A stretch of DNA of 64,000 nucleotides from Halichondria panicea (taxonomy: Eukaryota > Porifera > Demospongiae > Suberitida > Halichondriidae), in contig NC_087391.1 in NCBI RefSeq assembly GCF_963675165.1, positions 4,142,646 to 4,206,645 of the forward strand. The letters run 5' to 3'. Below, in pieces: positions 1 through 64,000 of the stretch. The stretch's first letter is position 1, and every line of letters starts with the position of its first letter. A program made the position numbers and the translations under genes. The notes under the pieces are model-generated. The model worked only from the letters and a program-made list of their open reading frames with translations, was not told where the DNA came from and made no database searches.

Positions 1-178
1 GGTATTATGTTCCATCTGGTAACTACAAAATTAGCATAGGTACATGTATCCTTACGATAAAAAGAAAAGCACACATACACAAACTCGGAGGGTAAAACCA
101 CAGATTACCCCTTGTACATGTAGAAAGTGAATAGAAGGACCACAAATACATAACATTTGCTTTACCATATTACCATAC

Positions 179-3100
179 CTGCTAATATAAATGCTCTAGC
201 CATTCCCTGGATGCCGTCAGCCTTGACCACACCCCTTCCCGAGTCACAGCTGGACAGAACGACGAGTGCCGGTGAGATACTCAGCTTCTCCACCTCATCT
301 GGGTACAGCAACACCTTCTTGTCGTCTACAACCTCCTTACTCCGACTTGAGCCTCGGCCAGCAAACGCTAAGAACCCAGTGACGGCACTTCCATGGGTAG
401 CAAGATGGACGACTTTAGCAGTATTCATCATCGATAGAACAAGCATCTTTGTGGCTTGGTCGTGGAGGGTGGGGTTACACTTGAGAATGTGAGCCACCCA
501 TTCTGCTTCCTTCGTGGCATGAGGAAGTTTACCCAGGCTCCATGTGTCTCCTTGGTAATTAAAAGTGGGGATAGTCGGGTTACCTACGATACAGAAGCTT
601 CGACTCTCTAGCAGAACTTCAACAACTACTTCCGGCAGCTGCCAGAGAATTCCCAGTGTGAGTAGTGAGGGCATGTAGCGGAATCGATACTTGTCACCGA
701 GGAACTTCTGGTTGGCGTGGTCCAAGAAAGCTAGCACAGGCATAAGGTTGGTATAGCTGTCTGGAATCAAGATGATATCTTTTGGCTCTGGTGAGTTGGT
801 TTGTGAATGAACTGACTCCAAAACATCGAGAAGTGGCTTGCCCAGTAGATCAAACAGCATCGTCAACGGTGATGTCTCCTCGTATGTTGACACAGAGTAC
901 ATCTCCATGTTGCTCTCAATGAGTATCTCAGAGAGTGAATAGCGGAGATAATAATCCAATGATTTACCTTCGAATTGGTCGTCAGAGAGGGTCACCTGCA
1001 GCATGTTGGTGGTCATGTGACCATGTACAGGGGAGAAGACCCAAATGAGTAGCCTGGAGCCAGTATAAGAGATGTAGACCACCGTGGTGCCAACGCGATC
1101 GATTATCTGGTTAATCTGTTGGGTGTTGAGTGGAGAAGTGAGGGGGAGGTCCAGTGAGCGACCCTTTCTCTCCAGCATCAGCTCGCCTGGAAGAGAAAAG
1201 TGGTGCTATGACTACAGAACATAATACTGTATAATAATATTATGTGCATGTAATGTATCAGTGGGTAGGTAGATCAGAAAAATGCAGAATGTATATTAAA
1301 TAACACACCCATGCACTGAGAAAACACATTCCAAAGCATACACTTCCGTTGCAAGGGAGTGCACACAACACTAGAAATTACGCAATTTAAGTACGGTTGA
1401 CATTTCGGTCAATGTTTAACGGTTACCCAGTGATCGGGCTCGGCTTTGCTCAGCACACTCCAATGCTTTGCCCCACTCTCCCAGGTTGTACAGGCAGTCC
1501 TGCAATCTATGGAAACTTCTTGAGTTGGTCTCCGACAGCGATACAGACAGTGTCAGTCCCTGGGTAGAGCCTTTGATGGTTTGAATCGTCTCCTCGTGAT
1601 GCTCAACCACCTTCAACAAATCATTCCGCCCCTGCTCGTAAAGATCATTGATAGACGAGGGAAGGTGGGAGGGGGCTTGGGGCAAGCGATTAACATTCGG
1701 ACCTTTGTACGTAACCAGGGCCAAACCATTGTGAGGTGTACCCTCTGACTGACTTTGCAGTCGGTCAAAAAACTTTTTGTTGTCGGATTCGGCTTTTTCG
1801 TAGCTTGCACAGCCTCTGTTATGGAAAGCAGTTGACTTTGTAGCACGGTCTTTGCTGATGGTCATGGCTTCAGTGTAGTGGAGAATGGCCGATTCGAACT
1901 TCTTTTGAATCATGAGCAGGTTGCCGATATTTCCATAAGCTCGGGCCTGTCCACCTACGTCTCTTCCATAGATGGCTTGGCTCAAAGCGAGGTCATAATA
2001 TTCCTCTGCCTTCGTAACATCACCCAGAGATTGATGAGCAGTACCTGTGTGGGATGATCCATATCAAAATACATACCTACATGTACGTAATGGTGACATA
2101 TACTCTTTTCTGGCTTAGCACAATAAAAAATAAGGGGTAAATTATTCATTGTATTATCCATTTTACTCTCATTTGCAGACATATCACATGCAGAGTTGCT
2201 ATTATTAATTGCAACCATATCTGCTGACAAAACCATAAAAGAAAGAATCTGCTGACAAGAGTGTCATCATGGTGACACTGCTGCTAACTTGCAAACCATA
2301 AGTGTTAGCACTGCATATGTGGGCAAAATTAAACCATTATGCACACCTAGTTAACACCTGACTGCTGACACATGATACTGTCAAACACCTGATACTGACA
2401 TACATGTATATGCAACCTCACCTAGATTATTGTAGGCACGGCCAATGGCTTGTGGTGAAGGTTCGTTGTTAATGGTTAACTCAAGACTCTTCTCCAAGTG
2501 GAACAAGGCCTTGTCTTTCTGATTAAGACCCAGGTAAGCATTGCCCATGTTTCCATGGGCCCAGCCGAGGTACACAAAATCATTTAGCTCTTCAGCCGAT
2601 TGGATGGTTTCTTCATACTGCTTCATAGCATTCTGGTTATCTCCCAAACTCTGGTAAAGATTTCCCAGGCTAGTACACGCTGCCAGCTTGTCTTTAGCAG
2701 TGATGCCTAATTCAATAGCTTTCTTGTACGACTTGACAGCAGCCATAACTTTATGAGAGTGGTTTAGTGCAGAGCCTTTTTTCGAGTAGAGGATGGCTAG
2801 ACTTGGAGCAATGATTCGATATCTCTTGGCTAGGGTGAGAGGGCAAAAAGCATCTGCAGCTTGCTCAAAATGACGAGAAGCTTGCTCATAGCGACCATGA
2901 CCTAGATCGATCTCACCGATGTAGTAGTGAGCCAAGTACACATTTCCTAACAGCTCAGGGTCATTTTCCGACTCATGGAGCATTTGCTCGAAAGCTCGAT
3001 TAGCTGCAGAGTATTTGGTTAGCTTATAATAGGCCAATCCTTTGCCAAACAATACTGGAATTGAATTATTTGGTGCCCGTTCAAGAATATTAGCCATCTT

Positions 3101-6100
3101 GGTGTAATCGTGAGCGTGGAGGCATTCAGCTGCGCTCTTCACTGCTTGATAATCTGGATCACTTTCGCTGTAAATCAGTGGGCGAGGGGGAGGAAGAGGG
3201 GTGGTGATGGAGGTGGTGGAGTGAGAAGCTTGCTGTAACGACTGTGGCTGGTGTGAACTCTGTGATCGTGGCTGACGTTCTACATTCTGTGCTTGAGTTG
3301 GATGATGAAGATTAGTAACATCGAATGTGTTGGAATATTGTGAAAGAGAGGTGTTAGTAGGTACATTTTGGGAGTGTGCTACGGAGTAAGTTGGTTCAGG
3401 AATGTCATCTGGATGGACTAATGTAGTATCTCTTGTTGAGGAAGAATCGTGAGTGCGAGGGAGCACGAGCTGTTGCTTGAAATATTTATGGGAATCGCTT
3501 GACACCCTCATTGGTTGAGGCTCTGGAATATTGTGTTTTCCTTCAGAAGATACATCGTGGCTTCTGGTTGAGCTCCTATTCCTTGAGTTGCTGGAGTGTT
3601 TTCTATTGCTTGAATCTGGTGAACTATGATGTTTACATAAAGTTTTTACGTCACTACCTACATTACTACTAGCTATAACGTTCTGATTTGTCTGAAGATT
3701 GGGTGAGGCTTTCGACGAATTTGAAGTTGAACCTGCAGTAATGGAACGACAGCAGTGAATGCCAGTTTTTCCTGACCATACAATGATTTACCTTTGTTTT
3801 CTCCTGGAGTTGATTCTCTCCTGACGTTTGAGGTGACTACGTGGATGTATCCATAGTTTCCAGGTGAGATCGTTGGCCTGGTGTGAGGAGAAGGGATGAG
3901 GACGCTAGCACCAACCACGAATTTCGAATTAGATTCCTCCGGTCCATGGCTCTCTTGAACAGACACTGATGCAAACATGATACAGAAACAGTGAAATATA
4001 GCAACAGTGTTTGAAGTGCATCTTTTATGCTGAAATACCCTGGGGATTCCCCTAGCATAAATAATAGTGACATAATTATTTTCTTTCTGCTATTTTGAAT
4101 AAAATCGCAAAAATTTGTACTCGCAGATAATTGGAAATTGCATTAGGCCACTGCAACTTTGACATTAGTTTTGAACTCCCGTCCAGCTCCCTCATGCTCA
4201 GTAGCTTGATCACCTCATGAATTTATATTATGCATTACGTAATGTCAAAAATGGGCCTTCTTAATTGCTAATGCTGACTGCAGTTTATTTGTGAGAGTAT
4301 TGTTTATTCATAATGGTAATAGACAGCTCGTTTTCATCAAAATTTCCTGACGGGAAACTAAAGTCAAGATGCAGTGGTTTTAAATCCACTTGTGAGTAAT
4401 TAGCTTGACAGGTAATTGCACGCTGTGACAACATGCTAGATCGGATGTGATACGGCTGTACACTCTCCAGTCACTAATAGCACATCATCGATTATCATGC
4501 TTGTCATGCAATCTGATTGGTCACTGAGAGATGTTACAATTGTTTGTCACCGCCCACGCAGTTTATATTGTATTGTAAATTTGCAGCTCAGCTGGCAAGT
4601 CCTTTTCATGGGTAGTGGTTTCTAGTCTGACTATAGGTACACGTACATGTACATCCTTTCATCAAACATAATAATATAATAAAACATAATAAATCAATAT
4701 AATAAATCACCACGGGTGCTGATACCTCGGTAGCCTCGATTCCGCACTGAAGATGGGCCTGGTATCGACTGTTTGCGCATGCGCTACCTATTCCCAAGAA
4801 ACTGGGGAATTGGATAACATTGTATAATGCTCAGTAAAACAATGACGTCACAACAAACGGAAGTGGATTGAAGAAAGTAGATAGAAGTTCGGTTTCTAGC
4901 CTATATATCTGATAGCATTTCTAATATCCTGCTATGTTAACAAAAGACTCACAGCCTGCAACAGTGTGGATGACAATTGTCGGAACGGAGTGAAGGCTGA
5001 CAATAGCCTATATGGACAGGCCACGCCCATCTGCTATACTAACCTTGGTGAAAGTGTACATGTACAGACTCTATCAGAAAGAAATAGCTGACGTACAGAT
5101 CTGTCTCTAGCTAGCTAGCTATAATTATAGATCTGCGTATGACTTTAGAATTTGTATTCTTTGTCTGTATTCAGGATATTTTTTTCTGGTAAAATTTCTG
5201 TTTAATGGGAAACTTTACGGGGAAATTGTCCAATAATTTTGCGCATGCGCTAGCAGGCCTCCTTGTTGAGGCCTTGTGAAGGAGACTAATACCTCGGTGG
5301 AATTGAATAATTTGCATGCAGGGAATGAGTAGGAAATTATCGACTGTGATTGTTGCTATTAGGATGCTAAAAGTAACATGTAGTAGACTAAGTATACGGT
5401 ATGTGCAGCAATGATGCACTAATTGATGCTGGCTGCTGAAACTTTTGCAACTCTTTTATCTTTTTATCATTGTAAATATAACGCATAGACCCCTTGCAGA
5501 AGGCGTGGTTGTGCGAATCCCAAGTAACATCTGAGCTGAGTAGCCGGATACATGCATCGAGAAAGGCTTGAATATCTTGGTGTTTTGCTGTTCTGCAATT
5601 TCTTCATACAAAATTGAGAATGTCATGAATCATAAGCCAACAGATCTCATATTGAAGGATTAAGCCCACTGATGAGATCTATAGCTTTCCAGGTACCTCT
5701 TCCTGCCACCTTGGTCTGTTTTGAAGAACCCTCTATCAAGGGTATCCTTTTTGTATAGAATAATTTCCGTATGACACTCTACAATACGAAAAATACGAAA
5801 ATTTCCACCATACGAGAATAACCTGCTATACGGTAGCTGTGCTCTACTGCATGCAGAGACAACTACAAAGTATAGATTTTGCTACGCAAGAGTCTAAACC
5901 GAGACTAAAGAGACCGCAATGGCCTCCAAAACTAGCCATAACTCGAGAACTAACGAATTAGAATCCAAGAAAAAGCCTATAATTATAGAAGCTACATGCA
6001 TGTATCACTTGCACCTGCATGCAATGCAACGGTAGAGCAGTTACATCAGGAATACACACACACACATGCACACTACCGTATACCCCGCTGCGCATGCACA

Positions 6101-6452
6101 CCGAGGCTAATTTTGAGCTAAGAATAAAATAAATGTACAGTAAGTGCATGCACAATGTACATGTATAATATATCTAGCAAACTACCCCTTCCCCATGGCA
6201 ATTGAAACTAATTACTTTATATTCACTATCAAAAGTGCATGAATTATTATGATTATCGATATATAGATATAATTATTATCTATAGCCGACCGATAATTAT
6301 TTGAACACACATGTATGTACGTACAAATGGAACTAGATTATTATTAATTATTGTCTACCTATACCTCATTCAGTCTATAGTATATCAAACTCACCACTGT
6401 AATCTGACGTATCTGGTTTGACGGCTTTACTAGCGTTCAAATTTTCCGTCAT
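179..6452 (-). CDS. TPR-CHAT domain protein, paralogue of the giant gene at the right end (3' end outside window)
   Basis: Exons read right to left: 6395-6452 (ATG at 6452), 3792-3965, 2422-3732, 1427-2044, 179-1186; every junction is phase 1 with GT/AG ends, giving at least 1056 residues, and the last donor (at 178) leads off the window. The N-terminus is low-complexity and Ser/Asn-rich. From about 3150 leftwards come roughly eight TPRs, including GNMGNAYLGLNQKDKALFHL and GRAYNNLG. The last exon is a CHAT (caspase-like) domain with the expected pair: His in HLATHGS (codon 393-395, residue 985) and Cys in VLSSCDSGRG (codon 246-248, residue 1034). CHAT-TPR proteins of animals include TTC28; bacterial CHAT proteins are proteases. 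The TPR-CHAT part aligns end to end with the plus-strand gene at 56361-61202, but no GTPase, ankyrin or Death domain is present here. An active protease is likely from the residues; substrate unknown. Confidence 0.85.
3966..6394 (-). other. Large first intron of the TPR-CHAT gene, repeat-filled
   Basis: A 2.4 kb stretch without coding signal between the first exon (6395-6452) and the second (3792-3965). It holds remnants of the CCTCGGTG/GCGCATGCGC short-repeat family near 4706-4790, 5240-5300 and 5900-6110, plus simple AT-rich sequence. Small open frames here look random. Confidence 0.6.
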
Positions 6453-6924
6453 TGCTGATCACGATACTAAATTGTAGCCAAGGTAACAAGTGTGAAGGTG
6501 TACTTTCGAGCTCTTGTTTGATAAAGACTTCGAACGTTCTTGAAGTTAACACTACTTGGTTTGTCTGATTCTTTATTTTCGTTTGTCACAAGCACCATCA
6601 TTGGCTACTAATTATGTGGATGGGGCCTGTATCAACGAGAACATTCCAGTTTAATAATCTAACTTTATGAATTTGACTACCTACTTGAGCTCACAGGCCC
6701 TAATAATCTTAACTGTTTAGTTCTACTACATACATACCATGTAAGAGCATCCTCTTTTATAGACCAAACAAATATAGCTAGCTAGCTAGCTGGCAAATTC
6801 AAAGTTGGGGGATTTCCCTTCCTTTGACCACAGTACATTGTATAGTGCAGTAGTTGGGCGTGGCTTGACCGTCCCTGATCGACCTTCAACCCGAATAGGG
6901 AGATCCAACTATTAAAGCATAGTA

Positions 6925-7162
6925 TACCGTATAGCGCGAAATTTTCGAGGCACTTATATTTCGTGGATTGGCCTCTAAAAACCATTTCGTTGCACAATGT
7001 TCGCGGAATGGCTGCTTACCGGAAGCCACGCCTTTAAATCTTTGCATGATAGCAGGTAATTCTAATTAAAGAACACTTTTTGTGGACCTAATTTTCGTGT
7101 AGAATTCTAACCCACGAAATCCGCGAAAATTAAGCCCCTCGAAAATTTCGCGCTATACGGTA
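6925..7162. mobile_element. MITE with perfect 26-bp terminal inverted repeats
   Basis: Begins TACCGTATAGCGCGAAATTT and ends with the reverse complement; 26 bp match exactly at both ends and the element is 238 bp. It lies in the 784-bp gap between the divergent TPR-CHAT (ATG 6452) and acyltransferase (ATG 7237) genes. The same terminus recurs at 19353, 19534, 23241, 34976 and 52310, so it marks a genome-wide family. Confidence 0.85.
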
Positions 7163-7236
7163 TGCAGCGCTAGCGCTAGCATCTTCTCATTCTGTGAATT
7201 GAACGAGGTCGAGGCTAGTTGAGTCACTGTCATGCC

Positions 7237-9186
7237 ATGATGTTGTTCCAGAGGGTAAAGGGTGTTGCCTTTGCTCTGGTCCTCCTCCTTGTGGCCTATG
7301 TTGGTGGAATATTTTTTCTCTTCCCTGGGTTTCTCTTCTTGCTCAGTCCTTATTGTGGCAGACTCTCCCAGAGGATCAATGATTATACCGTATCACTATG
7401 GCTACGGCTAGTGCCTGTGAGTCCCCCCCATATAATTATTATGACCCGAAGTTGAAGTATGACAAATAATGCACTGCCCCATCCCCCCCCTACCGGGGAT
7501 AGGTGGGGATTAGACCAATCACATGATCTAATACCCCTACCTTTGGGCATGTTTATTTGGTCTAATCCCCTGGTGCAACATGGGGGTTATGTGGGGATTA
7601 GACCGGCATTGTATCACACTATAGCTATTTCTTCATGGTTTCACTGTAGCGAGAAGATAACAAGTACAGAATCACTATATAAATATGTTTTTACATTGAC
7701 AGCTATAAGCTTACTCCTATAGAGCTAGTGAAGTCGAGGCAGAGATTGCTTCAGGATTAAATTTTGCTGTCACTGTATACGTGTTGGAAGGAAGAGTGTG
7801 GGCAGATATCGTGTGATCTTTAATTGACCTTTGACCCAATGTATGCATCAGGTGATCTCTAAGTGATCTGTCTAAGTCCCCTAGGTAGGGGAGCAAATTC
7901 AAGTCTAATCCCCAACTAATCCCCACTTATCCCCGGTAGGAGGGAGGTGGGGCATTACTTTGACAAGTGCATAACAGGCATAGAGGATTCCATTCGATTA
8001 CAACATGTGCTCTTTCAACACATGCACTCCTGCTATTAAAAAAGCAAAGGAACTTGAAGCGTAAATCTATAATCATTATCTTGTACATACTAGGATGTAT
8101 CACTCTATCCTCTCCCTGGCTAGACTGGAAACCACTCCCCTCGCTCTGGGCTCCTGGGGACTGGCAAGTTGCCGTGTTGAGAGTTGTCCCGTTGGAATGC
8201 AATTAGAACAAACGTAATGCGTGGGTGATATCACTTTAGCCTCGATAACGGATCGCCAGTGATGCACTTAATACTCGAGGCTGATAAAAAAGTGACATTC
8301 TTCACGCACTGGGACAACTCTCAACACGGCAGCTTGCCAGTCCCTTTCTCCCAAGTGGTTTTTAGTTTACTCCCTAGCCCTGTTAATAACAATATTCCCT
8401 TTTGTGTTGTGAAAAAGCACATTAAGGTAGTGAGTATAACCACAGTGCAAATATTTACGCATCAAAGGTAGAGTAACCACAGTGCAGAATAAATCAACTC
8501 TATTGCATCGTAACTTTTGTAATGTATGACTCATGCAATGGCTAGTGTAGTGTTTCAGGCCCAAGCAATAACTATAATGTGTATTGCTATTACTGTGCAC
8601 AGGAATGTATCACCTTTCCTCGTGCTTATAGCTTATAATAATGATTATTCTTTTGTATTATCATACCAATATCATGTGGTTGTTCGACCTTTGCCATCTC
8701 TCCTCACATGTGTCGTGACTGCATGCATGGACCTCATATGACTGAATCAGGCTCTATTAGGTATAACTGTACTTATATATAATCTTTAGTGAATTGTTCA
8801 TGGACCATAGCGTGTGAATGCTAAAATTTGCATTTTTATAAACTATATTATTCTCTCTTCATGCACTACAGAGGTTGTGTTTGGTGTGAAGGTGAAAATC
8901 TGTGGAGACTTGAAGCGGTTGGAGGGGCCATGCCTGATTATTTTAAATCATCGAACACGATTTGATTGGCTGTTTTTGTGGAGTTTCATATTGAGGATGG
9001 GTAATCTTACCAAGCACAAAATTATCCTCAAGAAATCACTAAAGAAAATCCCACCCTTTGGTCAGTGATTAACCCTGTACCTGTACATTTGTTAATTCTC
9101 AACTTTAGTCATACATGTATTCATAGGTGTGCTGTTAGTTTTCGTCTCATTGCAACCGTTGAGCAGTTACAGCTGGAACAGACACA

Positions 9187-9245
<59 letters not shown>

Positions 9246-12200
9246 CTATCTATTTGATGCCTGTTGCTAATTCTAAGAACCAAAATTTGAGGTTAATGTT
9301 TGTTGTATGCTTGCTTCAGTTTAACCACATAGAAGAACCCACATTCCCCAATCCCACTATCAACTACATGTACCACAAAACCTGACCCAGACAATACAGG
9401 GTTGTACTTTATACCTAAGCCCCCCTCAGAAGTTTTCTTTTAAAAGCCAACTTGAAGTATCACAGCAACCAATATCAAGTCCAAGTTAGAAGATAAGTCT
9501 TATAATTTATGTCAGCTTGACCTCAACATTTTACAGCTTTACAATAATTATTCAGCATGGCCCCAATGTGAATAGATGTACAATAACTATTGGGTGTTAT
9601 ATAGCACTGTAGTTGCATGTGTATGTGACTGAATGCAACAGATGAATGGGGAGAGTTGGTGCACCATTAAAGACTCTTTAACCCATCATTCTCGGCTCTC
9701 CAGGCCGAGCATCTGTGTGCTTTTCTGTTTCTGTCTGTTTCTGTGTTGTGTGTACCTTTAGTCAATTAAAGAAATCAGATCAGCATGACCACCCCCCAGT
9801 AACATACATGTGTACATAGATAACTAATTATGAGTACAGTACTGTAATCTATAAATATAGTAGGATGTGTAATAATGTAAAGTAATACTAAGGATAAAGA
9901 AAAGGCACAGCGCTGACAGCATTTTTCTTAAAAAAGCACAGAAAGACACATACATGTAACAGGTCAAATTCTATCAATTACTACATCTACATGTACATAT
10001 AATTACCCAAACCCCCCCCCCTGGCCTCCCTTGAGAGTAGTTAAAACCAGCAGATTAGACCCAAAAAACACAATTCATGCAAGTAAAGACTAGATCACAA
10101 GAGTTGAAGGTAATAAAGTACAAATAAATAAAACTACATATTAGTATAATAATAGTTAGAAGCATGAATATAAATAATAGCTAGCTAGCTTACCAGCTTG
10201 AAATTAGTTATTCCTGCAACCATTCATGTCTCATAAGTTTAATTTGTAAATGCATTATAAGGAAATAGGAGAGGTGGTTACCCAATTCTACGGTCAGATA
10301 AGGCAGTTCCTCGCAATTTATTTTTTCGTTTCAACCCCTCCAACACACACGTGCTCCTCGAGTACGGGGCTGAGTCTGTGGCGTTGGGTCTATGCCCTCT
10401 GGCATTGCGCCTTATGTGGCTGGGCCTCTCGTTTCGGGCTCAGTCGAGGAATCTGGTTTCGATATGAAGTCACTGCCCTTAGTTTATGTGGTCCACTTCT
10501 CACAACCCTAGGTTATTTAACTGAAATTTATTTAACTGAAAACCAATTAATTTGAAGAGACTGAATGGCTACTTGAATATCGGCTATATACATACTGAAT
10601 TTCAACACTTAAATGTTTTCACAGCCATGAATAAACAAGCTAAAGAATTCCTAAAAGCCAAATCGGCTCAGTATCAGAAACTTCGCTCAGCTGTCTCTAT
10701 CCTAGAGGAAAACATTCAAAGGCAAAACCAACTGAAATTAGGAGCGATCCCGGAAGAATTCATACCGAAACCTAACTTAACCTGCGAAAACGACACTTTC
10801 CATCAACAATTTCTATCAGAATACTCCCACATCTTCACAAAATATCTAGAAGCAGTAATAACCAGCAACAACCAGAGTTTGGCCCAAACAAAGACGGCAC
10901 TAGAATCTCTTGTGAATGACACAGAACGAGATTTACTTAAATTTGAAATACGTGACACAGATATCCAAATACAATACAGAAAATTCCTAAAAGAAAACAA
11001 GATCCACGGACACGTCCCCACACCTGAGTTGCAAATCAGACTAAATAAAAAACATCGGCCGCCAAGGCTTTCTCTCGGTGCGAAACGCAATACTCGCAGA
11101 AAACGGTGTAGAGAAATGTCTCAACACCCAATAGCCCAAAAAATTCCCAAAACATCACAAACTCCTTTTTTATGGGAAGGCCCCCAACCGAAACACAACC
11201 CACCAGGTGCGTCCACAATCTGAGCTCACTCACCCTCACCACTGCCGAATCACAATTACTAAATAAAGGCCTAAGCTTCGCACTCACCAAAAACTTATGT
11301 AGTACGGAACCCAAATTACAACTGTTACGAGAGTTTAACGAATACTCAAAGTCACTTAGAAGAATATACACTAACTCTATATATTATCGCACGCCGAAAC
11401 CAGTAAAAAGTGGTATACCCACAACGACAGAAAAAGTACATAGACCAATGCGATTCCTACCAACAACCACATACTCTTCTTTTAATGATACATACAATAG
11501 TGGATACAGAAATGTCGAACAATACATTTCCGTCACAAAAGATAATATCAATGACCAGTTACACGAAATCTTCAAGCCCAAAACAAATGTCACACTCGCA
11601 GAATCTTTAGCACTACAAAAATTCAAAAAACAAAAAAATCGAGTCACCATTAAGCCAGCAGATAAGAACTTAGGCGTAGTTATAATGGACACCACAGACT
11701 ACGTCCAACAATGCCTCCTAATCTTACTAGACGATAAGGTATATAAAAGAACCGCCGAGTATCCCACCACCAAAATCACCAACCAACTCCAAGAAGTTCT
11801 GTCAAAATACCATACCACACTCACTAGTACCGATAAGCGGCTAAAACGATTCGTTCTCCCCAATAAAGACATTTTCCAAATTCCACAATTTTACGGCATT
11901 CCGAAAATTCATAAACAATTCAAAAAACTGCCACCAGTCAGACCCATAGTTGCAAACTGTAATTCTCCACTAACGCCAGCTAGTAAGCTCTTAGATCATG
12001 TGCTTCAACCCCTAGCTCAAACGTACGAAGATTACCTACAAAATTCCGCTTGTTTGTCACTAATTCTAGAAGACTTACAAATTCCCGACAATGCGCTATT
12101 AGTAGCAATTGACGTCGACTCATTGTATCCCTCCATTCCTCAAGAGGAATGTCTGCAGATAATATACACCGAAATGTTAAGTCATAGGTACACGTCGCTG

Positions 12201-13711
12201 CTAGACCCAAATCTAATCATCCAACTTCTACAAATATGCGTTAATCACAATTATTTCGAGTTTGGACCAGTTACATTCCAACAAATACAAGGTACAGCAA
12301 TGGGAGCCCCGTTCTCACCCACCATCGCTAACATATTCATGTCGGTAATCATCAGAAGATTTTTAGAAAAACAACCAGCTAAACCTCTCCTGATTAAAAG
12401 ATACATAGATGACATTTTTATAGTGTGGCAGCATGATGAAAACTCGCTAATCAGCTTCCTATCCGAACTCAATATATCCCACCAAAAATTAAGTTACAAA
12501 TATTCCTACTCATCTCAACAAGTCTCGTTTCTAGATATGACAATTTACAAAGGTCCCCACTTCCACAAATCTCGAAAACTAGACACAAAAACCTTCCAAA
12601 AACAACAAAATCTCTACCAGTACCTACATTATACATCAAACCATCCGAAACACATCTTCAAATCCATCATTACCGGAGAATGTACCAGACTTGTGCGCAC
12701 AAACACCACCATCCAGGAGTTTCAAACCATGACTCAGCTCCTTAGCATACGCCTTAAAAAACGAGACTATCCCCAAACCCTCATTGACAAAACCATCAAT
12801 TCCGTGTCATATGAGAGAAGACCTCAGTTACTTCGGAAAATGAAAAAACCTCCTGCCAGAGTAAGACCACCCATTTTCAAGTGCCTCTCGCCTCCAAATT
12901 TCCAATTACTAAAAAGTGTCACACTACAGCACTACAAAGGCTTACTATTACCCAGTCCCAGAATAATCAATCTGAAACACCAAAATCTCGGTAAAGAACT
13001 CGTTAGGGCCAAAATCAGTTTAAACGAAGAACAAACGCTCAGAACTGAAATAACCTTTGATCAAGTCCACCAACACACAATTACAAGAAGCGTTCCCACT
13101 CTCACACAACACACTCGAATAAGTAAGTGTATGAAACCGAGCTGTGCAACATGTCAACACCTAGTATGTAATAGATTTTTCAGATCATCGAAATCAGAAA
13201 AAACGTATCCAATCAGACACCAATTTTCCTGCAATTCAAGATATCTCATATATCTAATTACATGCTCACATTGCAAGAAACAGTATGTGGGTTACACCAC
13301 TCAAACGCTTCGAACTAGAATCAATCATCATCGTAGCAATATTTTCAACAAAGTAAGAACGTATATAAGCAACCACTTCAACTTTACCGATCACTCTGTC
13401 AGAAACCTGAAAGTACAGTGTATTGACGCAACAACGTCCTTCACAGAACTCCAAGCTTTAGAACACTACTGGATAGCTACACTTAGAACAATTATTCCAC
13501 ATGGACTAAATGTATTATCATAATGTATCCACGTGTTTTTAATTAAGTCACATGACTTGCAGTAAATACACCTCGATCCATTTAAAAAGATAGCTGTGCA
13601 AAATCTAAAACAGATACTGAGATTGCGCATGCGCGTACCGTTCCCCATGTAGGGGATTGGGACCTTTACCCACAAGGGTGGGGTCCCAATCCCCCACCCT
13701 TGTGGGTAAAG

Positions 13712-13769
<58 letters not shown>

Positions 13770-14865
13770 CTATCTATTTGATGCCTGTTGCTAATTCTAA
13801 GAACCAAAATTTGAGGTTAATGTTTGTTGTATGCTTGCTTCAGTTTAACCACATAGAAGAACCCACATTCCCCAATCCCACTATCAACTACATGTACCAC
13901 AAAACCTGACCCAGACAATACAGGGTTGTACTTTATACCTAAGCCCCCCTCAGAAGTTTTCTTTTAAAAGCCAACTTGAAGTATCACAGCAACCAATATC
14001 AAGTCCAAGTTAGAAGATAAGTCTTATAATTTATGTCAGCTTGACCTCAACATTTTACAGCTTTACAATAATTATTCAGCATGGCCCCAATGTGAATAGA
14101 TGTACAATAACTATTGGGTGTTATATAGCACTGTAGTTGCATGTGTATGTGACTGAATGCAACAGATGAATGGGGAGAGTTGGTGCACCATTAAAGACTC
14201 TTTAACCCATCATTCTCGGCTCTCCAGGCCGAGCATCTGTGTGCTTTTCTGTTTCTGTCTGTTTCTGTGTTGTGTGTACCTTTAGTCAATTAAAGAAATC
14301 AGATCAGCATGACCACCCCCCAGTAACATACATGTGTACATAGATAACTAATTATGAGTACAGTACTGTAATCTATAAATATAGTAGGATGTGTAATAAT
14401 GTAAAGTAATACTAAGGATAAAGAAAAGGCACAGCGCTGACAGCATTTTTCTTAAAAAAGCACAGAAAGACACATACATGTAACAGGTCAAATTCTATCA
14501 ATTACTACATCTACATGTACATATAATTACCCAAACCCCCCCCCCTGGCCTCCCTTGAGAGTAGTTAAAACCAGCAGATTAGACCCAAAAAACACAATTC
14601 ATGCAAGTAAAGACTAGATCACAAGAGTTGAAGGTAATAAAGTACAAATAAATAAAACTACATATTAGTATAATAATAGTTAGAAGCATGAATATAAATA
14701 ATAGCTAGCTAGCTTACCAGCTTGAAATTAGTTATTCCTGCAACCATTCATGTCTCATAAGTTTAATTTGTAAATGCATTATAAGGAAATAGGAGAGGTG
14801 GTTACCCAATTCTACGGTCAGATAAGGCAGTTCCTCGCAATTTATTTTTTCGTTTCAACCCCTCC

Positions 14866-14902
<37 letters not shown>

Positions 14903-16280
14903 ACACACACACACACACACAGTCACCTTTACCGTAACCCTCGTGCGGCTATGCCTCGAGGCATAATTATCTCATGGGAGTTGATCTCATGAAAGTTGAT
15001 ATGATCTCTTGTGAGGCAATCTTATTCATAGTCATGCAAATCTGTCTATATATTGCGCATGTGTAACAGTATTCATAATAGTAACAACATCTATTACTTC
15101 ATGTACTATTCGGAACTGGAACTAAACTATCATAACATGCGCCTCCGAATATAGATAGATGACCTATATGCATGCCCTCATGATCCCCTAGAACTGGAAC
15201 TGGAACTAAACTATCATAACATGTGCCTCCGAATATAGTCGATAGATGACCTATATGCATGCCCTCATGATCCCCTAAATATGGAAAAGGAGCGTCTAAC
15301 TTCGTATACTCGAGGCTTACGTTTCATAATTACCGGTGAAATCGCATTTCCTTACACGGAAAGCCACAAGTGCTTGCAAACTGCAGCGCTGTATTTTGTA
15401 TAACTTGTAAAAATTCAACCACTTTTTGTACAATTTCGCACTCTCCATATATGGCAATGCAGTTGTAACCATTTACTGAACGTGTTCCCCGTATTTTATA
15501 GTTATAGAACTCTCTTTCTCTTCTCTCTATTTATGGGCTCTTCATGCCACTCTCTCCCCTGCAGGTTGGGCGATGCAAGCTGCTCACTTTCTCTTCATCT
15601 CTCGCGACTGGGCTAAGGACCAAAAATATCTCACGGATAATTTTTCCTACTTTAGGGCCCTCGACTACCCCCTACAGCTGCTCATCTTCCCTGAGGGTAC
15701 CGACCTCTCTCAGTCAAACAAGGAGAAATCACAAAAATATGCCAAAAAGAATGGACTATCACCGTACGAGTGTGTGCTCCACCCGAGAACGAAAGGATTT
15801 GTACACTGTATGACCGAAATGAGGAAATTCAAGGTTGCCCCTATAATAATTAACATGTCAGTTGGCTATGTTGGAGGAATTCCACAGAATGAAAGTGACA
15901 TGGCTTTTGGGAATTGGCCATCAGAGATCCACTTTTTCTCGGAGCAAATCCCCCCTAGCGATATTCCAACAGACAACACAGAACTGGAAAACTGGCTGAC
16001 AAATGTATGGGAGAAGAAAGAACATCAATTGAAGGAATTTTACTCAAAGAACAGATTCAATGCACCTTATATGAGTGCAGCCAGTATTGTTGAGGCCTAC
16101 GGGGAGATGAAATGGTTGCTTGGGTTTTGGGTGGTGTTTTTTGCTTGGGTTGGTTACTCGTTGGCTACATCGTATTTCTACTGGTGGTTCTATGCATTGT
16201 GGACCGTTTTCTATATTGTATTTAACCTGGTTTCCAACGGTACTGATGATATGGCAGTTAGGAGATATGTGAAGAACTGA
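7237..16280 (+). CDS. LCLAT1: 1-acyl-lysophospholipid acyltransferase, LCLAT1/AGPAT5 family
   Basis: Exons 7237-7416, 8874-9060 and 15565-16280 join in frame to 360 residues. The first ATG is at 7237. Family members move an acyl chain from acyl-CoA onto lysophospholipids (lysocardiolipin for LCLAT1) in ER or mitochondria-associated membranes. Seen here: an N-terminal hydrophobic segment (about residues 8-35), the catalytic NHxxxxD box as NHRTRFD (His86, Asp91), FPEGTD at 164-169, VLHPRTKGF shortly after, and a hydrophobic C-terminal pair of membrane segments. The length fits the family (about 360-415). LCLAT1 against AGPAT5 cannot be settled by eye. The exon 1/2 junction is a few residues shorter than I would expect, so a tiny exon could be missed. 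Intron 2 is 6.5 kb because a Penelope-like element sits in it, yet the frame is unbroken. Confidence 0.88.
7475..7954. mobile_element. MITE with about 39-bp terminal inverted repeats
   Basis: Left end TGCCCCATCCCCCCCTACCG and right end CGGTAGGAGGGAGGTGGGGC are imperfect inverted repeats sharing CTACCGGGGATA and GTGGGGATTAG. Internal copies of GGGGATTAGACC occur. About 480 bp, inside intron 1 of the acyltransferase gene, no coding capacity. Confidence 0.75.
8157..8344. repeat. Foldback repeat, 34-bp arms
   Basis: Arms 8157-8190 (starting GGGACTGGCAAGTTGCCGTG) and 8311-8344 are near-perfect inverted copies around a 120-bp centre; located in intron 1 of the acyltransferase gene. Confidence 0.7.
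9128..9243 (+). repeat. Left half of an interrupted interspersed repeat, with (CA)n
   Basis: From GCTGTTAGTTTTCGTC through GAGCAGTTACAGCTGGAACA into a (CA)n tract, this matches 28061-28130 in SCYL1 intron 10. The matching right half sits at 14875-14970, beyond the retroelement, so the element lies within this repeat's CA tract. Confidence 0.75.
9244..10350 (+). repeat. Upstream terminal repeat (pseudo-LTR) of the Penelope-like element
   Basis: Identical by eye, with no indel (constant offset 4524), to 13768-14874. Contains a small hairpin (CTCGGCTCTCCAGGCCGAG) and a palindrome TTAAAGACTCTTTAA. No hammerhead ribozyme core (CTGANGA plus GAAA) was found. Confidence 0.9.
10624..11223 (+). CDS. 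Penelope-like element ORF1, N-terminal domain
   Basis: The frame is open from 10552; the first convincing ATG is near 10624 (MNKQAKEFLK). The product is about 199 residues, charged, predicted helical/coiled-coil in its middle, with a basic tail (KKHRPP, KRNTRRKRC). No known domain is recognised. It overlaps ORF2 in the -1 frame: its last codons (11167-11223) run past a T TTT TTA heptamer at 11166-11172 before TGA. It could be made alone or as an N-terminal extension of the RT protein by -1 frameshifting. Confidence 0.7.
   Translation, partial: AMNKQAKEFLKAKSAQYQKLRSAVSILEENIQRQNQLKLGAIPEEFIPKPNLTCENDTFHQQFLSEYSHIFTKYLEAVITSNNQSLAQTKTALESLVNDTERDLLKFEIRDTDIQIQYRKFLKENKIHGHVPTPELQIRLNKKHRPPRLSLGAKRNTRRKRCREMSQHPIAQKIPKTSQTPFLWEGPQPKHNPPGASTI
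11166..11172 (+). promoter_or_regulatory. Candidate -1 ribosomal frameshift heptamer T_TTT_TTA
   Basis: Read in the ORF1 frame the codons are CCT TTT TTA TGG, so the heptamer is in register for simultaneous slippage (X_XXY_YYZ). A -1 slip enters the ORF2 frame, open from 11112. It lies 49 nt before the ORF1 stop codon (TGA, 11221-11223). Only weak GC-rich pairing (GGGAAGG/CCCCC) is visible just downstream. Confidence 0.5.
11172..13523 (+). CDS. Penelope-like element ORF2: reverse transcriptase plus GIY-YIG endonuclease
   Basis: 783 residues from ATG 11172. RT motifs run in order: KPADKNLGVVIMD, YGIPKIHK, DVDSLYPSIP (motif A, from residue 314), QGTAMGAPFSPTIAN (B, from 373), YIDDIF (C, 411-416) and SFLDMTIY. 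Near the C-terminus a Cys cluster (CMKPSCATC) precedes a GIY-YIG nuclease (IYLITC about 693-698, YVGYTTQTLRTRINHHR about 705-721). Canonical Penelope-like elements have RT followed by C-terminal GIY-YIG. The protein copies element RNA and cuts target DNA. No stop or frameshift is seen. The ATG overlaps the slippery heptamer, so translation may start there or continue from ORF1. Confidence 0.92.
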   Translation: MGRPPTETQPTRCVHNLSSLTLTTAESQLLNKGLSFALTKNLCSTEPKLQLLREFNEYSKSLRRIYTNSIYYRTPKPVKSGIPTTTEKVHRPMRFLPTTTYSSFNDTYNSGYRNVEQYISVTKDNINDQLHEIFKPKTNVTLAESLALQKFKKQKNRVTIKPADKNLGVVIMDTTDYVQQCLLILLDDKVYKRTAEYPTTKITNQLQEVLSKYHTTLTSTDKRLKRFVLPNKDIFQIPQFYGIPKIHKQFKKLPPVRPIVANCNSPLTPASKLLDHVLQPLAQTYEDYLQNSACLSLILEDLQIPDNALLVAIDVDSLYPSIPQEECLQIIYTEMLSHRYTSLLDPNLIIQLLQICVNHNYFEFGPVTFQQIQGTAMGAPFSPTIANIFMSVIIRRFLEKQPAKPLLIKRYIDDIFIVWQHDENSLISFLSELNISHQKLSYKYSYSSQQVSFLDMTIYKGPHFHKSRKLDTKTFQKQQNLYQYLHYTSNHPKHIFKSIITGECTRLVRTNTTIQEFQTMTQLLSIRLKKRDYPQTLIDKTINSVSYERRPQLLRKMKKPPARVRPPIFKCLSPPNFQLLKSVTLQHYKGLLLPSPRIINLKHQNLGKELVRAKISLNEEQTLRTEITFDQVHQHTITRSVPTLTQHTRISKCMKPSCATCQHLVCNRFFRSSKSEKTYPIRHQFSCNSRYLIYLITCSHCKKQYVGYTTQTLRTRINHHRSNIFNKVRTYISNHFNFTDHSVRNLKVQCIDATTSFTELQALEHYWIATLRTIIPHGLNVLS
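13652..13711 (+). repeat. Interlocked inverted repeats (A-B-A'-B') at the 3' end of the element
   Basis: A (13652-13663, GGGGATTGGGAC) pairs with A' (13683-13694); B (13664-13683, CTTTACCCACAAGGGTGGGG) pairs with B' (13692-13711). The order allows either two alternative hairpins or a pseudoknot-like fold in the element RNA. It directly precedes the internal CA tract and second terminal repeat. Confidence 0.75.
13768..14874 (+). repeat. Downstream terminal repeat (pseudo-LTR) of the Penelope-like element
   Basis: Direct copy of 9244-10350. It is preceded by a (CA)n tract (13713-13767) and followed by another (to about 14920), after which the target repeat's right half (ACCGTAACCCTCGTGCGGCT) continues. 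Confidence 0.9.
15112..15277 (+). repeat. Two-copy tandem repeat, unit about 80 bp
   Basis: The unit beginning GGAACTAAACTATCATAACA and ending GCCCTCATGATCCCCTA occurs twice with a few differences, in intron 2 of the acyltransferase gene about 290 bp before exon 3. Confidence 0.8.
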
Positions 16281-16833
16281 GAATGTATAGACTATATTAG
16301 TAGGATATTGTCACTTGATCTCTTAACATTATTTTGTAATTCTTTTCGTATCATGATCATGATCATACTTTCAAATTGCTGTTATTATTAATTAACAGAC
16401 TAGCTAGTGTGCATACTGATATTTTGTATAATTACTGTGCATACACTCAAAGGACTGAACTAGCTTGCATGCATGCATGCAGGTATAATATAGGCCCTGA
16501 AAGTTCACATGCATAATTATCATTTTGTTTCAAATTGAGCATTCAGGTTTATTTAACGATTATTACCAACCAAACACCATGGAATTAATTATACTCAGGA
16601 GTTCATGCACTCCTGTTATACTGCATTGTACATGTCAAAACACAACCAATGAATGAACACAGACAGTTTAACAAGAATACTGTCAAAACTACACTAGCAC
16701 ATACTAGTGTACTAGTGTGCATATTATTAATACCTACATAAACAATATCTACACAGTGTATCTCGGTAGCTAAGGCAATATATTATGTATATCAACAGTT
16801 TTTAGAATATTGTGGATGACTGAGGATTGGGGA
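16281..16833. other. Convergent intergenic gap
   Basis: Between the acyltransferase stop (16280) and the eIF5 stop (16834, opposite strand). No coding signal. TTTATT at 16548-16553 would be an AATAAA for the eIF5 transcript about 280 nt past its stop. Confidence 0.5.
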
Positions 16834-19800
16834 TTAAATAGCATCTATGTCAATGCCGCTAGCCTCAGCCTGTAGGGAACAAGAAAAAAGACACAGTTAT
16901 ATCAGAATATTAAACCATGCTACATGCAAACTACAAACATCAAGTAAGCTTAAGAAGTTTTGACCTCCATGTAGACACGATGCTACACCCATCACTCAAA
17001 AACTGCTAGCATCAGCATCAGCATCAGCATCAGCACAGTACGCAATACAATACTGCCTCAAACACTTCAATGTAATCACCCCTCACCAGTATTGGCTGTG
17101 GTGGTTTCTCTTCCTGCACAATGAGCGAATTCCCGGCCTGAGCCTCAGAGTAGACCACCTCCACCTCTTCATCACTGGACTCCTCCTCCTCGGCTGTACG
17201 CAACCACGTTACAAATGGGGCAGCCTTCTCACGGATCAACTTGCCAAGATCACTCTTGACATGCTTTTTGGGTACCTAATCATGAAGTTAGAATAAACAA
17301 GGGATAGTGATTTAGTAGGTTCTGGTGGCCACCTGGAAAAGCGTACATACACTGAAGCCACACATCAATACAAATACAATATCGCACTCCTTAAGATATC
17401 TTGTATCAAAGATGCACGTGTGGGGAAAAAGCCCGTGCACCTGCACTAAAATCATGGCTGACAAACTAAACACCTGTCCTACACAGCTAGTTTAGAGAAT
17501 GGCTATTACCTTGTCAGCCCACTCCAATATGGCCTCCTCTTCGAGAATGTCATTGTCATAGAAAGCTTTGAGAATGATGGCTACTTTGGGAAGGAGAGAA
17601 GGGAACACTTCCCCTACTAGACGCTCTACTCCAATCAGTAGGTACTTCTGACCCTTGCGGTTTTCCACAACAAACTGAAGGGAAAGGTGAATATGGTTGT
17701 GACTACAGTCAGGGGACATTACAAATGCTATGTTGTATATTGGTCATGCACCAACTATGCGTGATTAGATTACTATTTATATTACATCACCGTGAAAACC
17801 CAAAGGATGAGACGAAGTTTCCCATACGTGAAGTCATTTACTTAGCCAATATAAAGTTTACATAATTACTTGTACATGTGATGTAGATATGACATAAATT
17901 TAACATAAACATGTCACGTAGTACAAACCAGCCCCAAAAGCATTCCTCACTCACATGCAGCAAAATGATGCGGTACTCGCTGATCTCATTGATCATCTGC
18001 TCAGTAAAGAGTAGTTCCCCCATTATCCCAGCGGCCTTGTCCATGAGGTCCAACTTCTCAGCCTCAGCCTTGATCTTGGCCACGTTGGACCCCACTGCAC
18101 TAGCTCCACCAGTGTTCTTGAAGCCCTGGAGAAGGGGGAGGAAACAAGATAGCATACATGAATGCACAATTTACTGTACAGACCGACATAATTGTTAATT
18201 ATACAATATACCTTGTCTTCATGCATGTATAAGAACATTAATTGCTAAAACGTGACAGTACAAGAAAGCCTGGCCATCACCATATTTGGACAAAACAGGA
18301 CCAGTGGTATACTGACAAGTGAATATGTACATTCCAGGGTGAGTTACCTTTTATGGTAACCCTTTTCCCAACACTAATTACCAGGATCCCACTTATTAAT
18401 TATGACCTTTTAATCCCCATGCTTATACTACCCACGCTCTGTATCAGCACGCTGAGACAACACTAAATCTAGTGTTTGGAGACTACCCAAGAGCCTAGCC
18501 TCTCGATCTTATAGCTTTTGAGTATTTCCTGTCTGTTGGATTCTATTTCCAAACAATAGCCTGTCGTGTGCTATATTCTGACAGTAGACAGTGATTAAAG
18601 GAACTGACAGAGCTAGAAGATCGAGAGGCTAGGCTAGGCTACCTTGGTTGTCTCCAGAGTCTAGATAGTGTTGCCACGACCACTATTGTACTAGTTGGGC
18701 GCATCTACATGTAGCATAACTTGAGTAGCATAAAAGGTTTAATTAAAAGGTCATAATAATAATTATTAGCAGAAAGGTCAAGTGGTGTCTGACTTCCTCT
18801 GAAACAATATAGTACGTGGTACAATGTAAGGTCACCTCTCATTATGATTGTAACAAAGGAACATTTCTGGTAATATACTGCAAGTACTGCCCGCAATGAT
18901 GCTACTCACCTCCACCAGTTTGTAGAAGCTGTCAACCCTGTCCACCATGGTCTTCTCAAGGTCACTAGTGAGCGTGATGTTGGTCACATGACCAGCCAAG
19001 CCCTCAATCCGAGCCTTCACTGCATCTTCCGTCACATCAGCACTCCAGTCGTCATCACCACCATCATCACCATTCTAGGGGAGGACATAAACATTACATA
19101 CTTACAAACTAGGTAAAGATCAATACATCCAGTTCTACATTTACAATCAGGTCCGCGGCATCACAGATAAAGGAGAGAGGGATTGGAAAGGAAAATACCT
19201 TTGAATAAACAACCGCGTTGCCAATTCTTTAATCGAGGCCGCTGTTTTTAATGTTGGAAAAAATAGCCAAAAAGACAAACGATTGTCTTACTGCCATCTG
19301 CTGCATATCTTGCAATACTTGAGACAATAATTATGTGACGTAGTACACTACATACCGTAAAGCGCGAAAATTTCGAGGCATTTATATTTCGTGGATTGGC
19401 CTCTAATAGCATTTCGTTGCACAATGTTCGCGGAATGACTGCTTATCGGAAACCACGCCTTAATATCTTTGCACATAATAATTCTAATTAAAGAACAATT
19501 TTCGTGGACTTACAGCTCTAGCTATAGAGTACTTACCGTATAGCGGGTAATTTTCGTGGGGTAAAATATATTCGTTATTTTCGTGGGCAGGCTGACCTCC
19601 ACAAAATTTTTACGTAGGTGTGGCTTATCGGAACGTAAGAATGCCGTTGCAGCCACGCGATTAAACGAAATTTTTACTCATGAAAACCACCTTTTCTCGA
19701 GTTGAACGAATTTTTTACCCCATGAAACTTACCCGCTATACGGTATAGAGACCAAAATACTTTTTATCCTCTAGCAACTTCACAACTATCTAATTTTGAT

Positions 19801-22301
19801 TTCCAAGCCTACCATGGAGGGGCATTGTATCGAAGCTTTGAAAGGGTCTGGATTTGCTTTTAACAGCTAAATAAACTTGTTTTCCCCATTAGGGCTGGCA
19901 ACGCGGATAGTTTCGAATTAAGCCACACACCACTCACAGTAGGCGTTTTGACTTCCGTTTCCAATCCATCTCTCCATTATATGATAGCATCAATAAAAAA
20001 AAAAAAAAGGATATCACAGCCAGTAGAAACATGAAGCATACAGTAAAACTCATGCTCTCCTATTTGATAAGTCGCTGTGTTCTCACCTGTACGGGGGGAT
20101 CATCCAAGAAGTCATCGTCCCCATTCTCAGTGGCTCCATCTTGGGTGGTGTGTGTGGGTGAGTCCTGCTTCTTGTCCCTCTTGCCTCCCTTCTTATCACG
20201 ACCTCTTTTCTTGTCTCTGTGGGAACAAAATACATGAAAGCACCTGCGGTGCTGATGCCTCGGTGGAGATGCCAAAGCTACATAACATAAAGCTACTAAT
20301 AGCTTACACATGATGAACATTTTTTCATTAATTAATTTGCTGCATGTAAACTCAAAGAGTGGGTAATGAACGACCATGATCATTGTTAAAAACGATCGAT
20401 GCCAAAATTCAAGTCTAAAATTAATGGCTGCCATCAGCAGAGCCTTGCAGCTCTCTTCTCACTCTTGCAGCAGCTACCAATAGCTAGCGTTCTAGTGCAG
20501 AGCTAACTACTAAGCAGAGTAGCAACACTCGGTAAACAAGTTTGACTACGTGTTCTTCTGAAAAGGCTGCAATGGCATTCCAAGTAAGCAAAACTAGGCA
20601 TAACTTGATAACGAAGTATTATTTTGCAAATCCACGAATTAAAATCCAAGAAAACATGACTAGAAGCCTATAGAAACGTTAACTTCCTTGAGCGGCTGTA
20701 GCAGTCTACACACACAGACACTACCATATACCTTGCTTGCGCATGCGCACCGAGGCATAATAGTATCACTGGACTGCTCTATAGTGTATTCTAAATTATA
20801 CACATGATTAGACTTGTGCTCAAACACACGAAACAGTGAACGTATTCAAGCTTAAGTAAAAGAACAAGTAGATAAATCAACTAACACTAAAAGGTTACAA
20901 CACGAGCACGAACTGTCAAAAGGGCACTATTAACTACACAAGTGACCTACTTTTTCCCAGAGCTGTCCTCAGTGGTAGCATTGGGTGGGTTCTTGATGAT
21001 GAAGGTGGAGAGCTTGTGACGAGTGTCTATGATGTTGAGGTTACCACACGCCCTGCAGCCTTGCTGGATCTTGCCTTTGGACGCTTGGACATGCTGCAAA
21101 GAAACAGAAATCATACAAATTATACATTGCACAAATTTATCTCTCTTTGCAGCCATTATGCAATACTAATATTCATCTAATGCTTCCAGAAAAGAGACTC
21201 CAGATAATTATTCATACTACAGGTATACACCACGAATACAACTTCCACAACTTCCCATACGCAATGAAGTTGAATGGACACTTAAGCACAAAGGAAATCC
21301 ACACCATTAATCACTGTACTGTACTGTTTAGCACTGTTTAGCTATTGAAACACACTCACCAGGTCAGTCTCTGGGTTGTCACACTCAGGACAGAGTACAA
21401 ACTTCTTGATGAACACGTCGAGCATGTCCTGAAGTTTGGGGCCCTCATGAGAGCCATTGACAATGTAGCGGCCTAACTTTGCATCCATCTGGGTCTGTGC
21501 TCCCAGCTCAATGCCAAAGTACTTGCAAGGGTCTACAGAGGACGTGCGTTCACATCACAATTCATATGCCAGTGTAACTAATAGAAGGTGCTAATGCAAT
21601 TGTAGCTGTAAATAACAGACAGACAAGCACGGAAAGACATGCTTTTGTGGGGAAAAAATGTGTCTAGAAATTGGTTACATGCACATTAACACACAATACA
21701 CTACATGTACATGCATACACTAAACAATAGACTCAATCCCTCCAAAGAATCCATACTACAGTGACAGGCGAATACGCCAGACTTTCTATGGGGACATTCC
21801 AACCAAGCTCCAGCAATTGCCATGGATATACATGACTGATGCACTAGTCTACTGTTAGCTTCCAGTCACTAAGGTAACTCACATGATGGTAGTCTGCCGA
21901 GGGCTTTCCCAACTTCCACCATGTTGACTATCACTGTTTTTATTCCATTACCTTTTCCCTCAACCTGTGGATAGCAACAACACAGTTACAACACAGTTAC
22001 TGTAAATTACCCTGGACAGTGCACACATTGATAATACCATCTACTACAGTACATTGTTCTTAACACCAGTTCCACTCAAGCGTCACGTACACACTGACAT
22101 GTATGACCTTTAAATATTCTAGCATTAGGAATTGGAGAGAGTCCAATAGATAATTAGGTATCCACGTATGGGGACAGTAAAGTATAACAACTATTGTAAT
22201 GCGTGATAACATGGTTGTGAACCTACCTTGGCCAAGATTAAAGGCATCTTATAACGATAAAATTGGTCGGGGTTTTCTCTGTTCACATTCACCATTGCCA
22301 T
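16834..22301 (-). CDS. EIF5: Eukaryotic translation initiation factor 5
   Basis: Ten exons: 22227-22301, 21883-21964, 21360-21532, 20951-21093, 20087-20216, 18910-19074, 17955-18125, 17510-17674, 17087-17275, 16834-16869, in frame for 442 residues (human about 431). eIF5 is the GTPase-activating protein of eIF2 in the 43S/48S preinitiation complex. The N-terminus [17 protein letters not shown] keeps the Arg-finger (Arg16). A zinc ribbon follows (VLCPEC..GCRACG), then a Lys/Asp-rich linker ([16 protein letters not shown]) and an acidic [10 protein letters not shown] segment. The C-terminal W2/HEAT domain contains [12 protein letters not shown] and ends with [18 protein letters not shown] and the conserved last residues DIDAI. 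All splice sites are GT-AG and every domain is present, so this is an intact orthologue. It lies downstream of SCYL1 on the same strand, its start 638 bp past the SCYL1 stop. Confidence 0.96.
19534..19745. mobile_element. MITE of the TACCGTATAG family
   Basis: 212 bp with inverted ends (TACCGTATAGCGGGTAA and its complement), inside eIF5 intron 5. A partial relative starts at 19353 (TACCGTAAAGCGCG). Both sit within a larger unit (about 19160-19980) whose ends share the inverted motif GAGAGAGGGATTGGAAA / TTTCCAATCCATCTCTCC. Confidence 0.75.
20255..20758. mobile_element. Short element with 11-bp inverted ends ATGCCTCGGTG
   Basis: Left ATGCCTCGGTG (20255-20265), right CACCGAGGCAT (20748-20758), in eIF5 intron 4. 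The right end carries TTGCGCATGCGCACCGAGGC, repeated at 6080-6105 and 28624-28652, so this is a multi-copy family. Confidence 0.6.
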
Positions 22302-22938
22302 CTTTGCGAGCCTGGTGGTTAACTTTCAGGGGAGAAGAGAGAGCTAGAAGTGTCTAACGTAAAGTGTTTTTGGGGGATTGCACATGAAATGGGAGCAACT
22401 TGAAGCACTTGTTTGCTATCCAAGGGATTAGACGTCATACAAATGGACTTCAGTGTAGTACTGGTTGATGAAGGTCGGTTGGACGTAACTACTAAAGAAG
22501 TTATATCCGCATCTGTAGCTACAGTTGAGTCCGAGTTTTCTCTAGGTAAGTGGTCAGATAAGGCCAGAATTGAGTCTGCAATAGAGAGGTACAGTATTAA
22601 ACAGTGGTATACTGTACATGAAAAAGTGCTCTTACTTTGTATCTGGAAGAACGACATACACACACTTGTGGTTGCACTGAGTGTCTTGAGCTGTCAAATC
22701 TGAAGTGGTTAAAAGGTTACAACAGCATAAAGTTACTAAACATGCCTGTTTACTTACAATTTGCGTTCTTGTTCTCCTGATTTTGCCAAGTCACTGCAAA
22801 TTTTGTCGTTGCGTGCACTGTGTTGGCATGTGACTATCATGTGACCAGATCTGAGCATGCGCAGCAGTAGACTAATACTTTATTAATCGAAAAATTACGC
22901 AAAAACGATTGCAACCACATAAAATTATACTGCACAAA
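22302..22938. other. eIF5 upstream region with possible small exons, unresolved
   Basis: Between the SCYL1 stop and eIF5 start. AATAAA on the minus strand at 22879-22884 lies 55 nt after the SCYL1 stop and is a good polyadenylation signal. Two weak coding possibilities exist: a plus-strand frame 22443-22545 (MDFSVVLVDEGRLDV) ending at a good donor (CTAG/GTAAGT), and a minus-strand piece near 22750-22850 reading NDKICSDLAKSGEQERKL before GTAAGT, faintly like ENY2. Neither extends convincingly; 5' UTR exons of eIF5 are an alternative. Confidence 0.25.
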
Positions 22939-25900
22939 TCAATTCTTTTTAACTGCTCCTAATCCACTAGGTTTGAGTCCTACTCCTGCAGCCTTTTTCT
23001 CACGAGCTGCTTGCTGTTTTAATCGTCTCTCTTCTCTCTTTCTTTGTAACTGTTCTTGTTTAGAAGAGCCACTGCTTTCACTTTTTGATGGAGTTTCATC
23101 CATAGTCCCCCAACTAGGTTCATCAAAGTCATTCCATCCGTCACCATCACCTCTTGAGCTAGCAGCAGCAGGTTTAGTAACACTGAATGGTGAAATTCCT
23201 GGTGGAGAAATCAATGTATACATAGTAATTGTGCAGTTGTTACCGTATAGAGGGTCATTTTTGTATGGTGGAAATTTTCGTATTGTAGCGAAAATTAAAA
23301 CTACAATAACAACACTATCATGAGCTGTACGAATAAAACTATTTAATAGGGCAGTTCATACGCAAATTTGCACCAACAAAAGTTACCCGTCAGGGCTGCA
23401 TGCAGGATTTTGGATCAGGGGGGCGAATTGGGCAAATTAAAATGTAGGAGGGGCGATAGGAGGGGCGAAGTCATCAGAATTATTTATAGCAGTACAAATA
23501 AATCTGCCAGATCCTAGGGGGGGCGAAACTGTGCCCAGGGGGGGGTAAATTACCCCCCTCAATGCAGCCCTGCCCGCTATACGGTACCTTTTGTTGCTGG
23601 TCTTGATTCTAATCCCCCCGATTGTGCATTGGAAACCTACAAGAAGAAATTTAATTAAGCTGACACACTCCAGAATAAATTATTTCAAATCCCAAAACAA
23701 TTACCTGTTTTTGTGGTTCTTTAAAGTCCTCATTCCAGTCTCCCCATCCATCACCACCTCCACCACTGTCCCACCCATCACCCCCACCAGCACCCTCACT
23801 AGCCCCGCCCTTTCCACTAAACAGCGATGCCGACACAGGAGGAGGTGGTGTTTTCTCAGTTCTAGTATTCTTTGCTGACCAGTGCCCTGGAACGTTGTCG
23901 AAAAAATCACCACTCTGTTCAGTTTTCGGTTTAGCATTAGAGGGTTTACTGTCAAACGCATCAAAGAAGTCAGCCCCACTGCTGGGTACAGTCTGAGTGG
24001 TGTTTGATGATTCAATATCACCCCACTCGTCATCGTCCCAACCCTCCATGTCACTGTCCTCTTTAGCTTCAATATCGGGACTGAACTCGGGTTGACCCTG
24101 GTTACCAACTGGTTGGCTGTCTGTATTGAAGTCCTGTGAAAATAAAAGGGATAAAGAACCCCTCCAAATCACCACCCCCTGAAAAAAGGGTCAACTGAGA
24201 AGTTTGTGTACAAAATAACTATGCCTCTGTACAAAGGCCAAAATTTTGCTCCCAATTTTGCCCACTTTAGGCCGAGTTATGCGCATCTAAAGCTAGCTAG
24301 TGAAATCCTCCTGTCAAGGTTGGATACTCTACAGGATAGCTACATTATGTATATTTTTTAGCTACATGTATCAGTAGGATTGGTCTCACCTCCCATTGGT
24401 CGTCATCCCACCCACTTTCATCAGGTGGTGGCCTCTGGGGTGAGGAAACAGCTTCTCTCTCTTGCTTTCCTCCACTCACATCTGGTTTGGCTGTAGGCTC
24501 AGGAGCTGAAGTGATGAAAGCAGCAAGATATGACAACAGGGAATAACTATTGCAGTTAATGTACTAAATGTACAAACACAATTATTTATGCTTTGCAGTG
24601 TACCAAAAATTCACCAGTGCAGCTAACCGTATCACAAAACGTATCACAAAATGTACATACGCCAATCACCTCTGGGCTTTACTTCTGGCTGCTTCTGGCT
24701 TGCAGTGGTTGTGGGTGCCTTGTAGAATTTTGAGGTGAGTGAGCTCACGGCCCATCCAGTCCAGCTGGTGCTGCCTGCAGCTGTGAGGAGAAACATAAAC
24801 TTTACAAGCAGCTACAATAGAGAAGTATTCATGCAGCTACCGGCCTCAGATGAGCAAAGAGACATGCGATTGTCTCATCGTACACCATATTACTACAACA
24901 TTTTGCGAGCAAGTTTCTTTGCAAAAATGAGCTGAGTCAGCAGAACATTTTTTTTATAAGGCAAAGATCCTACTGTCATACTGTACATAATTTCATAAGC
25001 ACCATTGATACATTAATGTGGATCTACTAACGCTTACATGCATGTACAACACTAGATCACTGAAGTGCTAAACCCACGGCTGTTTTATAGACTAGGATAT
25101 CACAGCAAAGAAGCCTGCTGAAATATGGCTCCAGCAGAAAGCCTTCCAACAAACCTACAATCACAATTCTAGTTTTCTACTTTAGTGACCCTTTTCCATT
25201 GTTCCTTTGGTACAGGATCACTTTAGCTGCGAATAAAAGGTGCGCGTAGCTAGCCTATCATTGTCATTTTACAAAGATCAACTGTATACCTTTTCTCCAG
25301 GAAGCTAGCAGCCCAGAGGAGAATAGGGTCAAAAGTTCTTAATTAAACGCATTCTGATTGTCTAATTTCTTTCTTTGTTACCTCCAACCCTGTCATTGTG
25401 GTTGGACGTAATAAAGAAAGAGTAGACAATCAAACAGTACTAATCCTGCGGAAGCAGATTTTAACTATCCTCCTCCAAGTGCAGCCAACAAGTAAGTTCA
25501 AGCTTCTTAAGCTTTTGCTCGCTTTTATTTGACAACAAAACAAAATCTGCCACTTGTGTGGAGGCTACTATCCATGCTAAACTATAGCATCCAGGTGAGA
25601 AATCACAAACAGACAAACTAGAACACTGAAGTGCTAACCCTGCCACTTAGAATTATGGCTCCTGGTATGTTCTGGGGTTAGAGAAGCAATAATTCTAGCC
25701 TTCTACTTAAGTGACCCTTTTCCATAGTTCCTGGTACAGGATCACTTCAGCTGTAAATACATACCTTGAATAAAGACTACGTAGCCAACGTGTAAGTTCA
25801 AACTTTCTTTTATAAACGAAGCTTTAACAATTTGATTTGTTGTCTAGAGGCTATCCATGCTGTAAACTGTAAACGCAGCGCTACGGCATCCAGGTGAGTA

Positions 25901-28111
25901 GACTCAAACAAACTAAACGACCACTATAACCCGCTGGCCGTGGATTAATAATAGCATCAGTAAGTGCTTATCCATGTGCCCCAATGCAAAAATTGGTGCA
26001 CCTCTCAGCCCCTCCTCTCCCCTCAGGGAGTTTATTAACAAGTGGTCAACTAAAACTAGACAGCAGGAGAACCAGGGAGTCAATTCTGACACAGCTACTT
26101 TTTAGTGCCTACAGTACAACATCCTAGTTTGTATCAAGAGCATACGCAATAAATACCCACGGTTTTTCTGCATGGGGGCATATAGATCTACTAACTCCTA
26201 AACCTACGTACCTTCTGTCTTCTCCTGCTCTTCAGCTGCCTCCGGGTCATCTGATATTCGCTCAAGCTTGTCCAGGAAGAGATGGAGAGTTTTGAACACG
26301 TGATCCCTCACCTCCTTCTCTTTGTCTAGTGTCATGGCGCACAGAGCTGGGAGGAGCTTGGTCGCCATGTCAGCAGTGGAGTAAAATGGGTGAGTGGCAG
26401 CCATTGAGTTGATGGACGCGATACGGGCAGCTGGGAATGGGTCTTTGAGAGCTCGGATAAAGGCTGTTGCTAGGACCTTCCGTCGAGTCTAGAGAGGAGG
26501 AGGGGGTACACAGTGATAACAGATACTCATTTTATAGTGTTCAAAGATATATGATGTTGATATATGCTACATTTATACCATAGAAACTGGATTATTAGCG
26601 TATGCACTAATGGGATCAATAGCAGAGCTCTATACGCTTATATTCGAGGATGCGCTTATAATGCAGTCATTTTGAGCCCCACCCAGTAACCGGATATCTC
26701 TGTGACGAGTAATGACTCCATAGCTAGAAAGTGAACAAGCTAGGCAAGCAGGCAACCCTAACTAGACACTATATATATATGCTACAGTTCATTTTACAAC
26801 ATTATTATAAATCATTCATATTGACAAGGAAATGGAACAAAAGGACCTCATCTATGTCTCACATTCTCTCAGCATGACCAGACAAGGTAACAGCATGTGT
26901 GTGTGGACACTTTCATGGACTGCTTTAACTGCTAATGAGTCGAAAATTCCGCTCTATACGGTAGTTGAGACTTGTAGGGGATCTTTGAAGGCCACAAAAA
27001 AGTGTTTTTTTTTCTATCGTTGCTTTATAGATTCACGATCATTCCTCATAATGATAATGAGGTTATTACAGTAAAAAGTTATCGTATCCGTTTTGCCGTT
27101 GTGTGCGGTGAAGCCCAACGCACGGGTGAATACTCCATGAGCATCTTGTTGGAAGAGCGCTTCAATTCTATAGTCAAAAAACCTGCAGTTGAGCATGCGC
27201 TAAAATTACGCTTATAATCGAGTTAAGGGTTAACTAGTGTTCAAGCTGGCGCTGTGCTAATACCTCTCGCCATGATTTGCTTTCGCTCAAAAGTATAGAA
27301 GAGAAAATATAGAAGAGGAAAAAGTGCATAAAATAATCTGTCTAAAACTGACTTGCAATTGTATAATTATGGTATCATTGTTGTGTTTTGTGGCTGCTTA
27401 TACCAAGACCTCAAGGATCTAGGAAGCAACAAAGAAGAAGATTTTGTTTTCAATTAATTATAAGCGGAAGTGCATAATTATTTCATAAAGTTAGCTTATC
27501 TATATAAAGTCACTGAGAAGAAAAGACTTATTACATGCATCTATTGTTGTATTATGTGGCTTTAATACCAGGACCTCAAGAAAGAAGAAAATTGGATCTG
27601 TAGTTCATGCAGTGTATAATTATAATATTTAAGAAGAAAAGACTTGTGTACATGCATATTGTTATCTATAGTAGTGTTTTGTGGCTTACCAGGCCCTCAA
27701 GAAAAATATGATTCTGCCAGGAGGATCTGGATCTGGGGAATGAGCGCGCATGCGCATTACATCCATAGGAATAATTAAAGGGTGTGTCCAAAGAGATCAA
27801 TTTCACAAATGGCTACTGCTAGCTAGCTGTTTTAACAGGTATTTTCTGAGTCTTGTAGCTAACAAAAAGCTAGCGCTTTAGTGCAAGGCTAACTCATATG
27901 TTGAATAGAAAGTTTGTGCGGACAGATGATGCTATGAAAGATTCTGAAGAGACTGCAACAGCCTTCAATGTGAGTCAAACTAGCCATAACTCGAGAAAGA
28001 AGCTTTAGTTTGCTAATCCACGAATCAAAATCCAAGAGAACGTGGCTAGAAGCCTATAGAAGCTGTTAGTTTTCGTCGCATTGCAACCGTTGAGCAGTTA
28101 CAGCTGGAACA

Positions 28112-28149
<38 letters not shown>

Positions 28150-31100
28150 CAGCTTTACCGTATCCCTCGTGCGGCTACGCCTCGAGGCATAATAATCCAG
28201 TTTTTACATTATAAAGTACAACCAAACAACCACTAAACTGCATTAGTCAATACAACGGAAACCCTTTGTATGACTGTGGTCTGTAGCACCTGACCATACA
28301 AACCATACACCACACAATAGACAAGTATTGTTGAACAATACAATGTACAACAATACAAGTTACAATGTAGCTATTAGCTGTACCCTTTTAGTGACCTTCT
28401 TCCATTGTTTGTGATACGGGATTACTTTAGCTACAAATAAGCGCCTAGGCTACCATAACACCAGGCAACTTTCAGGCATTGTGCCTACAATGGTTGTAGG
28501 TAATGAATTACCTCGTGTATGTATGTTACAAATTGCCTACAATCTGTTGTATTGCAACTTGTTGACAACAGACAGACAGACACACACACAAACACACTAC
28601 TACAGTATACCTCAGTATACCTCGCTTGCGCATGCGCACCGAGGCGTAATAATCATATACCGTAGAGCTAGAAATTAATGGGTGATACTATTTATGTCAG
28701 TGGAAATCATTTCGCACACTTATGTATGGCACAATTATTGATTCGAGGCCCATCATTTACAGTGCATTATGTTTTCAGAGCCATAACATTTTGCAAACCA
28801 TAGATTGAAGAGAGAGGGATTGGTAACGGAATCGATTCACATGCATGATGCTTCTACAATGAAGTCTACGTAGTAGCTCTGAAACCATCCGTGTTTCGCC
28901 TCTAAAACTCCTGCAAAAACCCGGGAAACTTATTGTGTCTAATACACGCTTCTCAAAGATCCTGCCAACACTAAATCACATGCCCCCTGATGGTACGTAT
29001 CATTTGGAAATGAAGAAAATATAATATTGATTTTCGTAAGTAGCTAGAGGTACACAGAGCGCTTTTTCATATTGTATCCCTATATAGCACCTATGATATA
29101 TAGCTAAGGTTGTGTTACTAAGTAGTGTGCTGTGTCCCAAATGGCCATAAAAATAAGGTGAAGTTGATGTTTAGCAGCAGAACTGCTCGTAGACTTTTCA
29201 CAGACAGCAAAAACAATTCTCATGAATTATTCATATTTAAACTCCCACGTTAGAAGTAAGCCACGATTAAAACCGCAGGGAAACACAGATCCTCCCTCTC
29301 TTTCCGGTTCAACACTCTTACATGTACTCTTATCTATTTTGACTGTGGTTACTCACCAGCTTTGATGTTTATGGCTTTACCATGCAATAATTATTATTGC
29401 CAATAAACATCTTGTATGATAAGGAACATCAAAGCATTATAATTATATGAAATATTTGTACTGTGGTTTCTTTAATCTTTTGCTCAAACATGCAACATGC
29501 AACCAAGGGCATATACAGAGAATTCTCTGTATACGCCCTTGATGCAACTCTCTGTATCCACTGAACTATCAGTGCAAGCAGGAGTGTATGGCAAGCTACG
29601 TTGAAATGAAATGATACACACACACACACTGACTTACCCCTGGTTCTAGGTGAGGAGCTATCTTCCCCAGACATATATTAGTGTTAACTCTGATAGCGGA
29701 CACATCGTCCATCTGACACTTGGCCAGGTACTTGAGCAGCTGAGCACACACCGCAGCTCCGGACAACTTGGGAGCAACTAATACCATCGCCTGGGGGGCG
29801 GGGGGGGTGAAGTTGTGAGAGGGACAGAACAAATACAGCAGACATCATAATAAAAAAATTGTGGAAAAGACATTAATTTGGGAATCAAGGCTGTGAGGGG
29901 TAGAAATATTCAAAAAAATCAATGTGCAGCATTAGTGCAGTTGCTTCTCTGCTCACCTTGACAGTCTGTTCCCTCATGGCAGGTATCGTGTCAGAGAAGC
30001 CGTCAGCAATTTTGGGAAAGATCTGGTTCACTGTGGACGAGTGGAGGTGACCAATAAAGTGCTCCAGCTGGGGGGGGAGGGGGAGGGTTGAACAATAACA
30101 ATAATTGTATATATCAACTAATATGCCCACAATAGTATGCCGACTTTTGGGCCCATTAGTCAGTAGAACGCCTACACAAATCCTGGATATGGACAGAATA
30201 ATAAATAGGGTTTTATACATATGTAGCTACGCATGCATATTAATACAATGCAAACGTTAAACTCTTCATATAAGTTGACATGTCATACTTGGGAAAAACT
30301 CACCTGTTTCAATAGATTGAGTCTGGTGGCCCTATCAGTCGAGGAGAACATCTTAACGACACACGGAACGATTCTCTTCTGATAGTCTCCCTCGTCCAAC
30401 AGACTGCCGAGCTTGAAGAGGGGGGCCAGGACCGATGACCCCGCCCCCCCAAACTCAAAGGCGTTGATCAACTGAGGGAGTATCTTGCACTTTGAGAAGC
30501 TCTTTGGGAAGGAGTCGAGGTGTTTGTTGAGGTAAGTGAAGAAATCATTCCTCTGAGCTGGCTCCATTATCTGCATGAGAGAGAGAGTACAAAGGTCACA
30601 CCAGATATCTCGTTTGACACCATAATTATATTCAGAACCAGTTCACTTATCAATTAGTAGCTGGTGGTACAACAACCGCACAACTGTAACATAGATACTG
30701 TGTTTTGCAGCTCACTTTTCCTGTTCCGGGCAATTTCCTAAAAGCAACAATGTTTAATCTTATCATGATTTTAAAGGTGACTTGTATAAACATCAATGCT
30801 TTTTTAGGACATAGTTTTGATACATGTACAAACAATGTACTTTACAATCTCTCAAGCTGTTTTTGCATCTTACTATTGCCCAAAACTTCTGCATAAGTAC
30901 AGTAAGCATTCTTCACTTGATAAGATTATGTAACATGATCTAGCTCTAGGCATTACGTCACTCTAGTGTTACAGAATGTACATGTAAATGACATCGTCTT
31001 TTTTAGATGCAGGATTAGGTCCGTATATCTTCTAATTTATCGGACACTTCTAATTACCCCGGACACTCTTTTGGGCAGTTTTCGTTGTTCTAATACAACG

Positions 31101-33542
31101 GACACTCCAGTACTTTAATATTACATTTGTTCTAAATATCCGGACAATACCTTGAAAAGTTGAGTTACCATTCATAGACGGCAAGTAAGACTTGGAGTGC
31201 TGCAGTTAGATAGAGCTATCTAACTGCAGCTAAAAGAGGAGAGAAAGCTCTTTGAGTAGCTAGTTTTAGATAGTTAGTGCAACTATTGAGTCGTACCTTG
31301 TTCTATTAAACTTAGCTAGCTCGCATGCAGCTGCATGCTTGTTCTAATTATTCTGGACACTTCGCATGCTCTATAAAAATCTGTTCCAATTATACCCGGA
31401 GTACCGTATATCTTCTAATTTATCGGACAGCAAAAATAATTATTTTGGAAATTGTCCGGGTATAATTGGAACAGAGCATGCGAAGTGTCTGGAATAATTA
31501 GAACAAGCAAGCAGCTGCATGCGAGCTAGCTAAGTTTAATAGAACAGGGTACGACTGAATAGTTGCACTAGCTATCTAAAACTAGCTACTCAAAGGCTAT
31601 CTAAGTGCAGCACTCTAAGTCTTACTTGCCGTCTATGAATGGTAACTCAACTTTTCAAGGTATTGTCCGGATATTTAGAACAAATGTAATATTAAAGTAC
31701 TGGAGTGTCCGTTGTATTAGAACAACGAAAATTGCCCAAAAGAGTGTCCGGGTAATTAGAAGTGTCCGATAAATTAGAAGATATACGGTATGTCACATAG
31801 CTCTCACCTGTACCTCCTCGATACTGAGTGCGATGCTGACGTGATGGTTGGCAAGGAAACTACCATGCTCTCTCAACTGGCTGAGCAGGTTTGACGGGTT
31901 GGGCCGAGACTTTGGGTTGGCACTGACCATCTCACAATAGTGGGCTATCAGGTTCTTGGGGAGCTGCAGTGGGGGAATATTATCATTGAGGTCTACCGTT
32001 CCTTTATAAGGCAACAATATGGCAGGCGTACGTAAACATTCTAAGACGACCAAAGGAAACTTTTAACCTGTATGAAAAACATAGTTTCAAGTTAACATAA
32101 TAAGTGCAGTTAACGTCAATTTCATGCAACTCTTCAATAAAATGATACGTTTAGCTGATAGTTATGGTCAAAATACACGCCTCCAAAACACCAGCTGAAA
32201 AATCATATATTCTGCCAGTGCAGAGCATACAGTGCCTTACACATACCTTGGCAGTGTTCCTGAGAGCAGAGACTTGGGACAAAGGTCCATTGTAGACCTC
32301 CCACACCAGACAACCAAGGCCCCACATATCAGTCGACCTGGAGACGCAATAATAAAAATGTTGACACAGTAAAGCATTCCATTGACTGATTGTGTTGTGG
32401 CTTTTTGAGCATCTCTCATAACAGGCAGCTTAATTTATGGGTTACACCAGGAGTGCATGAATATTCATGCACTCCTGGTTACACTAACAGAAATTGTTTA
32501 AAGGCTACACAAATGCACACAAACTCAAAGTAAACCCAAACATTGAAGCAGTATACATACCATGCACCTGATGATGACGTATACAATGTCATTTTGGTTA
32601 ATTATTATAGTCTCACCATTTCTCTCCTCTTTTAGCTGCCCCAGGCTTTCCTGCCTCTGGGGGGTCGTACCTCCTCAGTGCCCCCAGGCTCTTGGGAGGG
32701 GGGCTGGTATCACTGTGGGAGATCATGAACTCCACCCCTGCCAGCTTCCACTCCCCCGCTGAGTCCACAAACACCGAGGAGAGGCAGATGTTGCGATGGA
32801 CCAGACCACAGTCCTTAGACAGAAAGCCGACCGCTTTCTAAAATCATAAATTTAATTAGTTAAGCACCACTCATATTATCACATTAACCATGTGCATAGG
32901 TAGCCAAGTTAAATCATTTATCTCCCCTCCCCTTTAATATAATGTAAGGCTAACGATAGTCTCCCTCAGCCACAATTACTTACAACAACTTGGTGTAGAC
33001 CCCACGAGGTGCTGAAGTTGGAGCGGCCCTCAGGTATATCCAGGTGTTCCTCAAGGGGTGTGGCCACCTCCGTCACCATGTAAATAGTAGTCGACAGCTA
33101 AAGAAAACAATAAAATTAAACGAGACAGCAAAAAGCAGACAGTTGACTGACCTCAATGCCATCAATGTACTTGAGCACGTTCGGGTGCCTGAGGGTCTTT
33201 AGTCTGAGGTGAGCCGACTGGGCACACTTAATCTGTATTAAACGAGCGTGTATAAATCCAAAAGCATTGAAATGTCATAGTATTTAATAAGTATACTCAC
33301 TTCCTCAGGAGATTTGTCAGTGTAATCAAACACAAATACAGTCACTGGATCTCCACTGACCTGGATACACGTGTAATAATATTATTGAGCGAGAATAGAA
33401 TTGTTTAAACATGAGATCTCGAACACACTGAAGGATTTACCTTTCTTTTCCCAACATGGACACTCCATACACTCTTTCCTGAGAGACAACTGAACTTGTC
33501 CCCAATGTCAAATGGAAGTTCATGGCCTTGAGACTGACCCAT
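22939..33542 (-). CDS. SCYL1: SCY1-like pseudokinase 1
   Basis: Sixteen exons: 33441-33542, 33301-33360, 33152-33232, 32984-33097, 32617-32837, 32247-32337, 31808-31963, 30304-30570, 29957-30067, 29638-29790, 26212-26488, 24670-24780, 24390-24505, 23705-24133, 23588-23636, 22939-23198; in frame, 865 residues. SCYL1 binds COPI coats and acts in Golgi-to-ER traffic. The kinase-like domain keeps [17 protein letters not shown] and the GEWKL strand, but the catalytic loop reads LVHRN (not HRD) and the DFG site is GVE, so it is a pseudokinase. HEAT repeats follow ([47 protein letters not shown]). The tail repeats [18 protein letters not shown] and ends in a Lys/Arg-rich coiled coil, as in animal SCYL1. 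The extreme C-terminus is VKKN, not the usual RKLD-type COPI motif. A polyA signal sits 55 nt after the stop. Confidence 0.95.
23241..23586. mobile_element. TACCGTATAG MITE filling SCYL1 intron 15, with a nested insert
   Basis: Left end TACCGTATAGAGGG at 23241 and right end CCCGCTATACGGTA to 23586. A second inverted pair, CAGGGCTGCATGCA (about 23392) and CAATGCAGCCCTG (about 23560), marks a G-rich element nested inside. The outer element makes up 346 of the 389 bp of intron 15 (23199-23587). Confidence 0.75.
27232..28190 (+). repeat. Interspersed repeat copy 1 (about 950 bp) in SCYL1 intron 10
   Basis: Runs from AACTAGTGTTCAAGCTGG to CCTCGAGGCATAAT and contains a (CA)n tract. An inverted copy is at 40980-41842, and its last ~120 bp match the split repeat around the Penelope-like element (9128-9243 and 14875-14970). 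No ORF of note. Confidence 0.8.
31018..31790. mobile_element. Large foldback element, arms about 370 bp
   Basis: The left arm starts CCGTATATCTTCTAATTTAT and the right arm ends with its complement ATAAATTAGAAGATATACGG. The arms match through many internal blocks (GGACACTCTTTTGGGCA, GACGGCAAGTAAGACTTGGAG). A third copy of the terminal motif lies at the centre (about 31403). Located in SCYL1 intron 7; no coding capacity. Confidence 0.88.
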
Positions 33543-35523
33543 AAATGATAGACCCACAACTTAACTTAGACTACAGATAATTAATACTGTACTGACTATG
33601 ATCGATTATACAGTACAGTACAGACCTCTGGCAGACCATTCCCAGGCGGATTTTTCTCTAATTATAAAGAGCGTCATTTAGAGACATACAATTAGACTGC
33701 ATGTAGATTATTGTATCTATGATTTAATCATAGATACTATGGGCTTAGAAGGGGCTTCCCAGGGCTGCTAGAGGGGTCTTCCAGGGGACTTTCCTGGGTA
33801 TATACCGCTTAGAAGGGGCTTCCCAGGGCTGCTAGAGGGGTCTTCCAGGGGACTTTCCTGGGTATATACCGTATTAACACAGCTTAATCATGGCGGAGCC
33901 GGAGATCGACCTAGCGAAACTGTTGCATCATCCCCAGCTAGGATAACAACCACAGGATCATCACCATTATTCTACACAGCAGGCTGTATGTAAATTTTAC
34001 TTAGATCTAGTAGTATATTTTTGTATAAACCTGCATGCATGCTAGATCTAATACATAAACAATTATTAATATTTATATGTAGATCTCGCAACTCTTTATG
34101 CATATCATACAGTCTACGCCTAGCACCTGCATACTGTAGTGATATCAGTGGAAGGCAATATAATAATTGAGCACAATGGTACATGTATTAATCTCTCAAC
34201 GGTCGGCTGGCTAGTTTGCACTGATTAATTTGTATTTCCCCATAAGAGGAAGCTTAGATATAGTCTACCTATTATATCGTTTGTTAATTACGCCATGCCA
34301 AGTGTCAAAGATATTTATAATCAGGGTTTTCATAGAGAGGGGGGGGGCGCCCTGGGATTCCCCCCTATAGAAATCTGAAAAATTAATGATGTCATAATAA
34401 TTTTCTCAAATTTCTGAAAAAAAAAACCCAAATTGCACTTCACATAATCATTTCATAAAAAGTTTGTCTGGGGAACAACCCCCATCAGACCCCCCTGAAT
34501 TAAACGTTTCCTCCTCCCAGCTACAAATCCTGTATAAAAATCGCCTCTCTCCCTCCCCCCTCCTTCCCTCTTCTTCACCAACACAGTACTGCCTGACGTA
34601 AGTAATACTTTGGGACTGCATGGGTTTTTATTTAGCAGGCTGTAGATCTTTTGTGAGCTATTGCTAGCAGCACCACCCACTAGTCCGTGAGTGTTGGTCA
34701 CTCATCAGTTAACACTCAATAATTAGACAATTGGACGGACACTCGTCACAAATAGTCCAGAGGAGGAATGCATGCCAGGGTCAACTACGTGGTGGCCGTA
34801 TGTTTTACATATAAAACTGAGTTCACCCTCGCAGACAAACCAGCTTGAGGGATGCCTTTTATTGCGTTCTTTAAAACCACAAGGAACATTAGCCTAGCTT
34901 CTGTGGTAAACGTACTGGTTTGCTGCACTGGATAGCTTTCAAGCAGGCAAATAAACAATCACAGAAGCGCTAGCTACCGTATAGCGGAAAATTTTCACTA
35001 TGGCTCAAGAGCCCTTAGCAGAATTTTCGTGGGTTCTAATATTTGCGTTTCAATGTCAAGAAACCACACCCACCAATTTGCCTGTGAAATACTGGTGCGT
35101 AGAAAGTTTATCCCAGTTTTAATTTGCTCGTTAACAGCTCTGCCCTCGAAAAACGCGAAATGTTGCACCTCCCCATACGGTATAATTTTTACAGCAAAGG
35201 TCAAGAAACCCATGCAGAACAGGAATGTTAAAAGGCCACGCCAATGCATGAATCTCATTACATGAATGGCCTGATGGCTGATTCTGCATTACTTACGATT
35301 CTGCACCATCTGCATTTGCTGTTATATAATTATGGCCTGATTCTGCATGCATGCATCATCTGTAGTAAACTATTATGCTGTTATTATACTGATTCTACAT
35401 CATCTGCATTAGTATTATGCTTATCGTTATTATATTATTATGATTACTGCTTATCATAACAGCAACTAATTCTACTACTGTGACGTGGTAACGTCTGACA
35501 CTGACAAGTCATCTTGAAACAAC
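33543..35523. other. Intergenic region upstream of SCYL1
   Basis: No gene recognised. Holds a tandem duplication (33740-33868), short inverted repeats, and a TACCGTATAG-family element at about 34976-35185 (TACCGTATAGCGGAAAATTT to CCATACGGTA). A ribosomal-style start ATGGCGGAGCC at 33890 closes after 18 codons. Confidence 0.5.
33740..33868 (+). repeat. Tandem duplication, unit about 65 bp, two near-identical copies
   Basis: The unit GCTTAGAAGGGGCTTCCCAG through TTTCCTGGGTATATACCG occurs twice head to tail with essentially no divergence. Confidence 0.85.
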
Positions 35524-38500
35524 ATGTATGCAGCTAGTGACTCCAGAAATGAAGATACTCCAAATAATCCTAGCCTCATGGAACTGCAGAGAGAGCCTGT
35601 AATACACTTCAGTATCACAATTTTTCAGGAAAATTTTTCGAACCAGGCCATTTCCAGAAATAACCAGACAAGTACTCGAGACTATAATGTAATTAATGAG
35701 CAAGACACAAGCCAGCAGCTGTTGACATCTGCGATACTTGCATTGAAACCAAAAGAGTTCAAACCAAAACGATGTGAAGTCTCCTTGGAACAGACAGAAA
35801 AAGATAGCGTGAATGAAAAAATTAGACCTACTGGCCACTACATTGTAAGTCGTTTTTGCTTCAAAGTGGTTGTCACACTTTCTACTACCATTAAACACGA
35901 TAATAAAGAGTGTGAAACCAGGTACAAACAGATGTCACCTTTTCCAGACGATTGGCCACCACCATTGAAAGAGAAGTTTACAAAACTAGCGAGAAAGAAA
36001 CAGATTCGCTTAATTCAAGCTAAACACCAACCATCAATCCAGTATGATTACGCTACTGGTAATGTGGACAATATTGTTGAGAGAAAGAAAGCGATTACGC
36101 TAGAACAGATCTTCGAGCCTTTAAGTGGCGATTCTGAAATAGCTGCACCAAACAGGTACATTTTTGTAATGGACGGAGCCCCAGGAGTAGGCAAAACCAC
36201 ACTCAGCAGGAAGATATGCATTGATTGGGCACAAGGGAAGCTCATCAAGGACCACCACGTTGTTATCTTCAAACCACTAAGAGAACTAAGAGGTGACACA
36301 GCTGCCTCACAAGAACCCCTAAAACAACTTGAACTTATCAATGAATCGTATACCGAAGTTGACGCAATTCGTTTAGCTGGTTCAACTAAAGTATCAGTAG
36401 CTGGAGCAAAAATTCATTCTATTTCAGAAGCAAAGGCCGTCAATGAATCATCAAACTCTGAGCAAGTCCTTAATGAAGCCATGAAGGCTGGATTTGTCCA
36501 TGTGAACACTACTAATATCTTATTCTTTGGAATGGCCGGTACTGGTAAAACCTCCACTAAGCATCTCCTTCTGGGAGTGCCTCCTTATCAAGATCGAAAT
36601 AGCACTCCATTAGCTAGCACAGCAGAGAGGATACGTATTAATAGAAAAATTCGTGACACTACAACGCTGAAAATGGTAGCTCAAGAAGATCCCTCAAGAA
36701 CATGGAAACCAGTGACTAGTGATGACCTACAACGCATTGTTGCTGATGCTATTAAATATTATGTATCCAGCTCAGATCCTAACTCTGAATTATCTGCTAT
36801 CCCACAAGAACTCAGCATTGCTCTAAAGCAACTTGAAGCTATCAATGAATCCGATATGGAAGTTGACACAATTCGTTCAGCTGGAGCTGGAGCAAAAATG
36901 ACACAAGAAAGAGAAAGGAGTAAATCTCTCAACACTGTTTCGAATGTAATGGCGAATATTAAGCGGTTTTCTGATTATGATCATACTGCTGTTCAAGAAA
37001 AGTTTGGATCTCATTGGATCTACATGATCGATAGTGGTGGCCAACCACATTTTCATAATCTACTGCCACTCTTCATGCCGAAGATTTCTGTAGCTCTGTA
37101 CATTCTTCGTCTCTCTGACTGCCTAGACGACCATCCACTGGTTGAATACTACAAAGACAGTAAGCCAGTTGGTGAATGTTTCAAGTCACATCTCTCAGTT
37201 CTCGATAACTTCAAATATCTCGTGCAGTCAATTCAATCTCACAGTGAAAACTGCAAGCTGATATGCATTGGTACTCACAAAGACCATCAATCTGAATGCA
37301 AGGAAACATTATCTGAGAAGAATAAAACTTTGTTAAACTTTGTGGAGAAGAATTTCACTGCGTTTTTTAATTTGGGGAAAAAAGATGTCATATTTCCTAT
37401 GGATTGCAAGCACTGCGATCCTGACAGTAACGATGTGGCACAAACAATCCGTGCATATATTCATAAACTCTCTCAAAATCTGAATATAAATAATGAAGTC
37501 CTGGTCCCTTTTTGGTGGTTTGTTTTGGAAATTGTAGTCGAGAAAGTTTCTAACGATGAAAACAGACAAGTTTTAAGCAAGACCGAATGTGTAGAAATTG
37601 CAAAAGCATTACATAATTTTCACGAAGATGCACTTTGTGAAGCCTTAAAATTCTTCCATGAGCATCACATCTTTCACTACTATCCTGCTATTCTTCCAAA
37701 TGTGGTATTCTGTGATACTCAAGTGCTACTTGATAAGGTAACGGAAGTTGTCGAGTTTGCTGCATACTCGCGAGGAAGTACCACTTCAATACATGGGTTA
37801 GGAAACTGGTTAAACTTTACTGATAAAGGAATTATTACCATTGAACTTTTATCTGATAAGAATTTTGAAAAACATTATGTCGATGGACTTTTTGCACCCA
37901 CTCATCTCATTGAAATATTCAAGCACTTGCTGATAGCCACCCCATTTGGTATATTCTCGCGAAGGCAAGATAAGCGTTTCTATATGCCATCACTTCTATC
38001 CTTGCTCCCACCAACTCAAGTCAATGACAAACGAGCTGAATTGCTTAAGACAGGTTTGATCCCACTCGTTTTACACTTCAAAAATAACTGGCAGTGCTGT
38101 GGAGTGTTTTGTTGTCTCCAAGTGTACCTGATTAAAGAATGTGAATGGGAAATTGAAATGGAGGATCACCAGTTGAGTAGAAACTTTGTACAATTCGTTC
38201 ATCGAGAGGAAGATTGTTTTATCACGCTAATTGACGGATTTTCATTCCTCGAAATTCATTCCAGTAACAATCAAAAAGAAATGTTGTCTTTGATATATGA
38301 AAACGTTCACTCTGGTCTTCGATCTGCTTACCGAGCCCTAAAATACACATATGAGGATCCTAAAGTATCATTTTTGTGTCCCCATGATTTTCTCGAATTT
38401 CAACCACTTTCAACTGAAACAAGTCCCCAAGTGCCCCACCACCCAGCTTGTGTTATGTCTGAGGACAATGTTATGAGGTGTACTCTATGCAAGGAGATGA

Positions 38501-38616
38501 CGTATAGGCTAGAAGATGGTCATAAAGATTGGGTCTCTGCTTGTGAACTCAAAGGTGAAACAATGCTTACCTGTACTGTAAATATTCTATACCATATGTA
38601 CCTAGGTCTCTCGTAG
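35524..38616 (+). CDS. Roc-COR-like GTPase with a preceding truncated NACHT-like P-loop
   Basis: An uninterrupted 1030-codon frame from ATG 35524. Residues about 205-260 look like the start of a NACHT ATPase: MDGAPGVGKTTLSRK (P-loop 218-225) then ICIDWAQGKLI, but Walker B and the rest are absent. A second P-loop GMAGTGKTS (from 336) opens a Ras-like domain with DSGGQP (G3, from 503) and THKD (G4, 584-587). The region about 640-900 resembles COR (FWWFVLEIV, LPNVVFCDTQVLLDKVTEVV). A ~30-residue motif, LKQLE.INES..EVD.IR.AG, occurs twice, after the first P-loop and again near residue 435. A GTAAGT...AAACAG pair (35845-35931, 87 nt, no stop) may be an intron, in which case the protein is 29 residues shorter. 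ROCO proteins act in signalling and cell death; the role here is unknown. A further 3' exon near 38755-38845 is possible. Confidence 0.75.
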   Translation: MYAASDSRNEDTPNNPSLMELQREPVIHFSITIFQENFSNQAISRNNQTSTRDYNVINEQDTSQQLLTSAILALKPKEFKPKRCEVSLEQTEKDSVNEKIRPTGHYIVSRFCFKVVVTLSTTIKHDNKECETRYKQMSPFPDDWPPPLKEKFTKLARKKQIRLIQAKHQPSIQYDYATGNVDNIVERKKAITLEQIFEPLSGDSEIAAPNRYIFVMDGAPGVGKTTLSRKICIDWAQGKLIKDHHVVIFKPLRELRGDTAASQEPLKQLELINESYTEVDAIRLAGSTKVSVAGAKIHSISEAKAVNESSNSEQVLNEAMKAGFVHVNTTNILFFGMAGTGKTSTKHLLLGVPPYQDRNSTPLASTAERIRINRKIRDTTTLKMVAQEDPSRTWKPVTSDDLQRIVADAIKYYVSSSDPNSELSAIPQELSIALKQLEAINESDMEVDTIRSAGAGAKMTQERERSKSLNTVSNVMANIKRFSDYDHTAVQEKFGSHWIYMIDSGGQPHFHNLLPLFMPKISVALYILRLSDCLDDHPLVEYYKDSKPVGECFKSHLSVLDNFKYLVQSIQSHSENCKLICIGTHKDHQSECKETLSEKNKTLLNFVEKNFTAFFNLGKKDVIFPMDCKHCDPDSNDVAQTIRAYIHKLSQNLNINNEVLVPFWWFVLEIVVEKVSNDENRQVLSKTECVEIAKALHNFHEDALCEALKFFHEHHIFHYYPAILPNVVFCDTQVLLDKVTEVVEFAAYSRGSTTSIHGLGNWLNFTDKGIITIELLSDKNFEKHYVDGLFAPTHLIEIFKHLLIATPFGIFSRRQDKRFYMPSLLSLLPPTQVNDKRAELLKTGLIPLVLHFKNNWQCCGVFCCLQVYLIKECEWEIEMEDHQLSRNFVQFVHREEDCFITLIDGFSFLEIHSSNNQKEMLSLIYENVHSGLRSAYRALKYTYEDPKVSFLCPHDFLEFQPLSTETSPQVPHHPACVMSEDNVMRCTLCKEMTYRLEDGHKDWVSACELKGETMLTCTVNILYHMYLGLS

Positions 38617-41600
38617 CACATAAAATGTGTCCGCTAGCTAGTCATCTCGGTAGTGTAACAACTCGGTAATTTGATCTCGCTAACCTGCCATTTCATTGCT
38701 CACTATAGATTACGTATAGCCTGTATCTATTCCTACTGCATACGTACAGATCCTCTAGCCTCAGGACAGCACACGAGATTATTGCCAGCAGATAAAGAAG
38801 GTGAAACTGTGTCAAAGCGTCAGAAGAACAATGTCACTGTACAAGGTATGATTTACATTACAGTTAGGCAGCAAATATTGTGTGCTAGAGTTAAAACTAT
38901 ATCTGGTTTTGTGTGTACCGTGTAGAAACTGGATTATTAGCGCTTACTTGACTATAAGCGTATCACTCTGTTCAGACAATTGTCATCCACACTGTTGAAG
39001 GCTGTGAGTCTTTTGTTAACATAGCAAGCTAAGGGTATATATAGTTATCAGAAAATGCTATTCGATGGGCTAGAAACCTTCAATCGAAATTTCTATCTAC
39101 TTCCTTCAGTCCACTTCCGTTTGTTGTGTGTCATTGTTTTACTGCATGAGCATATAATATTATCCATGGGATAATGCACTTATTGCTAAGCAACCTAAAT
39201 GCAGGTTAAATCTGCGCATGCGCGACATGCGGTTGCTTTGTCAACCAGAAGGATGCGTAGCAACAAAATTGAGTTTCTCCCAGTTGAAGACGAGTTCATG
39301 AGAACGAAAACGGCTAAAAGACAAAGAAATAAAGACTCTAGAACACCAGGAGAGCTTGCAGAAGGCTACTAAAGATTTTGTAAAAACGTTGACAACCAGC
39401 AACCCGTTTTGAAAATGGATAGTTCTGAAGGATAAACAGCGTGTGCTTGCTTTCTATCATGCTCCAGTGTATCAGAAGAGGAAACGTGGACTGCTATAGC
39501 AAAAGAAAGTGTGACAACCGTTTTGAAGCAAAAACTACTTACAAGAGCCTGAACAGGCTTAAAATGGTGGTGCAGTACACTTCTACATGTGCAATATTCC
39601 GCTCAAAGCACTCATTCCCAACACTGATGCCTGTTAGATGCATTAAATATGACTGGAACAAAGAAGTTATACAGAGCATCAGAGAGCATCAGAAAACATG
39701 AAAAGAGACGGATAAACATTGCATTGCATGATCATAAGTGTGTAAATTTATTGTTTTTCTTGTTCTCTCACTGCTGAAAAACGTTTCATTCCAAATAAGA
39801 ATCACTTCCTAGTGTGCAATAACAAGTGTGCAATAATACTTCCGGGTGTGCGATATGGAAAAATATCTGCAAACTTGGTGATAAGTCGCTTCCTGCGCAA
39901 TTTGAATGTAAAACGCTGATGTCAGCACTTATTAAAAAGCAATAAACGATGATATCTAAAGCTCCCCCCTATCCGGGGGGATATTAGTGCATGGGCAAGC
40001 AGTCGATACCAGGCCCACTTCCCTGATGAAGTGGGGCCTGGGATCGAGGCTATAAGATTAAAGAGGAGGGGAATTGGAAATGGAAGTTACCTCGATTTAT
40101 GTCCGCGTTACGCCGGGGTTTAATCGAGGCTACGTATCTAACACAATCTAGAACCTTGTTAATTATCTGCAATACATTCTACTACATTTGTACTACTACA
40201 CTTGGCACATGTACAGTACACCAATGAGTCGCGCAGTCGTAGGTGTGTATTGGATTTAGAAGCCCAAAGGCACTGATTTAGCATCCCGAGGGCTTCTAAA
40301 TCACATGGACCGAAAATGTATACTCCTAGTCCATGCTAGCCTCGATTACAGGCTAACTTGGAATTGCTGCCTGATATGCGTATGGCGTATATTACCCCCA
40401 AAAAGGGGGTAATCCGTATATTTGTGGATACAGTAGAGCCTCACTAGAGCCGGACCAGACCCCATCCGAATACATGAAACTTTCGGATTAACGGATGTCA
40501 TTAAGTGATCATTGACGAAGACACTTGTGTACATGTATTATGATATTACTGTCGCCAGAAGGGAAGCTGCTAGCTAGAATAGTCTTTTATCTCAACTTTC
40601 TCTCCAATACAGTGAATTTTGTCAGCTCTCTTCATTTTCTTCGCTGTGGCCATTGTATTGAGCGAGGAATTATTATTGCTGATCAGCGCAGTAGTCTAAT
40701 CTATTGACAGCCCCTCCTCTTTTTCATTTGCCATTTTGTCCGGATTTGCGAGGTTTCGGACTAAAGGAGGTCCGGATTAGCGAGGGTTCTATCAGTAAAA
40801 TTAATTCTGAAGTTATAGTTTATGATGTTACATCATTAGAAGTTTTGTGCATAGATGACGGAGTCCTGCTTTGACTTACACCCTTTATTGTGTAAAGCGA
40901 AGTCATTAAGAGATAAGCTACCCCTATATATATACACTGTAGGCAACAGACTCACAAGTCTAATGAGCAGCATGCTGCTCATTATGCCTCGAGGCGTAGC
41001 CGCAGGAGGGATACGGTAAAGCTGACTGTATGTGTGTGTCTGTTCCAGCTGTAACTGCTCAACGGTTGCAATGCGACGAAAGCTAACAGCTTCTATAGGC
41101 TTCTAGCCACGTTCTCTTGGATTTTGATTCGTGGATTAGCAAACTAAAGCTTCTTTCTCGAGTTATGGCTAGTTTGACTCACATTGAAGGCTGTTGCAAG
41201 TCTCTTCAGAATCTTTCATAGCATCATCTGTCCGCACAAACTTTCTATTCAACATATGAGTTAGCCTTGCACTAAAGCGCTAGCTTTTTGTTAGCTACAA
41301 TACTCAGAAAATATCTGTTAAAACAGCTAGCTAGCAGTAGCCATTTATCTCTTTGGACACACCCTTTAATTATTCCTGTGGATGTAATGCGCATGCGCGC
41401 TCATTCCCCATGTGTGAGAAAATAATATCCAGATCCTGGCAGAATCATCTTTGTCTTGAGGGCCTGGTAAGCCACAAAACACTACCATATATCAATATAG
41501 ATAACAATATGCATGTACACAGGTCTTAGATATTATATACATTGAACTACAGATCCTGGAAGAATCAATTTTCTTCTTTCTTGAGGTCCTGGTAATTAGC

Positions 41601-42563
41601 CACATAATACAACAACAATAGATGCATGTTAATAAGTCTTTTCTTCTCAGTGACTTTATATAGATAAGCTAACTTTAATATAAAATTCATTATAGAAACT
41701 ACTATAACACCATAATGAATAGATGCATTTAGACAGATTATTTTATACACTTTTCCTCTTCTATACTTCCTCTTCTATACTTTTGAGCGAAAGCAAATCA
41801 TGGCGAGAGGCATTAGCACAGCGCCAGCTTAAACACTAGTTAGACTTGCAGCAATAGCTAGTAGACTTGGTATTTAAAGGCAATAGAAAAGTGAATAGTG
41901 CTTCGACAAAAAGGATCACCCCAATGATTAATTAGTGGGTGGGGCTTCATTTTAATAGATAATGGAAGCCAGTGTTTCATTTCATCATAAAAGTTTTACG
42001 CAGATTGATATACACAGTAAACAGCAGCGGGTTGAAGTGCCTCTTATAATTTTATGTTGGTCCCAGTCCTTGATGCACCTGCATGAGGATGTTATAGGAA
42101 AGGCATAATGTGTTACTGTGGGTCCTCTGGTATTATGGACTAGGCAAATCATCTGCTACCAAATCTTGCATACCTTTTATATTCGACAAAGATGTCATTG
42201 CTGAAGCTAATGATCACTCTTGAAAGCTTTTAGACTAGATACTCAGAAGTTATTCACTCAAGTCAAATTCTGTATAGGAAGAGTACACCACTCTTCCTAA
42301 CTGTATGTATGCATAGAAGCTCTAGCCTCCTTGAAGTTCTAAACAGAGCTAGAAGAATCAACACTGCTGCAACACAATTATTACCCAAGATACATGGGCG
42401 GCCACGGGTATAGTATAGTCGGCTGGTTTGTTGTGGTTTCTGAGCCTGCTCACCTGGATGCCATAGCGGTACGTTTACAGCATGGATATAGAGAAACGTT
42501 TTCCGGTGCAGGTTGGTATACAGTTATAATCATTATTTTGTCTTTCAATTTTATTCCTTCTAG
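38617..42563. other. Repeat-rich intergenic region
   Basis: No confident gene. Contains the inverted ~860-bp repeat copy (40980-41842), an open frame at 39441-39701 with no recognisable domain, and a copy of the 'cccgaggcgcg..gggcggccacggg' repeat near 42395 that recurs at 43915 and 53710. Confidence 0.5.
40980..41842 (-). repeat. Interspersed repeat copy 2, inverted relative to 27232-28190
   Basis: Reads ATTATGCCTCGAGGCGTAGC at its left end and ends GCGCCAGCTTAAACACTAGTT, collinear with the complement of 27232-28190 with scattered differences and a shorter CA tract. Confidence 0.8.
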
Positions 42564-42794
42564 TTTTCATCTCCAGAGAAGGTTGAGCTAGTTAAGGGGT
42601 ATGGTGTGTGGCTGACGAGGAGACAGCTGGACGAGGTACTATCCTCCTCAACAAATTCACCAACTCGATTGATCAGACATCTCATGGGTGTGTTTTTCAT
42701 GCCTGATGTGCTAGCCACCTCCAGTTGTAATGGAAGGTGTAACACTCATGCTCTCGATGGAAACATCATTTCTGCATGTTTCATTAAGTGTTAA
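42564..42794 (+). CDS. Orphan exon encoding most of a BEN domain
   Basis: A frame of 76 residues to TAA, opened by an acceptor (TATTCCTTCTAG at 42563; TAG would be a stop in frame). It reads VKGYGVWLTRRQLDEVL, then PTRLIRHLMGVFFMPDVLAT and SSCNGRCNTHALDGNI, matching the helical BEN pattern (start with a gated loop, RL..HL...F....L..SS..G.....ALD...I). BEN proteins bind DNA or chromatin. No upstream exon was found within 4 kb, so this is either the last exon of a gene with distant exons or a relic. Confidence 0.55.
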   Translation, partial: FSSPEKVELVKGYGVWLTRRQLDEVLSSSTNSPTRLIRHLMGVFFMPDVLATSSCNGRCNTHALDGNIISACFIKC

Positions 42795-44432
42795 TTCCTA
42801 CCAAAAAGGCTGTGTAATAATGGCTGCAAATTTTCATACGACGCAGAGTTTGTTCAAGACAAACACCAGGTTGCTAAGACAGCACTAGTTGATGCAGTAA
42901 ATGACAAGTGTGCGTCACGTCGCCATACCATGAAGAGAGCAGTCACTGTGTAGTTGTGCTGTTCGGAACTAAGAGACTAATCTACTTTGTAATACTAAAA
43001 TTATACTATATACTTATAATTATGTCACTGCATGATATAATTGCATTTAATTCCCACTGTTGAACTAGGTTGAAACTACCTTGAAACCACCTTGTTGCAA
43101 CCACCTTGTTGCAACCTTAATAACCAGGTTGAAACAACCTGGTTACAAGCTTGAAACAATTTCGGTGTTGGCAAGGTTGCTGCAACCTTACCACAACCTT
43201 GTAAGACTTGCTTGTTTCAACCTTGCTACAAGGTAGTTATTTCTGTATGGGTATAGCCTTCACACAACAAGTTATTAGTTTTAATAGTGGCAGATTTAGC
43301 TTCGTGTTGAATAAAAGCTAAGAAGCTTGAACTTGCACGTTGGCCATAGATATTACGTGGCTTTAATTCGAGGCACTATAATTATTACAGCCACCATGCA
43401 GGAGTTCATTAAGAGGAATTCCCACGCTCTACGTCTAGGCGTCACTAACACTGTAAACTGTTAGCCATAAATAAAATAGAATGTGGGCTGGGTGGGTGGG
43501 TGTCTGTGTGAAGTCTACCGAGACATCAGCAGTGCTTTCATTATAACAAGAGTTCATTAGGAAGAGTACGCAACTCCAATAGACTGTACACAAAAAGCGT
43601 TCCTCCAGACCTACGTCACAGATGCTGGCTGTTGTAACCGCAACTAGCAGGAAAGGCAATGAATAAAATTAGTAACTATGTTTTCCTACTGGCAGTTGTA
43701 AATGAATAACATTAGTGATAATTATCACAATCATCACAATCATCACTATGTTCATACAACAGCATGTGGTTGCGACATAGGTTGCAAAAAACGCTCCCTA
43801 TGGTTGAGTTGCGTACTCTTCCTTGATTATAATAATTAATGGTGTTTGTTCATTGACAAGTGTCTACCTCTTGTGTCATATACTCAGTGGTATATAGATT
43901 ATTGATTATTAACCCGAGGCGCGTGGGCAGCCACGGGTTATAGTAGTCGTTTGGTTTGTTTGTTTGTGACAGGTGAATCTACTCACCTGGATGCCACAGC
44001 ACTGCGTTTACAGCATGGATAGCCTTCATACAACAAGTTATTAATTTTAATAGTGGCAGAATTTGATGTTAAACCTTCGTTGTCAAATAAAAACGAGCAA
44101 AAGCTAAGAAGCTTGTGACTGGGTCTGCTTACCTGGATGCTCTAGCACTGCGTTTACAGCATGGGTAGCCTCAACACAACAAGTCAGTACTTGGCAGCTT
44201 TCGGTGTTAAAGCTTCGGTGTCTAATAAAAGCGAGCAAAATGTAGCTTGAACAGAACTTGCACATGCGTTACTTATAACTGAAGTGATCCTGTACCAGGT
44301 CCAGAAACAATGGAACAGGGTCACTAAAGTAGAAAGCTGTATATACCAGGAACAATGGAACAGGGTCACTAAAGTAGAAAGCTTGCTTTAGCTGACTGGG
44401 ATCCATGCAGGACCTGGAGCCATACTTCTCTG

Positions 44433-44435
<3 letters not shown>
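42795..44435. other. Non-coding region with degenerate ACCTTG repeats
   Basis: 43060-43250 is an array of loosely repeated ~12-mers around ACCTTGTTGCAACC on both strands. Repeat copies shared with 53700-53900 and 61300-61420 (CTGTTAGCCATAAATAAAAT) occur at 43440 and 43915-44180. No gene seen. Confidence 0.5.
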
Positions 44436-44466
<31 letters not shown>

Positions 44467-46594
44467 AAAGATTTAGCAATTAATTGCAAGGATACACAAA
44501 TAGCTACAAAGCTAGGGTGAAGTGAGTCCTATAACATACGTTTTAATAGTTACAGCATGTGATGTGACTTAAATGAACTTATACTAGTACAGTCTACTAA
44601 AGTAAAGTCCTTGTGGCTAACCAGCCTATTCCATATTGTGATTGCATGCGGAAAAAATGAGAATTTGTAAAAGGATGTTCTACATTGGTAGGGGACCAGA
44701 GTAAAATAGTTAACAGTTCTACTACTGTACGTCATATTTCTCTTGGTTGCTGGGTTGTTTGGGAAGTCAGTTAGATTGTGTAGTATTTTGAAAAGGTGGC
44801 ATAGCACCGCAGCAAGGCGCCTCAGCTGCAGAGAGGGAAGCCTGGTCAAGGTGAGCAATTCTTCACTTTTCAAATTCCATTTCTTCAGACAGACTCTCAT
44901 AGCAAATCTCTGGACTTTTTCTAAATTGTTTATTTCACACTTGTGAAATGGGTTCCATACAGAGGATGCGTATTCCAGATGTGGTCTCACGAACGATGTA
45001 TACAACTTTAACAGTGTTGTTGGAGAAGAATTCCCAGAGAACCTGCGATGTAGTAGACCTATCAACTTCCTTGTTTTATTACAAATCGTATTGATGTGAG
45101 TGTGCCAGCTCAAGTCAGCCGATATGGTAATTCCTAAATACTTGTAGTTAGAAACCTGCTGCAGTACATAACCATTTAGAAGTAGAGTTGGAGCCTTCAA
45201 TGAGCGCGATGTTTTCTTAGAAACGGACATAAACTTACACTTGCCAAGATTAAATTCTAATAATTTAGTGTTCAAAAAATTTGAGACTTTAGAAATGTCC
45301 TTTTGAAGATTCATGTAGTCATTAGTAGATGTGATAACTCTGTATAAGGCCATGTCATCAGCAAACATATTTAGCTTACTGTCTTGAGAAATAACATCTG
45401 TGACTTGGTTTATGTTACGTAATGAACAATAGTGGACCCAAAACCGAACCTTGGGGCACACCTGAGAGAACATGTAAGCTGTCTGAGTTACTGCCATCAA
45501 TACCCACAAACTGTTTCCTCTTCAGTAAGTAGCTATGCACCCAGTTTAGTAAATATTTGTTAAAATTAAGTGACTGTAGATGTTTCAGAAGATTGACATG
45601 GGGGACAGTATCGAATGCCTTTTTGATATCAAAGAAAACTACGCATACTTCATGACCTTGATCCAGGGCTCTACTCCAGTCTTTTATCACCTGTATTAGG
45701 GCTGAGATAGATGAGCGTGATGACATGAAGCCCCACTGCCTTGGAGATATAGGTGCCTGGTCGCACAGGTGTTCCTGACAAAGAGACTTAACGTGTTTCT
45801 CTAAAATTTTGCTTATTGTAGGAAGTATCGAAATTGGTATATAGTTACTAACATGAGCGGGGTTGCCTCCCTTCAGTACAGGAACAACTCTAGCCATCTT
45901 CCAGGCTGCCGGAAAACATCCAGTCGAGATAGAGGAATTGAAAAGAGACGTGAGTGGGGCACTAATACTTGCAGCAGTGCTCTTTAGCATCTTAGCAGCT
46001 ACGCCATCACAACCCATAGATTTTCCAATTACAAGTTTGGTAAGGTCTTTAAATACTTCCTCTTCAGTGCACAGTAACTCTTCAGGACACCCAGAAGGGA
46101 TCATGTTGCCAAAGTGCTCCATAGAGATGTTAGCCTGTAAGGGAGGGCAGTTACGATTGTAACAAGAGTGGAAGAATTTATTAAAAGCTTCAGCTTTGCA
46201 AGTTGCTTGGTCTATAGTTGTGCCACTCTCTTCAAGGGTAGGAATAGAACAAGTTCTCCCATTTAGGGTTTTCACAGTCTTCCAAAATACTTTTTTATCC
46301 TTGGTATTCAATTGGGAGAAAAATTTGTTCTTGCTTTTCCTAATCATTGCCACCACACTATTTCTCTGAACTCTGTATTTCTCCTTATCCCTATGACAGT
46401 TAGACGATTTAGCTCTCTGAAAGTAAGTGTTCCTCCTAGTTATCCCTTTAATAATTTCTCTATTGATCCATGGGGTTTTACTTTTCACCTTGATAGTTCT
46501 ACATGGAATACTGAGTTCCATAATCTGCAGGAATAGTGATTGCCAGGCGAGTACACTGGAGTTAACATCATTAGGATTTAGTTCTTCTTCCCAG
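44436..46594 (-). mobile_element. 5'-truncated, frameshifted CR1/Jockey-like LINE with poly(A)
   Basis: Thirty Ts at 44436-44465 are the poly(A) tail of a minus-strand element. ORF 46521-45415 carries RT motif A (FFDIKKAFDTVPH) and B (SGVPQGSVLGPLLF). ORF 45509-44550 carries C (FADDMALY), YLGITISADLSWHTHI and the YTSFVRPHLEYASSVWNPF region. A one-base loss near 45420 breaks the frame between motifs B and C (LLFI then LRNINQVTD in another frame). The upstream endonuclease domain is missing: sequence homologous to the element stops near 46594. Flanks match the unoccupied repeat at 54460-54490. Confidence 0.88.
44550..46521 (-). pseudogene. LINE reverse transcriptase, broken by a frameshift
   Basis: The two frames of the LINE RT above. 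The palm motifs are readable but split by a -1 change between motif B and FADD, so no functional enzyme is expected. Confidence 0.85.
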
Positions 46595-46595
46595 T

Positions 46596-46836
46596 CTCCA
46601 GGCTTCTTTGCTGTGATCCTAATCCACAGTGCATATATCTATAGTACTACTACCTGTTCTCAAATGTTTCAGCATGCCTCCAGTCTGGTTTAGTTTTATT
46701 GCTCCTGAGTTGCTGTGCAAGTCATGCATGAATGATGATGATAACAACATCACTATATGCACTGCATTATATCAGTCTTCTGGTTTCTTTATAATCATGT
46801 CACCAGCCGAGGGTTTGCACTTTAGTGCTCTAGTTG
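46596..46836 (+). repeat. Repeat copy interrupted by the LINE (right part)
   Basis: From CTCCAGGCTTCTTTGCTGTG to GCACTTTAGTGCTCTAGTTG, this matches 54483-54715. The left part (CTGGAGCCATACTTCTCTGA) precedes the poly-T at 44436. Confidence 0.8.
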
Positions 46837-47270
46837 AACAATTAATGGTGGCCACTATGTAACGTACTTACAAACACTTTTTAGCATGTTTCATGGTCTG
46901 GTAGGTACAGGGTTATCCCATTATGGAAATACAAGTACAGCGGATAAATTTGACAACATTTTAAGTTTGGCGACTTGAAGAATAATTATATAATTTAATT
47001 GCAGATTGTAAATTTACAATTTTATACTGTTAATGACGTTTACGTATCTATTGTATACAAGCCGTAACATTGTAGACATTGTTTTTATATTTTATATATA
47101 TATAATTTATATTCCCTTACCTTATTTTAGAGATATTTTCCAAAGCATCCAAAATATTTTGTCATTGGTTTGACTTGTTTGTATGTTGTGTCAATGTCTG
47201 GGTGAGTGCTAGCACACAGTAAACCACATGTACTGTCAGTTCATGTGCTCCTGTTCAACCAACCATGTAG

Positions 47271-47371
47271 ATATCGAGAACATAGGTGGACAGACTGCTG
47301 CTGATATGGCCAGAGGGTGGGGGTACCATGCCTTGGCTGACTATGTGGAGGGGTTCAGCCTGGACCTAGAG
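47271..47371 (+). CDS. Possible ankyrin-type exon upstream of the Death exon
   Basis: Acceptor CATGTAG/AT and donor GAG/GTGAGT bound a 101-bp exon reading IENIGGQTAADMARGWGYHA then LADYVEGFSLDLE, like a terminal ankyrin repeat. If read this way it ends in phase 0, whereas the Death exon acceptor at 47777 needs phase 1, so an unseen exon must intervene or this belongs to another transcript. Confidence 0.4.
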
Positions 47372-47725
47372 GTGAGTTGACCATCAGCTGTTGTACACAG
47401 TAGTCAGTAGGTATCTACTGAGTTGCATGGTCAGTACAGCTAGATCAGTGGTTTCCGTGTGATGCCGTTCATGCACCTTCCATATATTGTTAAATCTCAT
47501 GCAGTTAATTAGTGATCAGTTTCTTTGAAGGTGCATGTTGGGTTGTAAATAGTGTTGGTCACAATGTCTATAACCTCGATCTAGCAACATTTGCATCCAT
47601 AGTTTATATTATTGCCCTCCGGCAGTTTACTTGTACAGTGCAATACCACATGCAGTGTATGACTAGACAATGACAATGCCTCAGGTATGCCTTCTCAAGA
47701 TCAGTACACTCCATAATTATACTAC

Positions 47726-50700
47726 ATGATCATGAGCCCCTTTGGCTTTAATACTTCCTTTTCTAACTATTATGTAGATCCTCTGTCCTCGTACCCAACA
47801 CTGGAACAGCTGAGTCAGTTGGAATGTGACCAATGGCTTCAACTTGGTGTTCGCTTGGGATTGGGCAATGACCAACTGGAAACCATAAAGAAGAGCCAAT
47901 ATCCCACAGCAGCAACTCTCCAGGCAGCCAAAATCAAGAATATTGACATGCAGTGGAAGGATATTGTGGAAGCTCTAGTGAGCATTGGAGAGTACAAGTT
48001 GGCAGAGAGTGTGTGCACTCAGCAAGGTCAGTAAATGATTGCTCCTGTTTTATTACTAACATTCTTGTATGGGAAACTACTCCGTACTGCAAGCTTGTGT
48101 AGACTTTTTTCTCTTTTGCTGTAGAGTAAACAACCGATTATCATGTTCGAATACTTGTTCTCGAGGACAGCAGCTCAGAGCACTAAGTGGAGTGACAAGG
48201 CCAAACATTCAACTATTCTAGTTCCAACATAGCCACGATTTTTCGAACTCTCTCTCTCGTATCAACAGAAGGCGCTCTAAAGAGATAGCTACAATGCATG
48301 ACCGTAATTTACAACAAGTAAACTATGTACAGCTCTGGTTTCGAGGTCTGACTGCAAGCCGTTAGACAATAGTGGCCTCTTGAAAAAGTGCAGTAGTGCC
48401 ATCAAAATCCAAACGATTAATACCTTTTCTCCATTTTTTCCTAAGTTGCAGTTTTACGTCATGCTACACTGGAAATTATAAAGAAAAGGTATTAATCGTT
48501 TGGATTTTGATGGCACTACTGCACTTTTTCAAGATGCCTCCATTGTCTAACAGCTCGCAGTCAGACCTCGAAACCAGAGCTGTACATATATACTTTACTA
48601 TATAGTTGTAGATTACGGTTATGCATTGTAGCTAGCTCTTTAGAGTCTTCTGTTGATACGAGAGAGAGAGAGCGAAGATTCGTGGCTATGTTTGAACTAA
48701 ATCTGTTCCAATAGTTGATTGTTTGGCCTTGTCATGACCACTCCGCCGAGGAAGCTTTTTGCTGATCGTGGGTTCGGACTTGAATAGAGCCTTACCTAGT
48801 CTATATACCTATATGTACTATCAGCTTAGTGCTCTGAGCCGCTGTCTTCGAGAACAAGCGTTCGAAAATAGAAAATAGAACGTGTTCGATAATCGTTCGT
48901 TTACTCTATTCGTCTGTATTCACGTCTGCACTGTACAATGCAAGTAAACTTAACAATTGTATGCTGTCTTAATTAATTATGCTAACAATACCAACTGCAG
49001 GGGAAGGTGAGAGTGCTCTGTCAGTGAGTGCATACTATGGCTGGCTGGACTGTGTCAAGCGTCTTGTGGAAACTGTGGGCCTCAATCCAAAAGGTGAAAA
49101 TGGTACCTCAAGAACAAGTTTCATGTTCACTCCTATAGTTAGACTGAGCCCACAATAGTCGCTTATCAACATGATCGAGGCTTATTTTGGATAATATTAT
49201 AGTTATTATGACTAATAACTAACTGGGGGCTCAGACAAACAAAAAGCAAATAAGTAGAGCTTGTCTATAAGAGTGAAAGGAAAAAACAATTTCTTGAGGT
49301 ACTGTTTCGTCACAAATACCGTATATGCTTGATCAGGAGCCGCGGCTACTAATATTTCATTTTGCTGGAAGAGGAGGCTACAATTCGAGAGAGGCCACTG
49401 TTCAAGAGCAGCGTTTATTCAACAACCTTTAGTTTGTCATCAAAAGTTCTTTTCACCTGCATAAACTTGAACTCTGCCATGAGAAAGTCTTTGTGAAGCA
49501 CTAACAAGCTGCTACCTGTAACCAACCAGCAGCTACGTACATATAGCTAGCTGCATGCTAGTATTAATAATTTTTTTGGCTGCCATGTTTACTGTTCACT
49601 GAGGCTACTATTTGAGAGCGGCTACTACATATTGCTAGCAAGGGAGGCTACTATTTGAGTGCGGCTCTTATACAAGCGCGGCCTCTGATCGAGCATATAC
49701 GGTACTCCCCTCCAGGTTCAAGGTGTTAGCAATAACAATGCTGATAGTAACCTAGGAAGGCAATGAATAACATAAGTGATAATCATCACTATAATGTTAT
49801 TCGTTGCAAATTTCAGGTTTCCCAGTATATAATTATACAACCTGACTGTGGTTTTGACGTAGACCTATTATGACTTGAAGTGGAGTTGCGTACTTTTCCT
49901 AATGAAATCACGAGGAACAGCAACTAATGTAACCTGCAAAATTAGTAGTGCCGTATCTCAATTGATGAAATTTACTCCATGCTCTCCCCCTTTGGAAATC
50001 ACAGCCTGTTAGACTAGATGCCTCTTTCAGAACACCATCAAGGATCTTTACTAGTGCAGCCATACATTGTGACAAAGCAGTAACTGTGTTCTTGTCATCT
50101 GCTTCAATCTTGGCTTATTAGTCTCCTGCCAAACTATACTGCACCTGATAGGGGGGTTCCAAACTACGAGCGCGCAGCACGAAATTTTTTGGGGGTTACG
50201 CCCACTTTCGGTCACACGTGACTAGGGAAAATCCCATACTCAGCCAGGGGAAGTCCCATAATAGACTTGCGTAGAGCATAGATAGTAGAGGAAGGGGATT
50301 GGAAACACAGGCAATTAGCACTATTTCACACGAACCGTCCTTGCTACAACCTCAATTATAGCCGCGACCATGGATGCAGCTTAAAGTGCTGAGCTTGCAA
50401 TAAACTTGTTGTGCACTAATATAATGGCAGTTTATGAGCTTAAGCAAGCTTATGATCATGCATAGACAACAATGAACAATCAATAAAAGGTAAAGCATGG
50501 TCTAAACATGAATTATCAATGTTCTTCCAGTGATTTGATTTTCTCAGTCCAAGTTTTTGCCACACATCGACACTGCGGTGACAAAATCAGAGCATGAATA
50601 GTGATTTTCAATATCTAATGGGCAATAATATGGACATTGATCTTTAATACTGCCGAGTCTCTAATATAAACTCAGCTTAGTTATGGAGATGCTACCCCGC

Positions 50701-53700
50701 AAAGATGGCTAGTGGAAATCAACAAATCGGCCAATAACTCAAGAAGTATGATATCCCCACTTCCAATAATAATATAGCTCAAGCAATAAAATACCATCAT
50801 GTACTACTACTGTGATCATTCATTTAATAGATGCAATTTATAAGTCAGTTCCTACCCCACAAATAAAAAGAAGAAGCTAAGTGTTGTAAAATCTTCAAAT
50901 TTTGTGTGCTACCAGAGTGAACATGACTTCTAGCTAGTAATAATGTTTCATTTTATACCTAGCCATGCCTCAAGACAAATTTTAGGGCTATTCATACATT
51001 TACTTACCTAGTATATCCTCTCATTTGCTTGTTTTCAAAAGCTTCTTTTGACCTCAAAACCAGTAAAATCACACCTCAAGGTGTCTATTGGTTGCAACGC
51101 GCACGGCCTCACGTTGCAAGCATAAGCTCACATGATCCCGTTTCCAATCCCCTTCCTCTACTATCTATGCGTAGAGCTAGCTAGCTGCCACGAACAGTCA
51201 ACTAGCTAACCTAGGCTAACCTGAACACTCCTTTGGCAGTTCCTGATCAAAACAACAGGTACAATCATTGAATCAAATTACAATAGCTACAAAACTGATA
51301 AATAGCTAGCTGATAGCTGTAGTAAAGCCACAATAGCTAGACTGAAAGGGGGGATCTGTGGCACCCTGGAATCTCCCCTGGATCCGCCACTGACTGTTGA
51401 GATTTAAGTCTGCCCGAGCAAGAACTGTCACAATAGTTTCTTGTGCAGATATATATATATCGGTAGTCGAGCGTACGTAGGGCCGGCGGTAGTGGCTGCT
51501 TCTGAGAGAATTATCAAATGCCACCTGTAGTTCACGTGATGGAAACACGCAGCTGAACCAAGAATGCTATGAATATCATTACGTTCCCAATACATTTAGG
51601 AAGTCCCACGCCCATCGCAAATCCTCTAGAAAACAGCAAAAAGGGGTGAATCAGATTGACTTTAATTGCTCTGAGATTGAGAGAAGTCTTCTCTTGGTAT
51701 ACCAGCAAAGAGTAGAGTCTAACCTTTAATCTAAAAGTCTATTTGTGTTGAGTTTGACCTTCATAAAGTTCTCATAACTTTGTCATACTTCACTGAAATT
51801 CAAAGTTTCATATACCATTCGATTCCTTGTTAAAAAAAGCGCTTCTATCTATATGATGTAGAGCTGGTAAGCTCCTTAAAAGTTAGCATTTTCCATGTAG
51901 AAGTCCCAGGCATACTTGTCAACCACATAAAGCATAAATGAAGCCATAATTGACCACATAACTTCCGGGGTCGAACTCAACGCAAATATACTTTTAACTA
52001 GCTACTCATTAAAAGTGAACGTGATATTTTAGCTATGCAATGCTCAAACTCTCATATTATCGAGTCAAAATACCCTTGTGCAAGAACTTCGTACAGCAAT
52101 ACTTTTCCCACCCCCCTAACCAAAGATTAACGCTATAATTACTGCAATATTGTTGCTAGTGTGATAGGTTGAACCAATTATGTCCGACTTTACAACAGCG
52201 ATTTTGTAACTGTATTATCTACGTAATCGTATGTTTGTTAAAAGTTTTAACCGAAAGTCAAGAGCACAACATCTCAAAAAAGAAAAACAATACAAATTAG
52301 TGGGTATAGTATAAAGTACTGTATAGTGGAAATTTTAGCCAGTGCAAATTTTCACTATTTGGCTCCAGAGCCCTCAGCAGAAATGTTCGTGGGTTCTAAT
52401 ATTCGCATTTTCAATGCCAGGAAACAGCACCCACCAATAGCTTTGCATTAGAAATACCAGTGCGTGGGTATTTAACTATTTTAATTTTCGCATTTTCTGT
52501 CTATACCCTCGAAAAACTTACCTCACGAAAATTTACGTCGTCAAGGCAGTAATTGCACGTCGTCATTAACGACGTGCAATTACTGCCTTGACGACCAATA
52601 ACGGCCGCGGCAAATTTTTTTACTGAAACTGCTGCTAAAAATGTCCTTAACTGAAACTGCATCACAAACGATTAACAATCAATAGTATGGCTACTCATGC
52701 AATAAGGGATTAATAGCACTCATAACAAGCACTGGCAAGGTTAATAGCACTCGACGTATAGCCATACAATTATTATTTTGTAAGGCATACTTAATAAAGA
52801 GTTATAATTATCTTATTTTGCTATACGCACTATTAGAGGTTTCAAACACTATAATGAACCAAAGCATGTGGTGTATGTACAAGCATGTTGATCCAAATAG
52901 TAAGTGTTTAGCAGTGCTGTTAGGTTGTTGATTGGTCTTCCACAGAGCCCGTCAACAAGGCTGGTGACACCCCACTCTCTCTAGCCTGTGCTAATGGCCA
53001 CTCGGACACTGTCAAGTATCTTGTGAACCAGCATCATTGTGATCCTAAAAGTAAGCATTGGTACATAATTATGTACATCAATTGCTGCATCACTCAATAC
53101 ACTCGTACATGTACAGGTACAGTCAACAAGGCTGGTGACACCCCACTCTCTCTGGCCTGTACTAATGGCCACTTGGACACAGTCAAGTATCTTGTGAACC
53201 AGCATCATTGTGATTCTAAAAGTAAGCATTGGTACATATTTATGGTACATCAATTGCTGCATCACTCAATACACTCGTACATGTACAGGTACAGTCAACA
53301 AGGCTGGTGACACCCCACTCTCTCTGGCCTACAAAAGTGGACACTGGGAAGTGGTCAAGTATCTCGCCATCACTCATCACTGTGATACAAAAAGTAAGTT
53401 TGTTCATGGTTGTCAATGAATGACCTGTTGGTTTTATCACACTATTATTCTATAGAATTGCATATTATTATTGATACTGTAGCTGTAAGTTTGGCTCTAT
53501 TATTGGCAGTTTAAAATGCTGCAGGCATAATTATTATAAGTGCAAATGATGTACTGGGACTGACTACCAAGCTAATTGCATGCCATTGGTAATCTTTAAT
53601 CCATGATTCGCCAATCGCCAAGTTTACCCGCTATAAGTTATAGCCTATAGCATATACTACGGGACAGACAGATTGAGGATTGAGGAAAACGGTTCCCCTT

Positions 53701-56700
53701 TTTACTAGATAAAGTTATTAACCCGAAGCGCGTAGGCGGCCTCGGTTACAGTAGTCTGTCTGTGTGTCTGTGTGTCTGTCGCTCAGTTTGGCTTACCTGG
53801 TGCTTTGGGCATCACAATTTGTACGTAGGGAAACTTAAAACTAAGGCTTAAAATTTGGCAGATTTTGCTAAGAAGTCTTTGTTTCGCAGAAAAGTCGAGC
53901 TAAACCTAAGAAGCTTTTTGCGTACTACTAAACACGGCTATTATTTGGAACATTAATTACCCTAAGACCTCGATTTAAGGCGACCCTCCAAATATGCGAC
54001 ACCCAGGAGCTTCAGCAATATTCTGACCTCTAAAAGTGAGCGACAGCTGCGTTGACAAAAAAAAGTAATGTCGCGCTCTAAATAGAGGTAAATATAGCCA
54101 CTCCCTAGCCTCGATTATAGCCCACTGGAAAGTCAGTGTTTTAAGCGGCCTAAAATCGAGGCAAGTAGACTCTATAAAGTTATCTCCAATTAGATGCGAC
54201 CCTATAAATATGTGACACCTGGGCTTCAATATAATTTTTCAACCTCCAAAAGAAGCAACCTCTGGCTTCGTAATTATTAAAAAGTGTTGCTTTAAATCGA
54301 GATCTTACGGTAGCCCAGCTAGATACGGCTATTATTCGAAACATAAGCCAGTAATTACTGTTTGCTTTGTGTGTTTGTGGAAAAGGGTCGATACAATAGA
54401 AAGCTAGAATTGTGTCTGGTTTGTCTCCACATTAGCTGACTCTGGAATCCTACTCCAGGAGCCATACTTCTCTGCATGAGACTCCAGGCTTCTTTGCTGT
54501 GATCCTAGCTAGTCCACAGTGCATATATCTATCTATGTACCACTAAAACCCTGTTCTCAATGTTTCAGCATGCCTCCAGTCTGGTTCCTGAGTTGCTGTG
54601 CTAGACAGTTAAGTCATACATGATATTCATCACTATATGCACGGTATTATATCACTCTTCTGGTTTCTTTATAATCATGTCACCAGCCGAGGGTTTGCAC
54701 TTTAGTGCTCTAGTTATTATTATTATTTTTTTTTTTTCATGTAATATCAAACAGTACAAATGTACAAAAGCAAAAGATAAGAGGGGGGGGCATACAGTTT
54801 AGCGGATACCATCTGCTGAAGTAGGTAAAGTTTGTTGGCGATGAAGCCACAGGCAGGCATTTCCTCTCCAAAGTGCAATGGCCAGGCGATGAAACAGATG
54901 CTTCTTGGTGGAGGATGTGGAATGTGTCATGGTTACTCTCCGGTCGATGGCATTTCTGATGGCACCTATGATGTTGATTGTTTCTTCACCTAGACCTCCT
55001 AGTGTTTCTGCCACAATGGGAATGAAGTTTACACCTATGGAGCGGCAGGCCTATATGGGTGGTGAGCTTGCGCCTAACTCCAACTTCTAGGGTGTGTCCA
55101 GGGGAGAAGGCAGCTTCATGAATGAGGGTTTGCTGGAGCGGTTAAATTACATGGACGTCCAAGGCAGCGGGTCTTGACAGGGATTCTGGGATTAAACCTT
55201 GGGCCTCTTGGGATGGTTCGAGAGCTGCAGATTGAGCGGCTGAGAAAATGACATCTCTGACCGCATTGTGGTGGGTGATTCTGTCTCCATTTCCGCCACA
55301 GCCAACTTGATGGTCACCATATTCGTCGGCGGAGGTGCGACATGCTGGGCAGAGGTGGGGGGCACTGTGGAGAGGGATGCCGAGCCAATATTTCAAGCAG
55401 CTGTTGAATTCCTTGTTCTGCATGTGGAGGCCAAGCACATCTGCTGGCACCCCGTTCAACCAATCTCCAGCATGGGGTAGAGCAGACGAGTTTGCCAAAG
55501 CACGAGCCCTGGTTGAAGGTGAGAGGTTTTGGTACATGGCTTCATCAATGGCACAGGACAAGTGGCGCTGACGTAGAGGGATGTCTATGTCATCGAGATT
55601 GAGCCATTCAGGGTGGGAAGAAGAGGATGACAGGGCACTCACAGCTTATTCAAGATAGGCGTCCAGATTGGTCGGGCGATTAAGGATACGTTCCAGGGTC
55701 TTGGTGGAGGCAGCTGAGGAGATGAAAGCTGCAGGGGCATGTAAGACAGCACTGCGGAGGTTGAGGCCGCCACGGTTGCTTGGTAGGGAAGTTTTCTGCC
55801 ATTGATTATCAGCAATCACTTGGTAGAGAGTATAATTATATTGAAAATTTTCAAGAGCCCTCAGAAAAAAATTGTTGTGGGTTGTGTTTAATGCCAGAAA
55901 ACCACACCCACCAAGACCTTTGCATGTGAAATACCAAGAGTATATGATATAGAGAGAGTATCAATGATATAGAGAGAGTATCAAACGTAGGCATACTGTA
56001 CATCAGATGTATGCGGAAAGTAACGTGACTTCCTGTATCTGTTACAAGCTTGGAATTTGCACACTGACCAATCCAAGTGTGGGTGATGTAATCTATCAAG
56101 TAGATTACATCACTTGGATGGGTTGATAGATTACATCACCCACACTTAGATTGGTCAGTGTGCAAATTCCAAGCCTACGTTTGATACTCTCTCTCTATCA
56201 TAATACTCTTGGAAATACCAATGCATAGGAGTTTCTCCCAGTTTTAATATTCGCGTTCACTACTCTGCCCTAAAAAAGTGCACTTTACGAAAATTTCCCG
56301 CTCTACATGCATGGTGTGTATTTTTTGATACAGTTGAACAATTGAATTCCTTCTGTACAGGGGTGGAGGAAGAGCACCTTTATCAAGAAGCCATCAAGAA
56401 CGATCGAACAGTGTCTCTTCGCTACCTCAAGCTCCTTCTTCTTGGTCCTGGCCAAGTTGGAAAGTCAACCTTTCTCCGTAGACTTCTTGGTGAAATGAAA
56501 TGGGACATTGACTCAGATCCAAAACCTCATTGTAGCACAGAAATGGCTCGCTTACAGCAAGTATGTATTAAATATACTCCTATTGCTGCCGCTGTTACTA
56601 CGGATGGTTGGCACACTATTGAAGAATTACACAATCAAGTTGCCGTATTAACCTCAATGTTGGTGAATGAACAAGTGCATGTTAAAGAAGTTGGTAATAC

Positions 56701-59700
56701 CAAGTTAACAGAATCCCAGAGAATAAACAATCCTGAAGAAGAGTCTCACCAACCTCAAGTACAATGCAATAGTCATTCAAGTGCTTTGCCACTAACCAGT
56801 ACTCAGGAACGTCTGGGAGCTACAACCTCAACTTACAATCTAAAATTGGATTATAAATATCAACAAGATACATTGTCTCCAAACAACATAGCAAATGTTC
56901 TCGATAAATATAAAGAGCTAAGACACAATTTGAAGCTAAAACCACAAATTTTGATCGAGACCCTGCTTAATATAGTGGATGTAGGTGGGCAACTAGCATT
57001 TTTGGATATGTTTCCATCATTAACAATTGGTCCTGCTATGTACTTGGTGTTCATGAAGCTCCTAGACGGATTAGGAACTGAACACCCTGTAACGTTTGTC
57101 GATACAGATCCAATTGTGTGCAAAGAGTACACTTACACATCAGAAGATATCATTTTCACTGCTCTTTCAAGCATTGCATGTTTTGGAAATTCGGATGCTG
57201 AGGTAGAAGAATACATAGCGAGTGACAACAAATCAAACAAACTTTCAAGTTCAATAGCGTTATTGTTAGAAACATTTAAAGATGAATACTTGGAAGCAAC
57301 GAAAGAAGTCCAGTTAGTGGTTGATCGAAACGAAACAGAACTCAAAACCCGATTAAAGGACACTGGTCTTCATAATATAGAATACTATGACCGAGAAAAA
57401 GGTCATATCTTTTTGAACAAAAATGGAGAGATTGCTACTTATCGAAAATGTCTTAAAGAATTTATACCATTGTTTAAGAAACTGATCATAAATATCTCGA
57501 TTACTAACAATTCTCCTTTGCTTATGGGAAACTACAATATAATTACATTACCAGACCTCAGTGTAAGTCATCTAGTAACTGAAACAAGAAGTAAAGAAGA
57601 AACAAAGAGCAAAAAGAAGAAAAGTGGATTTGTACCTCCAAGAAGGCAGATATTTCTATTGTTGAAGCGTCGTCGTAAACGAAAGATAAGAGGCAAACAA
57701 AGTGCTTTGAAAGCACGGCCATTAAGTGATTCTGAAGATGATAAAAACTTGCCGGATGTAGTTCAAGAAAAAAGCCTTAAGACATTAAAATCAAGAATGC
57801 AAATAGTAACAATATCCAGGTATACTGATCCCCCAAAGTTGAAAGGTCATGTTTCTGCTAAACTTGCATATTTAGAGTCTGATTCAAACAGTCAAGAAGA
57901 AGATATAGGCAACCGAACTGACATTTTTGCTACTGATCAATGCTCCTCTGTTAAAATGGATCTCGTACACAATTGCCAATATTCATATTCAGAAGAACCA
58001 GTTGCACAAACAAGGCAAGCCCTGTTATCCATGAAAGGGACAGCTATTTTCAGAGTGGGGGCACCTTCAACTGAACTAGAATTTAAGCGTCTGCGGGTCT
58101 CAGTCAATGTTCAAGCATTCTATTTGTTGATCAAGCGTGAGAAATCAGCTATAGTCACATACATTTCTACTGAAAACAAACAAGAACTGTATTGCTTTGA
58201 AAATCGAGGATTGGGTAGGAAAAAGAAACCAGTTTACAGAGTCACATCTGAGGCTGAAACATTGTACGATTTCTCCAAGTCTGCAATAGTTCATGGATCA
58301 TTTTCAAAACGAAACTTAGTGGTTATCAAGGAATTGGAAACACCAAAAAGTAACTTTGTTGGTATTCCATCACATGAGAAACTTAGTCAGTCCAATATTG
58401 GATTAGTAGATCATATATCTACCTCTGAAACATCATCACAACAACTCTATAGCTCAGAACGTACTGACTCCATGAGACTTCCTACATTGGCTGCTGCAAA
58501 TAGCTTAAGCACGAGTTCACCACCTGTAGCAGCAGAATCTCCAGTTAAAAGTAAAGGTGTAAGAGGAAGGGTACAAGTAGATGGTGAACAAAAGGCCTCA
58601 TTGAATGCTTCTATTCCACGAGCAAGTACTATAAGGACAAGTGAGAGGACAAGGGAGAGAAACTCTCCTCGCGAAAACGACAGTAGCCTACAGCGAAGTA
58701 TCCCTACACGAAGATCACCTGATTGGATTGCCATAGCAACTAAACTTCTTCATGTTCCCGACTATCAAAAAATGATACAGATTCTCAATGGTGTCACACC
58801 AGCTCAGGAAGATCTTGTAGCTCATAAATTCATCAAGGGAATTGCTTACTTCAAAGTTGGCAAGTTACGACAAGCAATGAGTGACTTACACGAATGTGAG
58901 AAATTTGCTTTAGAATCCATTGAAAACGAAAGATGTGCACACTCTCAAAGCCAATTGGATAGAGGAGTATTTTCAATGCAACCATTTGGATCACAGGCTT
59001 CCCCCCAGGCATCAAGTTTGCAATATTTGCAACAATCATCCAAAAAAGGAGACGTTGCTGTTTGTAATGTATACATGGGAGATCTGCACTATACTTCAGG
59101 CTCCTATCTTGAGGCATCGAAATGTTATCAACGAGCGGCCGATTTGTATGATAGAGAATGTGTAGCAAGACTGTTCAGGATGGTTCCCCCCACCATATCA
59201 ACAATTCACTCGAAATGTGGCAGCTGCTTACGCAATTTGTCCAAATCAATGGAGGCCATTCAAGAGTACAGAAATGCTATCGAGACAGCCATTAGAGACA
59301 AAGACCGTCTTGCTGCTCACACTAGCCTTGGAAACCTCCAACAGACTCTAGGTCAGAACAAAGAAGCACTGGTAGAGTATGAACATGCCCTTGATCTAGC
59401 AGAGAAACTCAATGAACACATGTCAGTTGGTTGGACTCATGGGAATATTGGAAATGCCTTCCTCGGACTGAATGAAAAAGACAAAGCACTATTTCATCTT
59501 CAAAAAGCCCTTGATATCACTATTAAGTACGAACCTAAACCAGATTCTATAGGAAGAGCATATAATAACCTAGGCACTGCCTACCAGTCAATGGGTGACC
59601 TTGACAAAGCTGAAGAACACTATGACCTTGCTTTAAGTCAGGCTATCTACGGCAATGACCCAGCTGGACAATCCAGGGTTTATGGAAATATCGGAAACAT

Positions 59701-62700
59701 ATATATTGTCAGGAAACGTTTTGAAAAAGCTATCCCTCACTACACCGAAGTGCTTCGCCTCTCCAAAGATGAGGCTACGATAAGCACCGCTCACCACAAC
59801 AGAGGATGTGCACTATATGAGTGGGCAGAGAGTAAAATGCTTGCTCTAGAACAATCTTTACAGAAAAATTCCTCAAGTAACGAGCCAACATTTCGATTTC
59901 ACGGATCCCAAACTACACTTCCCCAAAAGCATAGTCCTCGTATTGTGATCGATAGCATTGCCAAACTCTTCAGAGATGGAATGTCAGATTTGCAAAAGGT
60001 TGCTGAAACTCACGAAGCAAAACTTGACCACATCAAAGGATCAGCCAAAGGACTTTCACTTTCAGTCTCCCTCACAGAGTCAAATTCTCGCACTTTTCAT
60101 CGCTTACAGGACTGCATGGTCGCCATAGGCAACTGGAGGGAGGCTCTTCTCATTGCTGAGCAAAGCAGAGCTCGTACGCTCGGCGAAATAATGCTTGCAC
60201 GGAAAGAAAGTCAACTTGAAAAGGCTCTTACCTCACCACTAAACCTGGAGCATGTGTACTCCATTGTGAGCTCACAAAAGTCTCCTGTTCTCTACCTCAC
60301 CCACACTGGAGCTAGTCTGTTTGGCTGGGTGCTCGTCCCAGCTGAAGACAGTGACAGCATTTCAATCGAGATGTTTGAAATTCCCATATCAGATGACCAG
60401 TTCAATGGAAAGAGCTTCGATTATCACATCAGATATGGCCTTACAGAGGTCTTGGTGGAGCAGAGCTATGAGATGTATCGCAGCATCGATTATGATGAAG
60501 AAACTACTGCTCCTGTTGCTCAACTCTTCAAGGTCATTGGTAAACCCTTTCAAATGACTCTTGACCGACTTCTTCCAGGAAACAAGAAAGCAAAAATGCA
60601 AAAGATTGTTTTGATTACTGATACTTACACCAGTCTATTGCCATTTACTTGCATGTACGATCCAGACAGTGAAACCTTTCTTGGTGATCATTATTATTTT
60701 GAAACCATGCAATCTTTGTTGACAATGGGTATAATGAATCAGCTCCCAGAACCAATGGTTGAATTACCAGCAGATCCACAAAGTATGTGCATTGTGGGAA
60801 ATCCCATCATTCCCAAATTTTACCTTAATGGTGAAGTATGGTCCCTGGGGAAACTCCCTTATGCAAGACGAGAGGCTCAGTGGGTGGGGCATATCCTGAA
60901 CACTCCACCTATTCTGGACGAGCAAGCGACCAAAAGTGCTGTCGTAATGCGATTCATGAGAGCCAAAGTGATTCACATAGCAACCCACGGCAGCTCAGTC
61001 TCGGGTTTCCTAGCATTTGCCTCACTCACCTCTACCAGACAAGGGGAGGGGGTTGACTCCAGTGGAGTACTGCTGCACCCGGAGGAGGTGGAGAAGCTCT
61101 CCATCAGTCCAGCTCTTGTCGTTCTCTCCAGCTGTGACTCCTCAAGAGGTACCGTGAAGGCGGACGGTGTGCAAGGGATGGCAAGAGCATTTTTGTTGGC
61201 AGGTATGTATATACTATGATGTACTTATGGTATAAGTATAATACGTAAACCATAATTATATGTATGCTAGAAGAGTAGGTATATGTAATTGAATACATAA
61301 AGAGGAGTATCTAATTCCCACGCACATTCCATTCTACATCTTGGACTAAATCCCTGTCACTAACACTTGTATGTATAAACTGTTAGCCATGAATAAAATT
61401 AAATGTGGGCTGGAGGTACAAACCACATGTGTGTGCGCTGATATCATTTTTAACCACGACACCTACGCACCACTTAAGATGAGGTCTGATAGTGACGTGG
61501 TATGACATACTCGTACCGTAACCTGGTTTACACTACAACTGCTACAGTTGGATACTCTTCTTTATGTACTCCTGGTATATGTAATTGAGTACAATAAAGG
61601 CTGCTACTAAATTAAGTTGTTTTTCTGCAGGTGCACAAGCTGTGCTCACCGCTCTGTGGAGGGTGCCTGACGAATCTGCAGCTGTATTCATGCGTTTCTT
61701 TTACCGGTTCCTTGAAAATGGGTTTGAGAGCTCCCTCTCACTTCAGAAGGCAATCCTCAGTTTGAGATGCTTCTCCAAGTACTCACAGTACATACATTGG
61801 TCCGGTTACCAGCTAACAGGGAGATCCATTCGTTTGGATATGAAGCCGTCTCCAGTGACGACTATATTAGAGAGTACCCTGAGGCCAAGCTCTCCGTTTC
61901 CTCGGCTCATGCTAGTCAAGAAGCTGGAGAGTGTGTTGGTGGATAATCCAAGACTACCCACTGATATTCAGGTTCGTAATTGCCAATCACTCTCAGGCTA
62001 ATTACTTCAGTGGTTCATGAGCCAGATCTCACCCTAGTGTACTGAACAAACTTGCATGTGTGGTGTATACTATATAAGTATTAATTGTGACGGATAAAAC
62101 AACTGTTTGGACAGCAATGTTACAACTTTTTAGTCACTGTTTGCTCAATACGAAATAATTATACTTCAAAAATTAATTATGAATATTGGTTGAATGTAAC
62201 CAGATTCTTCATGGATCTCCTGGAGTAAAGCCATCTGAAATTGCCATTGACTTCATTCACTCTTGCCACGCTAAATTTGCAGCTGGCATTTTCTGGATCA
62301 GCTGTCGCACACCAGACATCATTGACGCCAGTCTGAAAAGCATTGAGAAAGTGAGTGAATCGACAATCACTGTGTTACCACACCCAATTTCAAGCTGTAA
62401 AGTCACTGTATGAAGTGGTGGTATAAAAAGAAAGAGGCTTAATTACATGTTGTGACTGATAGACAAGCATCACTAATATGATGCCGCTGAATAGGATAAT
62501 AATCGTAATAGGATAACAGAGACAGATTGCTTACTAATTCTTGTAAGTTCGTATACAGTTCACGATACATCTGTTAAGGACATACGTTGATAAGTACAGG
62601 GAATTTGAAGATCGAAGTGACTTACAAAGTGTTTGTGAAGTGACGTGTTTTAATATAATTATTTTGATGATGAAGTAGGTAGGTCTAGGTTAATATGTTG

Positions 62701-64000
62701 TGTAAAGCGCAGAGATTCCAAAGCCTTACTACGTGACTGAAATAGAAGTGACAGGTGGTATTGTAGGCAGGATTAAATGTTTAGGGGGGGGGCTTTACGC
62801 ACGGTAGCGCGCCGCAAATTTTCCCGCTTTGTTGACTTCACCGTTATATCACAGTATTACAGTCTATAGATAGAGTCTACTTTCTACTTAATGGTTACAG
62901 GTTGCATGCAGGTATATATAGCGTTAATAAATGTATTGCATGCAGACAATTGACAAGCCTCTGAACAAGCTGCGACTTAGTGACACACAGCAAGCATTGG
63001 TGGTCCTGGACAATACAATTGAACTGCCAAGCTCGGGAAAACTGATCAGCTTCCTAAAGCACACAAACGTTCACATCATCATTCTGTCAAAGTCAGCAGA
63101 TCCCCTCGACTTTTTCGTAAAAGAAGTTGATAAAGCCTTGATCAGAGGTTGCAGTATACACGAAGTGAAAACACTCTCAACAATTGACTCCACCCAGCGA
63201 ATCGTGTACGAAATCTCCAAGCAGTACTATCTAAAAGCAAACAACAATGATCAAGCAATCTTTGAGAAGTTGGCTGAGTTTACATCCGGCTCACCCCTAA
63301 TTGTTGATATAGCCGCACAAGTTCTGCTCAAGTATGTGCAAGAGAATTCTGACGAACCTTCTGAAGGTCTAAACCAATTTGCCGATTCCATTCAGCTTTC
63401 AAAATCTCGGAAAGTTGTCCATAAATCTCCTCCACTGGCAAGTTTTCTTCAAGGAGTTGAAGATACATGTTTTCAAGTGAGGGAAATTTCAGATGCATTC
63501 ACACACCTTGTTTCAAACGTCGCCAGTGTCTCGCCGAATCACACAGATGTGTGGGAGTCAGAGAGTAAGTATGACTCTTGGGACTCGATCGGAGCCTTGA
63601 TCCAACGTTGCGTATCCACTCCAGGAGAAATGTTGCTGCTTCAAGCCCTGTCCATTTTTGGTTGTATACCAATTCCAATTCCTTTGGTCACTACCATGTC
63701 CTCCCTGATAGCTCAGTCATCAGGTCACTCACACTTGGGTGGAATCTTGCATGAGCGACTAATGGAGGCAAAGTTGATATTAAGGTATCCCCAGCCAGTT
63801 GTTCTTCATTCTACTTACACTAAAGGTGACAAAGCCAGTGAAGAGCCACTTTTCTTATACCTTCCTCAGCACTTGGCTAGTCAGCTGTGGCTATGTAATG
63901 ACATCGATCAAGTAATGGCTGTAACAGTTGCATACAAAGCATTGCAAAAGGTTATCGACGAAAATTCATCAAAAAATCCAGAGCTCTTACATTTTTATCT
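47726..64000 (+). CDS. Death-ankyrin-GTPase-TPR-CHAT-STAND multidomain protein (3' end outside window)
   Basis: Exons 47726(or 47778)-48026, 49001-49093, 52946-53050, 53117-53221, 53289-53393, 56361-61202, 61631-61971, 62204-62350, 62946->64000; all phases agree, at least 2364 residues from the ATG at 47726. In order: Death domain (about 25-95, QWLQLGVRLGLG, WKDIVEALVSIG); four ankyrin repeats (101-236); GTPase with GPGQVGKST (265-273) and DVGGQ (443-447), G4 not seen; a disordered basic stretch (KSKKKK, KRRRKRKIRGK) and an unassigned beta-rich segment; about eight TPRs (1020-1500); CHAT domain with HIATHGS (His1779, codon 60986) and LSSCDS (Cys1828, codon 61133); then an NB-ARC/STAND-like ATPase with a degenerate P-loop GSPGVKPS (1968-1975), LVVLDN (Asp2035) and FTSGSPLIVDIA. 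The protein could bind a ligand, switch on nucleotide and release CHAT proteolysis. The start is uncertain: 47778 also has a good acceptor. Confidence 0.82.
48124..48906. mobile_element. Large foldback element, arms over 300 bp
   Basis: Left arm starts GAGTAAACAACCGATTATCA; right arm ends TAATCGTTCGTTTACTC. Matching blocks include TCTCGAGGACAGC/GCTGTCTTCGAGAAC and the central AAACGATTAATACCTTTTCT pair. Lies in the intron after the Death exon; no ORF. Confidence 0.85.
50276..51170. mobile_element. Element with perfect 31-bp terminal inverted repeats
   Basis: GCATAGATAGTAGAGGAAGG opens the left end (50276-50306); the exact complement closes at 51140-51170. About 895 bp, non-coding, between ankyrin exons 49001 and 52946. 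The motif GGGGATTGGAAAC recurs in other elements of the window (19175, 28808, 40070). Confidence 0.8.
52537..52595. repeat. Perfect 27-bp inverted repeat with 5-bp loop
   Basis: GTCGTCAAGGCAGTAATTGC... (52537-52563) and its exact complement (52569-52595) flank CATTA. It lies about 350 bp before the ankyrin exon cassettes, next to a TACCGTATAG-family remnant (52310-52530). Confidence 0.9.
52936..53400 (+). repeat. Three tandem exon-intron cassettes each encoding one ankyrin repeat
   Basis: The units repeat every 171-172 bp (exon starts 52946, 53117, 53289). Each has a 105-bp phase-1 exon beginning ..VNKAGDTPLSLA and an almost identical intron (GTAAGCATTGGTACATA, then ATCAATTGCTGCATCACTCA). 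The third exon has diverged more (YKSGHWEVVKYLAITHH). Confidence 0.92.
54460..54715 (+). repeat. Second copy of the repeat hit by the LINE; serves as the empty site
   Basis: Reads GGAGCCATACTTCTCTGCAT then GAGACTCCAGGCTTCTTTGC without interruption where the LINE sits at 44436-46594. Ends GCACTTTAGTGCTCTAGTT, directly followed by another poly-T and retroelement fragment. Confidence 0.8.
54719..55840 (-). pseudogene. 3' fragment of a non-LTR retrotransposon RT protein
   Basis: Poly-T at about 54725-54738 is the tail. On the minus strand the protein reads LPSNRGGLNLRSAVLHAPAA, a stop, then WLNGVPADVLGLHMQNKEF, a Cys/His cluster (CPAC..GDHQVGC..RITHHNAVRD), another stop plus frameshift near 55020-55145, then HLFHRLAIALWRGNACLWLH. 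This is the C-terminal region after RT of a common invertebrate LINE group. 5'-truncated and dead; a different family from the element at 44436. Confidence 0.75.
55925..56215. repeat. Nested inverted repeat
   Basis: TTGGAATTTGCACACTGACC at 56049 and its complement near 56150, and the inner TCTATCAAGTAGATTACATC, form a foldback, with an outer GAGAGAGTATCAAACGTAGG pair at 55970 and about 56177. Lies just before the 56361 exon acceptor. Confidence 0.75.

Follow-up and report, generated by a model that had tools for sequence, protein, structure and literature searches.

Does the right-hand part of this 64,000-nucleotide window (the whole stretch of DNA analysed) encode, as the first-pass annotation proposed, one animal protein joining Death, ankyrin, GTPase, TPR, CHAT protease and STAND ATPase parts? 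The exon chain read for this gene, here called copy A, holds when recomputed: nine exons join in frame to encode 2408 aa, with GT-AG at 8/8 introns, intron phases of 1, 1, 1, 1, 1, 1, 0 and 0 (5' to 3'), and a stop codon at 64131, 131 bases beyond the window end. Its features are as follows.

47726..48026, forward strand: exon 1, marginal Death-like domain (PF00531), donor GTCAGT, phase 1
49001..49093, forward strand: exon 2, ankyrin repeat 1, recognised by eye; splice sites, phase 1
52946..53050, forward strand: exon 3, ankyrin repeat 2 (Pfam ankyrin; splice sites)
53117..53221, forward strand: exon 4, ankyrin repeat 3 (Pfam ankyrin; splice sites)
53289..53393, forward strand: exon 5, ankyrin repeat 4 (Pfam ankyrin 0.0006, slightly below cut-off; splice sites)
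56361..61202, forward strand: exon 6, with Roc GTPase, linker, TPRs and CHAT to model position 223 (ORF, Pfam, splice sites)
56363..57469, forward strand: Roc-type GTPase domain (GPGQVGKST, DVGGQ) without COR, ending where likeness to ROCO gene D stops (about 57469)
58712..60170, forward strand: TPR region, limits approximate
60512..61202, forward strand: CHAT, model positions 3-223 (Pfam CHAT 2.2e-25; aligned to 8rot_B)
60986-60988 and 61133-61135, forward strand: codons of His1779 and Cys1828 in the CHAT of copy A
61631..61971, forward strand: exon 7, CHAT end (Pfam CHAT 3.2e-11)
62204..62350, forward strand: exon 8, degenerate NB-ARC P-loop with HGSPGVKPSE replacing Walker A (hhalign; similar sequence in paralogue E)
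62946..64130 (window end 64000), forward strand: exon 9, remaining NB-ARC/STAND-like region (LVVLDN Walker B, GSPL)

The linkage of GTPase, TPRs and most of CHAT is carried by a single unbroken ORF of 1671 aa (56204-61219) in A and of 1659 aa in paralogue B. Profile searches, which the annotation had named as a check, recover both the TPRs (Pfam TPR_12, 7e-30) and CHAT: PF12770 matches with 90.1 bits (model 3-223) and 43.7 bits (219-288), the curated cut-off being 24 bits, and the two pieces, from exons 6 and 7, join at model positions 223/219. His1779 (in ATHG) and Cys1828 (in VVLSSC) lie exactly at the positions first given, and motifs of both types recur in paralogue E and in all four cyanobacterial TPR-CHAT proteins compared. 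The CHAT of copy A may act as a regulated caspase-like effector, with proteolysis as its presumed activity. Among other scans, NCBIfam returned TPR-type models, a weak small_GTP match (0.008) and a chance match to spore_sigI (0.0024); PADLOC returned TPR models only; and a prokaryote scan with the CHAT profile gave 32 pattern matches, none of them confirmed, the peptide patterns being poor.

The region behind CHAT had been called an NB-ARC/STAND ATPase, of which the remote NB-ARC homology stands, profile to profile, and the word ATPase does not. Pfam NB-ARC and NACHT have no match in the exons or in spliced A, PDB profiles leave the STAND region of A unmatched, and a Pfam scan of E shows no STAND and one unrelated weak match (Stealth_CR1, 0.0087). 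Aligned by hhalign with a bacterial NB-ARC-TPR set, the region of exons 8-9 reached 97.1% over 267 columns with a score of 84.3 (E 4.8e-11, a single-target E-value), and the score was 80.7 after omitting three proteins chosen by direct match; in the controls, 40 column shuffles gave <=26.5 and <=30.7, reversed profiles 15.6 and 15.2, and a CHAT control 16.9. Walker A (GxxxxGK[ST]) is absent, the corresponding residues being GSPGVKPSEIA in A and GVHGLKPSEPV in E, while the Walker B aspartate is kept (LVVLDN) in 4/4 copies of the family (A, B, C, E). Because the Walker A lysine is replaced in all four, the STAND region is probably no ATPase. An active STAND ATPase was rejected on the degenerate Walker A, and an animal NLR, with active NTPase and LRR-like sensor repeats, on the lost P-loop and on Pfam scans that held no LRR. 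Structure prediction, also proposed as a check, gave AlphaFold mean pLDDT values of 36.4 for the STAND exon and 31.6 for Roc, too low to judge the fold.

The core of the family is TPR-CHAT-STAND, present in four copies that all lie on contig C15, and the STAND exon was located only at these four CHAT genes of C15. One of them stands at the left end of the window.

165..3787, reverse strand: paralogue E, comprising TPR and the greater part of CHAT; the CHAT end and STAND exons lie beyond window position 1

The splice sites of exons 7-9 are identical in A, B and C. Between A and B, exon 7 has Nd 0 and Sd 5, exon 8 Nd 1 and Sd 2, exon 9 Nd 16 and Sd 25 (dN 0.018, dS 0.097), and the TPR-CHAT part (codons 901-1671) Nd 11.5 and Sd 41.5. 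The core is under purifying selection in copies A-C. The unbroken ORF, the splice sites common to three copies and this selection support the view that a single animal gene combines CHAT, TPRs, an NB-ARC/STAND-derived part and a Roc-type GTPase. Upstream of B lies an 872-aa ORF (L013:1205-3820) with a P-loop seen by eye and no Pfam match.

The GTPase carries the P-loop (GPGQVGKST) and DVGGQ first reported for it, as seen in a seven-sequence Roc alignment; its profile matches in A are weak (G-alpha 0.004; Roc 0.053, with Pfam Roc at 14.2 bits, below cut-off). In neighbour gene D the domain recurs, with COR-A behind it (E=2e-6, 28.2 bits, below the cut-off of 35.3). The DNA of A and D is 91% identical from 56212, within the intron, to 57469, where the identity stops abruptly; likeness ends at about codon 421, ahead of COR, which is missing after the Roc of A. 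Judged by these matches, the Roc domain of A and B is a copy from a D-like ROCO gene about 0.2 Mb away, cut ahead of COR. Copies C and E yielded no Roc. With Nd 18 and Sd 4 (omega 1.25, 22 changes), Roc shows no detectable constraint between A and B, which leaves the proposed 'switch' unsupported. These last two observations fit an account that places the transcription start of A inside the linker, where those of C and E may also lie; the protein would then be TPR-CHAT-STAND only, with the Roc exon carried along as a passenger. The same account would accommodate the residue after GGQ, which is proline in the other 5/7 aligned Roc sequences and leucine in A and B; it agrees poorly with the 364-366 Roc codons compared, which contain no stop, and with the gaps among A, B and D, which are all whole codons. 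We regard it as somewhat unlikely.

Upstream of Roc, the DNA has a different history, involving two further features.

about 46834..54722: block copied from the Death-ankyrin array at C5:6.67-7.11 Mb, holding exons 1-5 (same-strand DNA matches)
54714..55801, reverse strand: interspersed element within the intron that separates ankyrin exon 5 from the Roc exon (reverse-strand ORF)

The ankyrin repeats are borne out (Pfam ankyrin, 1e-19), while the Death domain is marginal: PF00531 reaches 18.5 bits in exon 1, below its cut-off of 22.6. Exon 1 aligns weakly with four clear Death domains (43-46 bits; C15:1.01-1.06 Mb) at 25-26% identity (E 0.001-0.005), and phmmer of this exon against the PDB returned no death domain, the only matches being two designed repeat proteins (0.018, 0.033). 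The block is 82-96% identical to C5 DNA, introns included, and sits between mobile elements; its left edge falls at query position 3335 of 43500-47600 and its right edge at 1342/1343 of 53380-56380. The element at 54714-55801 has matches on C8, C12, C4, C16, C3, C6 and C5, and its ORF is one that we take to resemble a reverse transcriptase. By tblastn, Death and ankyrin exons were not found upstream of B, nor within 10 kb upstream of D; the reading of these exons as an ancient component of the family was rejected on this result and on the identity to C5. The Death-ankyrin stretch at A is a recent insertion. An alignment of the Death exon with six other copies showed few A-specific changes, too few to gauge selection. 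The Death-ankyrin 'adaptor port' of the first-pass annotation is a recently inserted block seen at copy A only.

Of the single chain from Death to STAND, the fit of splice sites and phases stands, and the chain is put here as possible, because exons 1-5 lie in a C5-derived block found at A only and none was found upstream of B or in 10 kb upstream of D. In this account, the full chain would be spliced into the 2408-aa protein, the C5 block having supplied A's promoter, start codon and N-terminus; we consider it a serious possibility that falls short of an even chance. Every intron is GT-AG and in phase; however, the phase match is weak evidence, since the introns at the ankyrin exons and at Roc all have phase 1. 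The Roc exon of A has no in-frame ATG ahead of the P-loop, its first Met lying in GEMKWD, so that an upstream exon would be needed for whole Roc to be translated; B shares the Roc exon, yet lacks any detected Death or ankyrin exon upstream, and at A the block is recent and flanked by mobile elements. A genome search with the Death exon gave 58 matches, 34 of them above 100 bits. Among the matches listed, 8/34 copies (A included) have a GTPase exon on the same strand, 2-12 kb downstream, and in the one copy read, L038, an ankyrin-like start (below cut-off) is joined to Pfam Roc; against this, 26/34 have no such GTPase among the matches listed and 12/34 contain in-frame stops. An extended version, which we entertain only tentatively, makes A one 2408-aa Death-ankyrin-Roc-TPR-CHAT-inactive STAND protein with two recent N-terminal captures and the dead STAND as ligand reader. 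The neighbouring ROCO gene would have been the source of Roc, and mobile elements would have brought in Death-ankyrin from another contig, giving an animal one-chain 'sensor to protease'.

The explanation that we prefer, and hold as a whole to be reasonably probable, is that A has a core of TPR-CHAT, with intact His/Cys, and P-loop-dead STAND, that N-termini differ among copies, and that the product is a gated caspase-like protease. The TPR solenoid and inactive STAND would keep the CHAT site shut and detect a ligand or partner, whose binding would open the site, much as RNA binding does in the bacterial Craspase TPR-CHAT; the opened CHAT would then cut a downstream protein. Which partner recruits or triggers the protease would depend on the N-terminal modules, namely Roc and, in A, perhaps Death-ankyrin; the C5 block, lying upstream of A in matching orientation and phase, could be spliced on. 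The locus displays stepwise N-terminal capture, with C and E lacking Roc, A and B carrying it, and A having Death-ankyrin upstream. An immune or cell-death role, as first suggested, may be proposed by analogy.

Among known systems, the ROCO and Death-ankyrin-Roc genes that occur in this genome share with A the Roc P-loop and GGQ (D with Roc and COR-A, L038 with an ankyrin-like part and Roc), and DAPK1 belongs with this group; unlike them, A and B lack COR and have Roc fused to TPR-CHAT. The likeness to TTC28 that had been pointed out holds at the TPR-CHAT level only, and a separate gene lies on C8, which we take to be TTC28-like from its architecture. Descent of A as a TTC28 orthologue was rejected: A scores 95.9 bits with the C8 protein versus 192-207 bits with the four cyanobacterial TPR-CHAT proteins. 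The same scores weigh against a reading in which CHAT, as in TTC28, serves as a scaffold in cell division or the cytoskeleton and is no protease effector, and so does the Cys, missing in the C8 protein and kept in A and E. We judge a scaffold improbable, even though TTC28, a putative human homologue of coral TPR-CHAT, has been tied to cytokinesis (PMC12314368). In coral TPR-CHAT proteins a single CHAT comes after a long array of TPRs, and their genes are tandemly duplicated (PMC12314368); metazoan members (coral, TTC28) resemble A in these respects and differ in that no C-terminal STAND or Roc is described for them in the parts of that article drawn on here.

The TPR-CHAT of Craspase (type III-E CRISPR) shares with A TPRs and a CHAT with a His/Cys dyad; it differs in being gated by binding of the gRAMP RNA complex, and STAND or GTPase parts are not named in the sections used (PMC9729208). 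Death/TRADD-N expansions of the sponge Amphimedon, with Death-like N-termini and variable C-termini including ankyrins and caspase, resemble A in the Death-like N-terminus with ankyrins (PMC8195603); the word CHAT is absent from the main text of that article. The passages of open-licence PubMed Central literature consulted yielded no animal protein with A's architecture. The iSTAND proteins of bacterial ternary conflict systems, in which a dead-NTPase STAND is joined with caspase-like peptidases or with Death-like domains (PMC7159879; PMC8195603), share with A the joining of NTPase-dead STAND to a caspase-like peptidase. Those are bacterial systems of three components with MoxR-vWA; A, an animal gene, has its inactive domain fused to the C-terminal side of CHAT. 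An NTPase-dead STAND beside a protease is a bacterial theme, of which the conserved TPR-CHAT-inactive-STAND core, if correctly read, would be an animal case.

The window covers positions 4142646–4206645 of contig NC_087391.1 (C15). A search over the 131 Mb of this genome returned 10 rows of CHAT matches at six places, four of them genes on C15. Copy A, the gene under study (47726–64130 in window numbering), is joined there by its paralogues B, C and E, and the remaining places lie on two other contigs, C5 and C8.

C15: four CHAT genes, E, A, B and C
Window 165–3787 (left edge of the window) and genome stretch L010, minus strand, opposite to A: paralogue E, TPR-CHAT-inactive STAND
C5: lone CHAT gene
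C8:1514270–1518934 (genome stretches L022–L023): TTC28-like CHAT gene

A and B have 97.6% of residues in common over the long exon, C aligns with A from about codon 450 on, and E has TPR, CHAT and the STAND exons at 29–58% identity, depending on the piece; no GTPase was found in the pieces of E examined. In the genome search, the STAND exon was found only at these four C15 genes. About 4 kb upstream of B lies an 872-aa ORF (L013:1205–3820, plus strand) with no Pfam match and, by eye, a P-loop-like GMAGTGKTS.

Copy A is a real gene. Among the stop-to-stop ORFs of the window, a 1671-aa frame at 56204–61219 matches Pfam TPRs (7e-30) and CHAT (2.2e-25), with weak matches at the GTPase P-loop (G-alpha 0.004, Roc 0.053); ankyrins fall in two ORFs over 52924–53419, the final part of CHAT lies at 61585–61998, and the Death domain scores 18.5 bits, below its cut-off. 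Spliced in silico, the nine exons encode a 2408-aa protein; each of the eight introns is GT-AG (phases 1,1,1,1,1,1,0,0), and the stop codon, at 64131, falls just beyond the window. The positions of His1779 and Cys1828 are confirmed on the spliced sequence. The first-pass annotation had proposed a single animal protein joining Death, ankyrin, GTPase, TPR, CHAT and an NB-ARC/STAND-like ATPase: these parts are present and their exons are in phase, but their meaning differs by part. All six parts may form a single chain, though this is unproven; the two ends that stand out most are also the weakest, the front being a recent insertion and the ‘ATPase’ end appearing dead.

Divergence between copies was compared by exon. 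Between A and B, codons 901–1671 (TPR and CHAT, the last few codons being intron) carry 41.5 synonymous and 11.5 non-synonymous changes, with a neutral-test p of 6e-18 when rounded to 42 and 12. The corresponding counts are 5 and 0 in exon 7, which ends CHAT, and 2 and 1 and 25 and 16 in the STAND exons 8 and 9, the last over 274 and 911 sites, respectively. A and C show a similar pattern in exons 7–9, with donors and acceptors identically placed.

In the STAND part, spliced A gave no Pfam match (E up to 5), and a two-sequence STAND profile found none among PDB chains (E up to 10). A tblastn search of plasmids with the STAND part of E hit three records at chance level (E 0.7–5), the best places covering residues 4–68, 4–68 and 4–40 and falling in annotated TPR proteins in two of three; Pfam assigned AAA_16 and sub-threshold NB-ARC to two of these plasmid proteins and TPRs only to the third. 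Aligned with six further relatives (from six of 25 records), they formed a set of nine NB-ARC-TPR proteins, which hhalign matched to the A/E profile at 97.1% (score 84.3; E 4.8e-11, a single-target value) over 267 columns starting at the P-loop. Omitting the three proteins chosen by direct similarity left 96.9% and a score of 80.7; A alone scored 65.7 and 56.4, and E alone 63.8 and 64.4, with and without those three. Among the controls, reversed profiles scored 15.6 and 15.2, 40 column shuffles reached maxima of 26.5 and 30.7, and a CHAT profile scored 16.9; a Roc profile aligned at the P-loop, over 43 and 13 columns, with scores of 37.9 and 38.9. Opposite the bacterial GLGGIGKTSLV, A reads GSPGVKPSEIA, with proline for the Walker lysine, and E reads GVHGLKPSEPV. 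The lysine is gone from all four copies, and Walker B (LVVLDN) is retained in all four. We read the STAND part as an NB-ARC-derived domain that would lack ATP hydrolysis. AlphaFold models of exon 9 and Roc (pLDDT 36.4 and 31.6) were too low in confidence for use.

The GTPase has a different history. Queried with this region of A, the genome gave 114 matches (191 first-look candidates, 109 scored), the nearest outside A and B being gene D at C15:4398484.

L024:7443–9635 (C15:4398 kb), minus strand: gene D, Roc-COR ROCO, Roc 90% identical to that of A

D is a 731-aa ORF in which COR-A follows Roc (Pfam 2e-6, 28.2 bits, below the 35.3-bit cut-off). Its DNA is 91% similar to that of A between 56212, a position in the intron that precedes the Roc exon, and about 57469, where similarity stops; the frame of A continues into a linker that C has further on. 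The Roc of A and B is thus a copy taken from a ROCO gene like D and truncated ahead of COR. Of seven aligned sequences, five have proline after GGQ, and A and B have leucine. Between A and B, the Roc part carries 4 synonymous and 18 non-synonymous changes, neutrality is not rejected (p=1), and the ratio differs from that of TPR-CHAT (Fisher p 3e-6); against D the counts are 15 and 38 (omega 0.70). No stop has arisen and gaps are whole codons, so either the frame has been kept or the capture is young. An Ig-domain ORF (L025:6549–6884, minus strand; Pfam Ig_3 2.2e-7) lies about 7 kb upstream of D.

The Death-ankyrin exons (1–5) sit in a block with relatives elsewhere. The Death exon has 58 genome matches, 34 above 100 bits, of which 26 are on C5 and 12 contain in-frame stops. 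DNA at 47500–53500 matches C5:6.67–7.09 Mb at 87–96% on the same strand, introns included, extending left to 46834 (93%, one C5 copy) and right to about 54722 (82–90%).

43905–46836: nested interspersed elements, left of the block
45415–46638, minus strand: 407-aa ORF within these elements, resembling a reverse transcriptase
48192–48734: palindromic stretch of ~540 bp in intron 1, 83% inverted self-match, also in the C5 copies
50277–51169: interspersed element inside the block, copies mostly 86–93% identical, on many contigs
54714–55801: interspersed element, right of the block

The inner left element (44436–46597) has many copies elsewhere at 96–99% identity and some at 82–85%, and 240 bp of the left element are repeated at 54478–54714 (82%). 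Sequence common to A and B begins near 55800. A tblastn search of the 27 kb separating the end of A from B, and of the 10 kb upstream of D, detected neither Death nor ankyrin exons; the arrival of the block therefore probably postdates the capture of Roc, unless the A-B duplication did not include the block. Both families are greatly expanded genome-wide: 150 Death-domain matches were scored of 503 candidates, beside the 114 Roc-like matches, many in open frames of 750–1100 aa.

Whether these exons are spliced onto the Roc-TPR-CHAT-STAND exons, and thus belong to gene A, is doubtful on sequence grounds, if still a serious possibility. The block shares the orientation and phase of A and has intact splice sites, but all ankyrin introns are phase 1 anyway, which weakens the phase argument, and the block adjoins mobile elements. 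Also in favour, A has no in-frame ATG ahead of the Roc P-loop; against it, no Death or ankyrin exon was found upstream of B. The arrangement recurs, with a GTPase exon within 12 kb downstream in eight of the 34 Death copies (A included), but 26 have none among the rows compared, namely 41 of the 114 Roc-like rows and 12 of 24 from a second search, hand-chosen and mostly on contigs with Death copies. Five of the eight cases came from that second search, and the one examined runs from an ankyrin-like start (below cut-off) to a Pfam Roc (6.6e-7).

TPR-CHAT of A scores 207, 207, 198 and 192 bits against four TPR-CHAT proteins of cyanobacteria, taken from 25 matching plasmid records, and 95.9 bits against the TTC28-like C8 protein. 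The motif Cys is retained in A, in E, in the C5 gene and in all four cyanobacterial proteins, whereas C8 has alanine there. Among PDB chains, CHAT matched 8rot_B, a ‘CHAT domain-containing protein’ (E 5.2e-5), followed by separases (0.68–0.82). Excerpts of PMC12314368 give most animals one or two TPR-CHAT genes and two Acropora corals 276 and 304, along with tandem duplication; TPR-CHAT is also remarked on among coral-diversified genes in Pocillopora (PMC6208414, in part), and ROCO exons are shuffled in brown algae (PMC11378527, in part). No animal TPR-CHAT-STAND or Roc-TPR-CHAT protein was found in the open-licence literature searched, and the TPR-CHAT core with an inactive STAND is, apparently, newly described in animals. 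Inactive STANDs have been proposed as nucleic-acid receptors by Kaur et al. (PMC8195603, in part; iSTAND in PMC7159879, in part), a role that the STAND of A may share. N-terminal modules could tie the CHAT protease to different triggers. In Craspase, the buried TPR-CHAT dyad is about 7 Å apart and closes to about 3 Å on RNA binding (PMC9729208, in part); by analogy, the TPRs and inactive STAND of the A/B/C/E family might keep CHAT shut, to be opened by the binding of a ligand or partner.
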